46,928 nucleotides of DNA, taken from assembly GCA_029260655.1 (NCBI GenBank), contig JAJDCU010000013.1, forward strand, positions 1 through 46,928, read 5' to 3'. Positions 1-46,928 of this stretch are shown here, one piece after another. The notes under the pieces were generated by a model that saw only the letters and a program-made list of their open reading frames with translations, was not told where the DNA came from and ran no database searches. Position numbers and translations under genes: made by a program. The first letter of the stretch is position 1. Each line of letters opens with the position of its first letter. This DNA comes from Phycisphaeraceae bacterium. Lineage in GTDB: Bacteria > Planctomycetota > Phycisphaerae > Phycisphaerales > Phycisphaeraceae.

Positions 1-44
1 TTGGTGTCCGCTTTTGGCCCTGTTGGGTTGGGTGGGTTAATCTT

Positions 45-111
45 AATTTGCTACATCTGCCAAATCGGCGGACACATCTTCTCTTCTCTGCGGCTTCTGT
101 GGTTACATGAT
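45..111. repeat. A/G-rich dispersed intergenic repeat word
   Basis: The minus strand reads CAGAAGCCGCAGAGAAG followed by A-rich text. It resembles the repeat words near the right end of the window (46333-46640), so I read it as one of a family of short dispersed intergenic repeats. No gene is visible here. Confidence 0.3.
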
Positions 112-954
112 TTACGTCCGCTGCCTCACGGCCTCGAAGAGTACGACGGCGGCGGCGTTGGCGGCGTTCAGCGAGTCGGCGGTTTCCCCGAGCATCGGGA
201 TCGAGAGACGCAGGTCGGCGGCGCTGAGCCAATCGTCGCCCAGCCCCGCGTCCTCCGGGCCGATGACCAGCGCCAGCGGGCCGGTGAGGTCGGCATCGGT
301 ATAGAGCGCCACGTCTGCGCCGCTGGCGGCGCCCCCGGATACAGGCGCCGGCGTCGTCGCGGCGATACGGATGCCCCGGCTGCGCAAGTAGTCGATCGCA
401 GATTGGTCCTCGACGTTTACGATCGGCAGGGTATACACCGCGCAGGTCGAAGCCCGAATCGCGTTGGGGTTGAACGCATCTACCGGCGTGCCACAGGCCA
501 GTACCGCCCGGCACCCCGCGGCCTCGGCCGTCCGCGCCATCGCGCCCAGGTTCCCGGGCTTGGCCGTGCCGACGGCGACAAGGTAAAGCGACTTCTCATC
601 GGGTGCGGGCAGGTCGTTAAGCGTCCACGCCGGCTGCTGCACCACCGCGACGATCCCTTCCGGCTCGTCACGATACGCCAGCATCTTAATGAGCGGCCCG
701 GTCACGGTGAAGACTGCTGTGCTCTCATCGAGCCCCGACAGCGCCGCCATCGCCGCGCGTTCGTCCATTAGCTGCGGGCAATAGAATACTTCGACCACTT
801 CCAGCCCCGCCGCCACCGCGCGGGTAACCTCCCTGGTCCCCTCCGCGAGGAACAGCCCGCTACGCCGGCGATCGCGCGACCGACGCAGCTTCACCGCAGA
901 CTTGATCCGCGGGTTCGCGGCACTGGTGATGGGTTGGGGGGTATGCATGGGCAT
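112..954 (-). CDS. SpoU/TrmH-family RNA 2'-O-methyltransferase
   Basis: This 280-residue protein is a SpoU-class (SPOUT) methyltransferase, expected to transfer a methyl group from S-adenosylmethionine to a ribose 2'-OH in tRNA or rRNA. All three family motifs are visible: PGNLGAMART near residues 133-142, IGPEDAGL near 231-238 and IPMLGETADSLNAANA near 252-267. The last two form the knotted cofactor site. The N-terminal 100 residues look like the usual SpoU substrate-binding domain (FLAEGTREV). The exact RNA target cannot be told. I chose the ATG at 954; another ATG lies two codons downstream and an in-frame GTG at 972, and no clear Shine-Dalgarno sequence decides between them. It lies downstream of the transporter gene with a 130-base gap that holds a strong hairpin. 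Confidence 0.85.
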   Translation of the reverse strand: MPMHTPQPITSAANPRIKSAVKLRRSRDRRRSGLFLAEGTREVTRAVAAGLEVVEVFYCPQLMDERAAMAALSGLDESTAVFTVTGPLIKMLAYRDEPEGIVAVVQQPAWTLNDLPAPDEKSLYLVAVGTAKPGNLGAMARTAEAAGCRAVLACGTPVDAFNPNAIRASTCAVYTLPIVNVEDQSAIDYLRSRGIRIAATTPAPVSGGAASGADVALYTDADLTGPLALVIGPEDAGLGDDWLSAADLRLSIPMLGETADSLNAANAAAVVLFEAVRQRT

Positions 955-1030
955 CCATCTTATACGGATCACGCTTTCAAACCGCGCGTCTGTCCCTCAG
1001 GGGGTTCAGGCCACCTCATGCGTGCGTATC

Positions 1031-1049
1031 CCCCCGGCGAAGCCGGGGG
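1031..1049. other. Strong GC hairpin between two genes
   Basis: CCCCCGGC pairs perfectly with GCCGGGGG around a GAA loop. No T-tract follows, so it may be an mRNA-processing or attenuation hairpin rather than an intrinsic terminator. Confidence 0.5.
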
Positions 1050-1083
1050 CTGAGGGGAGAGAAGAATGAAAACGGGTTCCGTA

Positions 1084-1995
1084 TTACTTGCCCCGCGTCG
1101 TCTCGGCCTCAATGAAGACACGCTTGACTTCGGGGTGGGCCTTCTTGATCTGCTCGGTGATCCGGGTGATGCGGTATTCGAGCTTGTCGGTGGTGGCTTC
1201 GTCACGGAACTCGACGCTTAGGTTTAAGAGGATGAAGTCCGGGCCCATGTGCATGGTGAGGACTTCGTTGACGCGCTCGACATCCGGCTGGGCGCTGACG
1301 AGTTGGCGGATGCCTTCGACGGTCTGGCGTGTGGCGCTTTCGCCGATGAGCAGGCTCTTGGTTTCATACGCCAGCCAGGCCGCGGTGCCGCCCAGGACCA
1401 GGCCGATGAGGATCGACGCGATCCCGTCGAAGATGTAGTTGCCGGTGAGTTGACTCAGCAGCACGCCCAGGAACGCGACGATTAGGCCGATCATCGCCGC
1501 GGAATCTTCGAACAGGACAACGAACAACGACGGGTCCTTTCCCCGGTGTACCGCCTCGAAGTACCCCCACTTCCCCTTGGCCTTGCTGAACGCACGGAAC
1601 GCAAACAGCCAGGCAGCGCCCTCGAACAGCATCGCAAACGCCAGGACGATGTAGTTGACATAGGCGTCTTCTATCGGCTTAGGGTGAAGGACGTGCCGAA
1701 CGCCCTCATAGATCGAAACACCGGCCCCGACCGCGAAGATGAGCATCGCGACGATGAACGACCAGAAGTAGACCTCCTTGCCGTGCCCGTACGGGTACCG
1801 CTCGTCGGCGGGCTTTTTGGCCTGCTTCAGCCCGTGCAGCAGCAGGAGTTGATTGCCGGTATCGACCAGCGAGTGGATCCCCTCCGACAGCATCGCCGAG
1901 CTGTGCGTAACCAGCGCCGCGACGAACTTCGTCACCGCGATCAGCGCGTTGCCGATGAGGGCGGCGTAGATGACTTTCTTAGATGATCCGGCCAC
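1084..1995 (-). CDS. Cation diffusion facilitator (CDF) family transporter
   Basis: A 303-residue inner-membrane CDF protein, expected to export a divalent metal such as zinc, manganese or iron in exchange for protons. Visible features: an N-terminal membrane segment beginning IYAALIGNALIAVTK, the helix-2 metal-site signature SEGIHSLVDTGNQ near residues 37-49, the loop PYGHGKEVYF between helices 2 and 3, further membrane helices up to about residue 215, and a C-terminal cytoplasmic ferredoxin-like domain (QPDVERVNEVLTMHMG onward). Length and topology match the family. The metal cannot be deduced. It stands alone on the minus strand, 180 bases from the export operon upstream of it, so it may have its own promoter. 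Confidence 0.88.
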   Translation of the reverse strand: MAGSSKKVIYAALIGNALIAVTKFVAALVTHSSAMLSEGIHSLVDTGNQLLLLHGLKQAKKPADERYPYGHGKEVYFWSFIVAMLIFAVGAGVSIYEGVRHVLHPKPIEDAYVNYIVLAFAMLFEGAAWLFAFRAFSKAKGKWGYFEAVHRGKDPSLFVVLFEDSAAMIGLIVAFLGVLLSQLTGNYIFDGIASILIGLVLGGTAAWLAYETKSLLIGESATRQTVEGIRQLVSAQPDVERVNEVLTMHMGPDFILLNLSVEFRDEATTDKLEYRITRITEQIKKAHPEVKRVFIEAETTRGK

Positions 1996-2176
1996 ATCGA
2001 GCTCCGTGTTAAGCAGGCAGTAGCGCTTTCCCCCGCGTAGGGTCTTTCAATGGGAATCCCGATTCGGATGCATGATAAATGGCAGGTCGCTGCATGGGAA
2101 GCTGGGACGATGAATCGCTAAACCGCAAGCGAGCCGGCATGACCGGTGGGAACGATTTGCTGTTCTCGTGGGTTAT

Positions 2177-3445
2177 CTAATCGTGCCTGAGCGCATCGAT
2201 CGGGTCGAGGTTGGCTGCTCTTACGGCGGGGTAGAGGCCGAAGACGATGCCGATGGACATGGAGATGCCGACGGCGAGGACGATGCTGTAGAGCGGGACG
2301 ATGGTGTCGATGCCGGACATGAAGGTAATAACCTGTGCGATGGCGGGGCCGACGATCGTGCCGATGAAACCACCGGAGGCGGAGAGGACGACGGTCTCGA
2401 CGAGGAACTGGGTGATGATCTGATTTTTCTTAGCGCCGATCGCACGGCGGATGCCGATCTCGCGTGTGCGTTCGGTGACGCTGGCGAGCATGATGTTCAT
2501 GATCCCGATCCCGCCGACCAGGAGGCTGATGGCGGCGATGGAGAAGAGGGTCCATTTCCAGATGTTGGCCTGGGCGCGTGCGGCGCGCAGCACAGCCAGC
2601 GGGACGAACAATTCGTAGTCGCCCTCCGGGTGGAATAGGGTCATCATGCGATTAAGACCCGCGGCGGTGTCTTCGACGTCGTCGATATTCTTGACGGAAA
2701 CGAGTATCCGGTGCAGCTCGACCTGCTCGGCCTGGAACGAGCCGGAGGCCCGTCGGATCATCAGGTCGGAGTAGCGTTCCTTGGCGACGTTGATGGGGAT
2801 GTAGGCGTCGACCTCGGAGTCGGGGGTTCTTGCCCCGCTGGTGCCGCCGGGCTCGTTTCGGACGATCCCGATGACCTCGTAGACATCCGAGCCGACCTGA
2901 AGTGGCTCGCCGATGACGCTGGTGGCGGCCAAGAGCTTGCGTGCGCCTGACTCGGTGAGGACGCAGACGTTGGAGGCGGTGAACATGTCGCGCTCGAGCA
3001 GGACCCGGCCGGCGACGACATCACGCACGACCAGCTCGAACCACTGCGGGGTCGTCCCGACGATCCGCAGCTCGGCCGAGCGCTCACCGAAGAAGGCGTT
3101 CTTGCGCAGGTCCTTGGTGGGGACGGTGTGCTCGACGGTGGAGAAGGTTCCCCTGATCCGTTTTTCGTCGTCGTACTTCAGGCCGTAGAACTTGACCATG
3201 CTCCGGCTGCCGGCTGCGGCCTGGTTGTCGGCGTTCTGCTTGCTGGTGAGCATGATGTTGTTGCTGCCCAGGGCCTTGATCTCGTCGAGCGCCTTTCGGC
3301 TGGCGCCCTCGCCGACGGCGAGCATGGCGACGACCGCGCCGACGCCAAAAACCACCCCGAGCATGGTCAGGCTCGACCGCAGCTTGTGCAGCAAGAGGCT
3401 CTTGACGCCGAGTCGCAGCATCCGCCAGAGCTTGTTGAACTGCAT
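2177..3445 (-). CDS. MacB-type ABC transporter permease (FtsX domain)
   Basis: A 422-residue permease of the MacB/LolCE type. An N-terminal membrane helix (SSLTMLGVVFGVGAVVAMLAV, near residues 24-44) is followed by a large periplasmic MacB-PCD-like domain and a C-terminal FtsX domain with three membrane helices, including the conserved TREIGIRRAIGAKK stretch that contacts the ATPase. Proteins of this type do not move substrate through the membrane; they use ATP to drive a tripartite TolC pump or lipoprotein release mechanically. Its start codon overlaps the stop of the ATPase gene, and the adaptor and TolC genes lie upstream in the same operon, so export across the outer membrane is the likely job. 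The substrate is unknown (peptide, toxin or siderophore are typical for the family). Confidence 0.88.
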   Translation of the reverse strand: MQFNKLWRMLRLGVKSLLLHKLRSSLTMLGVVFGVGAVVAMLAVGEGASRKALDEIKALGSNNIMLTSKQNADNQAAAGSRSMVKFYGLKYDDEKRIRGTFSTVEHTVPTKDLRKNAFFGERSAELRIVGTTPQWFELVVRDVVAGRVLLERDMFTASNVCVLTESGARKLLAATSVIGEPLQVGSDVYEVIGIVRNEPGGTSGARTPDSEVDAYIPINVAKERYSDLMIRRASGSFQAEQVELHRILVSVKNIDDVEDTAAGLNRMMTLFHPEGDYELFVPLAVLRAARAQANIWKWTLFSIAAISLLVGGIGIMNIMLASVTERTREIGIRRAIGAKKNQIITQFLVETVVLSASGGFIGTIVGPAIAQVITFMSGIDTIVPLYSIVLAVGISMSIGIVFGLYPAVRAANLDPIDALRHD

Positions 3446-4263
3446 CAGGCGTCCCTCACAATACGGTCAACGATGCCGTCGCGCATGTGCATGTGGTGTT
3501 GGGCGTGTGCGGCGATGTCGCGTTCGTGCGTGACCATGATGATGGTCTTGCCCTGTTGGTTCAGTTCCTTAAGCAGGGCCATGATCTGGCCGCTTGTGGC
3601 GGTGTCGAGGTTCCCGGTCGGCTCGTCGGCCAGCAGGACGGGTGGGTCGTTGGCCAGCGAACGGGCGACGGCGACGCGCTGCTGCTGACCGCCTGACAAC
3701 TCGTTGGGCCGGTGTTCAATCCGATCGCCCAGCCCGACGCGCTCGGCAATCTTGGCCGCGTGCGCGGCGCTGCGATCCGCCTCCCAGCCGAGGTAAAATA
3801 GCGGCAGCTCGATGTTTTCGCGTACGGTCAGTTGTGGGATCAGGTTGAAGCTCTGGAAGATAAACCCCAGGTGCCTAAGCCGAAACTCGCTGAGCGCATC
3901 GTCGTCGAGTTCGGCGACGTCCTGGCCCTCCAGGCGGTAGCGTCCCGAGGTCGGCCGATCCAGGCAGCCCAGGACGTTGAGCATCGTGCTCTTGCCCGAG
4001 CCGGAGGCGCCCATGATGGCCCAGAACTCGCCGCGGCCAAGCTCGAGGTTGACCCCCGCCAGCGCGTGGACCTGCTGGTCACCCATCTGATAAATCTTGC
4101 GCAGGTCCGTCAACTCGATCAGCGCGCCGCCGCGATCGGTCTCCGCGGCGGTGGAGTCGGCGCCGGTGGCGTGGCCTTGGCCGGGGGGCGCAGCGGGGGT
4201 GCCGTGGGTGTCCGGGAGATCAGGTGCGCCGGCTTCGGTGGTGGGGGGGACCCGGTCGGTCAT
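3445..4263 (-). CDS. MacB/LolD-type ABC transporter ATP-binding protein
   Basis: A 272-residue ATPase. The Walker A motif GASGSGKST lies at residues 85-93, with the LSGGQQQRVAVARSL signature, Walker B VLLADEPTGNLD and the switch histidine in MVTHERD all present. The ADEPTGNLD wording is typical of the LolD/MacB/FtsE branch. The first 48 residues are a low-complexity, proline- and glycine-rich extension not usual in the family. I chose the ATG at 4263 because it directly follows the adaptor stop; the longer frame starting at 4338 runs back into the adaptor gene. It pairs with the downstream permease. Confidence 0.88.
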   Translation of the reverse strand: MTDRVPPTTEAGAPDLPDTHGTPAAPPGQGHATGADSTAAETDRGGALIELTDLRKIYQMGDQQVHALAGVNLELGRGEFWAIMGASGSGKSTMLNVLGCLDRPTSGRYRLEGQDVAELDDDALSEFRLRHLGFIFQSFNLIPQLTVRENIELPLFYLGWEADRSAAHAAKIAERVGLGDRIEHRPNELSGGQQQRVAVARSLANDPPVLLADEPTGNLDTATSGQIMALLKELNQQGKTIIMVTHERDIAAHAQHHMHMRDGIVDRIVRDA

Positions 4264-4264
4264 G

Positions 4265-6133
4265 CTATTTCTGTTCGCCGGCGTCGGGCTTTTCGCGGCT
4301 TCGGCGGCGCTGCTGCATCTTCTTGCGCATCTCTTCACGCTGCTCGGGGGTCATGTTCTTCATCTCTTCACGGCGTTTGGCGATCTGCTCGGGGGTCGGT
4401 CGGCCGGCCCCGCCATGGCCTTCGCCCTGATCATGCCCCGCTTGCCGTTCGCCGCCGCGCTCCGCCCGCTCGCCACGGGGTTTGGCTGAAGTGTCAGCCG
4501 GTGTGTCGGCTCTGGCTTGTTGCGCGGGCTTGGCGTCGGACCCAGCGGCCCCCGGCTCGGCCTTCGCTGACTCGGCCTCGGGGCCGGGCTCACCGGTGGC
4601 CGCCTGCGCCAGGTCGTCGGTCTTATCCAGCGGCGGGTTGGTCAACACCATGTCGCCATCCTCGAGCCCCGAAATAACATGCACCTTGTCCTTGTTATCC
4701 ATCCCTAGCGCTACCGAGACGGGCTTGGCCCTGCCGGAACGCCGGACATAAACCGTCGGCTGGCCGCTGAGCTTGATCACCGACTGGATCGGGACCGACA
4801 GGACATCTTCGAGTTGCTGGATGATGACTTGGGCCTTGCAGGTCATGCCGGTGCGGACGCCTTCCAGTTCGCCGTCCAGGTGTATCTCGGTGTTGTAAAC
4901 CTTCAGGTCGGGGTTGCCGCGCCAGAAGTTCTGCGCATCGGGCAGGGGCGCGATCCGTGCGACCTTCCCGGAGTATGCCTTGCCGGGCAGGGCGTTGATC
5001 GTGACCCGCACGGGCTGACCGACCTGGACCTTCTTGAGGCTGGATTCGTGGACCTTGATATTGATCAGCATCGCGTTGGCGGTCGGGAGGTGGATCAGCT
5101 CTTCGCGCTCACGGACGGCCCGCCCGGCCTCGAGGGGCTCGTCGTTGCCGCGGTGGCTGTTCTGTCCGGTCGTTGCGTAGATCACCATCCCCGACGCCGG
5201 CGCGTGGACCTTGGTCTTGCTGATCTGGTCCTCAATCTTCGCCAGCTTTTCTTTCTGGCGGTTCAACTCGGACTGCTTGGCCTTGTGGTCGGCCTCGTTC
5301 TGCACCACGTTCGCCAGCGCCTGACGTTTGACCCGCTCCAGTGACATCCGGGTCTGGTCGACGTTGCTTTCGAGTTCACGCACGCGGCGCTGGTAGGTGA
5401 AGTTCACCAACAGGTCGCGGTTGGCGATGGCCGTCTCCAGGTCGAGCTGGGCGCGGTCGCGGCGCAGCTCGTCACGGATCTTGTCGGTCTCGGAGATGTA
5501 CTTCTCGTCATACAACCGGTTCGACCACTGGGCCGTCCGCTGGGCGTCCTCCAGGTCGCCTTCGGCGAGCTTGATCTTCGCCTCCATCTCGTTGTGCTGC
5601 TTGGGGTATTCGCCCTCGACATATTTCTTCAGGTCCTCGACCGCGAACTCGTAGTCCAACTCGGCCCGGGCGACGTCGCTCTCGCCTTGGCTGTGCGTGA
5701 TCTGAAGGTTTTCTCTCGCGCGGACATACGAGGCCTCTGCGTTCTGCACCCGGATCTGCTGATCGACCCGGTTGTCTTCCAGCTTGCTCGCATCCAGCTC
5801 GACCAAGAGATCGCCTTCCTGGACGTGCTTGCCTTCCTCGATCAGCCAGATGATGGTGGTCTGGCCTTCGACCTCGCTCTTGAGGACGACCTGCTCGCGC
5901 GCCTGGATCGTCCCCGACTCGGTGACATGGACCGTCATCGGTCCGCGCGTGACACGGTAGGTCGGCCCGTCATGAGCGGCCCCGTCGCCGCCGATCCCAC
6001 CGAAGACCAGCCACCCCCCGGCCAACACCGCCAGCGCCGCCACCCCGGCCACCGGCCAGGAAAACCACCACGCGCCGGCCCGGGAACCCGCGTCTCTGTC
6101 TGCCTGATCACCGCTAGTTATCGTCGCTGTCAT
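4265..6133 (-). CDS. Periplasmic adaptor (HlyD/MacA family) with long charged C-terminal tail
   Basis: A 622-residue membrane-fusion protein linking the inner-membrane permease to the TolC channel. It has one N-terminal membrane anchor (WPVAGVAALAVLAGGWLVFGG, near residues 26-46), a biotinyl-lipoyl-like half motif (GTIQAREQVVLKSEVEG), a long alpha-hairpin coiled coil near residues 115-300, then lipoyl and beta-barrel parts (VHAPASGMVIYA). The last 110 residues or so are rich in Glu, Arg, Gln and Met, with MTPEQREEMRKKMQQRRR near the end, which is odd for adaptors and may form a charged helix or bind metal or nucleic acid. The start overlaps the end of the TolC gene by 20 bases, indicating translational coupling. 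Confidence 0.85.
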   Translation of the reverse strand: MTATITSGDQADRDAGSRAGAWWFSWPVAGVAALAVLAGGWLVFGGIGGDGAAHDGPTYRVTRGPMTVHVTESGTIQAREQVVLKSEVEGQTTIIWLIEEGKHVQEGDLLVELDASKLEDNRVDQQIRVQNAEASYVRARENLQITHSQGESDVARAELDYEFAVEDLKKYVEGEYPKQHNEMEAKIKLAEGDLEDAQRTAQWSNRLYDEKYISETDKIRDELRRDRAQLDLETAIANRDLLVNFTYQRRVRELESNVDQTRMSLERVKRQALANVVQNEADHKAKQSELNRQKEKLAKIEDQISKTKVHAPASGMVIYATTGQNSHRGNDEPLEAGRAVREREELIHLPTANAMLINIKVHESSLKKVQVGQPVRVTINALPGKAYSGKVARIAPLPDAQNFWRGNPDLKVYNTEIHLDGELEGVRTGMTCKAQVIIQQLEDVLSVPIQSVIKLSGQPTVYVRRSGRAKPVSVALGMDNKDKVHVISGLEDGDMVLTNPPLDKTDDLAQAATGEPGPEAESAKAEPGAAGSDAKPAQQARADTPADTSAKPRGERAERGGERQAGHDQGEGHGGAGRPTPEQIAKRREEMKNMTPEQREEMRKKMQQRRRSREKPDAGEQK

Positions 6134-8015
6134 CGGGGACCTCCTTGGGATTATACTCCCGCCACAGCCCCTTTTCGTTCACTTCTAATAAACCCATATC
6201 ACGTTGAATCTCAAGCGCCGAAACCCGGTAATTCACCAGCGCCGACGTCAGGTCGTTCTGGGCCTCGACCAGGTCGGCCTTGGCGTCCAGGGCGTTACGG
6301 ATGCTGCCCCGGCCGGCCTGCAGCAGCATGTCCGTGCTGCGGACACGCTTGTGCGCCAGCTCGACCGCCCCGGACTGGATCACCAACCCCTCGCGGAACT
6401 CCAATAGATCCCGCAGGCCGTTGCGTACACTCAGCTTGACCTGGTCCTCCGACGACTGAAGATCACGCACCGCACGCTGCAGATTAATCAGGCTGTTGCG
6501 GTATGTATTGCGCTCGCGGGTCCGCTCGATCGGCAGGTCCACCGTCAATAGCGCATCGTAGAACCCCTGGTCGAAGCGCGGGTCGAGCGCATCACCCGCA
6601 CCGGCGGATGAAAGCGACCGGCTCTCCCCGGTAGACACCCTGCCCAACAGGGTCAGTTCCGCGCCCAGCGCATCGGCGGCGACCACCACGCGCCGCTGCG
6701 CATCGTAGACCTCGCCCTGCGCCACACGCAGGTCCAGCCTGTTTTCTAACGCCAGGCCCGTCGCATGTGACTGATCAAGCTCTAACCGTCCGGCCCCCTT
6801 TCGGCTGGGCTGGACCAGCGTGACCGGGGCATCCGCCGGGACAGGATCGCCCGTGGTCATCAACGGGTCGTCCGTGCCGGGCAAGGCGAGACGGACCGCC
6901 TCCGCCAGCCGCTCCAACTCGTCGCGGTCCAGTTCGATATCCGCGTCCGTGGGCAGACCCAGCGTGACCTTGAACGAATCCAGGCGGCGCTCATACGACT
7001 GCTGGGCCGAGATCCATCGGGTACGTGCACGCAATTCGTCCTGCAAAGCACGGTCAACCTCGATCGCCGACTGACGGCCCGCGTCCTCCTCGCGCTTGAC
7101 CTGACGCACCGTGATAATCAGCCGGCGGTAGTTGTCCGCCTCGTTGCTCACCCGGTCGATCTGCTGCAACACCGTCAGGTAATCGTTGGCGATCCGCACC
7201 GCGAACGTGCGCTTGAACCGTTCGAAGTCGTAGATGGCGTATAGCGCATCACGCTCGGCCTGGGTCAGCGGCTCGGCGACGATGTGCCGGCCCGAACCAC
7301 GCAACAGCGGAAACTCCACCGACACGTCCGCAGACAACGCATTGCTAGATGCGTGGTCCTGCGTCAGCAGCTTGCTCACGTCCAGTACGATTGCGCCGGT
7401 CAGCGTCAGGCCGTTTTTCAGACGCTGGGTCACACTCACCGTCGTGGCGCTGTCGACCCCCGCGACCTCAGGGTCGGCGCCCGGGTCCGTGCTGATCACC
7501 GTTCTGTTCACCCCCGCCAATGTTGTGCGGAACGCGTCGCGCTCGAGGTCCAGGCCCAGCGCTGCGCGGTACACGGTTTCTTTTTGTGTCTGGTAGTCCC
7601 GGCTGTTCGACGCCGCCACACGCAGCGCATCGATCAGCGTCATCATCACCGGCTCGCCCGGCGTAACCTCCAGCAGACCGTCGCTTTCGCCCCGGCCCTG
7701 ATCCAGGTAGTCGTCGTCAGGCCAGTGGTCGATCGGCTTAAGGTCCGTTACGCCCAGCGACGCCGGGTGTGAGGTGCGCAGCTCCTGGGCTTTGATCAGA
7801 CGACGACGCAGCGTGTCCGCCGGCTTCTCAATGGTGAAAGGCTCAGTCCGCCCCAGTGCCTCCTGCTGTTTCCGCTGGATCACCTCAGACGCCGCATCAT
7901 CCGCCTCCCGGCGGTAATCACCGGGCTTGCACCCCGTCGATACGAACACCCCAACAGCCAGCGCTACCCACATCAGGTGCAGACAGGCCCGGCGGTAAAT
8001 GGTTGAACTAAGCAT
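6114..8015 (-). CDS. TolC-family outer-membrane efflux lipoprotein
   Basis: A 633-residue TolC-like channel protein, first gene of the export operon. The N-terminus has a signal peptide ending in the lipobox VSTGC (cysteine near residue 29), so it should be a lipoprotein anchored to the outer membrane. Two long helical repeats follow, the second starting at ATGLALENRLDLRVAQGEVYDA, and ending with the typical VSALEIQRDMGLLEVNEKG. It is longer than E. coli TolC (about 490 residues) because of an N-terminal region of some 100 residues before the first repeat. It should complete the pump with the adaptor and MacB-type ABC pair. Confidence 0.85.
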   Translation of the reverse strand: MLSSTIYRRACLHLMWVALAVGVFVSTGCKPGDYRREADDAASEVIQRKQQEALGRTEPFTIEKPADTLRRRLIKAQELRTSHPASLGVTDLKPIDHWPDDDYLDQGRGESDGLLEVTPGEPVMMTLIDALRVAASNSRDYQTQKETVYRAALGLDLERDAFRTTLAGVNRTVISTDPGADPEVAGVDSATTVSVTQRLKNGLTLTGAIVLDVSKLLTQDHASSNALSADVSVEFPLLRGSGRHIVAEPLTQAERDALYAIYDFERFKRTFAVRIANDYLTVLQQIDRVSNEADNYRRLIITVRQVKREEDAGRQSAIEVDRALQDELRARTRWISAQQSYERRLDSFKVTLGLPTDADIELDRDELERLAEAVRLALPGTDDPLMTTGDPVPADAPVTLVQPSRKGAGRLELDQSHATGLALENRLDLRVAQGEVYDAQRRVVVAADALGAELTLLGRVSTGESRSLSSAGAGDALDPRFDQGFYDALLTVDLPIERTRERNTYRNSLINLQRAVRDLQSSEDQVKLSVRNGLRDLLEFREGLVIQSGAVELAHKRVRSTDMLLQAGRGSIRNALDAKADLVEAQNDLTSALVNYRVSALEIQRDMGLLEVNEKGLWREYNPKEVPDDSDDN

Positions 8016-8048
8016 GGGATACAGACATCAGGGGGGCCGAAACCAGCC

Positions 8049-8077
8049 ATTATATATAGATGCAGAAACACTGTTGG
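8049..8077 (-). promoter_or_regulatory. Candidate -10 element for the export operon
   Basis: On the minus strand a perfect TATAAT lies at 8054-8049, about 35 bases before the TolC start codon, inside an AT-rich island (TATATATAATGG). No good -35 hexamer is seen 17 bases upstream, so the promoter is only tentative. Confidence 0.35.
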
Positions 8078-8304
8078 GCACGATAGCCCACCTATTCTCT
8101 TAACGCGGGCCCCGCCCCGTGTATTGCCCAAAAACCGCCCTCGCTTTGGCTAAATCCCCATCTCCAACCATCCCCGCCCCACACCTGAGGCGTCCCCATG
8201 CCCCGCCCAGCAGCCCGCCCCAAGCCAAACACCAGCCAAGCCTGAACCCCAGACCTGACGCTCTTGCCCCCGCCATCTTTGCTTGCTAAACTGCCGGGCT
8301 AGGA
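8078..8304. other. Intergenic region without a gene
   Basis: GC-rich sequence between the export operon and tRNA-fMet. Apart from a small hairpin (TGGGC/GCCCA near 8075-8091) I see no gene or repeat. Confidence 0.4.
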
Positions 8305-8378
<74 letters not shown>

Positions 8379-8391
8379 TTGATTGACTTTA

Positions 8392-8423
8392 AGGGACTTG
8401 CAGCAATGCGAGTCCCTTTTTTT
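8392..8423 (+). terminator. Rho-independent terminator after tRNA-fMet
   Basis: AGGGACT pairs with AGTCCCT around a 12-base loop and is followed by seven T residues, 13 bases downstream of the tRNA. Confidence 0.8.
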
Positions 8424-8518
8424 GTGGCCTCATTTCGGCAGTCTGCCCCATAAGCTGCCCCATACGCCACGCAAAATATGGGCCTCGCCAGGGACTCTTT
8501 TTTACCCCGGAGGTCGCC

Positions 8519-8632
8519 ATGGCTCATCTATTCAAACGCAATCGGATCTACTACCTGAAGTACTACCTCGGCGGCAAGCAGAAGGAAGTCAGCCTGCGGA
8601 CCGACGTCCTGCAGATCGCCAAGGAGCGCGCG
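8519..8632 (+). pseudogene. N-terminal stub of a tyrosine-recombinase (phage-type) integrase
   Basis: Starting at an ATG with a good ribosome-binding site (GGAGG seven bases upstream), about 38 codons read MAHLFKRNRIYYLKYYLGG and continue as the basic N-terminal arm-binding domain of phage-type integrases. Homology stops where the insertion sequence begins at about 8633. No catalytic domain (R-H-R-Y) is found beyond the element. Its place next to a tRNA gene fits the remains of an integrated mobile element. Confidence 0.6.
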
Positions 8633-9929
8633 GTACAAATAGATCGTCACCCCAATTCGGAGCATATCCGAACGCCACTGACCGGAGATATTCGCACATC
8701 GATTACTTGTGCGTTGACCGGTTTGGGCATCGGCGCGAGCCAATGGCCGAGCCGGCCGCACGGGATTCCGATGATGAGCGTTCGATGTGGATGAATTGAT
8801 GATCAAGCCGCACGGCGTTCGTAATGCTTGAGCAGACCGCCGAGCCGACTGTGGCAGATAATGCGGGATGCGTCATCGGGATGGCCGGGCTCGTCTATCA
8901 GTTGTAGCCCGTGCAGCGGGACATTACCTAATCCCTGGTGTGGCCGCTGGCTATGGTAGTAGTCGACGTATTCGTTGACCAGATACCAAAGATGTCGTTC
9001 ACCGAAGACGATAAAGTGATCCAGGCACTCGTGCTTGATCGATTGAATCCAGCGTTCGATGTAGGCGTTAAGGTTGGGTGAGTAGGGGGTCAGCTTCTGC
9101 ATCGGAACACCAGCCGACTTGAGAATGGCGTCGAACTGCTTGGTGAACCTCACATCCCGGTCCCGGAACACCATCGTCGGCAACTCGGGCTGCCCCTGGA
9201 AAAAAGCCACCAACTCTCTCGCCCGTTGGCCCATCCAGTCCCGGTCAGCACGGTCGGTGATCCCGGCCACATGCACTCTCCGGCTGCCGATATGGATAAA
9301 CACCAGCACATAGAATCGCCTCATTCCTAGCGGTGTCCAGACACTTTTGGAGAAGAAATCACAGGCCCAGAGCGTCTGGGTATGACGTTCGATGAATTCC
9401 GCCCAGGCCAGGCCCCGGCGGCTGGGTGCTGGCTCGATATCGTTGGCGGCGAGGATGTTTTTAACCGTGCCCCGGCTGATCTTTCGGATGTGAAGTTTAC
9501 GCAGTTCTCCAACTATTCTCGTATAGCCCCACCCGGTCTCGCGAGCGATCCGGATGACCAGCGCTCGGATCTGCTCCGGGGTTCTTCGGCGACGCAGCGG
9601 CCGAGGCTGAATCTGCCCGGATTCCCGGGCCACCCAGCGGGCGAAGGTCCGGGGGTGGACGATGGTGATGAGGTCCTTAATAGAGGCGCCCAAGGGCTTG
9701 CCGAATTTGAGCAGCTTGGCCCGCTCCGCCGGGGTGGTTCGGATATGCTCAGGCAGCCGGGCGCGGAGGACCTCGTTTTCGGCCTTGAGGTACTGGATCT
9801 GTTTGGCCAAATGGCCCCGACTGGCGGTGACCAACAGCAGGAGTAGCGGGTTGATGAAGCGGGTCGGCATGGTTGAGACTTTCACACGTAACTCGATATG
9901 GGCCCGGCAGAAGACAATCTATTTGTACA
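8633..9929. mobile_element. Insertion sequence of about 1.3 kb with 16-bp terminal inverted repeats
   Basis: The left end reads GTACAAATAGATCGTC and the right end, on the other strand, GTACAAATAGATTGTC: 15 of 16 bases match. One transposase gene lies between them on the minus strand. About 165 bases of apparently non-coding sequence separate the left end from the transposase stop codon. The element interrupts an integrase gene. Solo ends of the same family occur near 29811 and 30037. I could not establish a target-site duplication. Confidence 0.8.
8803..9870 (-). CDS. IS transposase with rve-type DDE catalytic core
   Basis: A 355-residue transposase. The N-terminal part is helical with a leucine-rich coil (LAKQIQYLKAENEVLRARL) and a helix-turn-helix region (GWGYTRIVGELRKLHIRKIS). 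The core is an integrase/rve fold with the DDE triad in LWACDFFSKSVW, MVFRDRDVRFTKQFD and SPNLNAYIERWIQSIKHECLD, ending with YYHSQRPHQGLGN, wording shared by IS3- and IS481-like elements. It is a single intact frame, so the element may still be active. The ATG at 9870 is preferred to an in-frame GTG at 9885. Confidence 0.85.
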   Translation of the reverse strand: MPTRFINPLLLLLVTASRGHLAKQIQYLKAENEVLRARLPEHIRTTPAERAKLLKFGKPLGASIKDLITIVHPRTFARWVARESGQIQPRPLRRRRTPEQIRALVIRIARETGWGYTRIVGELRKLHIRKISRGTVKNILAANDIEPAPSRRGLAWAEFIERHTQTLWACDFFSKSVWTPLGMRRFYVLVFIHIGSRRVHVAGITDRADRDWMGQRARELVAFFQGQPELPTMVFRDRDVRFTKQFDAILKSAGVPMQKLTPYSPNLNAYIERWIQSIKHECLDHFIVFGERHLWYLVNEYVDYYHSQRPHQGLGNVPLHGLQLIDEPGHPDDASRIICHSRLGGLLKHYERRAA

Positions 9930-10302
9930 CCGCCATAGTATCCCCAACCACGGAAAAACCGGCGCGTGCCGCCGCCATCTGACCCGCCCTCTCCGAGGTC
10001 GGGACGGCCGGCTTAAGCGGCTAAGGTTGAATCAGAATGTGCGTGTCAGGGTAAAGTGGGGTGACATGCGGTAACCATCAACACACCAAATGCTTACGCG
10101 TTTGATGGCAATTCAGAAACTGACAAAATTGCGGAATTATGCACTTGACAAAACACACCCCTAGCATCTGGCAGGGGGTTTTGTCAAGTGCATAATTCCG
10201 CAAAATTGCCAACAATTAGCCGATTTCAGGCCGAAATCAGCATCTCCAACTCCCCATATGATGCCCCCGCTATTAACCCTTGAAGGGGTCAGAACAAGTG
10301 TG
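9930..10302. other. Accessory spacer with hairpins and repeated TGTCAGGGT word
   Basis: No gene. The word TGTCAGGGT occurs at about 10048 and again at about 10304, flanking the large inverted repeat at 10129-10203. A smaller fold-back (CCATCAA/TTGATGG) lies near 10075-10110. The arrangement looks like the debris of a small palindromic element. Confidence 0.4.
10129..10203. repeat. 26-bp perfect inverted repeat with 23-base loop
   Basis: Bases 10129-10154 are exactly complementary to 10178-10203, and the loop adds CCCCT/AGGGG pairing. As RNA or single-stranded DNA this is a very stable hairpin. No T-tract adjoins it. Its AT-rich stem differs from the surrounding sequence. Confidence 0.85.
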
Positions 10303-10698
10303 TCAGGGTCCGTTGGCTTTACTCTCGATAACCCTAGGCTCGGCACAGAGGTCGACCAATTTGTTCACTTCATTTAGCAGGTCGCTAAGGTCGAACCCGT
10401 TTTTGTCGACCTCGCCGACACGCTTGGCAAGATACTGCAGCTCGCTGTTCTGAAGCTTCACCCGCTCCTGGGCCTCACCCAATCGCTGAGTCATATCGAC
10501 CAACTGTTTATTTTTTTCTTCTATCAGGGTCACATCATTGAACGCCACCAATACACCGCGGGGATGCTGGCCGGGCCCAAGGATAGGCGTAGCATTCACA
10601 ACAAACATTCGTAAACCGTATGACGTACGCAGACGCATCTTCTGGCCACGACACGCACTTCCCGTTGCGGCGCCGGACCATGGCCACGACGCCCCTGG
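10303..10698 (-). pseudogene. Remnant of a PAS-domain sensor protein
   Basis: About 130 codons without a good start read RLRTSYGLRMFVVNATPIL, then GVLVAFNDVTLIEEKNKQL and a coiled coil. This is the second half of a PAS fold followed by the signalling helix that in full-length proteins leads into a kinase or GGDEF domain. The sequence ends in a stop shortly after LQYLAKRVGEVDK, where the output domain should begin. In frame upstream there is a stop before any PAS N-terminus. I read it as a gene fragment left by rearrangement. Confidence 0.6.
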
Positions 10699-10701
10699 CG
10701 G

Positions 10702-13700
10702 TCACCGGAACTGTTCCGTGTCATCCCATAGACCCAGCGGGCTTGTCGGGGTATCGCTCCGCAATGACCACGGGGTGTAGCTTTGTTCTAGCCCGGACCT
10801 ATCCGCCTGGCTTTGACGGGGGTCCCACGCGGCCAGCGCGGCTTGGGTGCTGTGGCTAAGGGATGAGCTGGAGCGACGATCGCTTGCTACCTGATCAAGG
10901 GCCGATTCGGGTTGCGGTGCAGATCGGCGTGCCTGAGTAGGCCCACGCAGCCCGTCGGCGGTGAAGGTTACGGTTGAGGCGGTAGGGATGTTTGCCGAGC
11001 GCGTGTCTGAACGGACCTGCACCACGGCTGCCGAGACTTCGACCGGCTCACCGCTCGCGGACTGCTGTAATGCCACCGCCACTTCACCGCTGGTCGGCGG
11101 TGTGCCGACGTTCCAGTTGCCCAGCACCAGGTTTAGGTCTTCGATCCCGACGAACCCATCGCCGGTCGGGTCGGATCGTGTGTCGGCCGAGCCGTCGGTG
11201 TTCCAGTTACTCAGCACCAGATTCAGGTCTTCGATCCCGACGAACCCATCGCCGGTGACATCGCCCACGACCACCGGCGGCGCCAGCGTCGCGTTCCAAT
11301 TACCCAGCACGGCGTTGAGGTCTTCGATCCCGATGAACCCATCGCCCGAGGCATCGCCCTGCGCCAGGTCGCCGATGGCTACCGTCTGATTCCAGTTGCC
11401 TAAGACAAGGTTCAGGTCCTCGATCCCGACGAACCCATCTCCGGTCACGTCTCCGAGCAGGAGCGCAGCACGATCGATTTCCAACAGGTACTCGCCGGTG
11501 CCCGATGGTGCGGTGACCTCGACGGTATACACACCGCCCGCGGTGGCGGTGAAGGTGAGCAAGGCGTTCTTGCCGTCACCCGAGCCGTTATCGTTAAACG
11601 CAACCCCGACGCCGTTGGGGTCAAACACACGGACCGCCGGATTAAGGCTGTTCAACGGCACGCCCAACCCGTCATCGAACGGTGTGTTCGTCGAAAGCGT
11701 GACACGCTCGCCGGCCTGGAGGGTCAGGGTGTAAAGATCCACGTCCTGGATCGGCATCACGCCATCGCCGCCGATCGTTTCGATAGAAAACTGGGGTTGG
11801 AATTGAGAGAATTGGAGCGATTGAATCACCTGACCGGTATCCGGGTCGTAGACGACTGTCGTTCTGAACCGGGCGTCTGAGACGTAGAGCCGTCCGGCGA
11901 CGAACGCCATGCTGCCAAAGAAAGACGTAGAAGCGGGGAAGCTGTTCAGTATTTGGCCGGTCTCGGCATCTACTTCGGAGATCTGGCCGAATTCACCCAC
12001 AAAGATCGACCCGCGTGTGGCGGCTCCGGCGATCGGTGTGCCATCGACATTCAGCGGCTCGGTCGCGACTCGTCTGATCACTTCGCCCGTGGGGATGTCG
12101 AAGAACGCCAGTTCGAGGTTGCCGGTGAGTGAGTTAAAATCCAGGTTGACGCCTTGACCGTGGTAGGTCACAGCGCCGCGTACACTCACGAGCCCTCCGT
12201 CTGCCATGGGTGAAGTCCAACGTATCGTACCGGTGTCCGGGTCTACGGCGATCAGGCCCAGTAACGAATTTGTGCTGACATATAGGTTGTCGCCATCAAA
12301 CGTAAGCCCGGTCACGCTTATAGTAAAGTCATCGGGACTGCCGACGAAGAAGCTGTTGATGACCTCCAATGTAGATGGGTCCAATTCAAAAACCTGGTTG
12401 TTACGCTCAAAGATGCCTGTTGCAAACAGGCGTTCGCCGCCGAGGTTGCGCAGGTACCCCTGCACAGCGTCGGAGCCGTCCAAACTCGTCAGCGTGTTAC
12501 CAGGCGCGTCGTTTAATTCGATGTCAAATGCGGCGCCGCGCAGCACGGTCAATGAATAGTCCTCGGTGCCGGGGGTATGGACGCGTATGTGGTATCGGCC
12601 GGCGGCGGGTGCGGTCAGAGCCTGGATCATGCCGTCAAACCCACCGTCGGTCACACCGGCGGCGACGATCGAGCCCGTCACGGCATCGACTAGTTCAACG
12701 GTGAACAGGCCCGTGCCTTGGTCTATGTCGTTGACGATCACGCTGACGGTTTGATTTTCACCCAGATCGATCGCGTAGGCGTCGACCGGGGGGGCTGGCA
12801 TGCCCGGGTAGGCCAGGCTGAGTGTCACTTCGCTACTGCCGAAGTTTCCTACCATCGCCGAAGGTGTCACGGTAAAGGATATCGTCCCGTTGGCGGCCAT
12901 TGATTGCAGGTCTGCCTGGGGGATGGTCAGCTCGGTGGTGACGAAGGTATTCTCACCGCCATCGGCTTGGAACACATCGGCACTGAAAACACTCTCGCCG
13001 CTGATCGTAATAAACTCATCGGGGTCGTTCAGATCACCCTTGGCGGTGATCGTGAGTGTGCCGTCGCCGGTCGGTGTGGTCATGTTGACGAAGTTGAATG
13101 TGGTATTCAACTGTGAATGCAACCGGTTTAATCTGGTTATGGTAGTGATCGGCTGGCCGGTCCCCAAGATGTTTGCGACGTCTATGCCCGGCGCGTAACC
13201 GCCGATGAACAGCGAAGTGAGGTCGTGTGCGGTGCCCGCGGGGTCGGTGACTTGCGCGAGTTGGGATTCAAGCTCGGTGTTTAGATAGATATCCAGGTCG
13301 TACTCGGTCATGTTGTCGGCATCGACGACAAGCTCGATGATGTCGTCGGGCCCGGCGTGGGTATATCGAAGCACGATCGGCTCACCCGGCGCGGGCTCGG
13401 CGATCAAGCCAGCGGGCCCGGTCAGTGTGGGGTTGAGCCCGCCATATTGAGTGGTCAGGACAACGGTCATGCTCTGTCCGGTTTGCAGGTTGACGGTGAA
13501 CGTGTCTGTATCGAATTCGTCGGTGATGAAGCCGATGTTGTTCAGGCTCTGCATCGCCAGGGAACCGAGCGGCGCGATCTGCGTCGGCGTGAAGATCGGG
13601 ACCGGGGCCACGTTGTCGACTTTGAAGTTGAGATTGAAGTTGCCGCCGGCGACACCGTTGCCGGAAACATTGGTAGGGATCGGCCAAACCGGGGTTTCGC

Positions 13701-16700
13701 CATCAAGGCGGTTGCCAGCCAGATCGCGGAACGCGGAAGTATTACTGAAGAGTGTCAGGCCATAGTCCCCCTCCTGTTCCACTTGGAATCCAAGGGTCAG
13801 CGTCGATGTGGCCGGATCGTACTCGAACACATCAAATAAAATGTCCTGCCCGTTGGAGCCCCCGCCAAATAGGTCGACATCGAACTCGTTAAGTGAGCTT
13901 GTCTTCAGTTCCTCGTCAAAGACAATGGTGAGGATGACTCCGCCGGGTACTAACGTATCACCATCCTGCATCGAGGAGCTGATCACACGCGGCGCAATCG
14001 AGTCGATAAAGTTTTGTTGCGCGTAAGGTTGAATCGCCGTGCCCGCGAGGCTCAGCAATGCACCGCCGGCGATGGTGATGTCGTACGTCCCTTCCCCCAG
14101 CCCGGTCGGCAGGTCAAACAACAGCGAGGTTGCACTCGTGGCTGTGACCGCCACCGCCGGGACCCCGTTGACCATCAGGTCGGCGGCATCCAACGTATCC
14201 AGCCTGACGGGCAAGGAAAGATGAACGGTCAACTGAGTAGGCTCTGAGGTGAGAACCCTACCGTCTGTAATAGTCGTTACGACGACATCGAAAGGCGATG
14301 CGCCGGCGGAGCGCCCGGCCGTGTGGAGGATATACCCGCCCCTGGTATTGTTTTGCGACAGCACACGGACGGTGTATTCCCCTGTTTCGGTCGCGGTGTG
14401 ACTAAGCAGCGCGTTTAGACCGTTGCCGCCGGAACCCGACTCGATCAGTAAAAACCCGTCGGGGCCCTTGAGTTCAAGGAAGGTGTCCAGCGTGTTGAGG
14501 GGATTGGGCAGGGTGGAGCCGGGCGTGGTGGTCCATAGTGCCAGGTTATCGCCGGCGTTGGCATAGAAGGTGTACGTGTCGATGTCTGATGAACTGGTGC
14601 CGATCGCCCCGACGGTGGCGATGCTTGATCCCAGATCGATCTCGGTGAACGAAGATGTGGGCTCGGGGCTAAAGCCTGCGCCTTGTGTCGCGACTAGCGT
14701 GTAGAGCCCGGAGACCTCCGCGATACGGACGAAGTAGTTGCCGGTCGAGGGCGCGATAAATCCACTGATCAGACCCGCTGCATCTTTCCACGAACCACCG
14801 CCATTGGCTAAGAGCTCACCGGCCGGGCCGAGCAACTGGATCGCTTGTGGATCGGTGCCGCCGGCCAGCGACAGGCTCAGCTCGTCTGCGGCGGCCAGTG
14901 AAATCTTATACACGTCGGCCGTCGCGACACCCTCACCTTGACCTTGCACCACGGCCTGCAGAATCCCACTTTCCAGCGGGACCAGTGCCGGGTTCAGATC
15001 TTCCGCCGAGGCCGTGTCGTCGTTGGTCGATTGGCCTTGCGCCTCTTGTTCTGAAAGCCTATTAATGAGCAATTTCAACTTGTAGGTCTGCTGTGTGCTT
15101 GGAATCCATCCTAGGTCCACATCATTGGTGTGCACGAGGACCGTGTACGTGCCCGAGGTGGTGATGAGCGTCGGCGGGAACAGGTACCCGCTTGATGCAT
15201 CTGTTGAAGCGACCACCTGCCCGCCGGGGTCGAGCAGTTGCAGTTGCATATCGTTGATGAAGATGCCCTGACTGAAATCGACCTCAAGCGAAACGATCTG
15301 TCCGGCATTCAGGCCGACGGTATACCGGTCGTTATCACCATCGAAATCTGCGGTGTTGAAGACCTGGCCCAGATAAGTAAAGCTGCCGTCCACACCCACG
15401 GGATTGATCACGATCGGCGTCGTGTCCGTTGGCTGTTCGTCGACGTAGAAGCTGACGATAAAGTCGCCGTCCTCTACGCCGTTACCGCTGGGTGCGGCGT
15501 CCGGGAGGCGGGCTTCGCCGTCGATCACATTGCCGGCCAGATCCCTGGGGAATGACTGGCCCTGCCCGTTTGCGGCGAAGTCTTTGAAGGTGAATTCATA
15601 TACCCCCTCGGACAGCCCCGTGTAGGTCGCGGTCAGCACTTGGGTGGCCACGTCGTAGTTCACCGAGGTTTCGACCGCACCGTTGTCGACGATAGAATGC
15701 GCCCCGGTGCCCAACAGAAAGCCGAACATCGGCTCGCTGAATTCCAGGGTAATCGTGACTTCGTCATCGACCACGATATCGCCGTGATTAATCGAGGACT
15801 CGATGATGTTCGGCGGCGTTGTGTCGATCTGAAACGTAACTTCGAAAGGCTGGCTCAGGTCGCCGTGCATGTTCGTGAATGCACCGCCGGCTAGGTTGTA
15901 GGTATTGTTCCCTTCCACATAGTCTGCCACCAGGGTCGTAAAAAAGTAGGCGTTGGGGATACTGCTCCATACGCCTACCGATGTCGCGGCGGACCCGTTA
16001 ATAGTGAAAACCGAGGGGTTCAGAGGCTCGGAGGAAACGGTCTCGTTGAACGTCAGAACGATAAATGAGGGTTGAAAATCTACCAGCCGACCTTCCGGGA
16101 ACGACGAGTCGCTCACAAAAAAGGCGTGCAGCGGGTCGCCCGTGTAGCCGGACACGTTCAGGTCGAAGTTGCCGGTGCTGCCCCCGGCACCCTCAAGCAG
16201 AACGGTGTAGGTCCCGGTGGCTGCGGCGGTGTGCGAAAGGTCCGCGTTCGAGCCGTCCGGGGCGCTGTTATCGTCCGAGGCTACGACCGCGCCGGTAGGA
16301 TCGAGCAGCGTAACGACGGGGTCCAAGCCATTTCGGCCCGAGAACCATCCCGGAGTTATTGTTCGTATCCGAAGCGCATCGCCGGCCGTGACCGGGACTT
16401 GGAAGTACCCGACGTCCGTCGGGTCTTTAATCGCGCCCACAACGGTGCCGGTCCGGTCGATCGGCTGGGCCTGGGGCATTGTGTCATTCGATTCGGCTTC
16501 GAGTGTCCCGCCCCGGGTGACGATCAGGTCGTACTCGCCGAGCGCCTGGGTGACGGTAATGTAATACAGGACACTGCTGTCGATGTCCTTGAAGTCGCGG
16601 AGGGCCGCATGCCCTGTGCTTGAGGAGATGCCACCGGGCGTAACGAGTTGGTTATCGTCATCGGTTAGGGTAAACGCGACCGGGTCGCCGTCGGGGTCGA

Positions 16701-18297
16701 TCAGTTCGATGCTCGCGTATTCGTCGATGGCGAGGCCGAAGCGGTAGACGTCCGGCAGCGGCGAGGGGATCGCTACAGCGCTGCTGTTCTCAAGCACGAT
16801 GTTGTCATAGCCCCGGCCGTCGGATGTCAGCGATAGATTGTCATACTGCTGGAACTTGATCTGGAACCCTGGTCCAAGCGTGAGGCCGGCCGACACGGCT
16901 ATGTCCGTGAGGTCAATCGTGACGTCCTGCCAAACCCCGGCAGATGTGATGGGTGAATTGAAGATCGTGTGCCAGTTCACTCCGTCGTCACTGATCGATA
17001 CACCGTCCCCATCCGCGCTGCCGGTGAACGTGGCTGGCAAAGGATGATCTTCATCGCTCCACTCGGCGTATGCGAATGAAAGCGAGACGTGGTACACGGG
17101 GTCTAAATCGACGGTCCAGATCGCCTCGTTCCGTGCATTTAATGCAATACTGTCCATCAGCATGGCGTACGACCCGTCATCGGCACCGAAACTGTTAGTA
17201 AACTGGATGCGCCCGTTGCCCGTGCTAGACGAGGACCAACCCGCAGGCAGTGCGCCGGCCTCGAAGGACTCGGACAAGGTCGAGCCTTCAATCGGAACCC
17301 CCGCTAAGGTATGCGGGTCATAGGGGGTTGTTGAACCTCGAAGCACAACTGCATCAGCGCTAAAACCCCGGTTGACAAAGAACGGGTCGAGGTTCTGCCC
17401 CACGAGCGTATCGTTGGTCGGCCCGCCGATCATCTCATGCTCAACGGCCTGGTTAAGCCGTGCGTTGAACGTAACATCCCCGATGCCATCAGTCGAAGCG
17501 AGGCTGAATGAGTAATCACCGGTCAGCAGCGCCTTGTAAGGTTCGTACAAAGTTGCGCTACCGTTGGTGTGAGGCACCGCGTCGAAAATCCGCCGGCCTA
17601 TGGGGTCGACGATTGCCAAATCAACCGAGAGCCCCGCGGTGGTGATAGTCTCAAGTTGCAGAGTCTGGCCGGCCTCAAGGAATACCGAGTACCCCGCGGC
17701 CTCACCGACCGCCGACAGCGTGGCCTGCCCGGTACCTTCGTAAGCGATCAGGCCCGGCGAAGCGACAGGCGTTAAGGCAAGCGGCGTGGTTGGTATCGCA
17801 TAAATAAGCGTAACGTGCATCGACTCCTGGGCCTGGGCAAGATCGACGACCGTGCCCGAGGCGGTGAAGTCAAGGTGCAAGTTGCCGTCGGCCGCCAGCG
17901 TTGCCAGGGTGGCGTCATCAAAAAAAGTAGACTCCGACTGCGGCCCGTATGGCTGCGTCGGGCCATCAAAAAGTAATAAGGAGGCTAAACCCTCGGCGTC
18001 CAGCAAGACGTTCTGATCAGGTTCTTCCAGGTCCCCGAAACCTGTGAGAAAGAGTTGTCCGTTTGTGGCGTCCGGGTCGATCGGGAAATCAAATGACACA
18101 ACATTGGGCGAATAGAGCGTATCAATATCGACCTGGTACTGAAACACATAAGCGTCGGCGCTAAGTAATATCCTGGGCTCAAGCGACTCCAGCCCCGGGA
18201 TAGAAGCAGCCGCTTGCTTTGATTTCTTTATTGGTGCTCGGGATACGCCGCCGGATAAAGAATCCGGTCCCCGTCCCTCTGCTCGCTGTCCCGGCAT
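10702..18297 (-). CDS. Giant secreted LEPR-motif protein with Ig-like domains and dockerin repeats
   Basis: A 2531-residue protein. Near residues 35-45 it carries LESLEPRILLSAD, an N-terminal signature common in very large planctomycete surface proteins. Then follow several pre-peptidase C-terminal-like beta domains (for example VGYFQVPVTAGDALRIRT and DIDTYTFYANAGDNLALWT), two Ig-like domains beginning DTTPPNIIESSINHGD (near residue 822) and SIAPRVISSSMQDGD (near 1432), a PQQ/beta-propeller-like stretch near 1950-2170, and four dockerin-type calcium repeats near 2280-2400 of the form GDVTGDGFVGIEDLNLVLGNWN with small variations. The last 110 residues are Ser/Arg/Gln rich without a membrane anchor. 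It is probably exported and cell-surface or matrix associated; the role (adhesion, polymer binding) is inferred. It is flanked by a gene remnant downstream, so its C-terminus could have been altered by rearrangement. Confidence 0.8.
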   Translation of the reverse strand: MPGQRAEGRGPDSLSGGVSRAPIKKSKQAAASIPGLESLEPRILLSADAYVFQYQVDIDTLYSPNVVSFDFPIDPDATNGQLFLTGFGDLEEPDQNVLLDAEGLASLLLFDGPTQPYGPQSESTFFDDATLATLAADGNLHLDFTASGTVVDLAQAQESMHVTLIYAIPTTPLALTPVASPGLIAYEGTGQATLSAVGEAAGYSVFLEAGQTLQLETITTAGLSVDLAIVDPIGRRIFDAVPHTNGSATLYEPYKALLTGDYSFSLASTDGIGDVTFNARLNQAVEHEMIGGPTNDTLVGQNLDPFFVNRGFSADAVVLRGSTTPYDPHTLAGVPIEGSTLSESFEAGALPAGWSSSSTGNGRIQFTNSFGADDGSYAMLMDSIALNARNEAIWTVDLDPVYHVSLSFAYAEWSDEDHPLPATFTGSADGDGVSISDDGVNWHTIFNSPITSAGVWQDVTIDLTDIAVSAGLTLGPGFQIKFQQYDNLSLTSDGRGYDNIVLENSSAVAIPSPLPDVYRFGLAIDEYASIELIDPDGDPVAFTLTDDDNQLVTPGGISSSTGHAALRDFKDIDSSVLYYITVTQALGEYDLIVTRGGTLEAESNDTMPQAQPIDRTGTVVGAIKDPTDVGYFQVPVTAGDALRIRTITPGWFSGRNGLDPVVTLLDPTGAVVASDDNSAPDGSNADLSHTAAATGTYTVLLEGAGGSTGNFDLNVSGYTGDPLHAFFVSDSSFPEGRLVDFQPSFIVLTFNETVSSEPLNPSVFTINGSAATSVGVWSSIPNAYFFTTLVADYVEGNNTYNLAGGAFTNMHGDLSQPFEVTFQIDTTPPNIIESSINHGDIVVDDEVTITLEFSEPMFGFLLGTGAHSIVDNGAVETSVNYDVATQVLTATYTGLSEGVYEFTFKDFAANGQGQSFPRDLAGNVIDGEARLPDAAPSGNGVEDGDFIVSFYVDEQPTDTTPIVINPVGVDGSFTYLGQVFNTADFDGDNDRYTVGLNAGQIVSLEVDFSQGIFINDMQLQLLDPGGQVVASTDASSGYLFPPTLITTSGTYTVLVHTNDVDLGWIPSTQQTYKLKLLINRLSEQEAQGQSTNDDTASAEDLNPALVPLESGILQAVVQGQGEGVATADVYKISLAAADELSLSLAGGTDPQAIQLLGPAGELLANGGGSWKDAAGLISGFIAPSTGNYFVRIAEVSGLYTLVATQGAGFSPEPTSSFTEIDLGSSIATVGAIGTSSSDIDTYTFYANAGDNLALWTTTPGSTLPNPLNTLDTFLELKGPDGFLLIESGSGGNGLNALLSHTATETGEYTVRVLSQNNTRGGYILHTAGRSAGASPFDVVVTTITDGRVLTSEPTQLTVHLSLPVRLDTLDAADLMVNGVPAVAVTATSATSLLFDLPTGLGEGTYDITIAGGALLSLAGTAIQPYAQQNFIDSIAPRVISSSMQDGDTLVPGGVILTIVFDEELKTSSLNEFDVDLFGGGSNGQDILFDVFEYDPATSTLTLGFQVEQEGDYGLTLFSNTSAFRDLAGNRLDGETPVWPIPTNVSGNGVAGGNFNLNFKVDNVAPVPIFTPTQIAPLGSLAMQSLNNIGFITDEFDTDTFTVNLQTGQSMTVVLTTQYGGLNPTLTGPAGLIAEPAPGEPIVLRYTHAGPDDIIELVVDADNMTEYDLDIYLNTELESQLAQVTDPAGTAHDLTSLFIGGYAPGIDVANILGTGQPITTITRLNRLHSQLNTTFNFVNMTTPTGDGTLTITAKGDLNDPDEFITISGESVFSADVFQADGGENTFVTTELTIPQADLQSMAANGTISFTVTPSAMVGNFGSSEVTLSLAYPGMPAPPVDAYAIDLGENQTVSVIVNDIDQGTGLFTVELVDAVTGSIVAAGVTDGGFDGMIQALTAPAAGRYHIRVHTPGTEDYSLTVLRGAAFDIELNDAPGNTLTSLDGSDAVQGYLRNLGGERLFATGIFERNNQVFELDPSTLEVINSFFVGSPDDFTISVTGLTFDGDNLYVSTNSLLGLIAVDPDTGTIRWTSPMADGGLVSVRGAVTYHGQGVNLDFNSLTGNLELAFFDIPTGEVIRRVATEPLNVDGTPIAGAATRGSIFVGEFGQISEVDAETGQILNSFPASTSFFGSMAFVAGRLYVSDARFRTTVVYDPDTGQVIQSLQFSQFQPQFSIETIGGDGVMPIQDVDLYTLTLQAGERVTLSTNTPFDDGLGVPLNSLNPAVRVFDPNGVGVAFNDNGSGDGKNALLTFTATAGGVYTVEVTAPSGTGEYLLEIDRAALLLGDVTGDGFVGIEDLNLVLGNWNQTVAIGDLAQGDASGDGFIGIEDLNAVLGNWNATLAPPVVVGDVTGDGFVGIEDLNLVLSNWNTDGSADTRSDPTGDGFVGIEDLNLVLGNWNVGTPPTSGEVAVALQQSASGEPVEVSAAVVQVRSDTRSANIPTASTVTFTADGLRGPTQARRSAPQPESALDQVASDRRSSSSLSHSTQAALAAWDPRQSQADRSGLEQSYTPWSLRSDTPTSPLGLWDDTEQFR
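11110..11460 (-). repeat. Four tandem dockerin-coding repeats
   Basis: Four near-identical units lie about 90-120 bases apart, each encoding a calcium-loop D-x-T/S-GDGF-(V/I)-GIEDLN-x-VL-x-NWN. The strong DNA identity points to recent amplification inside the gene. Confidence 0.8.
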
Positions 18298-18569
18298 TAT
18301 CTGTCCCCGATGTGAAGGTAAAGACTTAAGAAATATGGCTCAGATTGTAGCTCAAAGACAGGCAAAACGCCAGCATTTCTCAAAACTTATGCGATAGATG
18401 AAAGCACACCCAACAGGGCGAGTCAGCATTCTCCGCCGTGTCTATGGACTGTTCTTGTCGCCGGCCACAGTATCGGGGGCTGATCAGACAAGCCCATCAA
18501 AATGTGCCCCACTGGGGGCGGGCTCAGAACGACGACTCGGGTCTTGACAAAGCGAGACCTTTCACAAAG
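18298..18569. other. Intergenic region between the giant gene and the ABC operon end
   Basis: About 270 bases without a convincing gene. It should hold the promoter of the giant gene on the minus strand, but I cannot point to clear hexamers, and I see no T-tract terminator for the operon ending at 18570. Confidence 0.4.
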
Positions 18570-19436
18570 CTAGGGCACAGACCGCTGGGCCGGTACAACG
18601 ATAGCAAGCCGCCCGTGAGACCCAGCCGATACCGCCGAAACACTACCGGCTGTTGCAACGGTGTCACCTACTCTAACCCGCAATAGATAACCCGAGCCCT
18701 GGAACTCGCAGCATTGGACGACCGCGTCACCTGTCGGGTCGGGGGTGAAGGTAAGCTGCTCGGGGCGGGTGATCTGGTTATTGAAAACGCAGGCGGGGCC
18801 GGTGGCTTGTGCGGCGGCGAGGTTGACTGGGTGATGGTAGATGTGCTCGGCCGGGCCGTACTGAGTGATGTGGCCGTTGATCAGGATGGCGCAGTTGTCG
18901 GCGAGGCGCATGGCTTCGCCGGCGTGGTGGGTCGCGAGCAGGACGCCTGCGTTTGAGTCGGCGAGAGCAGCGCGGAGCAGGTCGAACAGGTCGGCGCGCG
19001 AAGGGCCGTCAAGGTGGGCCATGGGCTCGTCCAGCAGCAGCCACACCGGGTCGATGGCCAGCGCACGGGCGATGCTGAGCCGTTGACGTTCGCCGCCGGA
19101 CATCGCTCCGGGTCGTCGGCGACGCAGGTCAGTCAGCTTCATCGCCGCAAGCGCCTGCTCGGCGCGGTCACGGTCGGCGCCGACGATCTTCAGATGTTGC
19201 TCGACTGTCAGGTGGTCCCAAAGTCCTGGCTGTTGAAAGACCATCCCGAGTTTGCCGGCTGCGCGTGCGACCCGCCCATGACTTGGCGGCCACAGCCCGG
19301 CCAGCACCCAAAGCAGTGTCGTTTTGCCCGCACCGCTTGGGCCCAATAATGCGCAGATTTTTCCACGCCGAAGCGACAGGCTAACGTCGTGTAAGACGTC
19401 GCCGTAGTACACTGATTCACAGGTCAACTCGCTCAC
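18570..19436 (-). CDS. ABC transporter ATP-binding protein, ferric-iron (FbpC) type
   Basis: A 288-residue ATPase: Walker A GPSGAGKT at residues 32-39, signature MSGGERQRLSIARAL, Walker B WLLLDEPMAHLD and switch histidine in LLATHHAGE. A C-terminal domain of about 90 residues follows, as in FbpC/PotA-like importers. I start it at the GTG at 19436, which overlaps the permease stop by four bases (GTGA); the much longer open frame upstream lies inside the permease gene in another frame and is not real. It is the last gene of the nine-gene operon and should power the permease and binding lipoprotein encoded upstream. Confidence 0.85.
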   Translation of the reverse strand: MSELTCESVYYGDVLHDVSLSLRRGKICALLGPSGAGKTTLLWVLAGLWPPSHGRVARAAGKLGMVFQQPGLWDHLTVEQHLKIVGADRDRAEQALAAMKLTDLRRRRPGAMSGGERQRLSIARALAIDPVWLLLDEPMAHLDGPSRADLFDLLRAALADSNAGVLLATHHAGEAMRLADNCAILINGHITQYGPAEHIYHHPVNLAAAQATGPACVFNNQITRPEQLTFTPDPTGDAVVQCCEFQGSGYLLRVRVGDTVATAGSVSAVSAGSHGRLAIVVPAQRSVP

Positions 19437-20881
19437 GCGCGTCTCCGTCTTGCCAGAAAGCCCAGCAGTACGATCCACGGGGTCAGCAACAGCAACACAG
19501 CCACCGCCGCTGCGCTGACCTGGGTATCCGGTGCGGTGTGGATCAGGGTATATAGCCTGACACCGACGGTCGATGTGCCCGCCGGGGCAAGCAGAAGCGA
19601 CGCCTCGAGTTCGGTAGCGATTAGCAGGCCACATAGGAGTAGGGCGGCGGTAAGCTCGACGCGCCGCGTCGAGCAGTAGATGCGCCGTATTCTTGTCCAG
19701 ACAGGCACGTTGAACAGCTTCGCCGCGGTGTCGGGCAACTGCGGGCGGCGCAGTCCTGCGATGAACAGCACGAGAACGACCACCGGCACGAACCTCGCCG
19801 CGTACGTCGCCATGAGGGGTCCGTCTCCGTCGCGCAGCAATCGAATCGGCCAACGTGCGGACAGGTCTATTAAACCCATCGCCAACATCGATGGGGGGGC
19901 GGCCAGGTTGACGAGGATCAACGGCGTCCATGACCAGCGTCCCCGCCTCCAGTCGCGTAGCCACAACTCGGCCAGCAGCCAGCCGATCACAACGCAGGCC
20001 GGGGCGCATGCCGCTGTGATCAGCCCGGTGTGGACGACTTCGTGGCGCATCTCGCGGAAGGCTTCTACCAGTGATGTCGGTGAACCTATCTGCCAGATGA
20101 TCGCTGTGATCGGGACACCCACGGATAACAACATGACCAGTACCGCTGGCCAGAACGACTTGGGCGAGGGTTCGTTCGAGTCGACCGTAAGCCATGGACG
20201 CACCACGCAGACGACGCCGCCAATCGCCAGGACGGCGGGCAGCAGCATGGGGGTCGCCAATGCTGCTGCACCCGGGAGGTCTTGCAGGGCGTTGTATTGG
20301 ATCAGTACCTGGGTGCCGTAGGTATGCACGAGAAACATCGACGGCATGATGTGGTCCGCGCTGACGAGTATAAACGTCGCCGCCATCGCGGCGGCCGCCG
20401 GTCCGAGCGCTGGCTTGATTCCGAACCACCACCAGGTATGGCGGACCTTAAAGACCTTCGCGGCGGGACCGGGGCCAACGCGTTGGGTAGCGAAGATCAG
20501 CGCTGCGATCCCGGCGTAGCGCAGCCCCACAGCAGCTGACGCGATCGGCCAGTCGAATACCGTTATCCAATCGCCCAACGGTCCGTTGCGTCCCAGTGCG
20601 ATGATCCATGACGAGCCCAGAAGCGATGACGGGATCGCCAAAGGCACACACGCCACAATCGCCCAGCCGATGCCCGATCGACCGACCAGGTAGCCCCCTA
20701 GTATTGCGACTACGGACGCCAACAGACCGAAATACGCCGTGTCTAACAGGATCCGCCAGCCGCGCGGCGAAAGCCACCAGTCCTGGTATCCCGATGATGC
20801 CGCCACCGCCGCACCCAACGGCAAAAGCAGCGCGAGTGTCAGCAGGATCCCGAGAACGCTAAGTGACCGATCAGTGGTCAA
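19433..20881 (-). CDS. ABC transporter permease, two-domain FbpB/ThiP type
   Basis: A 482-residue hydrophobic protein with about 11-12 membrane segments in two halves, as in fused iron or thiamine permeases. Half one runs from SLSVLGILLTLALLLPLG to about residue 240 and half two from FWPAVLVMLLSVGVPIT to the end. The stretch DTAAKLFNVPVWTRIRRIYC is the second-half EAA-like loop that contacts the ATPase. It overlaps the binding-protein gene by 11 bases and the ATPase gene by four. The cargo is probably ferric iron by family resemblance, but thiamine or another small solute is possible. Confidence 0.8.
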   Translation of the reverse strand: MTTDRSLSVLGILLTLALLLPLGAAVAASSGYQDWWLSPRGWRILLDTAYFGLLASVVAILGGYLVGRSGIGWAIVACVPLAIPSSLLGSSWIIALGRNGPLGDWITVFDWPIASAAVGLRYAGIAALIFATQRVGPGPAAKVFKVRHTWWWFGIKPALGPAAAAMAATFILVSADHIMPSMFLVHTYGTQVLIQYNALQDLPGAAALATPMLLPAVLAIGGVVCVVRPWLTVDSNEPSPKSFWPAVLVMLLSVGVPITAIIWQIGSPTSLVEAFREMRHEVVHTGLITAACAPACVVIGWLLAELWLRDWRRGRWSWTPLILVNLAAPPSMLAMGLIDLSARWPIRLLRDGDGPLMATYAARFVPVVVLVLFIAGLRRPQLPDTAAKLFNVPVWTRIRRIYCSTRRVELTAALLLCGLLIATELEASLLLAPAGTSTVGVRLYTLIHTAPDTQVSAAAVAVLLLLTPWIVLLGFLARRRRA

Positions 20882-21905
20882 AGCCCACCTGCCTGAGAAG
20901 GTCTACCGTCGACTGCCTGTCGCCTGCCGCGGTTTCAACGTCGAACGGCATCGTGTTGCGGTTAATCATACCGTCCCAGGGTGTCGGCATATCGGACAGA
21001 TCATCGCCGAGCGGGATCTGGGCGCTTCGTGCTTCCGCGAGCGCCTGTTCGACTTCGGCTGACAACAGGTAATCGATCAGTTGTCTCGCCTGTTTGGGAT
21101 GTGGACAGCCGGCAATCATCGCCACGGTGTTCGGGATCAACACCGCGCCTTGCTCGGCGTCGGGCACCACGACCGCGACCGGCTTGCCGTCAAGCATCGC
21201 GCCGTGGGCATCGTCCGTATCGGTCAAGCCGAAGGCCCTTTCGCCCGACGCCACCAGATCACGCACCGAGCCGTTACCCGGCGCAATCGCGGTTCCGTTG
21301 GCTTTGACTGACACCATCCAATCGATCAGACGCTTTTCCCCCCACGCCTGTCTCAATATGCTCATGTGAGTGAAGGTCGTGCCGAAGAACGGCAGGGCGA
21401 TCGCGGAACGTCCACGCCACTTGGGATCGGCCATATCGGCAAGCGAGGTTGGGACTTCATCTGCGGCGATCAATTCCGTGTTATAGATGAACACCCTGGC
21501 CCGCGCCGCGAAGCCGGTCCATCGGTGCTGTGGGTCTTTGAACGCCGGACTAAAACGTGACGCCGACGGGCTTTCGTAAGGCTCTAACAATCCCAGCCCC
21601 GCGAGGTGTTGAGTCTGAACGACCTCGTTGTTCCAAAGCACGTCGCACTGGGGGTCGTCACGGCGGGCGATGATCTGGTTGATCAGGCCGGTGGTCTTGG
21701 CGGCCTCGGCGTCGTACTTGGCGAGGACGCGGATACCGGTTTGCTGTTCGAATCGCTTAAGGATCGGCTCGGAGTAGACCCGATCCAAGGCCGTGAACAC
21801 CACGACCTCGCCGGCCGGTGCGGCGCGTCTTTCACAACCGGCCTGAGCGCACAGCAACGAGATCAGGCACAACAGATAGATAGAAAAACTAACGGTAGTC
21901 CGCAT
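20871..21905 (-). CDS. Iron-type extracellular solute-binding lipoprotein (FbpA family)
   Basis: A 344-residue periplasmic binding protein of the type that feeds FbpBC-like importers. The start at 21905 gives a clean lipoprotein signal peptide: SFSIYLLCLISLLCAQAGC, with the lipobox cysteine at residue 25. The mature protein starts with VVVFTALDRVYSEPILKRFE, the usual opening of this class, and keeps KYDAEAAKTTGLINQI and the late SAEVEQALAEARSAQIPL block. It overlaps the end of the VWA gene by 17 bases. Because a TonB-like and ExbBD system sits in the same operon, iron or iron-complex uptake across both membranes is an attractive reading, but the ligand residues cannot be verified from sequence alone. 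Confidence 0.8.
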   Translation of the reverse strand: MRTTVSFSIYLLCLISLLCAQAGCERRAAPAGEVVVFTALDRVYSEPILKRFEQQTGIRVLAKYDAEAAKTTGLINQIIARRDDPQCDVLWNNEVVQTQHLAGLGLLEPYESPSASRFSPAFKDPQHRWTGFAARARVFIYNTELIAADEVPTSLADMADPKWRGRSAIALPFFGTTFTHMSILRQAWGEKRLIDWMVSVKANGTAIAPGNGSVRDLVASGERAFGLTDTDDAHGAMLDGKPVAVVVPDAEQGAVLIPNTVAMIAGCPHPKQARQLIDYLLSAEVEQALAEARSAQIPLGDDLSDMPTPWDGMINRNTMPFDVETAAGDRQSTVDLLRQVGFDH

Positions 21906-22998
21906 AGCGCTCCACGATGGTCTGGACGTCTCGCTCAAACCGCTTACCGAAGACAGATACAATCAGGTTCTCCCAGAACGCCTTCTCGCTTGCCAGAAGG
22001 GAAGCGGTCCCGCCACCGGCCTCGGCGATCTCCTGGAAATCTCCCAACACCACTTTGCGATCGGTTCCGACATCGATGACGTTGACCGTGCCGGCGAAAC
22101 GTTTCCTAAATCCACGGGCTTCTGCGATGGCCTCGTTGCGGCCGCCGGGGTGGACCGGGGAATCACCAATCAGGACGATGATGCTCGTGGCCGATCGCTT
22201 CCAGCCCATTTTCCTTTCGGTCGCGATCTTCAGGGCTTCGTGGATTGGCTCGGGGATGTCGCCGCCACCGCTGGCGGTGATTCGGTCGATGAATTCTCGG
22301 ACGGACTCGAACTCATGGGTCAGGGCCAGGGCTTTGGCGGCCGCGATGCCGTACTCGTCCCCGTAGTCCTTGTACGCCACCACACCGAACCGGACATTTC
22401 TTGGCGGCAGACCGTCTTTGGATAGAACACCCGTGATGACCCCGATCACATCATGCACACGCTCCTTGGCCTGGCCGATGATCCCCGACATGCTGTTGGT
22501 CGCATCAATGACAAACACGACATCCAACCCACGACCACGGATCCCGCCGACCATCTGCTGGAAGCCTTCGCTTGATCCGTCGATCAGCGGGTTGTCACCA
22601 CGACCGGTGTGCTCGGCGCTGAGTTGTTCAGTGAGTTCGACCAACAGCGCAAGCGCCGGGTCGGACATCGCCGGGTCGGTCGGCAGGACGCTCTGATCGG
22701 GGGCGGGGGTGGACCCCAGCGAGGCGTCAACCGAAGGCGCGGGCATCGGTGCGGTAGACGGGCTTGCGGCCGAATCGCTGGTTGCTTCCACACGCGGGGC
22801 GGATCCGCCGGACGAGCTGGTCGATGGATCGTCCGGCCGACCGACGGGTTCGAAACTAACCACGGCCTCAATCGGTGGCGGCTGCGCGACCGCCAACACC
22901 AGGCTCGCCAGTAGCAGCACGATTAGCGCGTGGACCACCGCCGAGATACCCCACGCTTTTGCACGTTGCCCCCAACTATCGGTTACATGTTCGTTCAC
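21889..22998 (-). CDS. VWA-domain protein with TonB-like N-terminal anchor
   Basis: A 369-residue protein. Near residues 15-38 there is one membrane helix (AWGISAVVHALIVLLLASLV) that contains the S-x-x-x-H pair (S19, H23), as in the TonB helix that contacts ExbB-ExbD. A Pro/Ser-rich linker of about 100 residues follows, as in TonB, but in place of the TonB C-terminal domain there is a von Willebrand factor A domain from about residue 155, with the metal-site variant D165-x-T167-x-S169 (VIDATNSMS) and FGVVAYKDYGDE. It sits directly after two exbD genes. I infer that the proton motor pulls on this VWA protein. Its partner in the periplasm is unknown. Confidence 0.75.
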   Translation of the reverse strand: MNEHVTDSWGQRAKAWGISAVVHALIVLLLASLVLAVAQPPPIEAVVSFEPVGRPDDPSTSSSGGSAPRVEATSDSAASPSTAPMPAPSVDASLGSTPAPDQSVLPTDPAMSDPALALLVELTEQLSAEHTGRGDNPLIDGSSEGFQQMVGGIRGRGLDVVFVIDATNSMSGIIGQAKERVHDVIGVITGVLSKDGLPPRNVRFGVVAYKDYGDEYGIAAAKALALTHEFESVREFIDRITASGGGDIPEPIHEALKIATERKMGWKRSATSIIVLIGDSPVHPGGRNEAIAEARGFRKRFAGTVNVIDVGTDRKVVLGDFQEIAEAGGGTASLLASEKAFWENLIVSVFGKRFERDVQTIVERYADYR

Positions 22999-23444
22999 GG
23001 CATGGGTTCCCTGGGGCTTGGGCTCAAGGATAGCCGTTTCATCGGACTGGCCAGCACCGCGTCCATGCCGTTGGCGACCTGTTGCACGCTCAGGTCGGCG
23101 CCGGCCCCGATCACCACCGGGACACGCGGCAGATCGATCTGTGTCAGCAACGCAGTGAGGTCATCAAACCCGTCATCGGGCAGCGCGGCGTCACCGACCC
23201 GGATAGCCACAGCCCCTTGATCTGTCGCATTCAACCACACACGCACCGCCGCCGGCAGGTCCTCGGCCGAGGCCCCCGCCGACTGGGTTTGATCCTGATA
23301 GCCCAGCGGCAAATCGCGCTCGCCCCCGTGAAACTGCACGCTCATCACGAAAAACGCAAGCAGGATGAATACGATGTCGACCATCGCCGCGACCTGGAAC
23401 AGCTCGTCGGACTCTTCTTCGGGTTCGCCCAGAAAATCCATCAT
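22995..23444 (-). CDS. ExbD/TolR-family biopolymer transport protein (second copy)
   Basis: A 149-residue protein with a short cytoplasmic N-terminus, one membrane helix (VAAMVDIVFILLAFFVMSVQ, with the key aspartate in MVDIVFILLAFF) and a periplasmic ExbD/TolR domain. The aspartate is the proton-carrying residue of the family. Its start overlaps the end of the first exbD gene by four bases and its end overlaps the VWA gene by four. Confidence 0.85.
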   Translation of the reverse strand: MMDFLGEPEEESDELFQVAAMVDIVFILLAFFVMSVQFHGGERDLPLGYQDQTQSAGASAEDLPAAVRVWLNATDQGAVAIRVGDAALPDDGFDDLTALLTQIDLPRVPVVIGAGADLSVQQVANGMDAVLASPMKRLSLSPSPREPMP

Positions 23445-23884
23445 GGTCGGCCCTCCGTTGCCCGTATGGTTACGCCGCGCAGGCCTGCGTCACGGCAGGC
23501 GCCCATGGCCGCGTCGAGCAGGCCGTAACTCTGCCGACCGTCGGCGCGGATCACGACGTTCAGCCCCGCCCCCGACGCCTCGGCGCGGCTGCGCTCGGAC
23601 CGCAGCAACGCCTCGAGCCCGTCGAGATCGACCGGTGCGCCGTTGAGGTTGATCGAGCCGGCCGCGTCGATGTTCACGATCAACTCCGCCGGGATCACAT
23701 CTGACGTCTCGTTGTTTACCATCGTCGGCAGTTTGATCTGGTCGTCCGTTCGGCTTTGCATCGATTGCATCACCAACAAGTAGAAACAGATCAGCAGCAA
23801 CACAATGTCGACAAGCGGCGCCATCCCGATGTGCGGGTGGGCGGCGTCGGCGTCTTCGTGGTTGAAGTCCAGCCGGGCACTCAC
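23441..23884 (-). CDS. ExbD/TolR-family biopolymer transport protein (first copy)
   Basis: A 147-residue protein with the membrane helix HIGMAPLVDIVLLLICFYLL and its proton-binding aspartate, and a periplasmic domain of ExbD type. I start it at the GTG at 23884, overlapping the ExbB stop (GTGA); the longer frame to 24055 is antisense-free but lies inside exbB and lacks family similarity there. Two unlike ExbD subunits in a row suggest a mixed dimer in the motor. Confidence 0.85.
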   Translation of the reverse strand: MSARLDFNHEDADAAHPHIGMAPLVDIVLLLICFYLLVMQSMQSRTDDQIKLPTMVNNETSDVIPAELIVNIDAAGSINLNGAPVDLDGLEALLRSERSRAEASGAGLNVVIRADGRQSYGLLDAAMGACRDAGLRGVTIRATEGRP

Positions 23885-24627
23885 TTGGGCGCCTCCTGTT
23901 TCTGGTTGGCTTGTTGGCGCGTCTCGATGACCACGGTCATGAGCCTGAGCATCTTCTCGCCGACCGCGGCTGTTTTGTGGCCGATGCGGGTGATGCGGAT
24001 GCGGAAGAAGACGTAGAAGAACATCAACGGCACCGCGACAACCAGGCCCATGCACGTGGTCACCAGGGCCTGGCTGATGCCCAGCGCCAGCTCGTCCGGC
24101 CGGGCCGCGCCCTGGGCCTCGCCCAGCAGGCGAAACGATGCGATCATGCCCGTCACCGTGCCCAGCAGCCCGAGCATCGGCGCGACCGACGCGATCAGGC
24201 CGATGTAGCCGTTGCGCTCTCGCATCCTGGTGACCTCCATCACGCCGGCATGCTCCATGCCCTCACGCACCGCGTCGAGCCCGAGCTTGCCGTCCGCCAA
24301 CCCGCCGGCGATGACGCGCCCGAGCATGCTCTCGTTTGTCTTACAAAGCGCCAGCACCTCTTCGAACTTCCCCTTGGCGGTCAGGTCGTGGACCTGTTCA
24401 ACGAGGTTCGGCGGGGCCAGGTCCTTCTCCTTGAGCCGCATGAAGGCGTCGACCACCAGGGCCAGCCCACACAGACTCAGCAGCATGATGGCGTACCCGA
24501 CCCAGCCACCGGCCTGTACAAGGTCGAGCAGTGATCGGCTTGCCTCAGGCTCGGCGTCCTGGGCCCAAGCCGTTGTCGCAAACACAAAAACCACAACAGC
24601 GGCGCCAAGAATATCGGCTCGTTTCAT
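23881..24627 (-). CDS. MotA/TolQ/ExbB-family proton channel protein
   Basis: A 248-residue ExbB/TolQ homologue. It begins with a cleavable-looking signal sequence (GAAVVVFVFATTAWAQ) seen in many planctomycete ExbB proteins, followed by three membrane helices: YAIMLLSLCGLALVV, GLIASVAPMLGLLGTVTGMI (the conserved pore motif) and ALVTTCMGLVVAVPLMFFYVFF. With the two ExbD proteins it should form a proton-driven motor in the inner membrane. The gene overlaps the TPR gene upstream by four bases. Confidence 0.88.
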   Translation of the reverse strand: MKRADILGAAVVVFVFATTAWAQDAEPEASRSLLDLVQAGGWVGYAIMLLSLCGLALVVDAFMRLKEKDLAPPNLVEQVHDLTAKGKFEEVLALCKTNESMLGRVIAGGLADGKLGLDAVREGMEHAGVMEVTRMRERNGYIGLIASVAPMLGLLGTVTGMIASFRLLGEAQGAARPDELALGISQALVTTCMGLVVAVPLMFFYVFFRIRITRIGHKTAAVGEKMLRLMTVVIETRQQANQKQEAPK

Positions 24628-26537
24628 TCTTCAAACTCCTTCTTCAGAACGTCCAGCCGTGTCCGCAACTGGGGTCGCCCGGTAACTGGATACAACGCTT
24701 CGGCCACACGCAACACCTCTGCGGCGGCCGGTCCATCATCCATCGTAAGCTGCGCCGTCGCCAGCGCGAGCGTCGCTTCCCACCAGAAGTCACTACCGGC
24801 CCGCGAAGCTCGGCGAGCATCACGTATTTCCGTCAGCGCCTCGTCCTCCTGGCTTAGCGCCAACCGGCACAGCCCCCGCTGAAGCGCCCCCTGGGCTGTG
24901 TCGTCGCCCACCAGCGCATCCAGCCCCTCTTGCGGACGATCCATCGCTCGCAATGCCTCGGCCAGGACCCGCTTCGCCTCGGCCCAATCCAGCGGCCCGA
25001 GCACTTTCACCGCATCGGCACGGGCATCGACACGCAACATCAATCGAGCCGCCGCAAGGGCGGTGGGCTTATCATCAGGCGCAGCGGTGATCGCGGCGCT
25101 GGCCAGAGATAACACACGTTGCTGGGCGTTACCCCCGATGCCGTCCGCATAACGGTCCGCCAGCGCTTCACCGACCAGCAGCAGTGACTGGGGCCGCTGG
25201 GTATCGGGGCTTCGCAACATCTCCTCCGACGCACGGTCCACCATGCCCAGTTCGATCCACAACCTGACCCGCTGCTGTTGTGCCGGCTTGGCAACAAGCG
25301 GCTGATTCATCAGCTCGTCCCAATGCTCGGTGAGCACCGCCATGGCGTCACGCGGATCGGTTTCGATCTGGGCTAGCAACAATACGGCCGATGCGCGGAC
25401 CAGTGGATCACTTGTCTCTGTGATAACGGCGTATAATTCGGCAATCCGCTCGGCCGGCTCGATGGTGTCCCGCGCCGTCGCAGCGCGGGCGTATCTCAGG
25501 TAGGGATCGGACGACACGAGATCTTCATGCGTAGTCAATATCTCAAGGGATCCATAAGCCCCTGACAGATGCACCCAGCGACGAAGCGCAGCGCGCCTCA
25601 GCGCATCGTCGGCCTCAGACTCGATAAGGCGGCGATAAGCCTCGAGGGCCGACGATGTGTGTCCGGGGTCTTCTACAATCAAGGATTCCAGGCAGGAAGC
25701 GTAGGCGAGCATCACCTCAGGCCCGGCACCGGATTCAATGGCCCTGCTCCACTGCTTGGCCGCCTCCGCTTTCCGCCCCGCACCCTGCAACAGCGCCGCA
25801 TACAGCCTGGCCGCTTGGGTCGGTGCATCTTCATCCAACACCGCCAGCGCGGCTTCATTTCGGCCAACCTCCGCCAGGATCTGCGCCCATGCGAAGCGTT
25901 CGTCTTCGCTCAAGGCGTCCAGACCGGCGATCAATTCCAGCCGTTGAAATTTCGGCACCGAGGCCACGACCGTTTCACTGCGTACCAGTTCAAGGGCTTT
26001 ATCACGGTCCCCGAGTTCTGCATACGCCCTGGCGAGGAACCCGTGTGCCGGCACCCCCAATGCGTGGGCGTCCTTCATGGCGCGTTCCGGATCGATCAAC
26101 AGCCGGGCCCCGAGCGACTCTAGTTGTGCCAGGCGTTTCATCTTCGAGTCGCCGCGAGCTTCGGTCAGCGCAGCGAGTACCACAAGAGCCTGGGCCGGGT
26201 CGCCGTTTTGCATATGTACGCGGGCCTCGCCGATGTAGCCGAGCACACCGGTGGCCAGGTCCATATAGTCGACCCGCATAGAGCGGAAACGCTCGAGTGC
26301 TTTTTCATCATAGCCCCGGTCCGGCGAAGCGGCGGCGGCACGGCGGTAGAGCTCACCCGCCAGGAAAGCATCCATGCAGCGCTGCGGGCGTGTCTGCGCG
26401 TTCAGTTCGGCGAGCCCCGCTTCAAGGGCTTGGACTACCTGTGCCGGCTCGGCACCGCCTGACAGACGCAGCCGTTCGAGGTCCGACGCCGGGCTTGCCA
26501 GGACCGACAACATCAGCAGGCCGACGGTGGTGATCAA
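24624..26537 (-). CDS. Secreted TPR-repeat protein
   Basis: A 637-residue, alanine-rich helical protein with an N-terminal signal peptide (TTVGLLMLSVLASPAS). It is made almost wholly of tetratricopeptide-like helix pairs, for example AHGFLARAYAELGDRDKALELV and RFAWAQILAEVGRNEAALAVL. No catalytic motif is seen. The position between the HEAT protein and ExbB in a run of four-base overlaps suggests a periplasmic scaffold for the motor complex, an inference from context. Confidence 0.75.
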   Translation of the reverse strand: MITTVGLLMLSVLASPASDLERLRLSGGAEPAQVVQALEAGLAELNAQTRPQRCMDAFLAGELYRRAAAASPDRGYDEKALERFRSMRVDYMDLATGVLGYIGEARVHMQNGDPAQALVVLAALTEARGDSKMKRLAQLESLGARLLIDPERAMKDAHALGVPAHGFLARAYAELGDRDKALELVRSETVVASVPKFQRLELIAGLDALSEDERFAWAQILAEVGRNEAALAVLDEDAPTQAARLYAALLQGAGRKAEAAKQWSRAIESGAGPEVMLAYASCLESLIVEDPGHTSSALEAYRRLIESEADDALRRAALRRWVHLSGAYGSLEILTTHEDLVSSDPYLRYARAATARDTIEPAERIAELYAVITETSDPLVRASAVLLLAQIETDPRDAMAVLTEHWDELMNQPLVAKPAQQQRVRLWIELGMVDRASEEMLRSPDTQRPQSLLLVGEALADRYADGIGGNAQQRVLSLASAAITAAPDDKPTALAAARLMLRVDARADAVKVLGPLDWAEAKRVLAEALRAMDRPQEGLDALVGDDTAQGALQRGLCRLALSQEDEALTEIRDARRASRAGSDFWWEATLALATAQLTMDDGPAAAEVLRVAEALYPVTGRPQLRTRLDVLKKEFEE

Positions 26538-28543
26538 TACCAGTCCTCCTCGAACTGCGGGATCAGGTAGCCGTAGAGGAACACATTTTCCAGCCCGCGG
26601 TACGGATCGGTCAGGCCGTTCTTCATCATGAAGTTGCTGCCGATGAGGAACACCGATAGCGGCGGCAAATCGTCCTGGTTAAACAACCTGCCGATGGCGT
26701 CGGCCATGAAGGCGCGTTCGTACTGGTTGGTGTCGTCTGCTAACAACGGCAGGACGTGCGCCGCCACACCCGGTGCCCCGCACAACGACAGCGCAACGAT
26801 CACCTCACGGTTGACATAATACGCTTCCTGGTCCCACGCCCAGACGAGATGGGGGATCGCCTCGCCGGCCCCGGTCACACCCATCGACAGAATCGCCGCC
26901 CGTCGGGCAAGCAGGTCCGTGGTCTCATCGTGGTGGGGTTTGCGCTCAAGCGCCGCACGGGCCAGCTCGATCACGTTGCGGTCACCCAGGATCGCCCGGC
27001 CTAACAACACATACCCACCCAACAGCGGGCTGGTGTCGTCGAACGCCTCGTAGCGGCCGATCATCAGTTTGAGGTTCGATGTCCTGCCGCTTATACCCAG
27101 CGCAACCGCGGCAGCGGCACGGACCTCCAACTTCTCACGCTTATCGACCAACCGATCCTTAAGCATCTTCAAGGCGCGTCCGTGGTCCGGGTGATTGGTC
27201 GCGCCCTGCTCCGTCATGTACGGCCGGGCGTAGAGGCCCAAACCAATGATCGCAAATCCGCGCAACGGTGATTCGAGGTCTTCCTGACGCTTGATCCGGC
27301 GTCCGTCCTGATCGCTCGCCACGGCCAACAGGTCGTCGAGTCCCTTGTGCGAACCGATCTGGCCGAGGCTGATGGCCGCAAAACACTTCGCCGGCGTGTT
27401 GTAATTGTTGGTCTGCTCCGTGATCAACGCTCGCAGCGCATCGATGGCCTGCTCCCGGTTAGTTGCCCCTGTCAGCGCCGTCGCCGCAGAGGCCCGCAGA
27501 CGGGCGCGGTAGATCTCCTCGATCCCGATGACCATCCTGATCCCACGGTAGCCCTCGGGCTGCTCGCCCAACGGTGTCGGGGCCGGGTTCAGATCGAAGA
27601 TCCGGCGGTGGGCTCGGACCCACTTGCGGTGCTGACCAACGGTGACAGGCCCGTACTTCTCACGTTTGACCTCATCAAGCGTACGCCAGAGCGGTAAGTC
27701 TTGAAACTCATCTCCCTGAGACACAATCCGCGCCAGCATAAGTTCGCCGGCCTCATCTATATTTGAGCCCAACGCCAGGAGCGAATCGGACACAAGCCAG
27801 GGGCTGCCCGAGGTCGCCATCAATGACATGGTCTCTCTTGCGTGCCCATCCCCAGGATGTTGCGTAAGCGCCCACCACGCTGCGTTACGCATCACCGGGC
27901 CGTCCCGATCAAGGACCTTGTGCAACCCAACACGCATCGGCATCGTCTGCTCGCGCACCAGGCCGGTACTGATCAGCGCGGAAGCACGCAGCCAAGGCGA
28001 TGGCGGCGAATACCCAAATAGAAATGATCCGCTGTCTTTGTCGTCGATCAGACCTATCGCCAACAACGCATTGGACCTCACGGACTCGCTGGGGTCTTTC
28101 TGTGCAAGCTTAATCAGCGCCTCTATAGCGCCAGAATCCGCCGACGCACGCATGCGGCCAAGCGACAGAGCCGCGGCGGATCTGGGTTCCTCGTTGGGAT
28201 CACTTAGCACCTCGATGAGTGCTTTCTCCGCACGAGAGCGTAACGAAAGAAAACCTGCCTGATCCAGATCCTGGTGAGGCCGGCCTTGCCCAATCGGCCG
28301 CAGATACAGGCTTCGGTTCGCCTCCCACCAGTGGACCCATGACCACCGCAGCTCGGTCACGCGCGGCATCTGTTTAAGAACTATTTTGGGCTTGGGGGGA
28401 GGAGGCGGGGCCGTAGGCGCCGGGTCGCCGTGTGCCCAGACGATAGACGCCAACACAAGGATGATGGTCGCCCCAGTGTATGTCGTTGAACCCGCGGAGA
28501 TTTTGTGGCAATTAGCTTGCAACGAGGTGTATGATACAACCAT
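26534..28543 (-). CDS. HEAT-repeat protein
   Basis: A 669-residue protein, first gene of the operon. Near residues 20-40 there is a hydrophobic signal or anchor (GATIILVLASIVWAHGD), then a proline stretch (APTAPPPPPKPK) and many HEAT/PBS-lyase-like repeats such as EEPRSAAALSLGRM, ESVRSNALLAIGLIDD, REQAIDALRALITEQ and LEVRAAAAVALGISG. These form a curved protein-binding solenoid. I chose the ATG at 28543; it overlaps the start codon of the divergent cytochrome gene, so the true start may be a later TTG or GTG, leaving room for promoters. The longer frame to 28903 is antisense to the cytochrome gene. Confidence 0.7.
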   Translation of the reverse strand: MVVSYTSLQANCHKISAGSTTYTGATIILVLASIVWAHGDPAPTAPPPPPKPKIVLKQMPRVTELRWSWVHWWEANRSLYLRPIGQGRPHQDLDQAGFLSLRSRAEKALIEVLSDPNEEPRSAAALSLGRMRASADSGAIEALIKLAQKDPSESVRSNALLAIGLIDDKDSGSFLFGYSPPSPWLRASALISTGLVREQTMPMRVGLHKVLDRDGPVMRNAAWWALTQHPGDGHARETMSLMATSGSPWLVSDSLLALGSNIDEAGELMLARIVSQGDEFQDLPLWRTLDEVKREKYGPVTVGQHRKWVRAHRRIFDLNPAPTPLGEQPEGYRGIRMVIGIEEIYRARLRASAATALTGATNREQAIDALRALITEQTNNYNTPAKCFAAISLGQIGSHKGLDDLLAVASDQDGRRIKRQEDLESPLRGFAIIGLGLYARPYMTEQGATNHPDHGRALKMLKDRLVDKREKLEVRAAAAVALGISGRTSNLKLMIGRYEAFDDTSPLLGGYVLLGRAILGDRNVIELARAALERKPHHDETTDLLARRAAILSMGVTGAGEAIPHLVWAWDQEAYYVNREVIVALSLCGAPGVAAHVLPLLADDTNQYERAFMADAIGRLFNQDDLPPLSVFLIGSNFMMKNGLTDPYRGLENVFLYGYLIPQFEEDWY

Positions 28544-29837
28544 GTCCCACAAAAATAAAGCATTGATCAAAAAAAAATCGGTGGTGGGACCACGAGCGAT
28601 AGGGCCGATATTGGGTGCTGTGATTGTACTAGTGGCTTGGCTGATCTGGCTGATCTGGCTGCCTGGCCAGCTAACGCGGACAACCGAGGCCGATCTACAG
28701 GATTCGGACCCGTTACAGCGTGCCGAGGCGTGCAGACAGGCCGGTGAAGCCGACTTATTGGCCCGCACCAGTGACGCCGACTGGCGCGTGCGTGCCGCGG
28801 CCTTCGGGGCGCTGGACAAAATCGACCCTGTCGACCCCATGCCTCTGCGTGACACACCGATTGACCAGCGCGAGGCGTTGGCTTTAAGTTGGATAGATCG
28901 CAATGCGCCTTCTGTATCGGGCGATCTCTGCGAGGTCTACGCCCATTCGGAGCATCTGCGCTTCGGCCCGGTCCTCGTAGGACGCTGTCTGACATGCCAC
29001 GCCGGGCCCGTACCTGATCCCGACCACGCCGACACCCGCTGCGCCGAGTGTCACACACAAACCCATGCGCAATGGTCCGGCACCGCGCATGCAAACAGCC
29101 TTTCGCACTTGATCCTCATGACCGTCGACCCTGTTACGCGTCAGCCCGGGACCTTCGACTTCGCAGATCGCAAAGGCCTTTCCTGCGTCGCCTGCCACTC
29201 GCCTCAGAGCGAGCGTGATACCCCGCATCAGCTAACCGGTTGCCTCACGCCATTCACGACGATCGCCTGCGCCCAATGCCACGGCCGGACGGCATCACAG
29301 TGGGATCAATGGGCAATGCGACCGCGCTACCGCCAGGCGACCTGGCCCCCCGGTTCGATTGAGCAGGTGGACGAAGACATGCCGATGGCTTGCATCGACT
29401 GTCACATGCCCGACGGCCGACACCTGTGGTCGGCACGACGCGATATGGATCTCTTGCGTAGCGGCATTGCCATGACGTTTACTCAGGACGACGAAGATGG
29501 GCCGACCTTGTCACTGCGAAACTTCGCTGGCCACGCATACCCCAGCGGCGGCATCCGCCGAGCCTTGCGGCTGTATGTCCAACTTGATGACGGCTCCGAG
29601 CAACTGCTCGCCACCCTTGCCGATAGACTGGACGATCCGTCGGGAAACCCCAACGCTTACCCAGCCCTACAGCCCGGCGAGATACGTGTGTTTCCCCTTC
29701 CCCGCACGACGGGCCTGGCACGGGCCCGGCTTGTTTACGTCCGCAACCGGTTCGACACGGACAGCTACACGGCCGAGGTCCATACCCTCGACCCGCAGCC
29801 GCCTCGCGGTGCAAATAGATCGTTATCAGAAAAATGA
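28542..29837 (+). CDS. Membrane-anchored pentaheme cytochrome c, 3' end truncated by IS remnant
   Basis: A 431-residue protein with a basic N-terminus and one membrane helix (ILGAVIVLVAWLIWLIWLPG, near residues 23-42), a HEAT-like segment (residues 55-95), and five CxxCH heme-binding motifs at residues 149-153, 167-171, 215-219, 243-247 and 284-288. It should be a periplasmic electron-transfer protein tethered to the inner membrane. A beta-rich C-terminal region follows. The last codons (after DPQPPRGA) are encoded by an insertion-sequence end that begins at about 29811, so the native C-terminus is lost. It diverges from the ExbBD/HEAT operon. Confidence 0.75.
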   Translation: MSHKNKALIKKKSVVGPRAIGPILGAVIVLVAWLIWLIWLPGQLTRTTEADLQDSDPLQRAEACRQAGEADLLARTSDADWRVRAAAFGALDKIDPVDPMPLRDTPIDQREALALSWIDRNAPSVSGDLCEVYAHSEHLRFGPVLVGRCLTCHAGPVPDPDHADTRCAECHTQTHAQWSGTAHANSLSHLILMTVDPVTRQPGTFDFADRKGLSCVACHSPQSERDTPHQLTGCLTPFTTIACAQCHGRTASQWDQWAMRPRYRQATWPPGSIEQVDEDMPMACIDCHMPDGRHLWSARRDMDLLRSGIAMTFTQDDEDGPTLSLRNFAGHAYPSGGIRRALRLYVQLDDGSEQLLATLADRLDDPSGNPNAYPALQPGEIRVFPLPRTTGLARARLVYVRNRFDTDSYTAEVHTLDPQPPRGANRSLSEK

Positions 29838-30080
29838 GGCTATTGGGAGGGTGCAGACCATAGAGGTTCACCCAATAGCGATCGGTGTGTTGCCAGTTTG
29901 GGCGTCAGGGCGCGATATAAATTGATTATCATCCGAATTCTGTGCGTATTTGAGCATCCCCGGTCGAAGTGAACTGCTGCCGGATTGTCGGTGCGTTGAC
30001 GGGTTTGGGATGAGCGTTCAATGTGGAAATATGCGCGCTGAACAAATAGATCGTCATCTGAATTATGAGCTTTTTTTTAC
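29811..30080. mobile_element. Cluster of solo ends of the 8633-9929 insertion sequence family
   Basis: CAAATAGATCGTTATC at 29812 and ACAAATAGATCGTCAT at 30037 match the left end of the intact element. Between them, GTGCGTTGACGGGTTTGGG and ATGAGCGTTCAATGTGGA at 29995-30030 match two blocks of its left subterminal region with the intervening bases missing. A third similar block (GTTTGGGCGTCAGGGCGCGA) is near 29897. No transposase remains. This is a nest of internally deleted copies. Confidence 0.7.
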
Positions 30081-30406
30081 GAGCTTTGGCCGAACGCACG
30101 CACCACTCACCGATCGATGCGCAGGCCGGGTGGGCTCTCCGGACAAACGTTCTATATGCAGACGCGCATGCTGCTTTTACAGATTAATCTGGGGTCCTGT
30201 AGCACGGTCCGACACACGTAAATGACTGTTTCCCGGAAGCCGGGTCGCCCCCTCTTGGGGTGGATTCGAACGGGTTGTCCAATAAAGGGCCATCCGTTCA
30301 AGCCGTCCTCAACAAGCTCCCGATGAGCTCGCTCAGCCGCTCGCGGTGCCCCCGGGTGTGCGCCTGGATGGTCGGCGTCCGGGGCAACTCTATCAGATTT
30401 TTCGGT
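30081..30406. other. Degenerate spacer at the left edge of the tRNA island
   Basis: No intact gene. A single T-loop-like string (GGATTCGAACGGG at 30262) could be the scar of a lost tRNA gene. The minus frame around 30300-30400 (AHTRGHRERLSELIGSLL) might be a frameshifted tail of the MerR gene. Confidence 0.35.
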
Positions 30407-30586
30407 TCACATCCCCGGCACCTGGGCCCGCATGAGGTGGTCGAGCGAGCGGAGGTGCTTCGGGCCGTAACGGCGGTGGCCACCGGCGGTACGATGCGTA
30501 GCGGGGATCAGGCCCATGCGCTCCCAGACGCGCAGCGACTGAGGCGACACACCATAACGGTCTGCCAGCTTGCCGATGCTCATCAT
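30407..30586 (-). CDS. Short MerR-type helix-turn-helix protein
   Basis: A 59-residue protein consisting almost only of a MerR-type DNA-binding head: MSIGKLADRYGVSPQSLRVW, then ERMGLIPATHRTAGGHRRYG and HLRSLDHLMRAQ. The GGHRRY wing is typical of MerR regulators and of the N-terminal domain of IS607-type recombinases. The effector domain is absent; a frame shift around 30400 may have cut it off. A perfect 16-bp palindrome lies 30 bases upstream. It is the last gene before the array ends, on the same strand, so it may be co-transcribed with the tRNAs or be a leftover of a mobile element. Confidence 0.55.
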   Translation of the reverse strand: MMSIGKLADRYGVSPQSLRVWERMGLIPATHRTAGGHRRYGPKHLRSLDHLMRAQVPGM

Positions 30587-30616
30587 GTCACGCTCACGGT
30601 CCAAAGCTCACGCTCC

Positions 30617-30632
30617 CTATCTATATAGATAG
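30617..30632. promoter_or_regulatory. Perfect 16-bp palindrome, candidate MerR operator
   Basis: CTATCTATATAGATAG is fully self-complementary and lies between the last tRNA gene of the array and the MerR-type gene. MerR proteins bind such dyads between the -35 and -10 elements. It also contains a -10-like TATAGA on either strand. Confidence 0.45.
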
Positions 30633-30644
30633 CCAAACATTCAA

Positions 30645-30717
30645 CCGCCCTCCCGGGGCTCGAACCCGGCACCTCCTGATTCAGAGTCAGGTGTGCAACC
30701 CGTTGCACCTGAGGGCA
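30645..30717 (-). tRNA. tRNA-Gln (CTG), distal end of the array
   Basis: Cloverleaf with anticodon loop CTCTGAA. U1 (paired with G72) and G73 fit glutamine identity. Position 8 is A in place of the nearly universal U. CCA is not encoded. Confidence 0.88.
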
Positions 30718-30726
30718 TCCGTAAAG

Positions 30727-30808
30727 TGGGGTGGGACGGAGTCGAACCGCCAATGTCTCGCGACGGCTGGATTACAACCAGCGGGGCCTGCCATTGCCCA
30801 ACCACCCC
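30727..30808 (-). tRNA. tRNA-Tyr (GTA)
   Basis: 82 bases, anticodon loop TTGTAAT, perfect GGGGTGG/CCACCCC acceptor stem, A73 and the long variable arm expected for bacterial tRNA-Tyr. Confidence 0.9.
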
Positions 30809-30820
30809 GGGTGTGAAGGC

Positions 30821-30901
30821 GTTAGCCATTAGCCTTTAGCTGTTAGCACAGAGATAAAGTTAAGGCGCATCCCTCTGGCTAATAGCTAACAGCTAAAGGC
30901 T
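30821..30901. repeat. Hairpin of TTAGCC-type heptamer repeats, copy 1
   Basis: The left arm contains GTTAGCC, ATTAGCC, TTTAGCT heptamers; 30831-30847 is exactly complementary to 30885-30901 (17 bp). It lies between tRNA-Tyr and tRNA-Ser genes. Confidence 0.8.
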
Positions 30902-30909
30902 CCAACAAG

Positions 30910-30995
30910 CGGAAGGCGGAGGACTCGAACCCCAGGCCGTAAAGCCCCACCCGTTTTCGAGACGGGGGCCGCCCCATTGGCGAACTTCACCTTCC
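30910..30995 (-). tRNA. tRNA-Ser (CGA)
   Basis: 86 bases, anticodon loop CTCGAAA, long variable arm, G73. The D arm is atypical: the acceptor is followed by a longer linker and a CGCC/GGCG stem with a very small loop. Acceptor GGAAGGT/GCCTTCC has a T7-G66 wobble. Confidence 0.82.
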
Positions 30996-31008
30996 TTTCA
31001 CTAACCAA

Positions 31009-31079
31009 TACCCCGCCCGGGAATCGAACCCGGTCCTCCGGCTTGAGGGGCCGGCGTCACACCAATCGACCAGCGGGGC
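31009..31079 (-). tRNA. tRNA-Glu (CTC) with C33
   Basis: 71 bases. The anticodon stem CCGGC/GCCGG closes loop CCCTCAA, giving anticodon CTC with C at position 33 where U is nearly invariant. G1-T72 wobble, A73. Compare the canonical tRNA-Glu(CTC) at 43265, which has U33. Confidence 0.82.
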
Positions 31080-31087
31080 GTTCTTGT

Positions 31088-31177
31088 AGCCGTTAGCCAT
31101 TAGCCTTTAGCCATTAGCTTGTGCATACGTACCATTCATCCTTCTTGCTAACGGCTAACGGCTAACGGCTAATGGCT
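31088..31177. repeat. Hairpin of TTAGCC-type heptamer repeats, copy 2
   Basis: Left arm: about four TTAGCC(A/G/T) heptamers at 31088-31118. Right arm: four GCTAACG/GCTAATG heptamers at 31147-31177. The arms are complementary with a few mismatches and make a long fold-back between tRNA-Glu and tRNA-Ser. Confidence 0.8.
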
Positions 31178-31186
31178 CACACAAAG

Positions 31187-31270
31187 CGGAAGGCGGTGGG
31201 CACGATCCACAGACCCATCAGGCCCCACCCGGTTAGCAACCGGAGCCCGCACCTAGCGGATTCACCTTCC
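31187..31270 (-). tRNA. tRNA-Ser (GCT) with inverted T54/A58
   Basis: 84 bases, anticodon loop TTGCTAA, long variable arm, G73. The D arm has a CCGC/GCGG stem with a five-base loop. The T loop is ATCGTGC, so the usual T54-A58 pair is replaced by A54 and T58. Confidence 0.8.
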
Positions 31271-31276
31271 ATCTAA

Positions 31277-31347
31277 AGACCGGGGCGGGAGTCGAACCCG
31301 CGTCTACGGGGTTGCAGCCCGTCGCCTGACCATTCGGCTACCCGGCC
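31277..31347 (-). tRNA. tRNA-Cys (GCA)
   Basis: 71 bases, anticodon loop CTGCAAC, T-loop TTCGACT, acceptor GGCCGGG/CCCGGTC and U73, the discriminator expected for cysteine. Confidence 0.9.
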
Positions 31348-31377
31348 AAACAAGAGCGAAAGGATGTGAAATATGAA

Positions 31378-31449
31378 TGCGGCCGACAGGAATCGAACCT
31401 GCACCTCCGCCGTGGCGGGGCGGCGCTCTGCCGTGTGAGCTTCGACCGC
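31378..31449 (-). tRNA. tRNA-Gly (GCC) with C33 and A8
   Basis: 72 bases. Stem CCGCC/GGCGG closes loop CCGCCAC: anticodon GCC preceded by C33. Position 8 is A. Acceptor GCGGTCG/CGGCCGC, A73. Confidence 0.82.
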
Positions 31450-31500
31450 GATATAAAAGCCGACCCGTTCTTTCAAACGAGCCGGCCGATCTTCTCCTTT

Positions 31501-32631
31501 CTATGAATCATCCTTGGCGGCGTCCTTGCCGACCAGGCCGCGGACCTGCTCGGCGACGTCGCCCTGACCCAGCACGAAGGTTGCCTTGGTACCCTTGAGG
31601 ATTTCCTGAAGGGCTTCGAGTTCCTTCATGCGGGTCAGCGCCGGGTTCTCGGCGAGCAGCTTCGCGGTGTTCGCCTGGCTGCGCGCCGCTGCCGTCTCTT
31701 CCCGACGGCGGATGAGGTTGGCCTCGGCCTGCTTCTGGGCGAGGATGACCTCGTTGAGGATCATCTTCATCTCACCCGGCAGGATCACGTCACGCAGACC
31801 CACGCCCCGCACGCCCACGCCGAACTCCTTGGCGCGGGCATCCAGGACGCTACGGACCTCGTTGCCGACCGCGTCCTTGTCAGCCAGCAACTTGTCCAGG
31901 CTCCGCGTGCCGACCGACTCACGCAAAGCGAGCTGCGCCTCGCGGTACAGCGTCTGTGCGTAGTCGCTCACCGTGGTCACTGCCTTGACCGCGTCGTTGA
32001 CACGGTAGGTCACGACCAGGTTCACACGAAGCGTGACCTTGTCGGCGGTCATGATCTCCTGGCCGGCTACGTCGGCGACCTGCTCGCGCAGGTCCACGGC
32101 CTTCCAGACGACCTTGCCGGTCTGCTTCCAGAACACGTGCAGGCCCGGGCTCAGTTCGCCGACCAACTCGCCCTCACGGAACAACAGCACCCGCTCGTGC
32201 GACTCGACGCGCACGCCGTCCAGGAATGTTCCGCCACCACGGAAGCCGAGGATCGCCTCGACCTTCCGGTGGGTGAAGGTGAAGTCGTTGACGTTGTACG
32301 TCTCGACCGTGATCTTGGCCGGGTCGTTCCAGAACGCGTGCCGACCCGGGCCGACGATCCAGCCCAGCCGGCCGTCCTTCCAGATCAGCGCCCGCTCATC
32401 GTCCTTAAGATCGACCACGACCAGGCGCCCGGCGACACCGGCGTCGGTGACCAGCAGATCAAGCAGCTTGTGCTCGAACTTGCCGGCAAGCCGGTCGATC
32501 ATCTCGACCCGGTCCTTGAAGATGAACCGGCCGAGCAGCCAGTAGCTGCCCGGGCTCAACAGTTGCTTGAAGTCGCCGTGGCGGAACCACAGGCCGGCTT
32601 CATGCTTACGGATACGAAGCTTTGTAAACAT
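31501..32631 (-). CDS. SPFH/band-7 (slipin-like) protein embedded in the tRNA array
   Basis: A 376-residue SPFH-domain protein. The conserved SPFH core runs from about residue 125 (VRVESHERVLLFREGELVGE) through QEIMTADKVTLRVNLVVTYRV and DYAQTLYREAQLALRESVG to FGVGVRGVGLRDVILPGEM. It is followed by a helical segment (LAQKQAEANLIRRREETAAARS) as in slipins. Unlike most slipins it shows no N-terminal membrane helix; instead there are about 120 residues of a repeated beta motif (two units resembling GRLVVVDLKDDERALIWKDG). The start has a good ribosome-binding site (AAGGAG). Slipin-like genes are known neighbours of rtcB in RtcR-type RNA-repair operons, which fits RtcB encoded 1.3 kb upstream. It may organise RNA-repair or translation factors; this is inference. 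Confidence 0.82.
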   Translation of the reverse strand: MFTKLRIRKHEAGLWFRHGDFKQLLSPGSYWLLGRFIFKDRVEMIDRLAGKFEHKLLDLLVTDAGVAGRLVVVDLKDDERALIWKDGRLGWIVGPGRHAFWNDPAKITVETYNVNDFTFTHRKVEAILGFRGGGTFLDGVRVESHERVLLFREGELVGELSPGLHVFWKQTGKVVWKAVDLREQVADVAGQEIMTADKVTLRVNLVVTYRVNDAVKAVTTVSDYAQTLYREAQLALRESVGTRSLDKLLADKDAVGNEVRSVLDARAKEFGVGVRGVGLRDVILPGEMKMILNEVILAQKQAEANLIRRREETAAARSQANTAKLLAENPALTRMKELEALQEILKGTKATFVLGQGDVAEQVRGLVGKDAAKDDS

Positions 32632-33037
32632 GATCAGGGCTCCTTTCCTGGAGGTGAATGATTCACCGCCGTGAACGTCACGGCGACTGGGTAAATTGAA
32701 AAGTGCGGGCCGAGGGTTTTTCCGCAGGCGATGCCCCGAAGCAGCGGCGGGGTTGGCTTAAGGCGTGCGAAGAAGCGCGCTGACGTCACACGGCTCGCAC
32801 GCCGACAGGCACCCGCCCCCGAGTTGGGCGTCCTGCTCGGCGCGGAGCCGGGCGACCGCTACGGAGTCCGAAGACTCCTCACGCTGTCACATACCGGTAT
32901 CCGCCGAACCGCGTAGCCGTGCTATCGGTGCCGGCACGTTGATCCGTGTCACCGCCGAAGCGTCAACACATCACTCACATACCGGCCGGAATCGCACCAG
33001 GCCGTTTCCCCCGACCCGCGATGGTGCCCATAACCGA
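32632..33037. other. Structured spacer without gene
   Basis: About 400 bases between slipin and the tRNA block. It holds a GGCGTGCGA/TCGCACGCC fold-back (32762-32803), a GGAGTC/GACTCC tetraloop hairpin (32863-32878) and a T-arm-like string (GGAATCGCACC near 32988). Decayed tRNA genes or a structured RNA are possible. Confidence 0.4.
32762..32803. repeat. Nine-bp inverted repeat in array spacer
   Basis: GGCGTGCGA at 32762-32770 pairs with TCGCACGCC at 32795-32803; the loop contains the palindrome TGACGTCA. Confidence 0.6.
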
Positions 33038-33080
33038 GGGCAGTCGGAGGGAGTCGAACCCCGAGGCTTGCGCCCCTGCC
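33038..33080 (-). pseudogene. Partial tRNA (acceptor and T arm only)
   Basis: GGCAG and CTGCC form a short acceptor-like stem. Between them lie GGGGCGCAAGCC, which looks like the variable arm of a class II tRNA, and a good T arm with TTCGACT loop. D and anticodon arms are missing, so this is a deleted Ser/Leu-type tRNA or a small tRNA-like RNA. Confidence 0.5.
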
Positions 33081-33084
33081 AGGT

Positions 33085-33157
33085 GGTGTGAGACGGGAGT
33101 CGAACCCGCTACCTACTGAGTATCAGTCAGTTGCTCTACCTAATGAGCTACTCGCTT
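33085..33157 (-). tRNA. tRNA-Ile (GAT) with damaged acceptor stem
   Basis: Anticodon loop CTGATAC in a perfect ACTGA/TCAGT stem, normal D and T arms. The acceptor strands AAGCGAG and CTCACAC pair at only four of seven positions, so this copy may be inactive. Confidence 0.65.
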
Positions 33158-33271
33158 GTCGGACCAAACCACACCGATAGAACCCGTGTCGCGGAACACA
33201 CACAGCCAAACGCAGGGCGTGGCCGGTGAGCCGCCGGACGACAAGGGATGATCCCAACATTGGAAACAAAA

Positions 33272-33344
33272 CATGCACGGGAGGGGTCGAACCTCCACCT
33301 GACGGATTTGGAATCCGCCGCTCTGCCGATTGAGCTACGTGCAT
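33272..33344 (-). tRNA. tRNA-Trp (CCA)
   Basis: 73 bases, anticodon loop TTCCAAA, perfect acceptor ATGCACG/CGTGCAT with A1-T72 and G73, the bacterial tryptophan identity pattern. Confidence 0.92.
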
Positions 33345-33354
33345 ATCAGGCAAG

Positions 33355-33426
33355 CTGCACCGGCAGGATTCGAACCCGCAACCCTCTCCTTAACAGGGAG
33401 CCGCACAACCGTTGTGCTACGGTGCA
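33355..33426 (-). tRNA. tRNA-Asn (GTT)
   Basis: 72 bases, anticodon loop CTGTTAA, perfect acceptor TGCACCG/CGGTGCA and G73 as expected for asparagine. The outer anticodon-stem pair (27-43) is G-A. Confidence 0.9.
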
Positions 33427-33449
33427 AAAAAAAGACGTTGATTCGCCAT

Positions 33450-33523
33450 GTTTAGCGGGCGATCGCAGATCGCCGGTCTTGACCCGTTGGGCCTACGCGC
33501 GGATCTCCGATCCGCCGCTAAAC
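33450..33523. repeat. Palindromic mosaic element in array spacer
   Basis: Outer arms GTTTAGCGG and CCGCTAAAC enclose two 7-bp hairpins, GGCGATC/GATCGCC and GCGGATC/GATCCGC, each with a three-base loop. The layout resembles REP- or MITE-like units. Confidence 0.75.
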
Positions 33524-33563
33524 GATAGATAATCATCCGGATCGAAACGCGGGGCACAGACAA

Positions 33564-33636
33564 TCACCCCGGCTGGAGTCGAACCAGCACGAGCCCGTTT
33601 AGAAGACGGGTGCTCTTCCATTTGAGCTACGGGGTG
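33564..33636 (-). tRNA. tRNA-Arg (TCT)
   Basis: 73 bases, anticodon loop CTTCTAA, perfect acceptor CACCCCG/CGGGGTG, A73. Its acceptor stem equals that of tRNA-Arg(ACG) at 36709. Confidence 0.9.
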
Positions 33637-33646
33637 GACAGAACAA

Positions 33647-33718
33647 AACTGGTGGCCGGGATCGAACCGGCGTCTCCGCGTTACGAGGGCGTGCTCTGCC
33701 AGACTGAACCACACCAGC
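33647..33718 (-). tRNA. tRNA-Thr (CGT), weak anticodon stem
   Basis: Anticodon CGT preceded by T and followed by AA. The anticodon stem pairs only at about three positions (CGC/GCG), and the loop is enlarged. Acceptor GCTGGTG/CACCAGT with G1-T72, U73. Confidence 0.72.
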
Positions 33719-33759
33719 ACGAAGTGTTAACGGGGTAACCCTGGAATGGGTCTCGCAAG

Positions 33760-33832
33760 TGGCCCCCGTGGGACTCGAACCCACACCCAACGGATTAAAA
33801 GTCCGCTGCTCTGCCGATCGAGCTACGGGGCC
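33760..33832 (-). tRNA. tRNA-Lys (TTT)
   Basis: 73 bases, anticodon loop CTTTTAA, acceptor GGCCCCG/GGGGGCC with one G7-G66 mismatch, A73. Confidence 0.9.
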
Positions 33833-33853
33833 CAAGATACAGATCGAAACAAA

Positions 33854-33926
33854 TGGATCGGGTGGGCAACGATCCCACAACCTGCCGGTTAAGAGCCGGC
33901 TGCTCTGCCGATTGAGCTACCGATCC
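33854..33926 (-). tRNA. tRNA-Lys (CTT) with inverted T54/A58
   Basis: 73 bases, anticodon loop CTCTTAA, perfect acceptor GGATCGG/CCGATCC, A73. The T loop is ATCGTTG, again A54 with T58, as in tRNA-Ser(GCT) of the same array. Confidence 0.88.
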
Positions 33927-33984
33927 AAAGCATGCAATATCCGACGCCGATGTTTCCACCGGCGTCGGCCTTTCGTGTAAGTAG

Positions 33985-35217
33985 TTAATCCTTGTAAGGG
34001 TCGAACTCGTCCTCACCCGCCATCGCCACGCCGACCGGGGTCAGTGTGTGGACGACGCGGACCGTCGGCCCGTGATGCTTGAGGACCTCGTCCAGGCGTT
34101 TGTAACACTGCGGCGACTCGTCCGTGCCGGCGCCGCGCAGTTCCACGCCCTTGCCGTCGACCCATTTCATCATCATCTCACGGCTGATCTCGCCGCCGGA
34201 CACACGGACGAACCCGCCGGTCTTCTTCGACCAGCGCTTCCGACCGGCCGCCTTGGTACGGCTCATCACACGGCCTGCGCCGTGCACCGTCGAGTACAAC
34301 GCCGGCTTGCTCTCGGGCGAATCCACACCTTCCAGGATGACACTGTTGTCACCCATCGAGCCGCCGACAAAACCACGCTGGCCCGGGAACGCCGGGGTCG
34401 CGCCCTTGCGGACGACCCACAACTCAACTTCTGCGCCGGCGAGCTCATGTGTCTCCTTCCACGCGAAGTTGTGGTGGTTGTGGACCTCTTCAAGGACCTT
34501 CGTCTTCAAGAGGCGTGCAACCTTCTGGCACACCCAGTCGCGCCCGGCGTAGGCGTAACGCCCGGCCAGCTCCATGCACCGGATGTACTCCTCGCCGAGG
34601 TAGGACTTCTCGTGGAACACGACCGGCTTGACGTGCATGCCGTCCGAGCCGCCGCCCTTCTCGACGAAGAACGACGCCAGCTTGTGCCCAAGCCCACGGC
34701 TGCCAAAGTGTACGCCGCACCAGACGCGGTCCTGCTCATCGACAAACAGGTCGACGTAATGGTTGCCCGACCCGACCGTGCCCAGTTGCTGCCGGGCCAG
34801 TTGCTTGAGGTCACGACACTTTGGCACACGGATACGCAGCGAGTCGACCAGATCCCAGGTATCATCATCGAACAGCTCGTGGTCGACGTCTTCCAGGTTC
34901 TTTCGGCCGATGCCGAAGGAGATCTGCCGGAAGATCGCGTCCATGACCTTCCTGATGTCCTTACGCAACTCGTCGCCGGTCATATCCAATCGCACGGCCT
35001 TGTTGCCGCAGGCGATGTCGTAACCGACGCCCGACGGGCTGACCATCCCGTGGTACGCCACGACGCCGCCGATCGGCATCGCGTAACCCAGGTGGTGGTC
35101 GCCCATCAGCGCCGCCGCGGCGGCTTCCTTGTCCTCAAAGCAGCGCTGAATCTGCTCCACCGCGCCCGCGTCCGGCTCGCCCCAAACCGGGACCCGATCA
35201 ATCATGACATGGCCCAT
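33985..35217 (-). CDS. rtcB: RtcB RNA ligase inside the tRNA array
   Basis: A 410-residue RtcB ligase. RtcB joins RNA ends carrying a 2',3'-cyclic phosphate or 3'-phosphate to 5'-OH ends using GTP and manganese, the ends left by many anticodon nucleases. Visible motifs: SGVGYDIACG (D67, C70, metal site), TVGSGNH (residues 147-153), WCGVHFGSRGLGH (metal histidines near 170 and 178), HNHHNF (246-251), RKGATPA (270-276) and STVHGAGRVMSR, in which H312 should be the guanylylated histidine. Length equals E. coli RtcB (about 408). The ATG at 35217 has a good GGAGG six bases upstream. No rtcA, rtcR or archease gene is in view. It lies with only 59-74 bases to the tRNA genes on both sides and on the same strand, so repair of the array tRNAs, or of cell tRNAs under the same stress, is likely. 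Confidence 0.93.
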   Translation of the reverse strand: MGHVMIDRVPVWGEPDAGAVEQIQRCFEDKEAAAAALMGDHHLGYAMPIGGVVAYHGMVSPSGVGYDIACGNKAVRLDMTGDELRKDIRKVMDAIFRQISFGIGRKNLEDVDHELFDDDTWDLVDSLRIRVPKCRDLKQLARQQLGTVGSGNHYVDLFVDEQDRVWCGVHFGSRGLGHKLASFFVEKGGGSDGMHVKPVVFHEKSYLGEEYIRCMELAGRYAYAGRDWVCQKVARLLKTKVLEEVHNHHNFAWKETHELAGAEVELWVVRKGATPAFPGQRGFVGGSMGDNSVILEGVDSPESKPALYSTVHGAGRVMSRTKAAGRKRWSKKTGGFVRVSGGEISREMMMKWVDGKGVELRGAGTDESPQCYKRLDEVLKHHGPTVRVVHTLTPVGVAMAGEDEFDPYKD

Positions 35218-35290
35218 CGGGCACCTCCTTTCGGTATCGCCATTACATTCTAGACAGCATACACCGCCGTCTGCTCTGAACTCTTTTCAA

Positions 35291-35364
35291 TGCGCCGTGC
35301 CGGAGTCGAACCGGCTGCCTGCTGATTGGAAGTCAGCCGCTCTGCCAACGTGAGCTAACGACGC
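35291..35364 (-). tRNA. tRNA-Gly (TCC)
   Basis: 74 bases, anticodon loop CTTCCAA in a perfect GCTGA/TCAGC stem, acceptor GCGTCGT/ACGGCGC, A73. Confidence 0.9.
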
Positions 35365-35369
35365 ACGAA

Positions 35370-35444
35370 TCTGCCCGGCTGGATTCGAACCCGCGATCTC
35401 TCCCACCCGAAGGGAGCGCGATGACCAGGCTTCGCTACAGGCTG
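35370..35444 (-). tRNA. tRNA-Pro (CGG)
   Basis: 75 bases, anticodon loop TTCGGGT, C1-G72 and A73 as expected for proline. Mismatches at 2-71 and in the T stem (51-63). Confidence 0.85.
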
Positions 35445-35492
35445 TTTATGGGGTCCATTATTCAAAGCCGTTTGCGGCTTAGCGATAGTCAA

Positions 35493-35564
35493 TCAGGGGA
35501 GGGGGATTCGAACCCGCTTCCTCGGGGTCACGGCCCGAAGCTTTACCCAATAAGCTATCCCCTG
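35493..35564 (-). tRNA. tRNA-His (GTG) with C33, lacking the G-1:C73 pair
   Basis: 72 bases, stem TCGGG/CCCGA with loop CCGTGAC: anticodon GTG and C33. Acceptor CAGGGGA/TCCCCTG is perfect, but the base before position 1 is A and the discriminator is A, so the usual histidine identity pair G-1:C73 is absent. Confidence 0.85.
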
Positions 35565-35609
35565 TTCCCCCGGATGTGCAGACCACCGCGTCTGCCGTTG
35601 TGAACACAT

Positions 35610-35817
35610 TTAATCCATTGGCCAGAAGTAGTGGCCACGGTTCGTGCCGTCGTATCGGCCGGACTTCATGCAGCACTTCTTAAAAGCACCGCCCGGACCC
35701 ACATGGGCAAGGGTCGCTTCGGCCGAGCTTCTCGATAAGCTCCTTGTTGCTATGGACAACCCGATCTCCCTTCTTCACGCGCGACTCGGATGGATACCCG
35801 TAACGTCGCTTACTCAT
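35610..35817 (-). CDS. Small SEC-C zinc-motif protein requiring a +1 frameshift
   Basis: Read straight from the ATG at 35817, the frame gives 45 residues ending CPCGSGRCF and a TAA stop (35682-35680). If the ribosome slips +1 on TTT TAA G, the text continues [19 protein letters not shown] and so restores the exact SEC-C signature C-P-C-G-S-G-x2-F-K-K-C-C; the protein then has 68 residues and stops at 35610. SEC-C motifs bind zinc through three Cys and a fourth Cys or His and occur at the SecA C-terminus and in many small proteins. TTTT lets tRNA-Phe re-pair in the +1 frame, and a purine-rich GGGTCCGGGCGG lies just upstream, as in the prfB frameshift site. A simple decayed gene or sequencing error is the alternative. 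It sits between tRNA-His and tRNA-Pro genes. Confidence 0.6.
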
Positions 35818-35864
35818 CGGCCTGAAAGGATTCTTCTTCGTTAAAAGCCATGGTCCTGATGCAT
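35810..35864 (-). CDS. Leader peptide region overlapping the SEC-C start
   Basis: The only strong ribosome-binding site here (AAGGAGG, 35877-35871) serves the ATG at 35864, which reads MHQDHGF and then meets TTT TAA. An ATG at 35851 in the +1 frame reads [13 protein letters not shown] and its TAA overlaps the SEC-C ATG (ATGAGTAA). Either a short coupled leader or a second +1 slip could feed the SEC-C gene. Whether any peptide is made is uncertain. Confidence 0.3.
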
Positions 35865-35897
35865 GGTGCACCTCCTTCGTGAAAGAGACAGAAACAA

Positions 35898-35970
35898 TCA
35901 GAGCGGCAGGGCTTGAACCTGCGGCCTCCCGGATCCAAACCGGGCGCTCTCCCAACTGAGCTACGCTCTG
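35898..35970 (-). tRNA. tRNA-Pro (TGG)
   Basis: 73 bases, anticodon loop TTTGGAT, perfect CAGAGCG/CGCTCTG acceptor with C1-G72, A73; all arms canonical except T loop TTCAAGC. Confidence 0.93.
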
Positions 35971-35990
35971 AGCTGAAGCAGACGAACAAG

Positions 35991-36062
35991 TGGAGCCGCG
36001 GGGAATCGAACCCCGATCCGCCGGGTGCAAACCGGGCGCTCTGCCGATTGAGCTACGGTCCC
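35991..36062 (-). tRNA. tRNA-Ala (TGC)
   Basis: 72 bases, anticodon loop TTTGCAC. The alanine identity pair G3-U70 is present in acceptor GGGACCG/CGGCTCC; A4-C69 and C27-C43 are mismatched. A73. Confidence 0.88.
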
Positions 36063-36074
36063 TCTCCAAACAAA

Positions 36075-36148
36075 TGTCGCCGGGAGGATTCGAACCTCCA
36101 ACTACCAGGATCTCGGCCTGGCCCCTCTGCCGATTGGGGCACGACGAC
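36075..36148 (-). tRNA. tRNA-Leu (GAG), class I form with C33
   Basis: Stem CCAGG/CCTGG with loop CCGAGAT gives anticodon GAG and C33. The variable loop is only TAGTT (five bases), although bacterial leucine tRNAs normally have a long variable arm. D arm CCCC...AGGG shared with the two other class I Leu genes here. A73. Confidence 0.78.
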
Positions 36149-36159
36149 GCATCAATAAG

Positions 36160-36233
36160 TGGCCCGGGTGGGAGTCGAACCCACAGCGCACCGGGTTTGA
36201 GCCGGCGTCCTCTGCCGTTTGGGATACCGAGCC
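36160..36233 (-). tRNA. tRNA-Leu (CAA), class I form
   Basis: Anticodon loop CTCAAAC in GCCGG/CCGGT, variable loop GCGCT (five bases), acceptor GGCTCGG/CCGGGCC, A73. The D arm (TCCC...AGGA) matches the other short Leu tRNAs. Confidence 0.8.
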
Positions 36234-36278
36234 GTTGAGAGCCACGCCCCTGGAATGCACCCCGGAATGATCTCGCAA

Positions 36279-36362
36279 TGCCCCTGGCTGGATTCGAACC
36301 AGCAAGTCATCACTGACAACGGGGTTTAAGCCCGTAGCGTTTGCCTGTTTCGCCACAGAGGC
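36279..36362 (-). tRNA. tRNA-Leu (TAA), normal class II form
   Basis: 84 bases, anticodon loop CTTAAAC, long variable arm (about 15 bases), TGTGGCG-type D region usual for Leu, acceptor GCCTCTG/CAGGGGC, A73. Confidence 0.92.
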
Positions 36363-36377
36363 ATCAGAAAGAAAAAG

Positions 36378-36451
36378 TACCGCCGGCAGGAGTCGAACCT
36401 GCACTGTACCGGTTCTGAGCCGGTTCCCTCTACCGATTGGGGTACGACGGC
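36378..36451 (-). tRNA. tRNA-Leu (CAG), class I form
   Basis: Anticodon loop CTCAGAA in a perfect ACCGG/CCGGT stem, variable loop ACAGT (five bases), acceptor GCCGTCG/CGGCGGT, A73. Confidence 0.8.
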
Positions 36452-36459
36452 ATACGTAA

Positions 36460-36532
36460 TCACCCCGGCAAGACTCGAACTTGCAGTCTTCGGCTTCAGA
36501 GACCGACGCTCTTCCGGTTGAGCTACGAGGTG
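36460..36532 (-). tRNA. tRNA-Gln (CTG) on an Arg-like body
   Basis: Anticodon loop CTCTGAA, but C1-G72 and A73 instead of the U1 and G73 seen in the other Gln(CTG). Acceptor CACCTCG/CGGGGTG is nearly that of the array tRNA-Arg genes, suggesting anticodon change after duplication. Confidence 0.8.
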
Positions 36533-36550
36533 TGGTGTTGAAAAAGCAAG

Positions 36551-36623
36551 TCAGGCCGGCGGGGGTCGAACCCGCAACCTGCCGGTTCAAAGCCGGCCGC
36601 TCCGCCGATTGAGCTACGGCCTA
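36551..36623 (-). tRNA. tRNA-Gln (TTG)
   Basis: 73 bases, anticodon loop CTTTGAA, perfect anticodon stem, U1-G72, A73. Confidence 0.9.
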
Positions 36624-36626
36624 AGA

Positions 36627-36698
36627 TCGACCCGGCGGGACTCGAACCCACGCATAGGCCCTTATAAGGGACCCGCTCTGCCACTGAGCTACGGGTCG
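36627..36698 (-). tRNA. tRNA-Ile (TAT)
   Basis: 72 bases, anticodon loop CTTATAA, perfect acceptor CGACCCG/CGGGTCG, A73. Most bacteria read ATA with a lysidine-modified CAT tRNA instead, so a TAT anticodon is uncommon. Only three bases separate it from tRNA-Gln(TTG). Confidence 0.9.
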
Positions 36699-36708
36699 AG
36701 TGCATAAA

Positions 36709-36781
36709 TCACCCCGGCAGGATTCGAACCTGCACCTTCCGGATTCGTAGTCCGGCGTCCATCCATTTGGACCTCGGGGTG
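36709..36781 (-). tRNA. tRNA-Arg (ACG) with A8
   Basis: 73 bases, anticodon loop CTACGAA, perfect acceptor CACCCCG/CGGGGTG, A73. Position 8 is A. D stem GTCC/GGAC. Confidence 0.9.
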
Positions 36782-36795
36782 GAAGCATTTCACAA

Positions 36796-36868
36796 AGCCA
36801 CGGGCCGGGGTCGAACCGGCAGCCTGCCGTTTACAAGACGGCCGCTCCGCCAATTGAGCTACCGTGGC
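36796..36868 (-). tRNA. tRNA-Thr (TGT)
   Basis: 73 bases, anticodon loop CTTGTAA, perfect acceptor GCCACGG/CCGTGGC, U73. Confidence 0.93.
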
Positions 36869-36882
36869 AACCATTCAAAAAG

Positions 36883-36956
36883 CGGCGTCGACGGGGATCG
36901 AACCCGTGGCCTCTTCCGTGACAGGGAAGCGCTCTATCCGACTGAGCTACGACACC
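36883..36956 (-). tRNA. tRNA-Asp (GTC)
   Basis: 74 bases, anticodon loop CTGTCAC, acceptor GGTGTCG/CGACGCC, G73 as expected for aspartate. Confidence 0.93.
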
Positions 36957-36959
36957 GTG

Positions 36960-37028
36960 CGGGTCGCGGAGGGCTTGCGCCCGGTGTGGTCTCCTACCCC
37001 CGGGAAACACCGTCCATGCCGCGACCCG
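36960..37028 (-). ncRNA. Candidate structured RNA element in the array (three-way fold)
   Basis: A perfect 10-bp outer stem (CGGGTCGCGG/CCGCGACCCG) encloses two arms: CGGTGT/ACACCG with a GC-rich apical part, and GGGC-GCAA-GCCC with a GNRA tetraloop on the minus strand. It replaces a tRNA position between tRNA-Asp and tRNA-Thr and has the size of a tRNA, but no D, T or anticodon loop. Confidence 0.45.
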
Positions 37029-37060
37029 TGTCTTTCACTGAACTTCAACAAACAATCCAA

Positions 37061-37133
37061 AGCTACCGACGGGAGTCGAACCCGTGACCGCCCGCATACC
37101 AGGCGGGTGCTCTCCCGGCCGAGCTCCGGCAGC
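37061..37133 (-). tRNA. tRNA-Thr (GGT) with G8
   Basis: 73 bases, anticodon loop CTGGTAT, acceptor GCTGCCG/CGGTAGC, U73. Position 8 is G in place of U. Confidence 0.9.
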
Positions 37134-37148
37134 TACCGAAGACGCGAA

Positions 37149-37220
37149 TTGACCCGAGAGGAGTCGAACCTCTTACCCCCCGCTTATCAGGCGGGCGCTC
37201 TCCCGGTGAGCTACGGGTCA
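37149..37220 (-). tRNA. tRNA-Ile (GAT)
   Basis: 72 bases, anticodon loop CTGATAA, perfect acceptor TGACCCG/CGGGTCA, A73. This is the intact copy; the Ile(GAT) at 33085 is damaged. Confidence 0.93.
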
Positions 37221-37336
37221 GACAAGAAAAACGCAGTGCCCCGCCGCCCGATTGCGGCGAGGCCCGCGATATCTTTTACATCCTTCCGCTCTTGACTTGT
37301 CAATGAACCGTCCGCCGTAAACACGACGCTTCAAAG

Positions 37337-37408
37337 CCGCTGGTCCCGGATTCGAACCGGGGGCTCCCGAACTTCAACCGGGCGCTTTACCCGCTAAGCG
37401 AACCAGCG
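37337..37408 (-). tRNA. tRNA-Phe (GAA)
   Basis: 72 bases, anticodon loop TTGAAGT, perfect acceptor CGCTGGT/ACCAGCG. Discriminator is G and position 1-72 is C-G, both unlike the usual phenylalanine G1-C72 and A73. Confidence 0.88.
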
Positions 37409-37468
37409 TCCCAGGGAATCTTTCTTTCGTGTCGATCACACATGGGAAAAACTTCCGGGTATTTCAAA

Positions 37469-37540
37469 TCGCCGCGGCCGGGATCGAACCGGCGCACTCC
37501 TCCTTGTGACGGAGGCGCTCTTCCGCTGAGCTACGCGGCA
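37469..37540 (-). tRNA. tRNA-Val (CAC)
   Basis: 72 bases. Stem CCTCC/GGAGG with loop GTCACAA gives anticodon CAC. Acceptor TGCCGCG/CGCGGCG, A73. Confidence 0.9.
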
Positions 37541-37545
37541 TTCGT

Positions 37546-37603
37546 TGGCGCACCGATCGCGCGGACGGTCCACACCCGTCTTCGACATCGAAACGGTGCG
37601 CCA
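37546..37603 (-). ncRNA. Second candidate structured RNA element
   Basis: A perfect 10-bp outer stem (TGGCGCACCG/CGGTGCGCCA) encloses two hairpins, TTCGA/TCGAA and GACGG/CCGTC with a seven-base loop. The topology is like the element at 36960-37028, with different sequence. Confidence 0.4.
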
Positions 37604-37618
37604 CTTACGGCTTGTCAA

Positions 37619-37707
37619 TGGCGGCGGCGGGATTCGAACCCGCGTCTCCGCCCCCGGATGTTTCCCTTGTGTATGACTACACGGGGGGAACACCCGGGGG
37701 CGCCGCT
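37619..37707 (-). ncRNA. tRNA-like molecule with one long hairpin in place of D and anticodon arms
   Basis: The 3' part is a perfect tRNA T arm (GCGGG-TTCGAAT-CCCGC) and acceptor strand CGCCGCC followed by A73; the 5' strand AGCGGCG pairs with it at six of seven positions. The middle folds as one hairpin of about 47 bases: CGCCCCCGG/CCGGGGGCG, then TGTTCCC/GGGAAACA with a bulge, then GTGTA/TACAC. The layout recalls tmRNA-like acceptor/T domains. The apex includes GTCATAC, so a distorted tRNA-Met(CAT) is a weaker reading. Confidence 0.55.
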
Positions 37708-37717
37708 ATCAATCAGA

Positions 37718-37791
37718 TCGCGATGGCTGGACTCGAACCAGCAACCTTTCCCTTATGAGGGGTCTGCTCCGCCTTGTTGAGCTACATCGCG
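37718..37791 (-). tRNA. tRNA-Met (CAT), elongator or Ile2 type
   Basis: 74 bases, anticodon loop CTCATAA, perfect acceptor CGCGATG/CATCGCG, A73. No initiator features. Two outer anticodon-stem positions are unpaired. Whether the C34 is modified to lysidine cannot be told. Confidence 0.88.
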
Positions 37792-37842
37792 TGTTTAGTT
37801 TTGTCCGTTCATCATGTCATCCTTATCCGCACAAACATCCAA

Positions 37843-37914
37843 TGGCCGCGGCTGGTTTCGAACCAGCGTCCTCCTGCGTGTCGGGCAGGCGATCTACCGC
37901 TGATCTACGCGACC
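37843..37914 (-). tRNA. tRNA-Val (GAC) with C33
   Basis: 72 bases. Perfect stem CCTGC/GCAGG with loop CCGACAC: anticodon GAC preceded by C33. D stem GATC/GATC, acceptor GGTCGCG/CGCGGCC, A73. Confidence 0.85.
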
Positions 37915-37926
37915 AGATATTTCCAA

Positions 37927-37997
37927 TAGCCCCGGTGGGAATCGAACCCACGGCTCCGCCTTGAAGGGGCGGCGTGCTGCCACTGCACCACAAGGCC
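37927..37997 (-). tRNA. tRNA-Glu (TTC) with C33, first gene of the array
   Basis: 71 bases. Perfect stem CCGCC/GGCGG with loop CCTTCAA: anticodon TTC preceded by C33. Acceptor GGCCTTG/CGGGGCT with several G-U pairs, A73. It is promoter-proximal if the array is read as one transcript. Confidence 0.85.
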
Positions 37998-38617
37998 AAG
38001 CAGATACAGCATTTGCGCCGTACCAGGAATCACTGTTTGGGTTTTGGGTCGTGGGAAGCGGTCTTACGCGGTGGGTCGATTGCCGAGCATTCTGGGCTGC
38101 TCATGTTGGCTAAATCGACCCCGATCGGCGGCCCTTGTATCCGGTAGCACGCATGAAGCGTAACCGGAACACATAAAGAACCGTACGAACGAGTCGCATA
38201 AACCCGCAGATATCGCGGGCCCGCTCCTGACGCCAAACAGCGACGCACAGGATGTGCGTTCAAAGAGATTCAAGATTTGCTGTTTGACGGTCATCGCAGT
38301 ACCTGCTTCAAAGTAAGAAGTCACATGACTTCGCGAGAACTATATCGGCGCATCGGCCAATCTGCAATAGGTAATACGACAAAACGTTGAAAATTGTTCC
38401 CAAGCCTCGTCATAAGTATCACGTTTTGAGATTCTGGAGGAAAAAAAGGAAGGCCCCTGACGGGCAACCCCGGAGCCGGAGCGTAGAAACTGTGGATGGG
38501 TATCGCCCGGCGGCATGCCGCTATTCCAGTTGATGCAGGACGAGGCCGGCGAAGCGTAGATTGGCACGCAGATCTTGCAGGCCCAATGTCGCCCTCGCGG
38601 TTTATGGCGGATGTCGG
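37998..38617. other. Upstream region of the array, no convincing gene
   Basis: About 620 bases that should hold the promoter of the tRNA array on the minus strand. Two overlapping minus frames of 77 and 86 codons (38030-38324) lack family resemblance and good start signals; they could be a decayed gene. I cannot fix promoter hexamers. Confidence 0.4.
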
Positions 38618-38640
38618 AAAAAAGGCCCCGTTGAAAGGCC
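38618..38640 (-). terminator. Weak intrinsic terminator after the symporter gene
   Basis: On the minus strand GGCCTT-TCAAC-GGGGCC (two G-U pairs) is followed by six T residues, about 40 bases past the symporter stop codon. Confidence 0.5.
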
Positions 38641-38678
38641 GAGCGTTCCGCTCCCGTCTAAACCTGATGCAGACGCCC

Positions 38679-40451
38679 CTACCCGAGCACCGAGAAGTCG
38701 GCGAATAGTGCGTAGATCGTCAGGACCAGCAGCAGCAGCACCACGCCGACCGGGACCGCCAGGCGCCAGGGCGTGATCGCGACGTCGCCGGAGTGTTGCT
38801 GGACCCACTTCTCGGGCAGCGGCTTCACCGCGCCAATCGCCAGCATCAAAGCAACCAATGACGCGAAGACGATCCCCAGGAAGTGGAAGTCGTGGACCAC
38901 ATCGCCGGCAATATACTTTGCCGCGTCCTCGGTCTTGCTGAGCGTGACGGTTGCTTGGGCCGGCGCTTCCAGGGTTATGTCCGGGGCGGCGTCCGCAGGG
39001 CTTGTGACGGCCTGAGCCCCCAGCGCGAGTTCGGCCTGGACCTGCGCCGCTGGCACGTCGTACGTTGTGACCACCTGCTTTTGGCCGACGGGGACGAAGT
39101 ACCCAAACGCGATTACGAGCAGGCCAAGCACCAGCGCCGTCTTGGCGGCGACCGGCGGAACCTTCGGGGCCAGAAAGCCAACGAGCACGACCGCGAAGAT
39201 CGGGATGAAGTACAGGCCGTTCATCTTCTGGAGGTAGGCGAAGATGCTGTCCTGGCCCATCAGCAGGGGCGCTACGATCATCGAGACCACGGCGATGGTC
39301 CAACCAAAGACCTTGCCCGAGCGGACTACCTGGTGTTCGGTCGCGTCCTTGCGGACCATGCTCTTGTAGATGCCAAGGCTAAAGAGCGTACACGCGCTGT
39401 TAAGCGCGGAGTTAAACGAGCTGAGTATCGCGCCGACCATGACGGCGATGAAGAACCCGGTCAGCGGCGCCGGTAACACATCGCGCACCAGTTGGCCGTA
39501 GGCCGTGTCGGGCTTGATCGATGGGTCGTTGGCGTAGAGGTGGAAGGCGATGATGCCCGGCAGGACGAGATAGATCGGGCCCAGAAGTTTCAGAGCGCCG
39601 CAGAGCAGCACGCCTTTTTGCCCTTCTTTCAGGCTCCGCGCGCCGAGTGTCCGCTGGATGATCTGCTGGTTCGTGGTCCAGTAAAACATGTGTAAGAGCA
39701 GGACACCGGTAAACAGCGTGCCAAACGGCACGGACTGGCTATTGCCCGCGATCGAGTTGAATCTTTCGGGGTTGGCCTGCTGGACGGTCTTGAGCCCATG
39801 GAGGATGCCCCCGCCGTCGCCGACCTTCGCCAGGGCGAAGCAGACGATGAGCATCCCCCCGACGAGCAGGCCCGCGCCGTTGAGCGTGTCCGACACAGCA
39901 ACCGTGCGCAGCCCGCCGAAGAGCGCATAGATCGATCCGATCACGCCGACGATCACGACGGTCAGCACGACCAGGGCGGTGGGTGATTCGATCCCGGTCA
40001 GCCCGGCCATGTCGGCCATGCCGTTAAGCCCACGGGCGCCGGTATAGAGGATGATCGGCAGCAGGATCGCCGCGTAGGCGATCAGGAAGATCAGCGTCGT
40101 GAGGGTGTGGGTGCCTCGGTCGAAGCGCAGCTCAAGAAACTGTGGCACGGTCGTGACGCCGCTTTTTAGAAAACGGGGCAGGAAGAACAGGGCCATCAAC
40201 ACCAGAGCGATCACGGCGATGACTTCCCAAGCCATCACGCTCAAGCCGTCTTTGAAAGCGGCGCCGTTGAGCCCCACCATCTGCTCGGTAGACAGGTTGG
40301 TCAGCAACAGCGACCCGGCGATCACCACGCCGCCGAGCCTGCGTCCGCCAAGGAAATACCCCGCGGTGCTGTCGTGGTCGTCCTTGCGGGTCAGGTAATA
40401 GGTGAGACCGGCTACGAGCGACGTGAAGAGCACGAAGGAGATCAAGACCAT
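38679..40451 (-). CDS. Sodium:solute symporter (SLC5/SSS family)
   Basis: A 590-residue transporter with about 14 membrane helices. It shows SSS-family stretches GGRRLGGVVIAGSLLLTNLS (early substrate/sodium region), GSIYALFGGLRTVAVSDTLNG and the HMFYWTTNQQIIQRTLGARS block typical of sugar-type members. A soluble insert of about 90 residues (PVGQKQVVTTYDVPAAQ to DVVHDFHFLG) lies before the last helices, which is unusual. It should import a sugar or related solute with sodium. It lies 90 bases after the GH31 gene on the same strand; together they suggest uptake of sugars released by the hydrolase. Confidence 0.88.
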   Translation of the reverse strand: MVLISFVLFTSLVAGLTYYLTRKDDHDSTAGYFLGGRRLGGVVIAGSLLLTNLSTEQMVGLNGAAFKDGLSVMAWEVIAVIALVLMALFFLPRFLKSGVTTVPQFLELRFDRGTHTLTTLIFLIAYAAILLPIILYTGARGLNGMADMAGLTGIESPTALVVLTVVIVGVIGSIYALFGGLRTVAVSDTLNGAGLLVGGMLIVCFALAKVGDGGGILHGLKTVQQANPERFNSIAGNSQSVPFGTLFTGVLLLHMFYWTTNQQIIQRTLGARSLKEGQKGVLLCGALKLLGPIYLVLPGIIAFHLYANDPSIKPDTAYGQLVRDVLPAPLTGFFIAVMVGAILSSFNSALNSACTLFSLGIYKSMVRKDATEHQVVRSGKVFGWTIAVVSMIVAPLLMGQDSIFAYLQKMNGLYFIPIFAVVLVGFLAPKVPPVAAKTALVLGLLVIAFGYFVPVGQKQVVTTYDVPAAQVQAELALGAQAVTSPADAAPDITLEAPAQATVTLSKTEDAAKYIAGDVVHDFHFLGIVFASLVALMLAIGAVKPLPEKWVQQHSGDVAITPWRLAVPVGVVLLLLVLTIYALFADFSVLG

Positions 40452-40540
40452 TGCGCGGATTCCCTGTGTTTACAAGTGTCTGTTACCTTGTCGATCCACG
40501 TCCCCGGGGAGGGGTGATGCCGGGCACCCGCCCCGAAACA

Positions 40541-43114
40541 TTAACGGATTTCCGCCTTGACGTCCGGCTCACTGACGACCTTCACGATGATATCCCCCTT
40601 CGCTACCGATAGTGCGCCCGCCTCATCGTCGACCTCGATCACGACCCGCCCCTCACCGTCGCGGCTGGCGTGGAACCGCGCCATCAAAAACTGGCCGTCC
40701 TGGTAGCCGTATCCCTTGTATGCGTCCTGGTACAGCACGCCTCGGGCCTCACCCGCTTCGTCGAGGCAGACCAACAGGGTCAAGGGGTCGGCCTTGTAAC
40801 CGGCCGTGCTTTGAACGATCGGCCCAAGCGGGATGATGCTCCCGGCTTTCTGACGAAGCTCTAGCTGGTAGTCATCTTGCTCTGCGTCCCCGTCAAGCAC
40901 GCTGATCGTCCGCCATACGCCACTTGGCAGTTCCGGGTTTTCAGCCCAACGGGGGATGGCCAGCAGATCACGGCCTAAGAGAAAGGCCTGCTCCTCATCT
41001 CGCAGCGAAAGGTCTGACGGGTCGGCGAAGAAGACGGGGCGCATGATCGGCATACCGGTCGCCGAGGCTTCGTGAAACAGCGTGTACAGATACGGCAGCA
41101 GGCGATAGCGGCGCTCTAGCGCGGTCCGGCCGACACGCTCGGCTTCCGGGCCAAACGACCACGGCTCCTTGTCCTGGTTGTCCTGACCCACCGCGTGTGC
41201 GCGGGAGAAGGGGTAGAACGCGCCCAGCGCGATCCAGTGCTTCCACAACTCGACGTCCATCTCGCCATGATTGGCGAACCCGCCGATGTCCGGCCCGCTG
41301 AAGGGCTGACCGCTTAGACCCAGCGTCAGGCTCATGGGGATCGACAGCCGCAGATGCTCCCACGTGGGGGTGTTGTCGCCTGTCCATGTCGCGGCGTAGC
41401 GCTGGCCCCCCAGGAAGTTTGACCGCGTCAGAAGAAACGGACGTTTGTCGGGGTTGGCGGCTTTGATCCCCTTAAGCGATGCACGGACCATCAGCATCCC
41501 GTAGACGTTGTGGTACTGAAGGTGCGGGCCGCGCGGCAAACCGTCTCCGCCGCGGTGGATGTTGGTCATCGGCATCGTCGCCCCCGGGCCGTCGAACACC
41601 GCCGGCTCGTTCATGTCGTTCCAGACGCCGTCAACGCCCAAGGCCATGAATCCCTTGTACTGCGAGGCCCACCACTTGCGGGTGCGCGGTATCGTGAAAT
41701 CAGGGAAGACACACGCGCCGGGCCAGACATCTCCCGTGAAAGTTTCACCCCGCCGGTTCTTCACCCAGACATCAAGCCGGGTCCCCGTCTTGTACACCGC
41801 GTAGTCCCGGTCCACCTTCACCCCGGGGTCGATCATCCACACGGACTTAAAGCCCAACTTGTGCAGGTACCCGTTGGTCGCCGCCGGGTCGGGGAAGTGC
41901 TTCGGGTCGAACGTGAACACGCGGAACCCGTCCATGTAGTCGATGTCTAACCAGATCACGTCGCACGGGATCTGGCGTCGGCGGAACTCGTCGGCGACTT
42001 CCCTCACCCGGCTGTCGGGGTAGTAAGAGTAGCGGCACTGCTGAAAACCAAGGGCCCAAAGCGGCGGCAGCTCCATGGTCCCGGTCCACTCGCCCAGCGC
42101 CCGCATCACCGCCTGGGGCGATTCTCGCTCGAAAATGATCACCGGGAACGTGGGGCCGTCGGCCCGGAACCGGATCCGCGATTCAAGGTCGAGCTCCGCC
42201 TTCCACGTCGAGTCGAAGATCACGCCGAACGCCGAACCGTCTTCACGCACACCCATGACCCAGGGATGGCTCTGGTATAGCCGGCTGCCCGAGTCTTTGC
42301 GGTAGGCGAAGTTGTCGGTGTTCCACAGCTTGATCGCCGTCCCGTCGCGCAACAGGGGCCCGCCGACCTCACCCCCGCCGTAGAGATCTATGCGGCCCAG
42401 GTCGACCGGTATCACGACTTCGTGCCGCCGGCCGTGGCGTGCAAACCGCGGGTTGAGTTTCCACTGGTCCGGTAATGGCTCGCCCGCCGACGCCTCCCGG
42501 ATGTCTCGGACCAGGGCCAGCGACGGCGGGAGTTTCTCTAGCCCCGTGCCCTCCGGGAAAAACACCGATGTCTGCCCGTCGATCGCAAAACCCGTTGTGG
42601 GGATCGGTTCGATCCGGTAGCCGACGATCGAAGGTGCCCCCGAATGCATCCCGCCTTTGCCCTTATGGTCGGCAACGCGGACCGCGATCAGGTTGTCCTG
42701 GCGCAGGATGTCGTTTGGGATGTCGTAGACCCGCTCGACGTTCCAGGACGAACCCTCGCCGGGCTCCATCTGCCCGGTGGCGCCGATCTTCTGGCCGTTG
42801 AAATACGTCTCGTCGGAATCGTCGATCTGGCCGAGGTTCAACCGCAGGACATCCATCTGACGGGTCTTCGGCGAGAGACGGACCCGGCGGAAGTACCACC
42901 CGTACCCATCGTGGCCCGGGTGCCCCGCCTTTTCCCACTCAATCCCGGTCTTGATCGGCTCAAGCCCAGGCGGCGGGGTCTGCGACCACGAAGGATCATC
43001 CCCGGCGATGAACTGCCAGCGACCCGTCAGGTCGATATCGACCCCGACATCACCGCAAGCCATCGGGGCAACGACCAGCAACACCCACAGAGCAGGCAAA
43101 CGACGCATCAACAA
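40541..43114 (-). CDS. GH31 family alpha-glycosidase, secreted
   Basis: An 857-residue glycoside hydrolase family 31 enzyme with an N-terminal signal peptide (LPALWVLLVVAPMACG). After a galactose-binding-like domain (DLTGRWQFIAGDDPSW through VRVADHKGKGG) come the GH31 N-terminal beta domain and the barrel. The nucleophile lies in GVWNDMNEP near residue 497 and the acid/base aspartate in ATWTGDNTPTWEH near residue 577. ALGFQQCRYSYYPDSRVREV and MDGFRVFTFDPKHFPDP are family signatures. GH31 enzymes act on alpha-glucosidic or alpha-xylosidic bonds; which one cannot be decided. The N-terminal lectin-like module is an addition to the usual enzyme. Genetic link: sodium symporter directly downstream. 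Confidence 0.88.
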   Translation of the reverse strand: MLMRRLPALWVLLVVAPMACGDVGVDIDLTGRWQFIAGDDPSWSQTPPPGLEPIKTGIEWEKAGHPGHDGYGWYFRRVRLSPKTRQMDVLRLNLGQIDDSDETYFNGQKIGATGQMEPGEGSSWNVERVYDIPNDILRQDNLIAVRVADHKGKGGMHSGAPSIVGYRIEPIPTTGFAIDGQTSVFFPEGTGLEKLPPSLALVRDIREASAGEPLPDQWKLNPRFARHGRRHEVVIPVDLGRIDLYGGGEVGGPLLRDGTAIKLWNTDNFAYRKDSGSRLYQSHPWVMGVREDGSAFGVIFDSTWKAELDLESRIRFRADGPTFPVIIFERESPQAVMRALGEWTGTMELPPLWALGFQQCRYSYYPDSRVREVADEFRRRQIPCDVIWLDIDYMDGFRVFTFDPKHFPDPAATNGYLHKLGFKSVWMIDPGVKVDRDYAVYKTGTRLDVWVKNRRGETFTGDVWPGACVFPDFTIPRTRKWWASQYKGFMALGVDGVWNDMNEPAVFDGPGATMPMTNIHRGGDGLPRGPHLQYHNVYGMLMVRASLKGIKAANPDKRPFLLTRSNFLGGQRYAATWTGDNTPTWEHLRLSIPMSLTLGLSGQPFSGPDIGGFANHGEMDVELWKHWIALGAFYPFSRAHAVGQDNQDKEPWSFGPEAERVGRTALERRYRLLPYLYTLFHEASATGMPIMRPVFFADPSDLSLRDEEQAFLLGRDLLAIPRWAENPELPSGVWRTISVLDGDAEQDDYQLELRQKAGSIIPLGPIVQSTAGYKADPLTLLVCLDEAGEARGVLYQDAYKGYGYQDGQFLMARFHASRDGEGRVVIEVDDEAGALSVAKGDIIVKVVSEPDVKAEIR

Positions 43115-43233
43115 CCTCCGGTTCGTACGCTCTAAAAAAATATTTCTTTACAAGCCCGCCCCCCCACACGATGGACCAGCACGCCACGTCGGCCCCGACT
43201 ATACACCGTTGGCGCTTCGGACAGAACTACAGG

Positions 43234-43261
43234 CAAAAAAAAGCGACTCATAAGAGTCGCT
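43234..43261 (-). terminator. Rho-independent terminator after tRNA-Glu
   Basis: On the minus strand AGCGACTC-TTAT-GAGTCGCT, an 8-bp perfect stem, is followed by eight T residues, directly after the tRNA-Glu gene. Confidence 0.92.
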
Positions 43262-43264
43262 AAG

Positions 43265-43337
43265 TACCCCCAAGGGGAGTCGAACCCCTGTTTCCAGGAT
43301 GAGAACCTGGCGTCCTGGGCCACTAGACGATGGGGGC
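43265..43337 (-). tRNA. tRNA-Glu (CTC), canonical chromosomal copy
   Basis: 73 bases, loop TTCTCAT with normal U33, stem CCAGG/CCTGG, acceptor GCCCCCA/TGGGGGT, A73. It has its own terminator. It is the natural control for the odd Glu(CTC) with C33 at 31009. Confidence 0.95.
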
Positions 43338-43403
43338 GTCGTGGCGAATCCAAAAGGATAGGAAGTTTCACCCAACCGTCAAGGATTCGCCCCATTCAAG
43401 GCC

Positions 43404-44414
43404 CTACGATACCCGTCGAAGCGACTTCTCGTCGAGGCCCATATCCGGCAGGTGCGGGCCCAACTCCGTCAAAAACCGCTTGCCGTCCTTGGCGTAGCCC
43501 GCCGTCGGCTTCAGGCCCGGCACGCGCGCGACAAAGTAATCATTCAGCCTGGCCATCAACAGCTCACGTGTGTACTTACTCACCATCGACGCCAGCGCGA
43601 CCGGCATGTGCGCCTCCTCCGCGTCGACCATGAACGACACGGTCATCCCCCGCCCGCCCCCGGATGCCCCCCCGGAGACGTTGCCTTCACGCAGCACATA
43701 CGACGAACACATGGGCGACTCTTCAATCACCGTGATCAGCGCATCGGGGAAGTTGACCGCCAGCAATTCCCGGTAGCGCATCCGCCCGCCCTGACGATCG
43801 ACCACGACCGTCGGCCGGTGCTCACCGAAGCGCTCCCACACATGAAGCAGGTGCCCCGCGACGAACGTAAAACTCACCGAGGCCTTCGACCGCGTCACGG
43901 AAACCATCTTGTTGAACCGGTCCTCGAACACCACCGCCGCGCGCATCGCCGAAACCTCCAGCCCGATCCGCTTAACGGTCTTGCCCAGCATCGATCCCGC
44001 GATGGCGACCTCGCCCTGGGTGTTGGCGGTCGGCAAAGCCTGCCAGGGCCGCTCCGCATCAGCCCCGTACCAGGGCATGCCCGCCAGCTGTTGGTGCGTC
44101 GTCTCGCCGAGCAGATCAAGCCAGCCGTCCAGCGTCTTGGGTCTTTCCCCAAGTAAACCCGCGAACGCCAGGCAACCCATCTCAAGATGACGCAGCCCCG
44201 ACGCCTTGGTCTTCAGCTTCTTCGAGTCGTTTACCGCTATACGACCCGCACGATCCGATAGACGCTTGCACACCGCCTTGCTCAGACGACGCCAAAGGTC
44301 CGGCGACGGCGCACCCGGCTCAAGCGCAGGCACCGTTAGCACCACGCACCCGACCACCATCGGCCCAAGCACCGGCCCGTACCCAGCCTCATCAATGCCC
44401 GCATACACGTACAT
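43404..44414 (-). CDS. RNase HII-like protein
   Basis: A 336-residue protein with the RNase HII fold signatures. It opens with GIDEAGYGPVLGPMVVG (D8 and E9 of the metal site), has NDSKKL at residues 62-67, VVVDRQGG with a likely third aspartate and VALASMVSKYTRELLMARLN, which matches the conserved ASIxAKxxRD block of RNase HII. It is longer than usual RNase HII (about 200-230 residues) because of an insertion of some 100 residues after the DSKKL motif. RNase HII cuts RNA in RNA-DNA hybrids at ribonucleotides. Activity of this long variant is not proven. It stands alone on the minus strand. Confidence 0.75.
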   Translation of the reverse strand: MYVYAGIDEAGYGPVLGPMVVGCVVLTVPALEPGAPSPDLWRRLSKAVCKRLSDRAGRIAVNDSKKLKTKASGLRHLEMGCLAFAGLLGERPKTLDGWLDLLGETTHQQLAGMPWYGADAERPWQALPTANTQGEVAIAGSMLGKTVKRIGLEVSAMRAAVVFEDRFNKMVSVTRSKASVSFTFVAGHLLHVWERFGEHRPTVVVDRQGGRMRYRELLAVNFPDALITVIEESPMCSSYVLREGNVSGGASGGGRGMTVSFMVDAEEAHMPVALASMVSKYTRELLMARLNDYFVARVPGLKPTAGYAKDGKRFLTELGPHLPDMGLDEKSLRRVS

Positions 44415-44532
44415 GGCCCGTCAATATAACCGGGCGGGGAGGTTGGGGACTAGGGATTGGGGTTTGGGAGTTGGGGTCGGAGAAACCCACAGCCCGTGAC
44501 CGCAGACCACCCACGAAGCGCCGCGACTTGGC

Positions 44533-45534
44533 TCACTTAGGCGGAGACAGATGCAACCGGGCACGGATACGCAGCCGAAGCAGACCGTCGCCCCAGCCCT
44601 TGGTGTTGTGGAGCATCGCCAGTGCTTTGCGCGACGGGTGTGTGAGATAGGATGAGCAGACATGTTCCCACGTGCCCACCGCCGCATCCGGGTACAGCGC
44701 CGCGTAGCCGTAGCGCTTCAGTTGTTCGCCGGCGACCGCTTCGAAAAGTCGCTGGTCTCTCGGCGACATCTGCTTGCGCCACTTGGCGGTGTTCTGCTTC
44801 ATCACCGGCTGCTGAAGGTTCTGCTGATTGCGGGCGTCTGTCATGTAGTTGTCCCCGCTGCTGTGAAATTCCAGCATCGCCGGGTCGAACGGCTCGCCGA
44901 GAAACCCGCAAAGCGACTTCAGCGCCGCCTCCGGGTCAGCCACCAGGTCTTCGTAGCTGATCTCGTAGAACTGATCCGACCCCAGCGACTGCTTTAACTG
45001 CCCCATCAGGTCGATGTACTGCGCCCACCGCCGCGCCACGTGGTACGCATCCTTGGGGCCGAACCGGCTGGCGATCCAGGATAGCGCGCAGTCGCGTCCG
45101 TCACGGACCACGTGGACAAACTGAGCCCGCGGAAACCCCTCCAGAATCTGACGCCAAAAGGACCCGTGCTGCGGCGTCTTCTCGCCCCAGCGGCGCTTGC
45201 CCCGGCCGTCCGCCCACTCACGCAGGACCGCCTCCACCACGCCGTGGAAATCCCCTCGCTCGATCCGCGCCACCACCGCGTCCACGCCCGGCGGGTCGCC
45301 CCAGTCCCGGAACACCGCCATCGAAAGAACATCCGCCACCAGACGCTTCTGGCGCGATGGCGTATCCAACGGCTCGTAATGCTTTAAGAGCGGCCAGAAC
45401 ACGTTGTAAAAATGCGATTCGTACGGGACCCCGATGCCGGGATGTGCATTGAGCATCCGGCTAAGCAGCGACGTCCCCGAACGCGGGCTTCCCAGTAAAA
45501 AAATCGGCCCAGTTGATTCCGCTTGGTCACCCAT
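44533..45534 (-). CDS. Sulfotransferase-family protein
   Basis: A 333-residue cytosolic-type sulfotransferase. The 5'-phosphosulfate loop FLLGSPRSGTSLLSRML is at about residues 12-28, and the 3'-phosphate-binding stretch FVHVVRDGRDCALSW near residues 145-160. Such enzymes move sulfate from PAPS to carbohydrate, lipid or protein hydroxyls; the acceptor is unknown. The start at 45534 (MGDQAES) is closer to the conserved domain than the in-frame start at 45573. Sulfotransferases of this kind are common in planctomycetes. Confidence 0.82.
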   Translation of the reverse strand: MGDQAESTGPIFLLGSPRSGTSLLSRMLNAHPGIGVPYESHFYNVFWPLLKHYEPLDTPSRQKRLVADVLSMAVFRDWGDPPGVDAVVARIERGDFHGVVEAVLREWADGRGKRRWGEKTPQHGSFWRQILEGFPRAQFVHVVRDGRDCALSWIASRFGPKDAYHVARRWAQYIDLMGQLKQSLGSDQFYEISYEDLVADPEAALKSLCGFLGEPFDPAMLEFHSSGDNYMTDARNQQNLQQPVMKQNTAKWRKQMSPRDQRLFEAVAGEQLKRYGYAALYPDAAVGTWEHVCSSYLTHPSRKALAMLHNTKGWGDGLLRLRIRARLHLSPPK

Positions 45535-45625
45535 CGTCTTCTCACATCGGCAAAGCCGAGTCGAGGCCCCCAATCAAGACGGTATCCGACACCGTTCTTA
45601 GCCCGTTTCAGACCTTGACCCCAGT

Positions 45626-46105
45626 TCAGTCCTCCTCGCCTTCAACGTCTCCCGATCTGATCGGCGGAGTCTCGACATTTGGATCCGCCTCTGGGACTGC
45701 GCGGTCGTCTTTTTTCTCTGCTGATATTCCGATCGTTAGTGTTCTTAGACTCATTATATCAAGTGCCTTGAGCCATCTTATAGTGTCTTCCTTTAATATG
45801 TCCTCAATGTCGATGATTAACGAGTAATGCTTCCCCTCGGTAGTTCTGATGCGTATGTCAAGTGGGTCCCTATCAATGGGGATATCTAGGATTACAATGC
45901 CGTTGTCATCTGTGTGTGCGGATGCGCCATCCGGTGGGAAGAGGCGAAGATAGTACCTATACGCCGCTTCGACTTCCACGTCTGATACAGCCCTGTTATC
46001 TCTTGGATCTATGACCGTAACTGTCATGATGGCTCTGGGGGGGGCGCATGCTACAAGAAGCAGGCATGTCGATGCTGCGATAAACATGCATCTACTGCGG
46101 CGCAT
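45626..46105 (-). CDS. Small lipoprotein of unknown function
   Basis: A 159-residue protein with a lipoprotein signal peptide (MFIAASTCLLLVAC, lipobox cysteine near residue 20). The mature part has a short beta-rich domain (MTVTVIDPRDNRAVSDVEVE and later DDNGIVILDIPID) that resembles carboxypeptidase-regulatory or transthyretin-like folds, followed by a helical segment and an acidic tail (VETPPIRSGDVEGEED). I do not recognise a family. Its codon use is less GC-rich than the neighbours. An upstream in-frame ATG at 46129 is the alternative start. Confidence 0.6.
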   Translation of the reverse strand: MRRSRCMFIAASTCLLLVACAPPRAIMTVTVIDPRDNRAVSDVEVEAAYRYYLRLFPPDGASAHTDDNGIVILDIPIDRDPLDIRIRTTEGKHYSLIIDIEDILKEDTIRWLKALDIMSLRTLTIGISAEKKDDRAVPEADPNVETPPIRSGDVEGEED

Positions 46106-46129
46106 AAGTGGTCGTTCTTGAGCAATCAT

Positions 46130-46928
46130 GGTAGGCGCTCCTCGTCGAAGAAACGGTGTCGACGGTGTCGGATACCGTTTTTTGATCTCTTGGCTGTGCC
46201 GCTCCTGTCGTCAGGCCAATCCCTTGGGGCCGGGCGGTCTACACGGCCCATCCGTTGCTTAGGATACGGGTGGGCCCGTGACAAGGCAATCGTTTCTTGT
46301 TGATACGCTCCTCCGCGCCTCGCCCACTCGGATTTCTTGGCGTTCTTGGTGTCTTGGCGGTTGACCTCCTCCGCCTGGCCGGAAGAGGCCGCGACAAGTT
46401 GCGGCGCTTCGTGGGGCGTGTCCGTTGCCGGATCGACCCCCTCCACCGATCCTGTCCCTCCTACTCATCCTGTCAAAACGTTTTCTCTTCTGCTTTCTCC
46501 GCATCATCTGTGAAATCTGTGGGCCCCTCCCCTCCTCTGCTTTCTCTGCCCTCTTCGCCCTCCGCTTCGCGCTCCGCTTCGCGCCTTCGTGGTGGCCATG
46601 AACCGCTTCTATGCGCACGGATCGGTGCTGTCTGACATGAAAACGTGCGTGCCGACCTGATTTTTTCATTTCGATCTGTCGCCAACACTTACGCACGATT
46701 GAAGCACCCCCGCGCGACAGGTCTATGCGCACAAACACGACTTCTCGCCCCCTAGTGGAGGCGTGACTTTTTGTTTCGCGTCTGCCGACAACCTCACGAT
46801 GGCGGTTAACCGACTCCCCTGAGCATCCAAAGATTAAAAGGACCTGGACTCGCGGGCTGCCCCCACAAAAAGCCGCGCTCAAAAGGCGTGTGCCGGTGAC
46901 GGGACTTGATGGAGCGCACCGCCCCGGC
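46130..46928. other. Non-coding right end of the window
   Basis: About 800 bases without a convincing gene. Long open frames here are low-complexity (Arg/Ser/Lys-rich) and coincide with dispersed repeat words. Confidence 0.5.
46333..46640 (-). repeat. Cluster of dispersed A/G-rich repeat words
   Basis: Read on the minus strand the region contains GCCAAGACACCAAGAACG, then GACAGGATGAGTAGGAGG, ACAGATTTCACAGATGATG and CACGAAGGCGCGAAGCG. These short phrases recur in intergenic DNA of several planctomycete genomes to my memory; a related word is at 45-111. Confidence 0.5.

What the first reader, a model, noticed from the sequence alone, without database searches (positions are those of the whole stretch)
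18570..28543. Nine-gene operon joining a TonB-like VWA protein and ExbBD motor to an iron-type ABC importer
HEAT, TPR, ExbB, ExbD, ExbD, VWA, binding lipoprotein, permease and ATPase genes overlap by 4-17 bases throughout. The VWA protein has a TonB-like helix with S-x-x-x-H and a Pro-rich linker, but a VWA domain replaces the TonB C-terminus. This suggests a proton-driven system that pulls on a VWA partner to pass iron or another solute to the ABC importer. No outer-membrane receptor is present.
Basis: partly seen in the sequence, partly recalled or inferred. Interest (0 to 1): 0.6.

Follow-up and report, generated by a model that had tools for sequence, protein, structure and literature searches.

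The report
Motor-driven importer cluster with pentaheme cytochrome
A block of genes in planctomycete bacteria joins a proton-driven pulling motor, an ATP-driven nutrient importer and a haem-rich electron-carrying protein, and distant relatives keep the block together, which gives a first clue to what a recently described, otherwise unexplained family of bacterial force-transmitting proteins may do.

Summary
In detail: nine minus-strand genes at 28543-18570, overlapping by 4, 4, 4, 4, 4, 17, 11 and 4 bases. The motor-ABC linkage is not a chance neighbourhood: VWA, binding protein and permease are adjacent in 11 distinct loci (6 family codes plus one uncoded MAG), 10 of them with the motor in the same order. 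The VWA tree nests five ABC-free genomes inside the linked clade, so the linkage looks ancestral and lost once. The TonB-like VWA motor subunit is already published, function unknown (PMC12204202); that text holds no 'ABC transporter', 'permease', 'HEAT repeat' or 'cytochrome'. The iron assignment is weak: the binding protein's profile matches AfuA (sugar phosphate) slightly better than ferric proteins, and a paired-Tyr motif is absent. No TonB C-terminus or TonB-dependent receptor plug was found in the genome. Best reading: a proton-driven VWA transducer serving a periplasmic redox and ABC uptake system of unknown, probably anionic, substrate.

The parts
28542..29834 (+). Divergent gene: N-terminal hydrophobic (TM-like) stretch, HEAT-like repeat, pentaheme cytochrome c (5 CxxCH; Cytochrome_C554-like)
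   Evidence: 5 CxxCH invariant in 9 of 9 aligned loci; PF13435 E 3.7e-7; beside HEAT in 9 of 11 linked loci; annotated start overlaps the HEAT start and is uncertain
26534..28543 (-). HEAT-repeat protein with N-terminal signal-like hydrophobic stretch; start uncertain
   Evidence: HEAT_2 E 3.9e-30
24624..26537 (-). TPR protein with signal-like N-terminus (TTG start)
   Evidence: weak TPR hits below Pfam cut-offs; orthologues at this place in 10 of 11 linked loci
23881..24627 (-). ExbB/TolQ/MotA-like proton-channel subunit
   Evidence: PF01618 E 1.1e-27
23441..23884 (-). ExbD/TolR-like subunit 1, TM aspartate (APLVDIV) present
   Evidence: PF02472 E 2.3e-22; VDIV/IDIV Asp in 15 of 15 aligned rows
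22995..23444 (-). ExbD/TolR-like subunit 2, TM aspartate (AMVDIVF) present
   Evidence: PF02472 E 1.4e-7; MVD Asp in 15 of 15 aligned rows
21889..22998 (-). TonB-like VWA force transducer: TM helix with S19-x-x-x-H23, Pro-rich low-confidence linker (about 42-134), VWA domain about 158-350 with D165-x-T-x-S169
20871..21905 (-). Solute-binding lipoprotein (AfuA/FbpA/PhnS superfamily); lipobox-like ...QAGC
19433..20881 (-). Fused two-fold ABC permease (FbpB/ThiP type)
   Evidence: No Pfam hit; profile of relatives matches 9j4r E 1.4e-13
18570..19436 (-). ABC ATPase with Walker A, signature, Walker B and His switch

Best explanation
The locus encodes one envelope-spanning uptake unit. Shown: a conserved ten-gene arrangement (divergent cytochrome plus nine-gene operon). 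Inferred: ExbB with ExbD1/ExbD2 converts proton flow into motion. It grips the VWA protein through the S-x-x-x-H helix, as in ExbBD-TonB. The VWA domain, through its metal site, engages a periplasmic partner in the HEAT/TPR/cytochrome/binding-protein set and pulls, remodels or releases it. The released or redox-processed small solute is bound by the lipoprotein and imported by the permease and ATPase. The VWA protein is the hub between two gene modules: {TPR, ExbB, ExbD, ExbD} and {cytochrome, HEAT, binding protein, permease, ATPase}. The substrate is not iron-specific on present evidence. A phosphate-bearing or other anionic organic is favoured over bare Fe(III). Which partner is pulled is unknown.
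For: Linkage of VWA, binding protein and permease in 11 distinct loci from 6 family codes (f1, f6, f11, f15, f16, f25) plus one uncoded MAG, although VWA averages 42% and HEAT 38% identity between genera. Ten of the 11 keep the motor in the same order. The linked binding proteins form one clade (98/96) apart from 23 other class homologues, of which 15 had their neighbourhood read. The VWA tree places the ABC-free clade inside the linked one (96/91), so the linkage looks ancestral. In the three ABC-free genomes searched whole (G035, G241, G020) neither a HEAT orthologue nor the cytochrome was found, while motor and VWA with SxxxH stay. In G149 an ExbB orthologue and most of TPR are missing genome-wide, both ExbD are missing from the locus, and the VWA protein has also lost the SxxxH helix, while cytochrome, HEAT, VWA domain and ABC remain. 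Cytochrome in 9 of 397 class genomes, 8 of them among the 12 VWA-bearing ones. SxxxH in a hydrophobic stretch in 31 of 35 more distant VWA loci, read by eye.
Against: No experiment. Synteny shows co-inheritance, not contact. Outside the Phycisphaerae no VWA locus examined is directly linked to this ABC set. G149, G177 and G207 show apparent internal deletions in fragmented assemblies: the motor-less case may be decay or assembly error. The cytochrome profile was built from linked loci, so its co-occurrence is partly circular; with only the three hits not used to build it, 2 of 3 lie in VWA-bearing genomes, P about 6e-4. Permease and ATPase were not searched genome-wide in the ABC-free genomes. 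High binding-protein conservation is not special: unlinked operons show the same order.
Confidence: 0.45

Rival explanations
1. Ferric-iron version: the cytochrome reduces or mobilises iron, the motor-VWA device helps release it, and an FbpABC-like importer takes it up.
For: Permease profile matches an iron ABC permease. Many binding-protein matches are ferric proteins. A pentaheme cytochrome could reduce metal.
Against: In printed alignments to YfuA and other ferric proteins the Tyr-Tyr region falls on a gap or on T-D-T-D-D (that these Tyr are the iron ligands is recalled). Profile ranks the 4r72-4r75 group (AfuA) first. NCBIfam ranks 2-aminoethylphosphonate binders first, far below their cut-offs. 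No TonB-dependent receptor plug in the genome.
Confidence: 0.15
2. The motor-VWA part does something else (adhesion, gliding or envelope upkeep; PMC12204202 speculates on gliding) and the ABC and cytochrome genes are a co-inherited but functionally separate passenger module.
For: ABC-free motor clusters persist in five Phycisphaerae genomes and motor-VWA loci occur widely without this ABC set. The G149 locus keeps the ABC without the motor.
Against: Tight overlaps in the window and fixed order across families; linkage ancestral; cytochrome, HEAT and the adjacent ABC missing together in the ABC-free genomes tested.
Confidence: 0.3
3. The cluster is an electron-transfer or redox-sensing device; the binding protein acts as a sensor of a periplasmic compound and the motor adjusts an envelope structure.
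For: Cytochrome co-occurrence; CxxCH-rich ORFs also lie near unlinked or distant members of this importer family in L138 and L203.
Against: A complete permease and an ATPase with intact motifs argue for transport. Only 2 of the 16 unlinked or distant binding-protein regions scanned (L128-L141, L198, L203) have ORFs with two or more CxxCH.
Confidence: 0.1

Closest known systems
vWA force-transducer family (Williams-Jones et al. 2025, PMC12204202; abstract, outline and passages found by term, chiefly section 8)
   Same: TM helix with conserved His, disordered Pro-rich linker, vWA domain; downstream of TPR, TolQ-like and two TolR-like genes in the PVC group
   Different: Here the operon continues into binding protein-permease-ATPase and begins with a HEAT gene beside a divergent pentaheme cytochrome; the paper's main text has 0 occurrences of 'ABC transporter', 'permease', 'HEAT repeat' and 'cytochrome'
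TonB-ExbB-ExbD
   Same: Proton-channel pair and S-x-x-x-H helix
   Different: No TonB C-terminal domain; no TonB_C or receptor Plug hit in the genome; two different ExbD
AfuABC (hexose phosphate) / FbpABC (ferric) importers
   Same: Binding protein, fused permease and ATPase; profile matches
   Different: AfuA Asp206 is matched by Asp and the Gly-Thr phosphate loop is kept, but His205 is Asp and Glu229 is Val in the alignment (mapped by hand); FbpA Tyr pair absent
Cytochrome c554 / c552 / MccSep / ExtKL multiheme cytochromes
   Same: CxxCH region and C-terminal domain matches
   Different: Membrane-anchored by prediction, with HEAT-like repeats, pentaheme; NCBIfam scores far below the equivalog cut-offs

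Membership tests
vWA force transducer (PMC12204202) | N-terminal TM helix with motor-binding Ser/His motif | tested here: met
   S19/H23 in 15 of 16 Phycisphaerae rows, exception G149
vWA force transducer (PMC12204202) | Disordered linker then vWA fold | tested here: met
   pLDDT below 50 at 42-116 and 121-134, mostly above 85 over the VWA domain; Foldseek hits to integrin/ANTXR VWA domains
vWA force transducer (PMC12204202) | Next to TPR, TolQ-like and two TolR-like genes | tested here: met
vWA force transducer (PMC12204202) | Docks on the motor edge and transduces force | not testable with these tools
TonB system | TonB C-terminal domain | tested here: not met
   VWA instead; no PF03544 hit in genome
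TonB system | TonB-dependent receptor | tested here: not met
   No PF07715 hit in the 95%-complete genome
FbpABC ferric importer | Paired Tyr iron ligands | tested here: not met
   Gap or T-D-T-D-D at that place; ligand role recalled
FbpABC/AfuABC superfamily | Binding protein, two-fold permease, ATPase | tested here: met
AfuA sugar-phosphate binder | His205, Asp206, Glu229 triad (PMC4546632) | tested here: not met
   Asp, Asp, Val by profile alignment, mapped by hand
Cytochrome c554 family | PF13435 above cut-off | tested here: met
   31.4 bits vs 20.8 for the window protein, 40.7 for L127; L047 relative 20.3, just below

The most novel reading that the evidence does not exclude
A new uptake principle: a proton-driven motor pulls a VWA protein that loads or releases an ABC importer's binding lipoprotein across the wide planctomycete periplasm, in partnership with a pentaheme cytochrome, so that one locus couples proton force, redox chemistry and ATP for import without any TonB-dependent receptor.
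Probability: 0.2. Interest if true: 0.85.

Novelty: new variant of a known kind. Interest (0 to 1): 0.62.

Why it matters
The vWA force transducers were described in 2025 with unknown function. A conserved, apparently ancestral tie to an ABC importer, a HEAT protein and a pentaheme cytochrome gives a concrete, testable role (solute uptake with redox handling). Natural losses of either half point to the VWA protein as the link between motor and importer.

Tried and rejected
Binding-protein conservation as a sign of motor contact: linked clusters give 56-58% mean identity for the binding protein against 38-40% (permease) and 43-45% (ATPase). Unlinked operons show the same order (45/28/36%, 5 operons; binding protein 60, permease 45% in 7 others), so it is a trait of this importer family. 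Rejected.

Distance correlations between genes (0.68-0.96) are expected from shared descent and are not used as proof of contact.

VWA residues fixed in all 11 linked rows but changed in all 5 ABC-free rows (A166, I174, Y216, G265; A290 in 10 of 11; V37 and G132 in the 10 rows other than G149): the ABC-free rows are one clade, so this is only a lead.

Second ABC neighbourhood in family f52 (L198, L203): binding protein-permease-ATPase lie about 3.6-5 kb from a VWA protein, with unrelated genes between. Too loose to count.

Binding-protein structure model: mean pLDDT 54, not used. Flanking genes of the linked clusters for substrate hints: none consistent by eye apart from the cytochrome.

Partial loci dropped from the linked count: L056 (VWA C-terminus, then a permease piece, no binding protein between; contig starts in VWA; probably genome G207) and G177 (cytochrome, HEAT, split TPR, then an ORF joining an ExbB-like start to a permease end; not among the VWA matches). 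G207 also has a partial cytochrome on another contig.

Duplicates between collections were merged by equal contig length. That searches drew the same 397 genomes is assumed from equal numbers and handles.
Full report
CHECK OF THE OBSERVATION. Six-frame ORFs and start-codon contexts confirm nine minus-strand genes from 28543 to 18570 with overlaps 4,4,4,4,4,17,11,4. Pfam assigns HEAT_2, MotA_ExbB, ExbD (twice), VWA, SBP_bac_6 and ABC_tran. TPR is sub-threshold and the permease is unassigned. A profile of eight permeases matches 9j4r, an iron ABC transporter permease, at 1.4e-13. The window is contig C13 of a 3.52-Mb, 83-contig, 95%-complete genome in which five MotA/ExbB-domain matches were found.

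IS THE LINKAGE REAL? VWA orthologues were collected by relatives search (61 genomes), a genome contigs pattern scan (47 loci), a binding-protein search of the class (298 genomes) and a VWA profile search of the class (397 genomes). The ATPase is seen in 9 of 11; in G099 and G254 the contig ends in the permease. In G079 the ATPase reads in two frames. The motor genes and TPR are present in order in 10 of 11 (not G149), and HEAT in 10 of 11 (G202's contig ends in TPR). These span family codes f1, f6, f11, f15, f16, f25 plus the uncoded MAG L048.

HISTORY. In a VWA-domain tree rooted on 15 rows from other phyla, the five ABC-free rows are one clade (100/99) nested inside the linked rows (96/91), so the linkage looks ancestral in this group and lost once. 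The linked binding proteins are one clade (98/96) against 23 other class homologues; for 15 of those 23 I read the neighbourhood (14 fetched regions plus the second copy in L127) and saw no adjacent motor. In the class search 12 of 397 genomes carry a strong VWA orthologue (E<=1e-100): 8 are ABC-linked, 3 are ABC-free and 1 (G207) is partial. The system is therefore rare and scattered.

WIDER FAMILY. The 35 more distant VWA loci (L057-L091; Gammaproteobacteria, Myxococcota, Binatota and others) show an ExbB hit in 22 and no binding-protein hit in any, though many contigs are short. An S-x-x-x-H in a hydrophobic stretch is present in 31 of 35, read by eye; exceptions are L069, L080 (cut), L090 and L091. 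In 392 phylum genomes 21 have a VWA profile match at 1e-40 or better; 18 of these lie outside the class. In the 18 regions fetched around those (several on short contigs), none is directly ABC-linked, and one (L191) shows ExbB and two ExbD nearby.

THE MISSED GENE. A scan for CxxCH found a five-haem ORF divergent from HEAT. In the window it is 28542-29834(+): a hydrophobic TM-like stretch, a HEAT-like repeat and five CxxCH. It matches Cytochrome_C554 (E 3.7e-7) and, by profile, c552 and MccSep structures. It lies beside HEAT in 9 of 11 linked loci (window, G003, G004, G041, IP29b, G104, G079, G149, G254) and also in G177. In G099 it is on another contig. G202's contig ends first, and no match was found in G202 (77% complete). 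It was not found in G035, G241 and G020 (whole genomes) nor in the stretches held of L052 and L054. In 397 class genomes the profile (E<=1e-15) finds 9 carriers, 8 of them among the 12 VWA carriers (P about 3e-13). Counting only the 3 hits not used to build the profile, 2 of 3 are in VWA carriers (P about 6e-4). Among VWA carriers, 7 of 8 ABC-linked against 0 of 3 ABC-free have it (Fisher one-sided P 0.024).

TWO NATURAL LOSSES. Of the ABC-free genomes, G035, G241 and G020 were searched whole: no HEAT orthologue (G020 no match; G035 and G241 best 2.1e-9 and 2.5e-12 over part of the repeats) and no cytochrome. For the binding protein, G035 and G241 show only 43-45% identical homologues elsewhere; G035's falls outside the linked clade. 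Permease and ATPase were not searched genome-wide there. They keep TPR, ExbB, two ExbD and VWA with SxxxH. G149 is the reverse: cytochrome, HEAT, VWA, binding protein, permease and ATPase remain. ExbB/ExbD are gone from the locus, an ExbB orthologue (best 3.6e-25, paralogue level) and most of TPR are missing genome-wide, and the VWA protein starts with a TPR-like, signal-bearing segment instead of the SxxxH helix. ExbD was not searched genome-wide. VWA is thus the member shared by both remnants. Caution: G149 is one fragmented assembly, none of 40 relatives searched has the locus, and G177 and G207 show other apparent internal deletions, so decay or misassembly is possible.

SUBSTRATE. The lipoprotein's best single-sequence structure matches are YfuA and ferric HitA. 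With a profile the 4r72-4r75 entries come first (6.8e-26), followed by ferric proteins; PMC8427247 (passages) gives 4R73 as AfuA, a hexose-phosphate binder formerly called ferric (PMC4546632, passages). NCBIfam ranks 2-aminoethylphosphonate binders first, though at 83 bits against a cut-off of 310. Invariant residues include T176-T177, H180, D229-T230-D231-D232 and W91-N-N-E94. By the alignment, mapped by hand, AfuA His205/Asp206/Glu229 correspond to Asp/Asp/Val. No Tyr pair is present at the FbpA site (ligand role recalled). I therefore favour a phosphate-bearing or other anionic organic over Fe(III), with low certainty.

MECHANISM. Shown: gene content, order, conservation and modular loss. 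From established knowledge (recalled): ExbB/ExbD are proton-driven motors and the TonB helix His is needed for motor coupling. PMC12204202 reports modelling of vWA helices at the same site (passages). Inferred: the VWA domain pulls a periplasmic partner of the HEAT/TPR/cytochrome/binding-protein set to enable uptake. With no receptor plug or TonB domain found in the genome, a classical TonB role is unlikely.

NOVELTY. The transducer family is in print, with function unknown; its main text has no 'ABC transporter', 'permease', 'HEAT repeat', 'cytochrome', 'ATPase' or 'importer' (supplements not seen). Searches for the combination, judged from listings: one search gave 5 papers (that one and four on other subjects by title), 34 that paper alone, 69 none, 70 that paper alone, 71 six (TonB, iron, nickel and other subjects), 94 one (Woeseiaceae metagenomics), 97 none. 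The library lacks most subscription papers and preprints. I rate it a new variant of a known kind.

Noticed in passing
window 30645-37998: 35 tRNA genes (ARAGORN) in a minus-strand array with labels for all 20 amino acids, with an SPFH/slipin-like gene (31501-32631, my reading) and an RtcB ligase gene (33985-35217, E 8e-66) inside it. It resembles the 26-gene tRNA operon of Anabaena in PMC10272220, whose text also mentions RtcB and slipin (search listing only).
   Followed up: partly
window 10702-18297 (-): 2531-aa secreted-looking protein downstream of the ATPase with an LEPR..LLSA-like N-terminus, five PPC stretches and repeated GDxTGDGFVGIEDLNxVLxNWN dockerin-like units; similar stretches occur downstream in L031/L046 but no hit in L030/L045.
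   Followed up: partly
L125 (G149) 7585-9138: VWA protein fused to a TPR-like N-terminus with motor genes missing: a possible natural motor-less variant.
   Followed up: yes
L218 (G177) 4792-5970: ORF that joins an ExbB-like start to the end of the permease: an apparent large internal deletion of the same locus.
   Followed up: partly
L198, L203 (family f52): VWA protein with SxxxH helix (FHA-like N-terminus seen in L203) and a related binding protein-permease-ATPase set 3.6-5 kb away; sigma and anti-sigma factor-like genes lie between in L203, and a CxxCH-rich ORF follows there (gene names by eye).
   Followed up: partly
L057-L064: Gammaproteobacterial ExbB-ExbD-VWA clusters with a large conserved downstream protein (weakly TPR-like in L061) and, in L057, L058, L059, L061 and L064, a conserved about 470-aa Tat-signal-like protein (family F19).
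   Followed up: no
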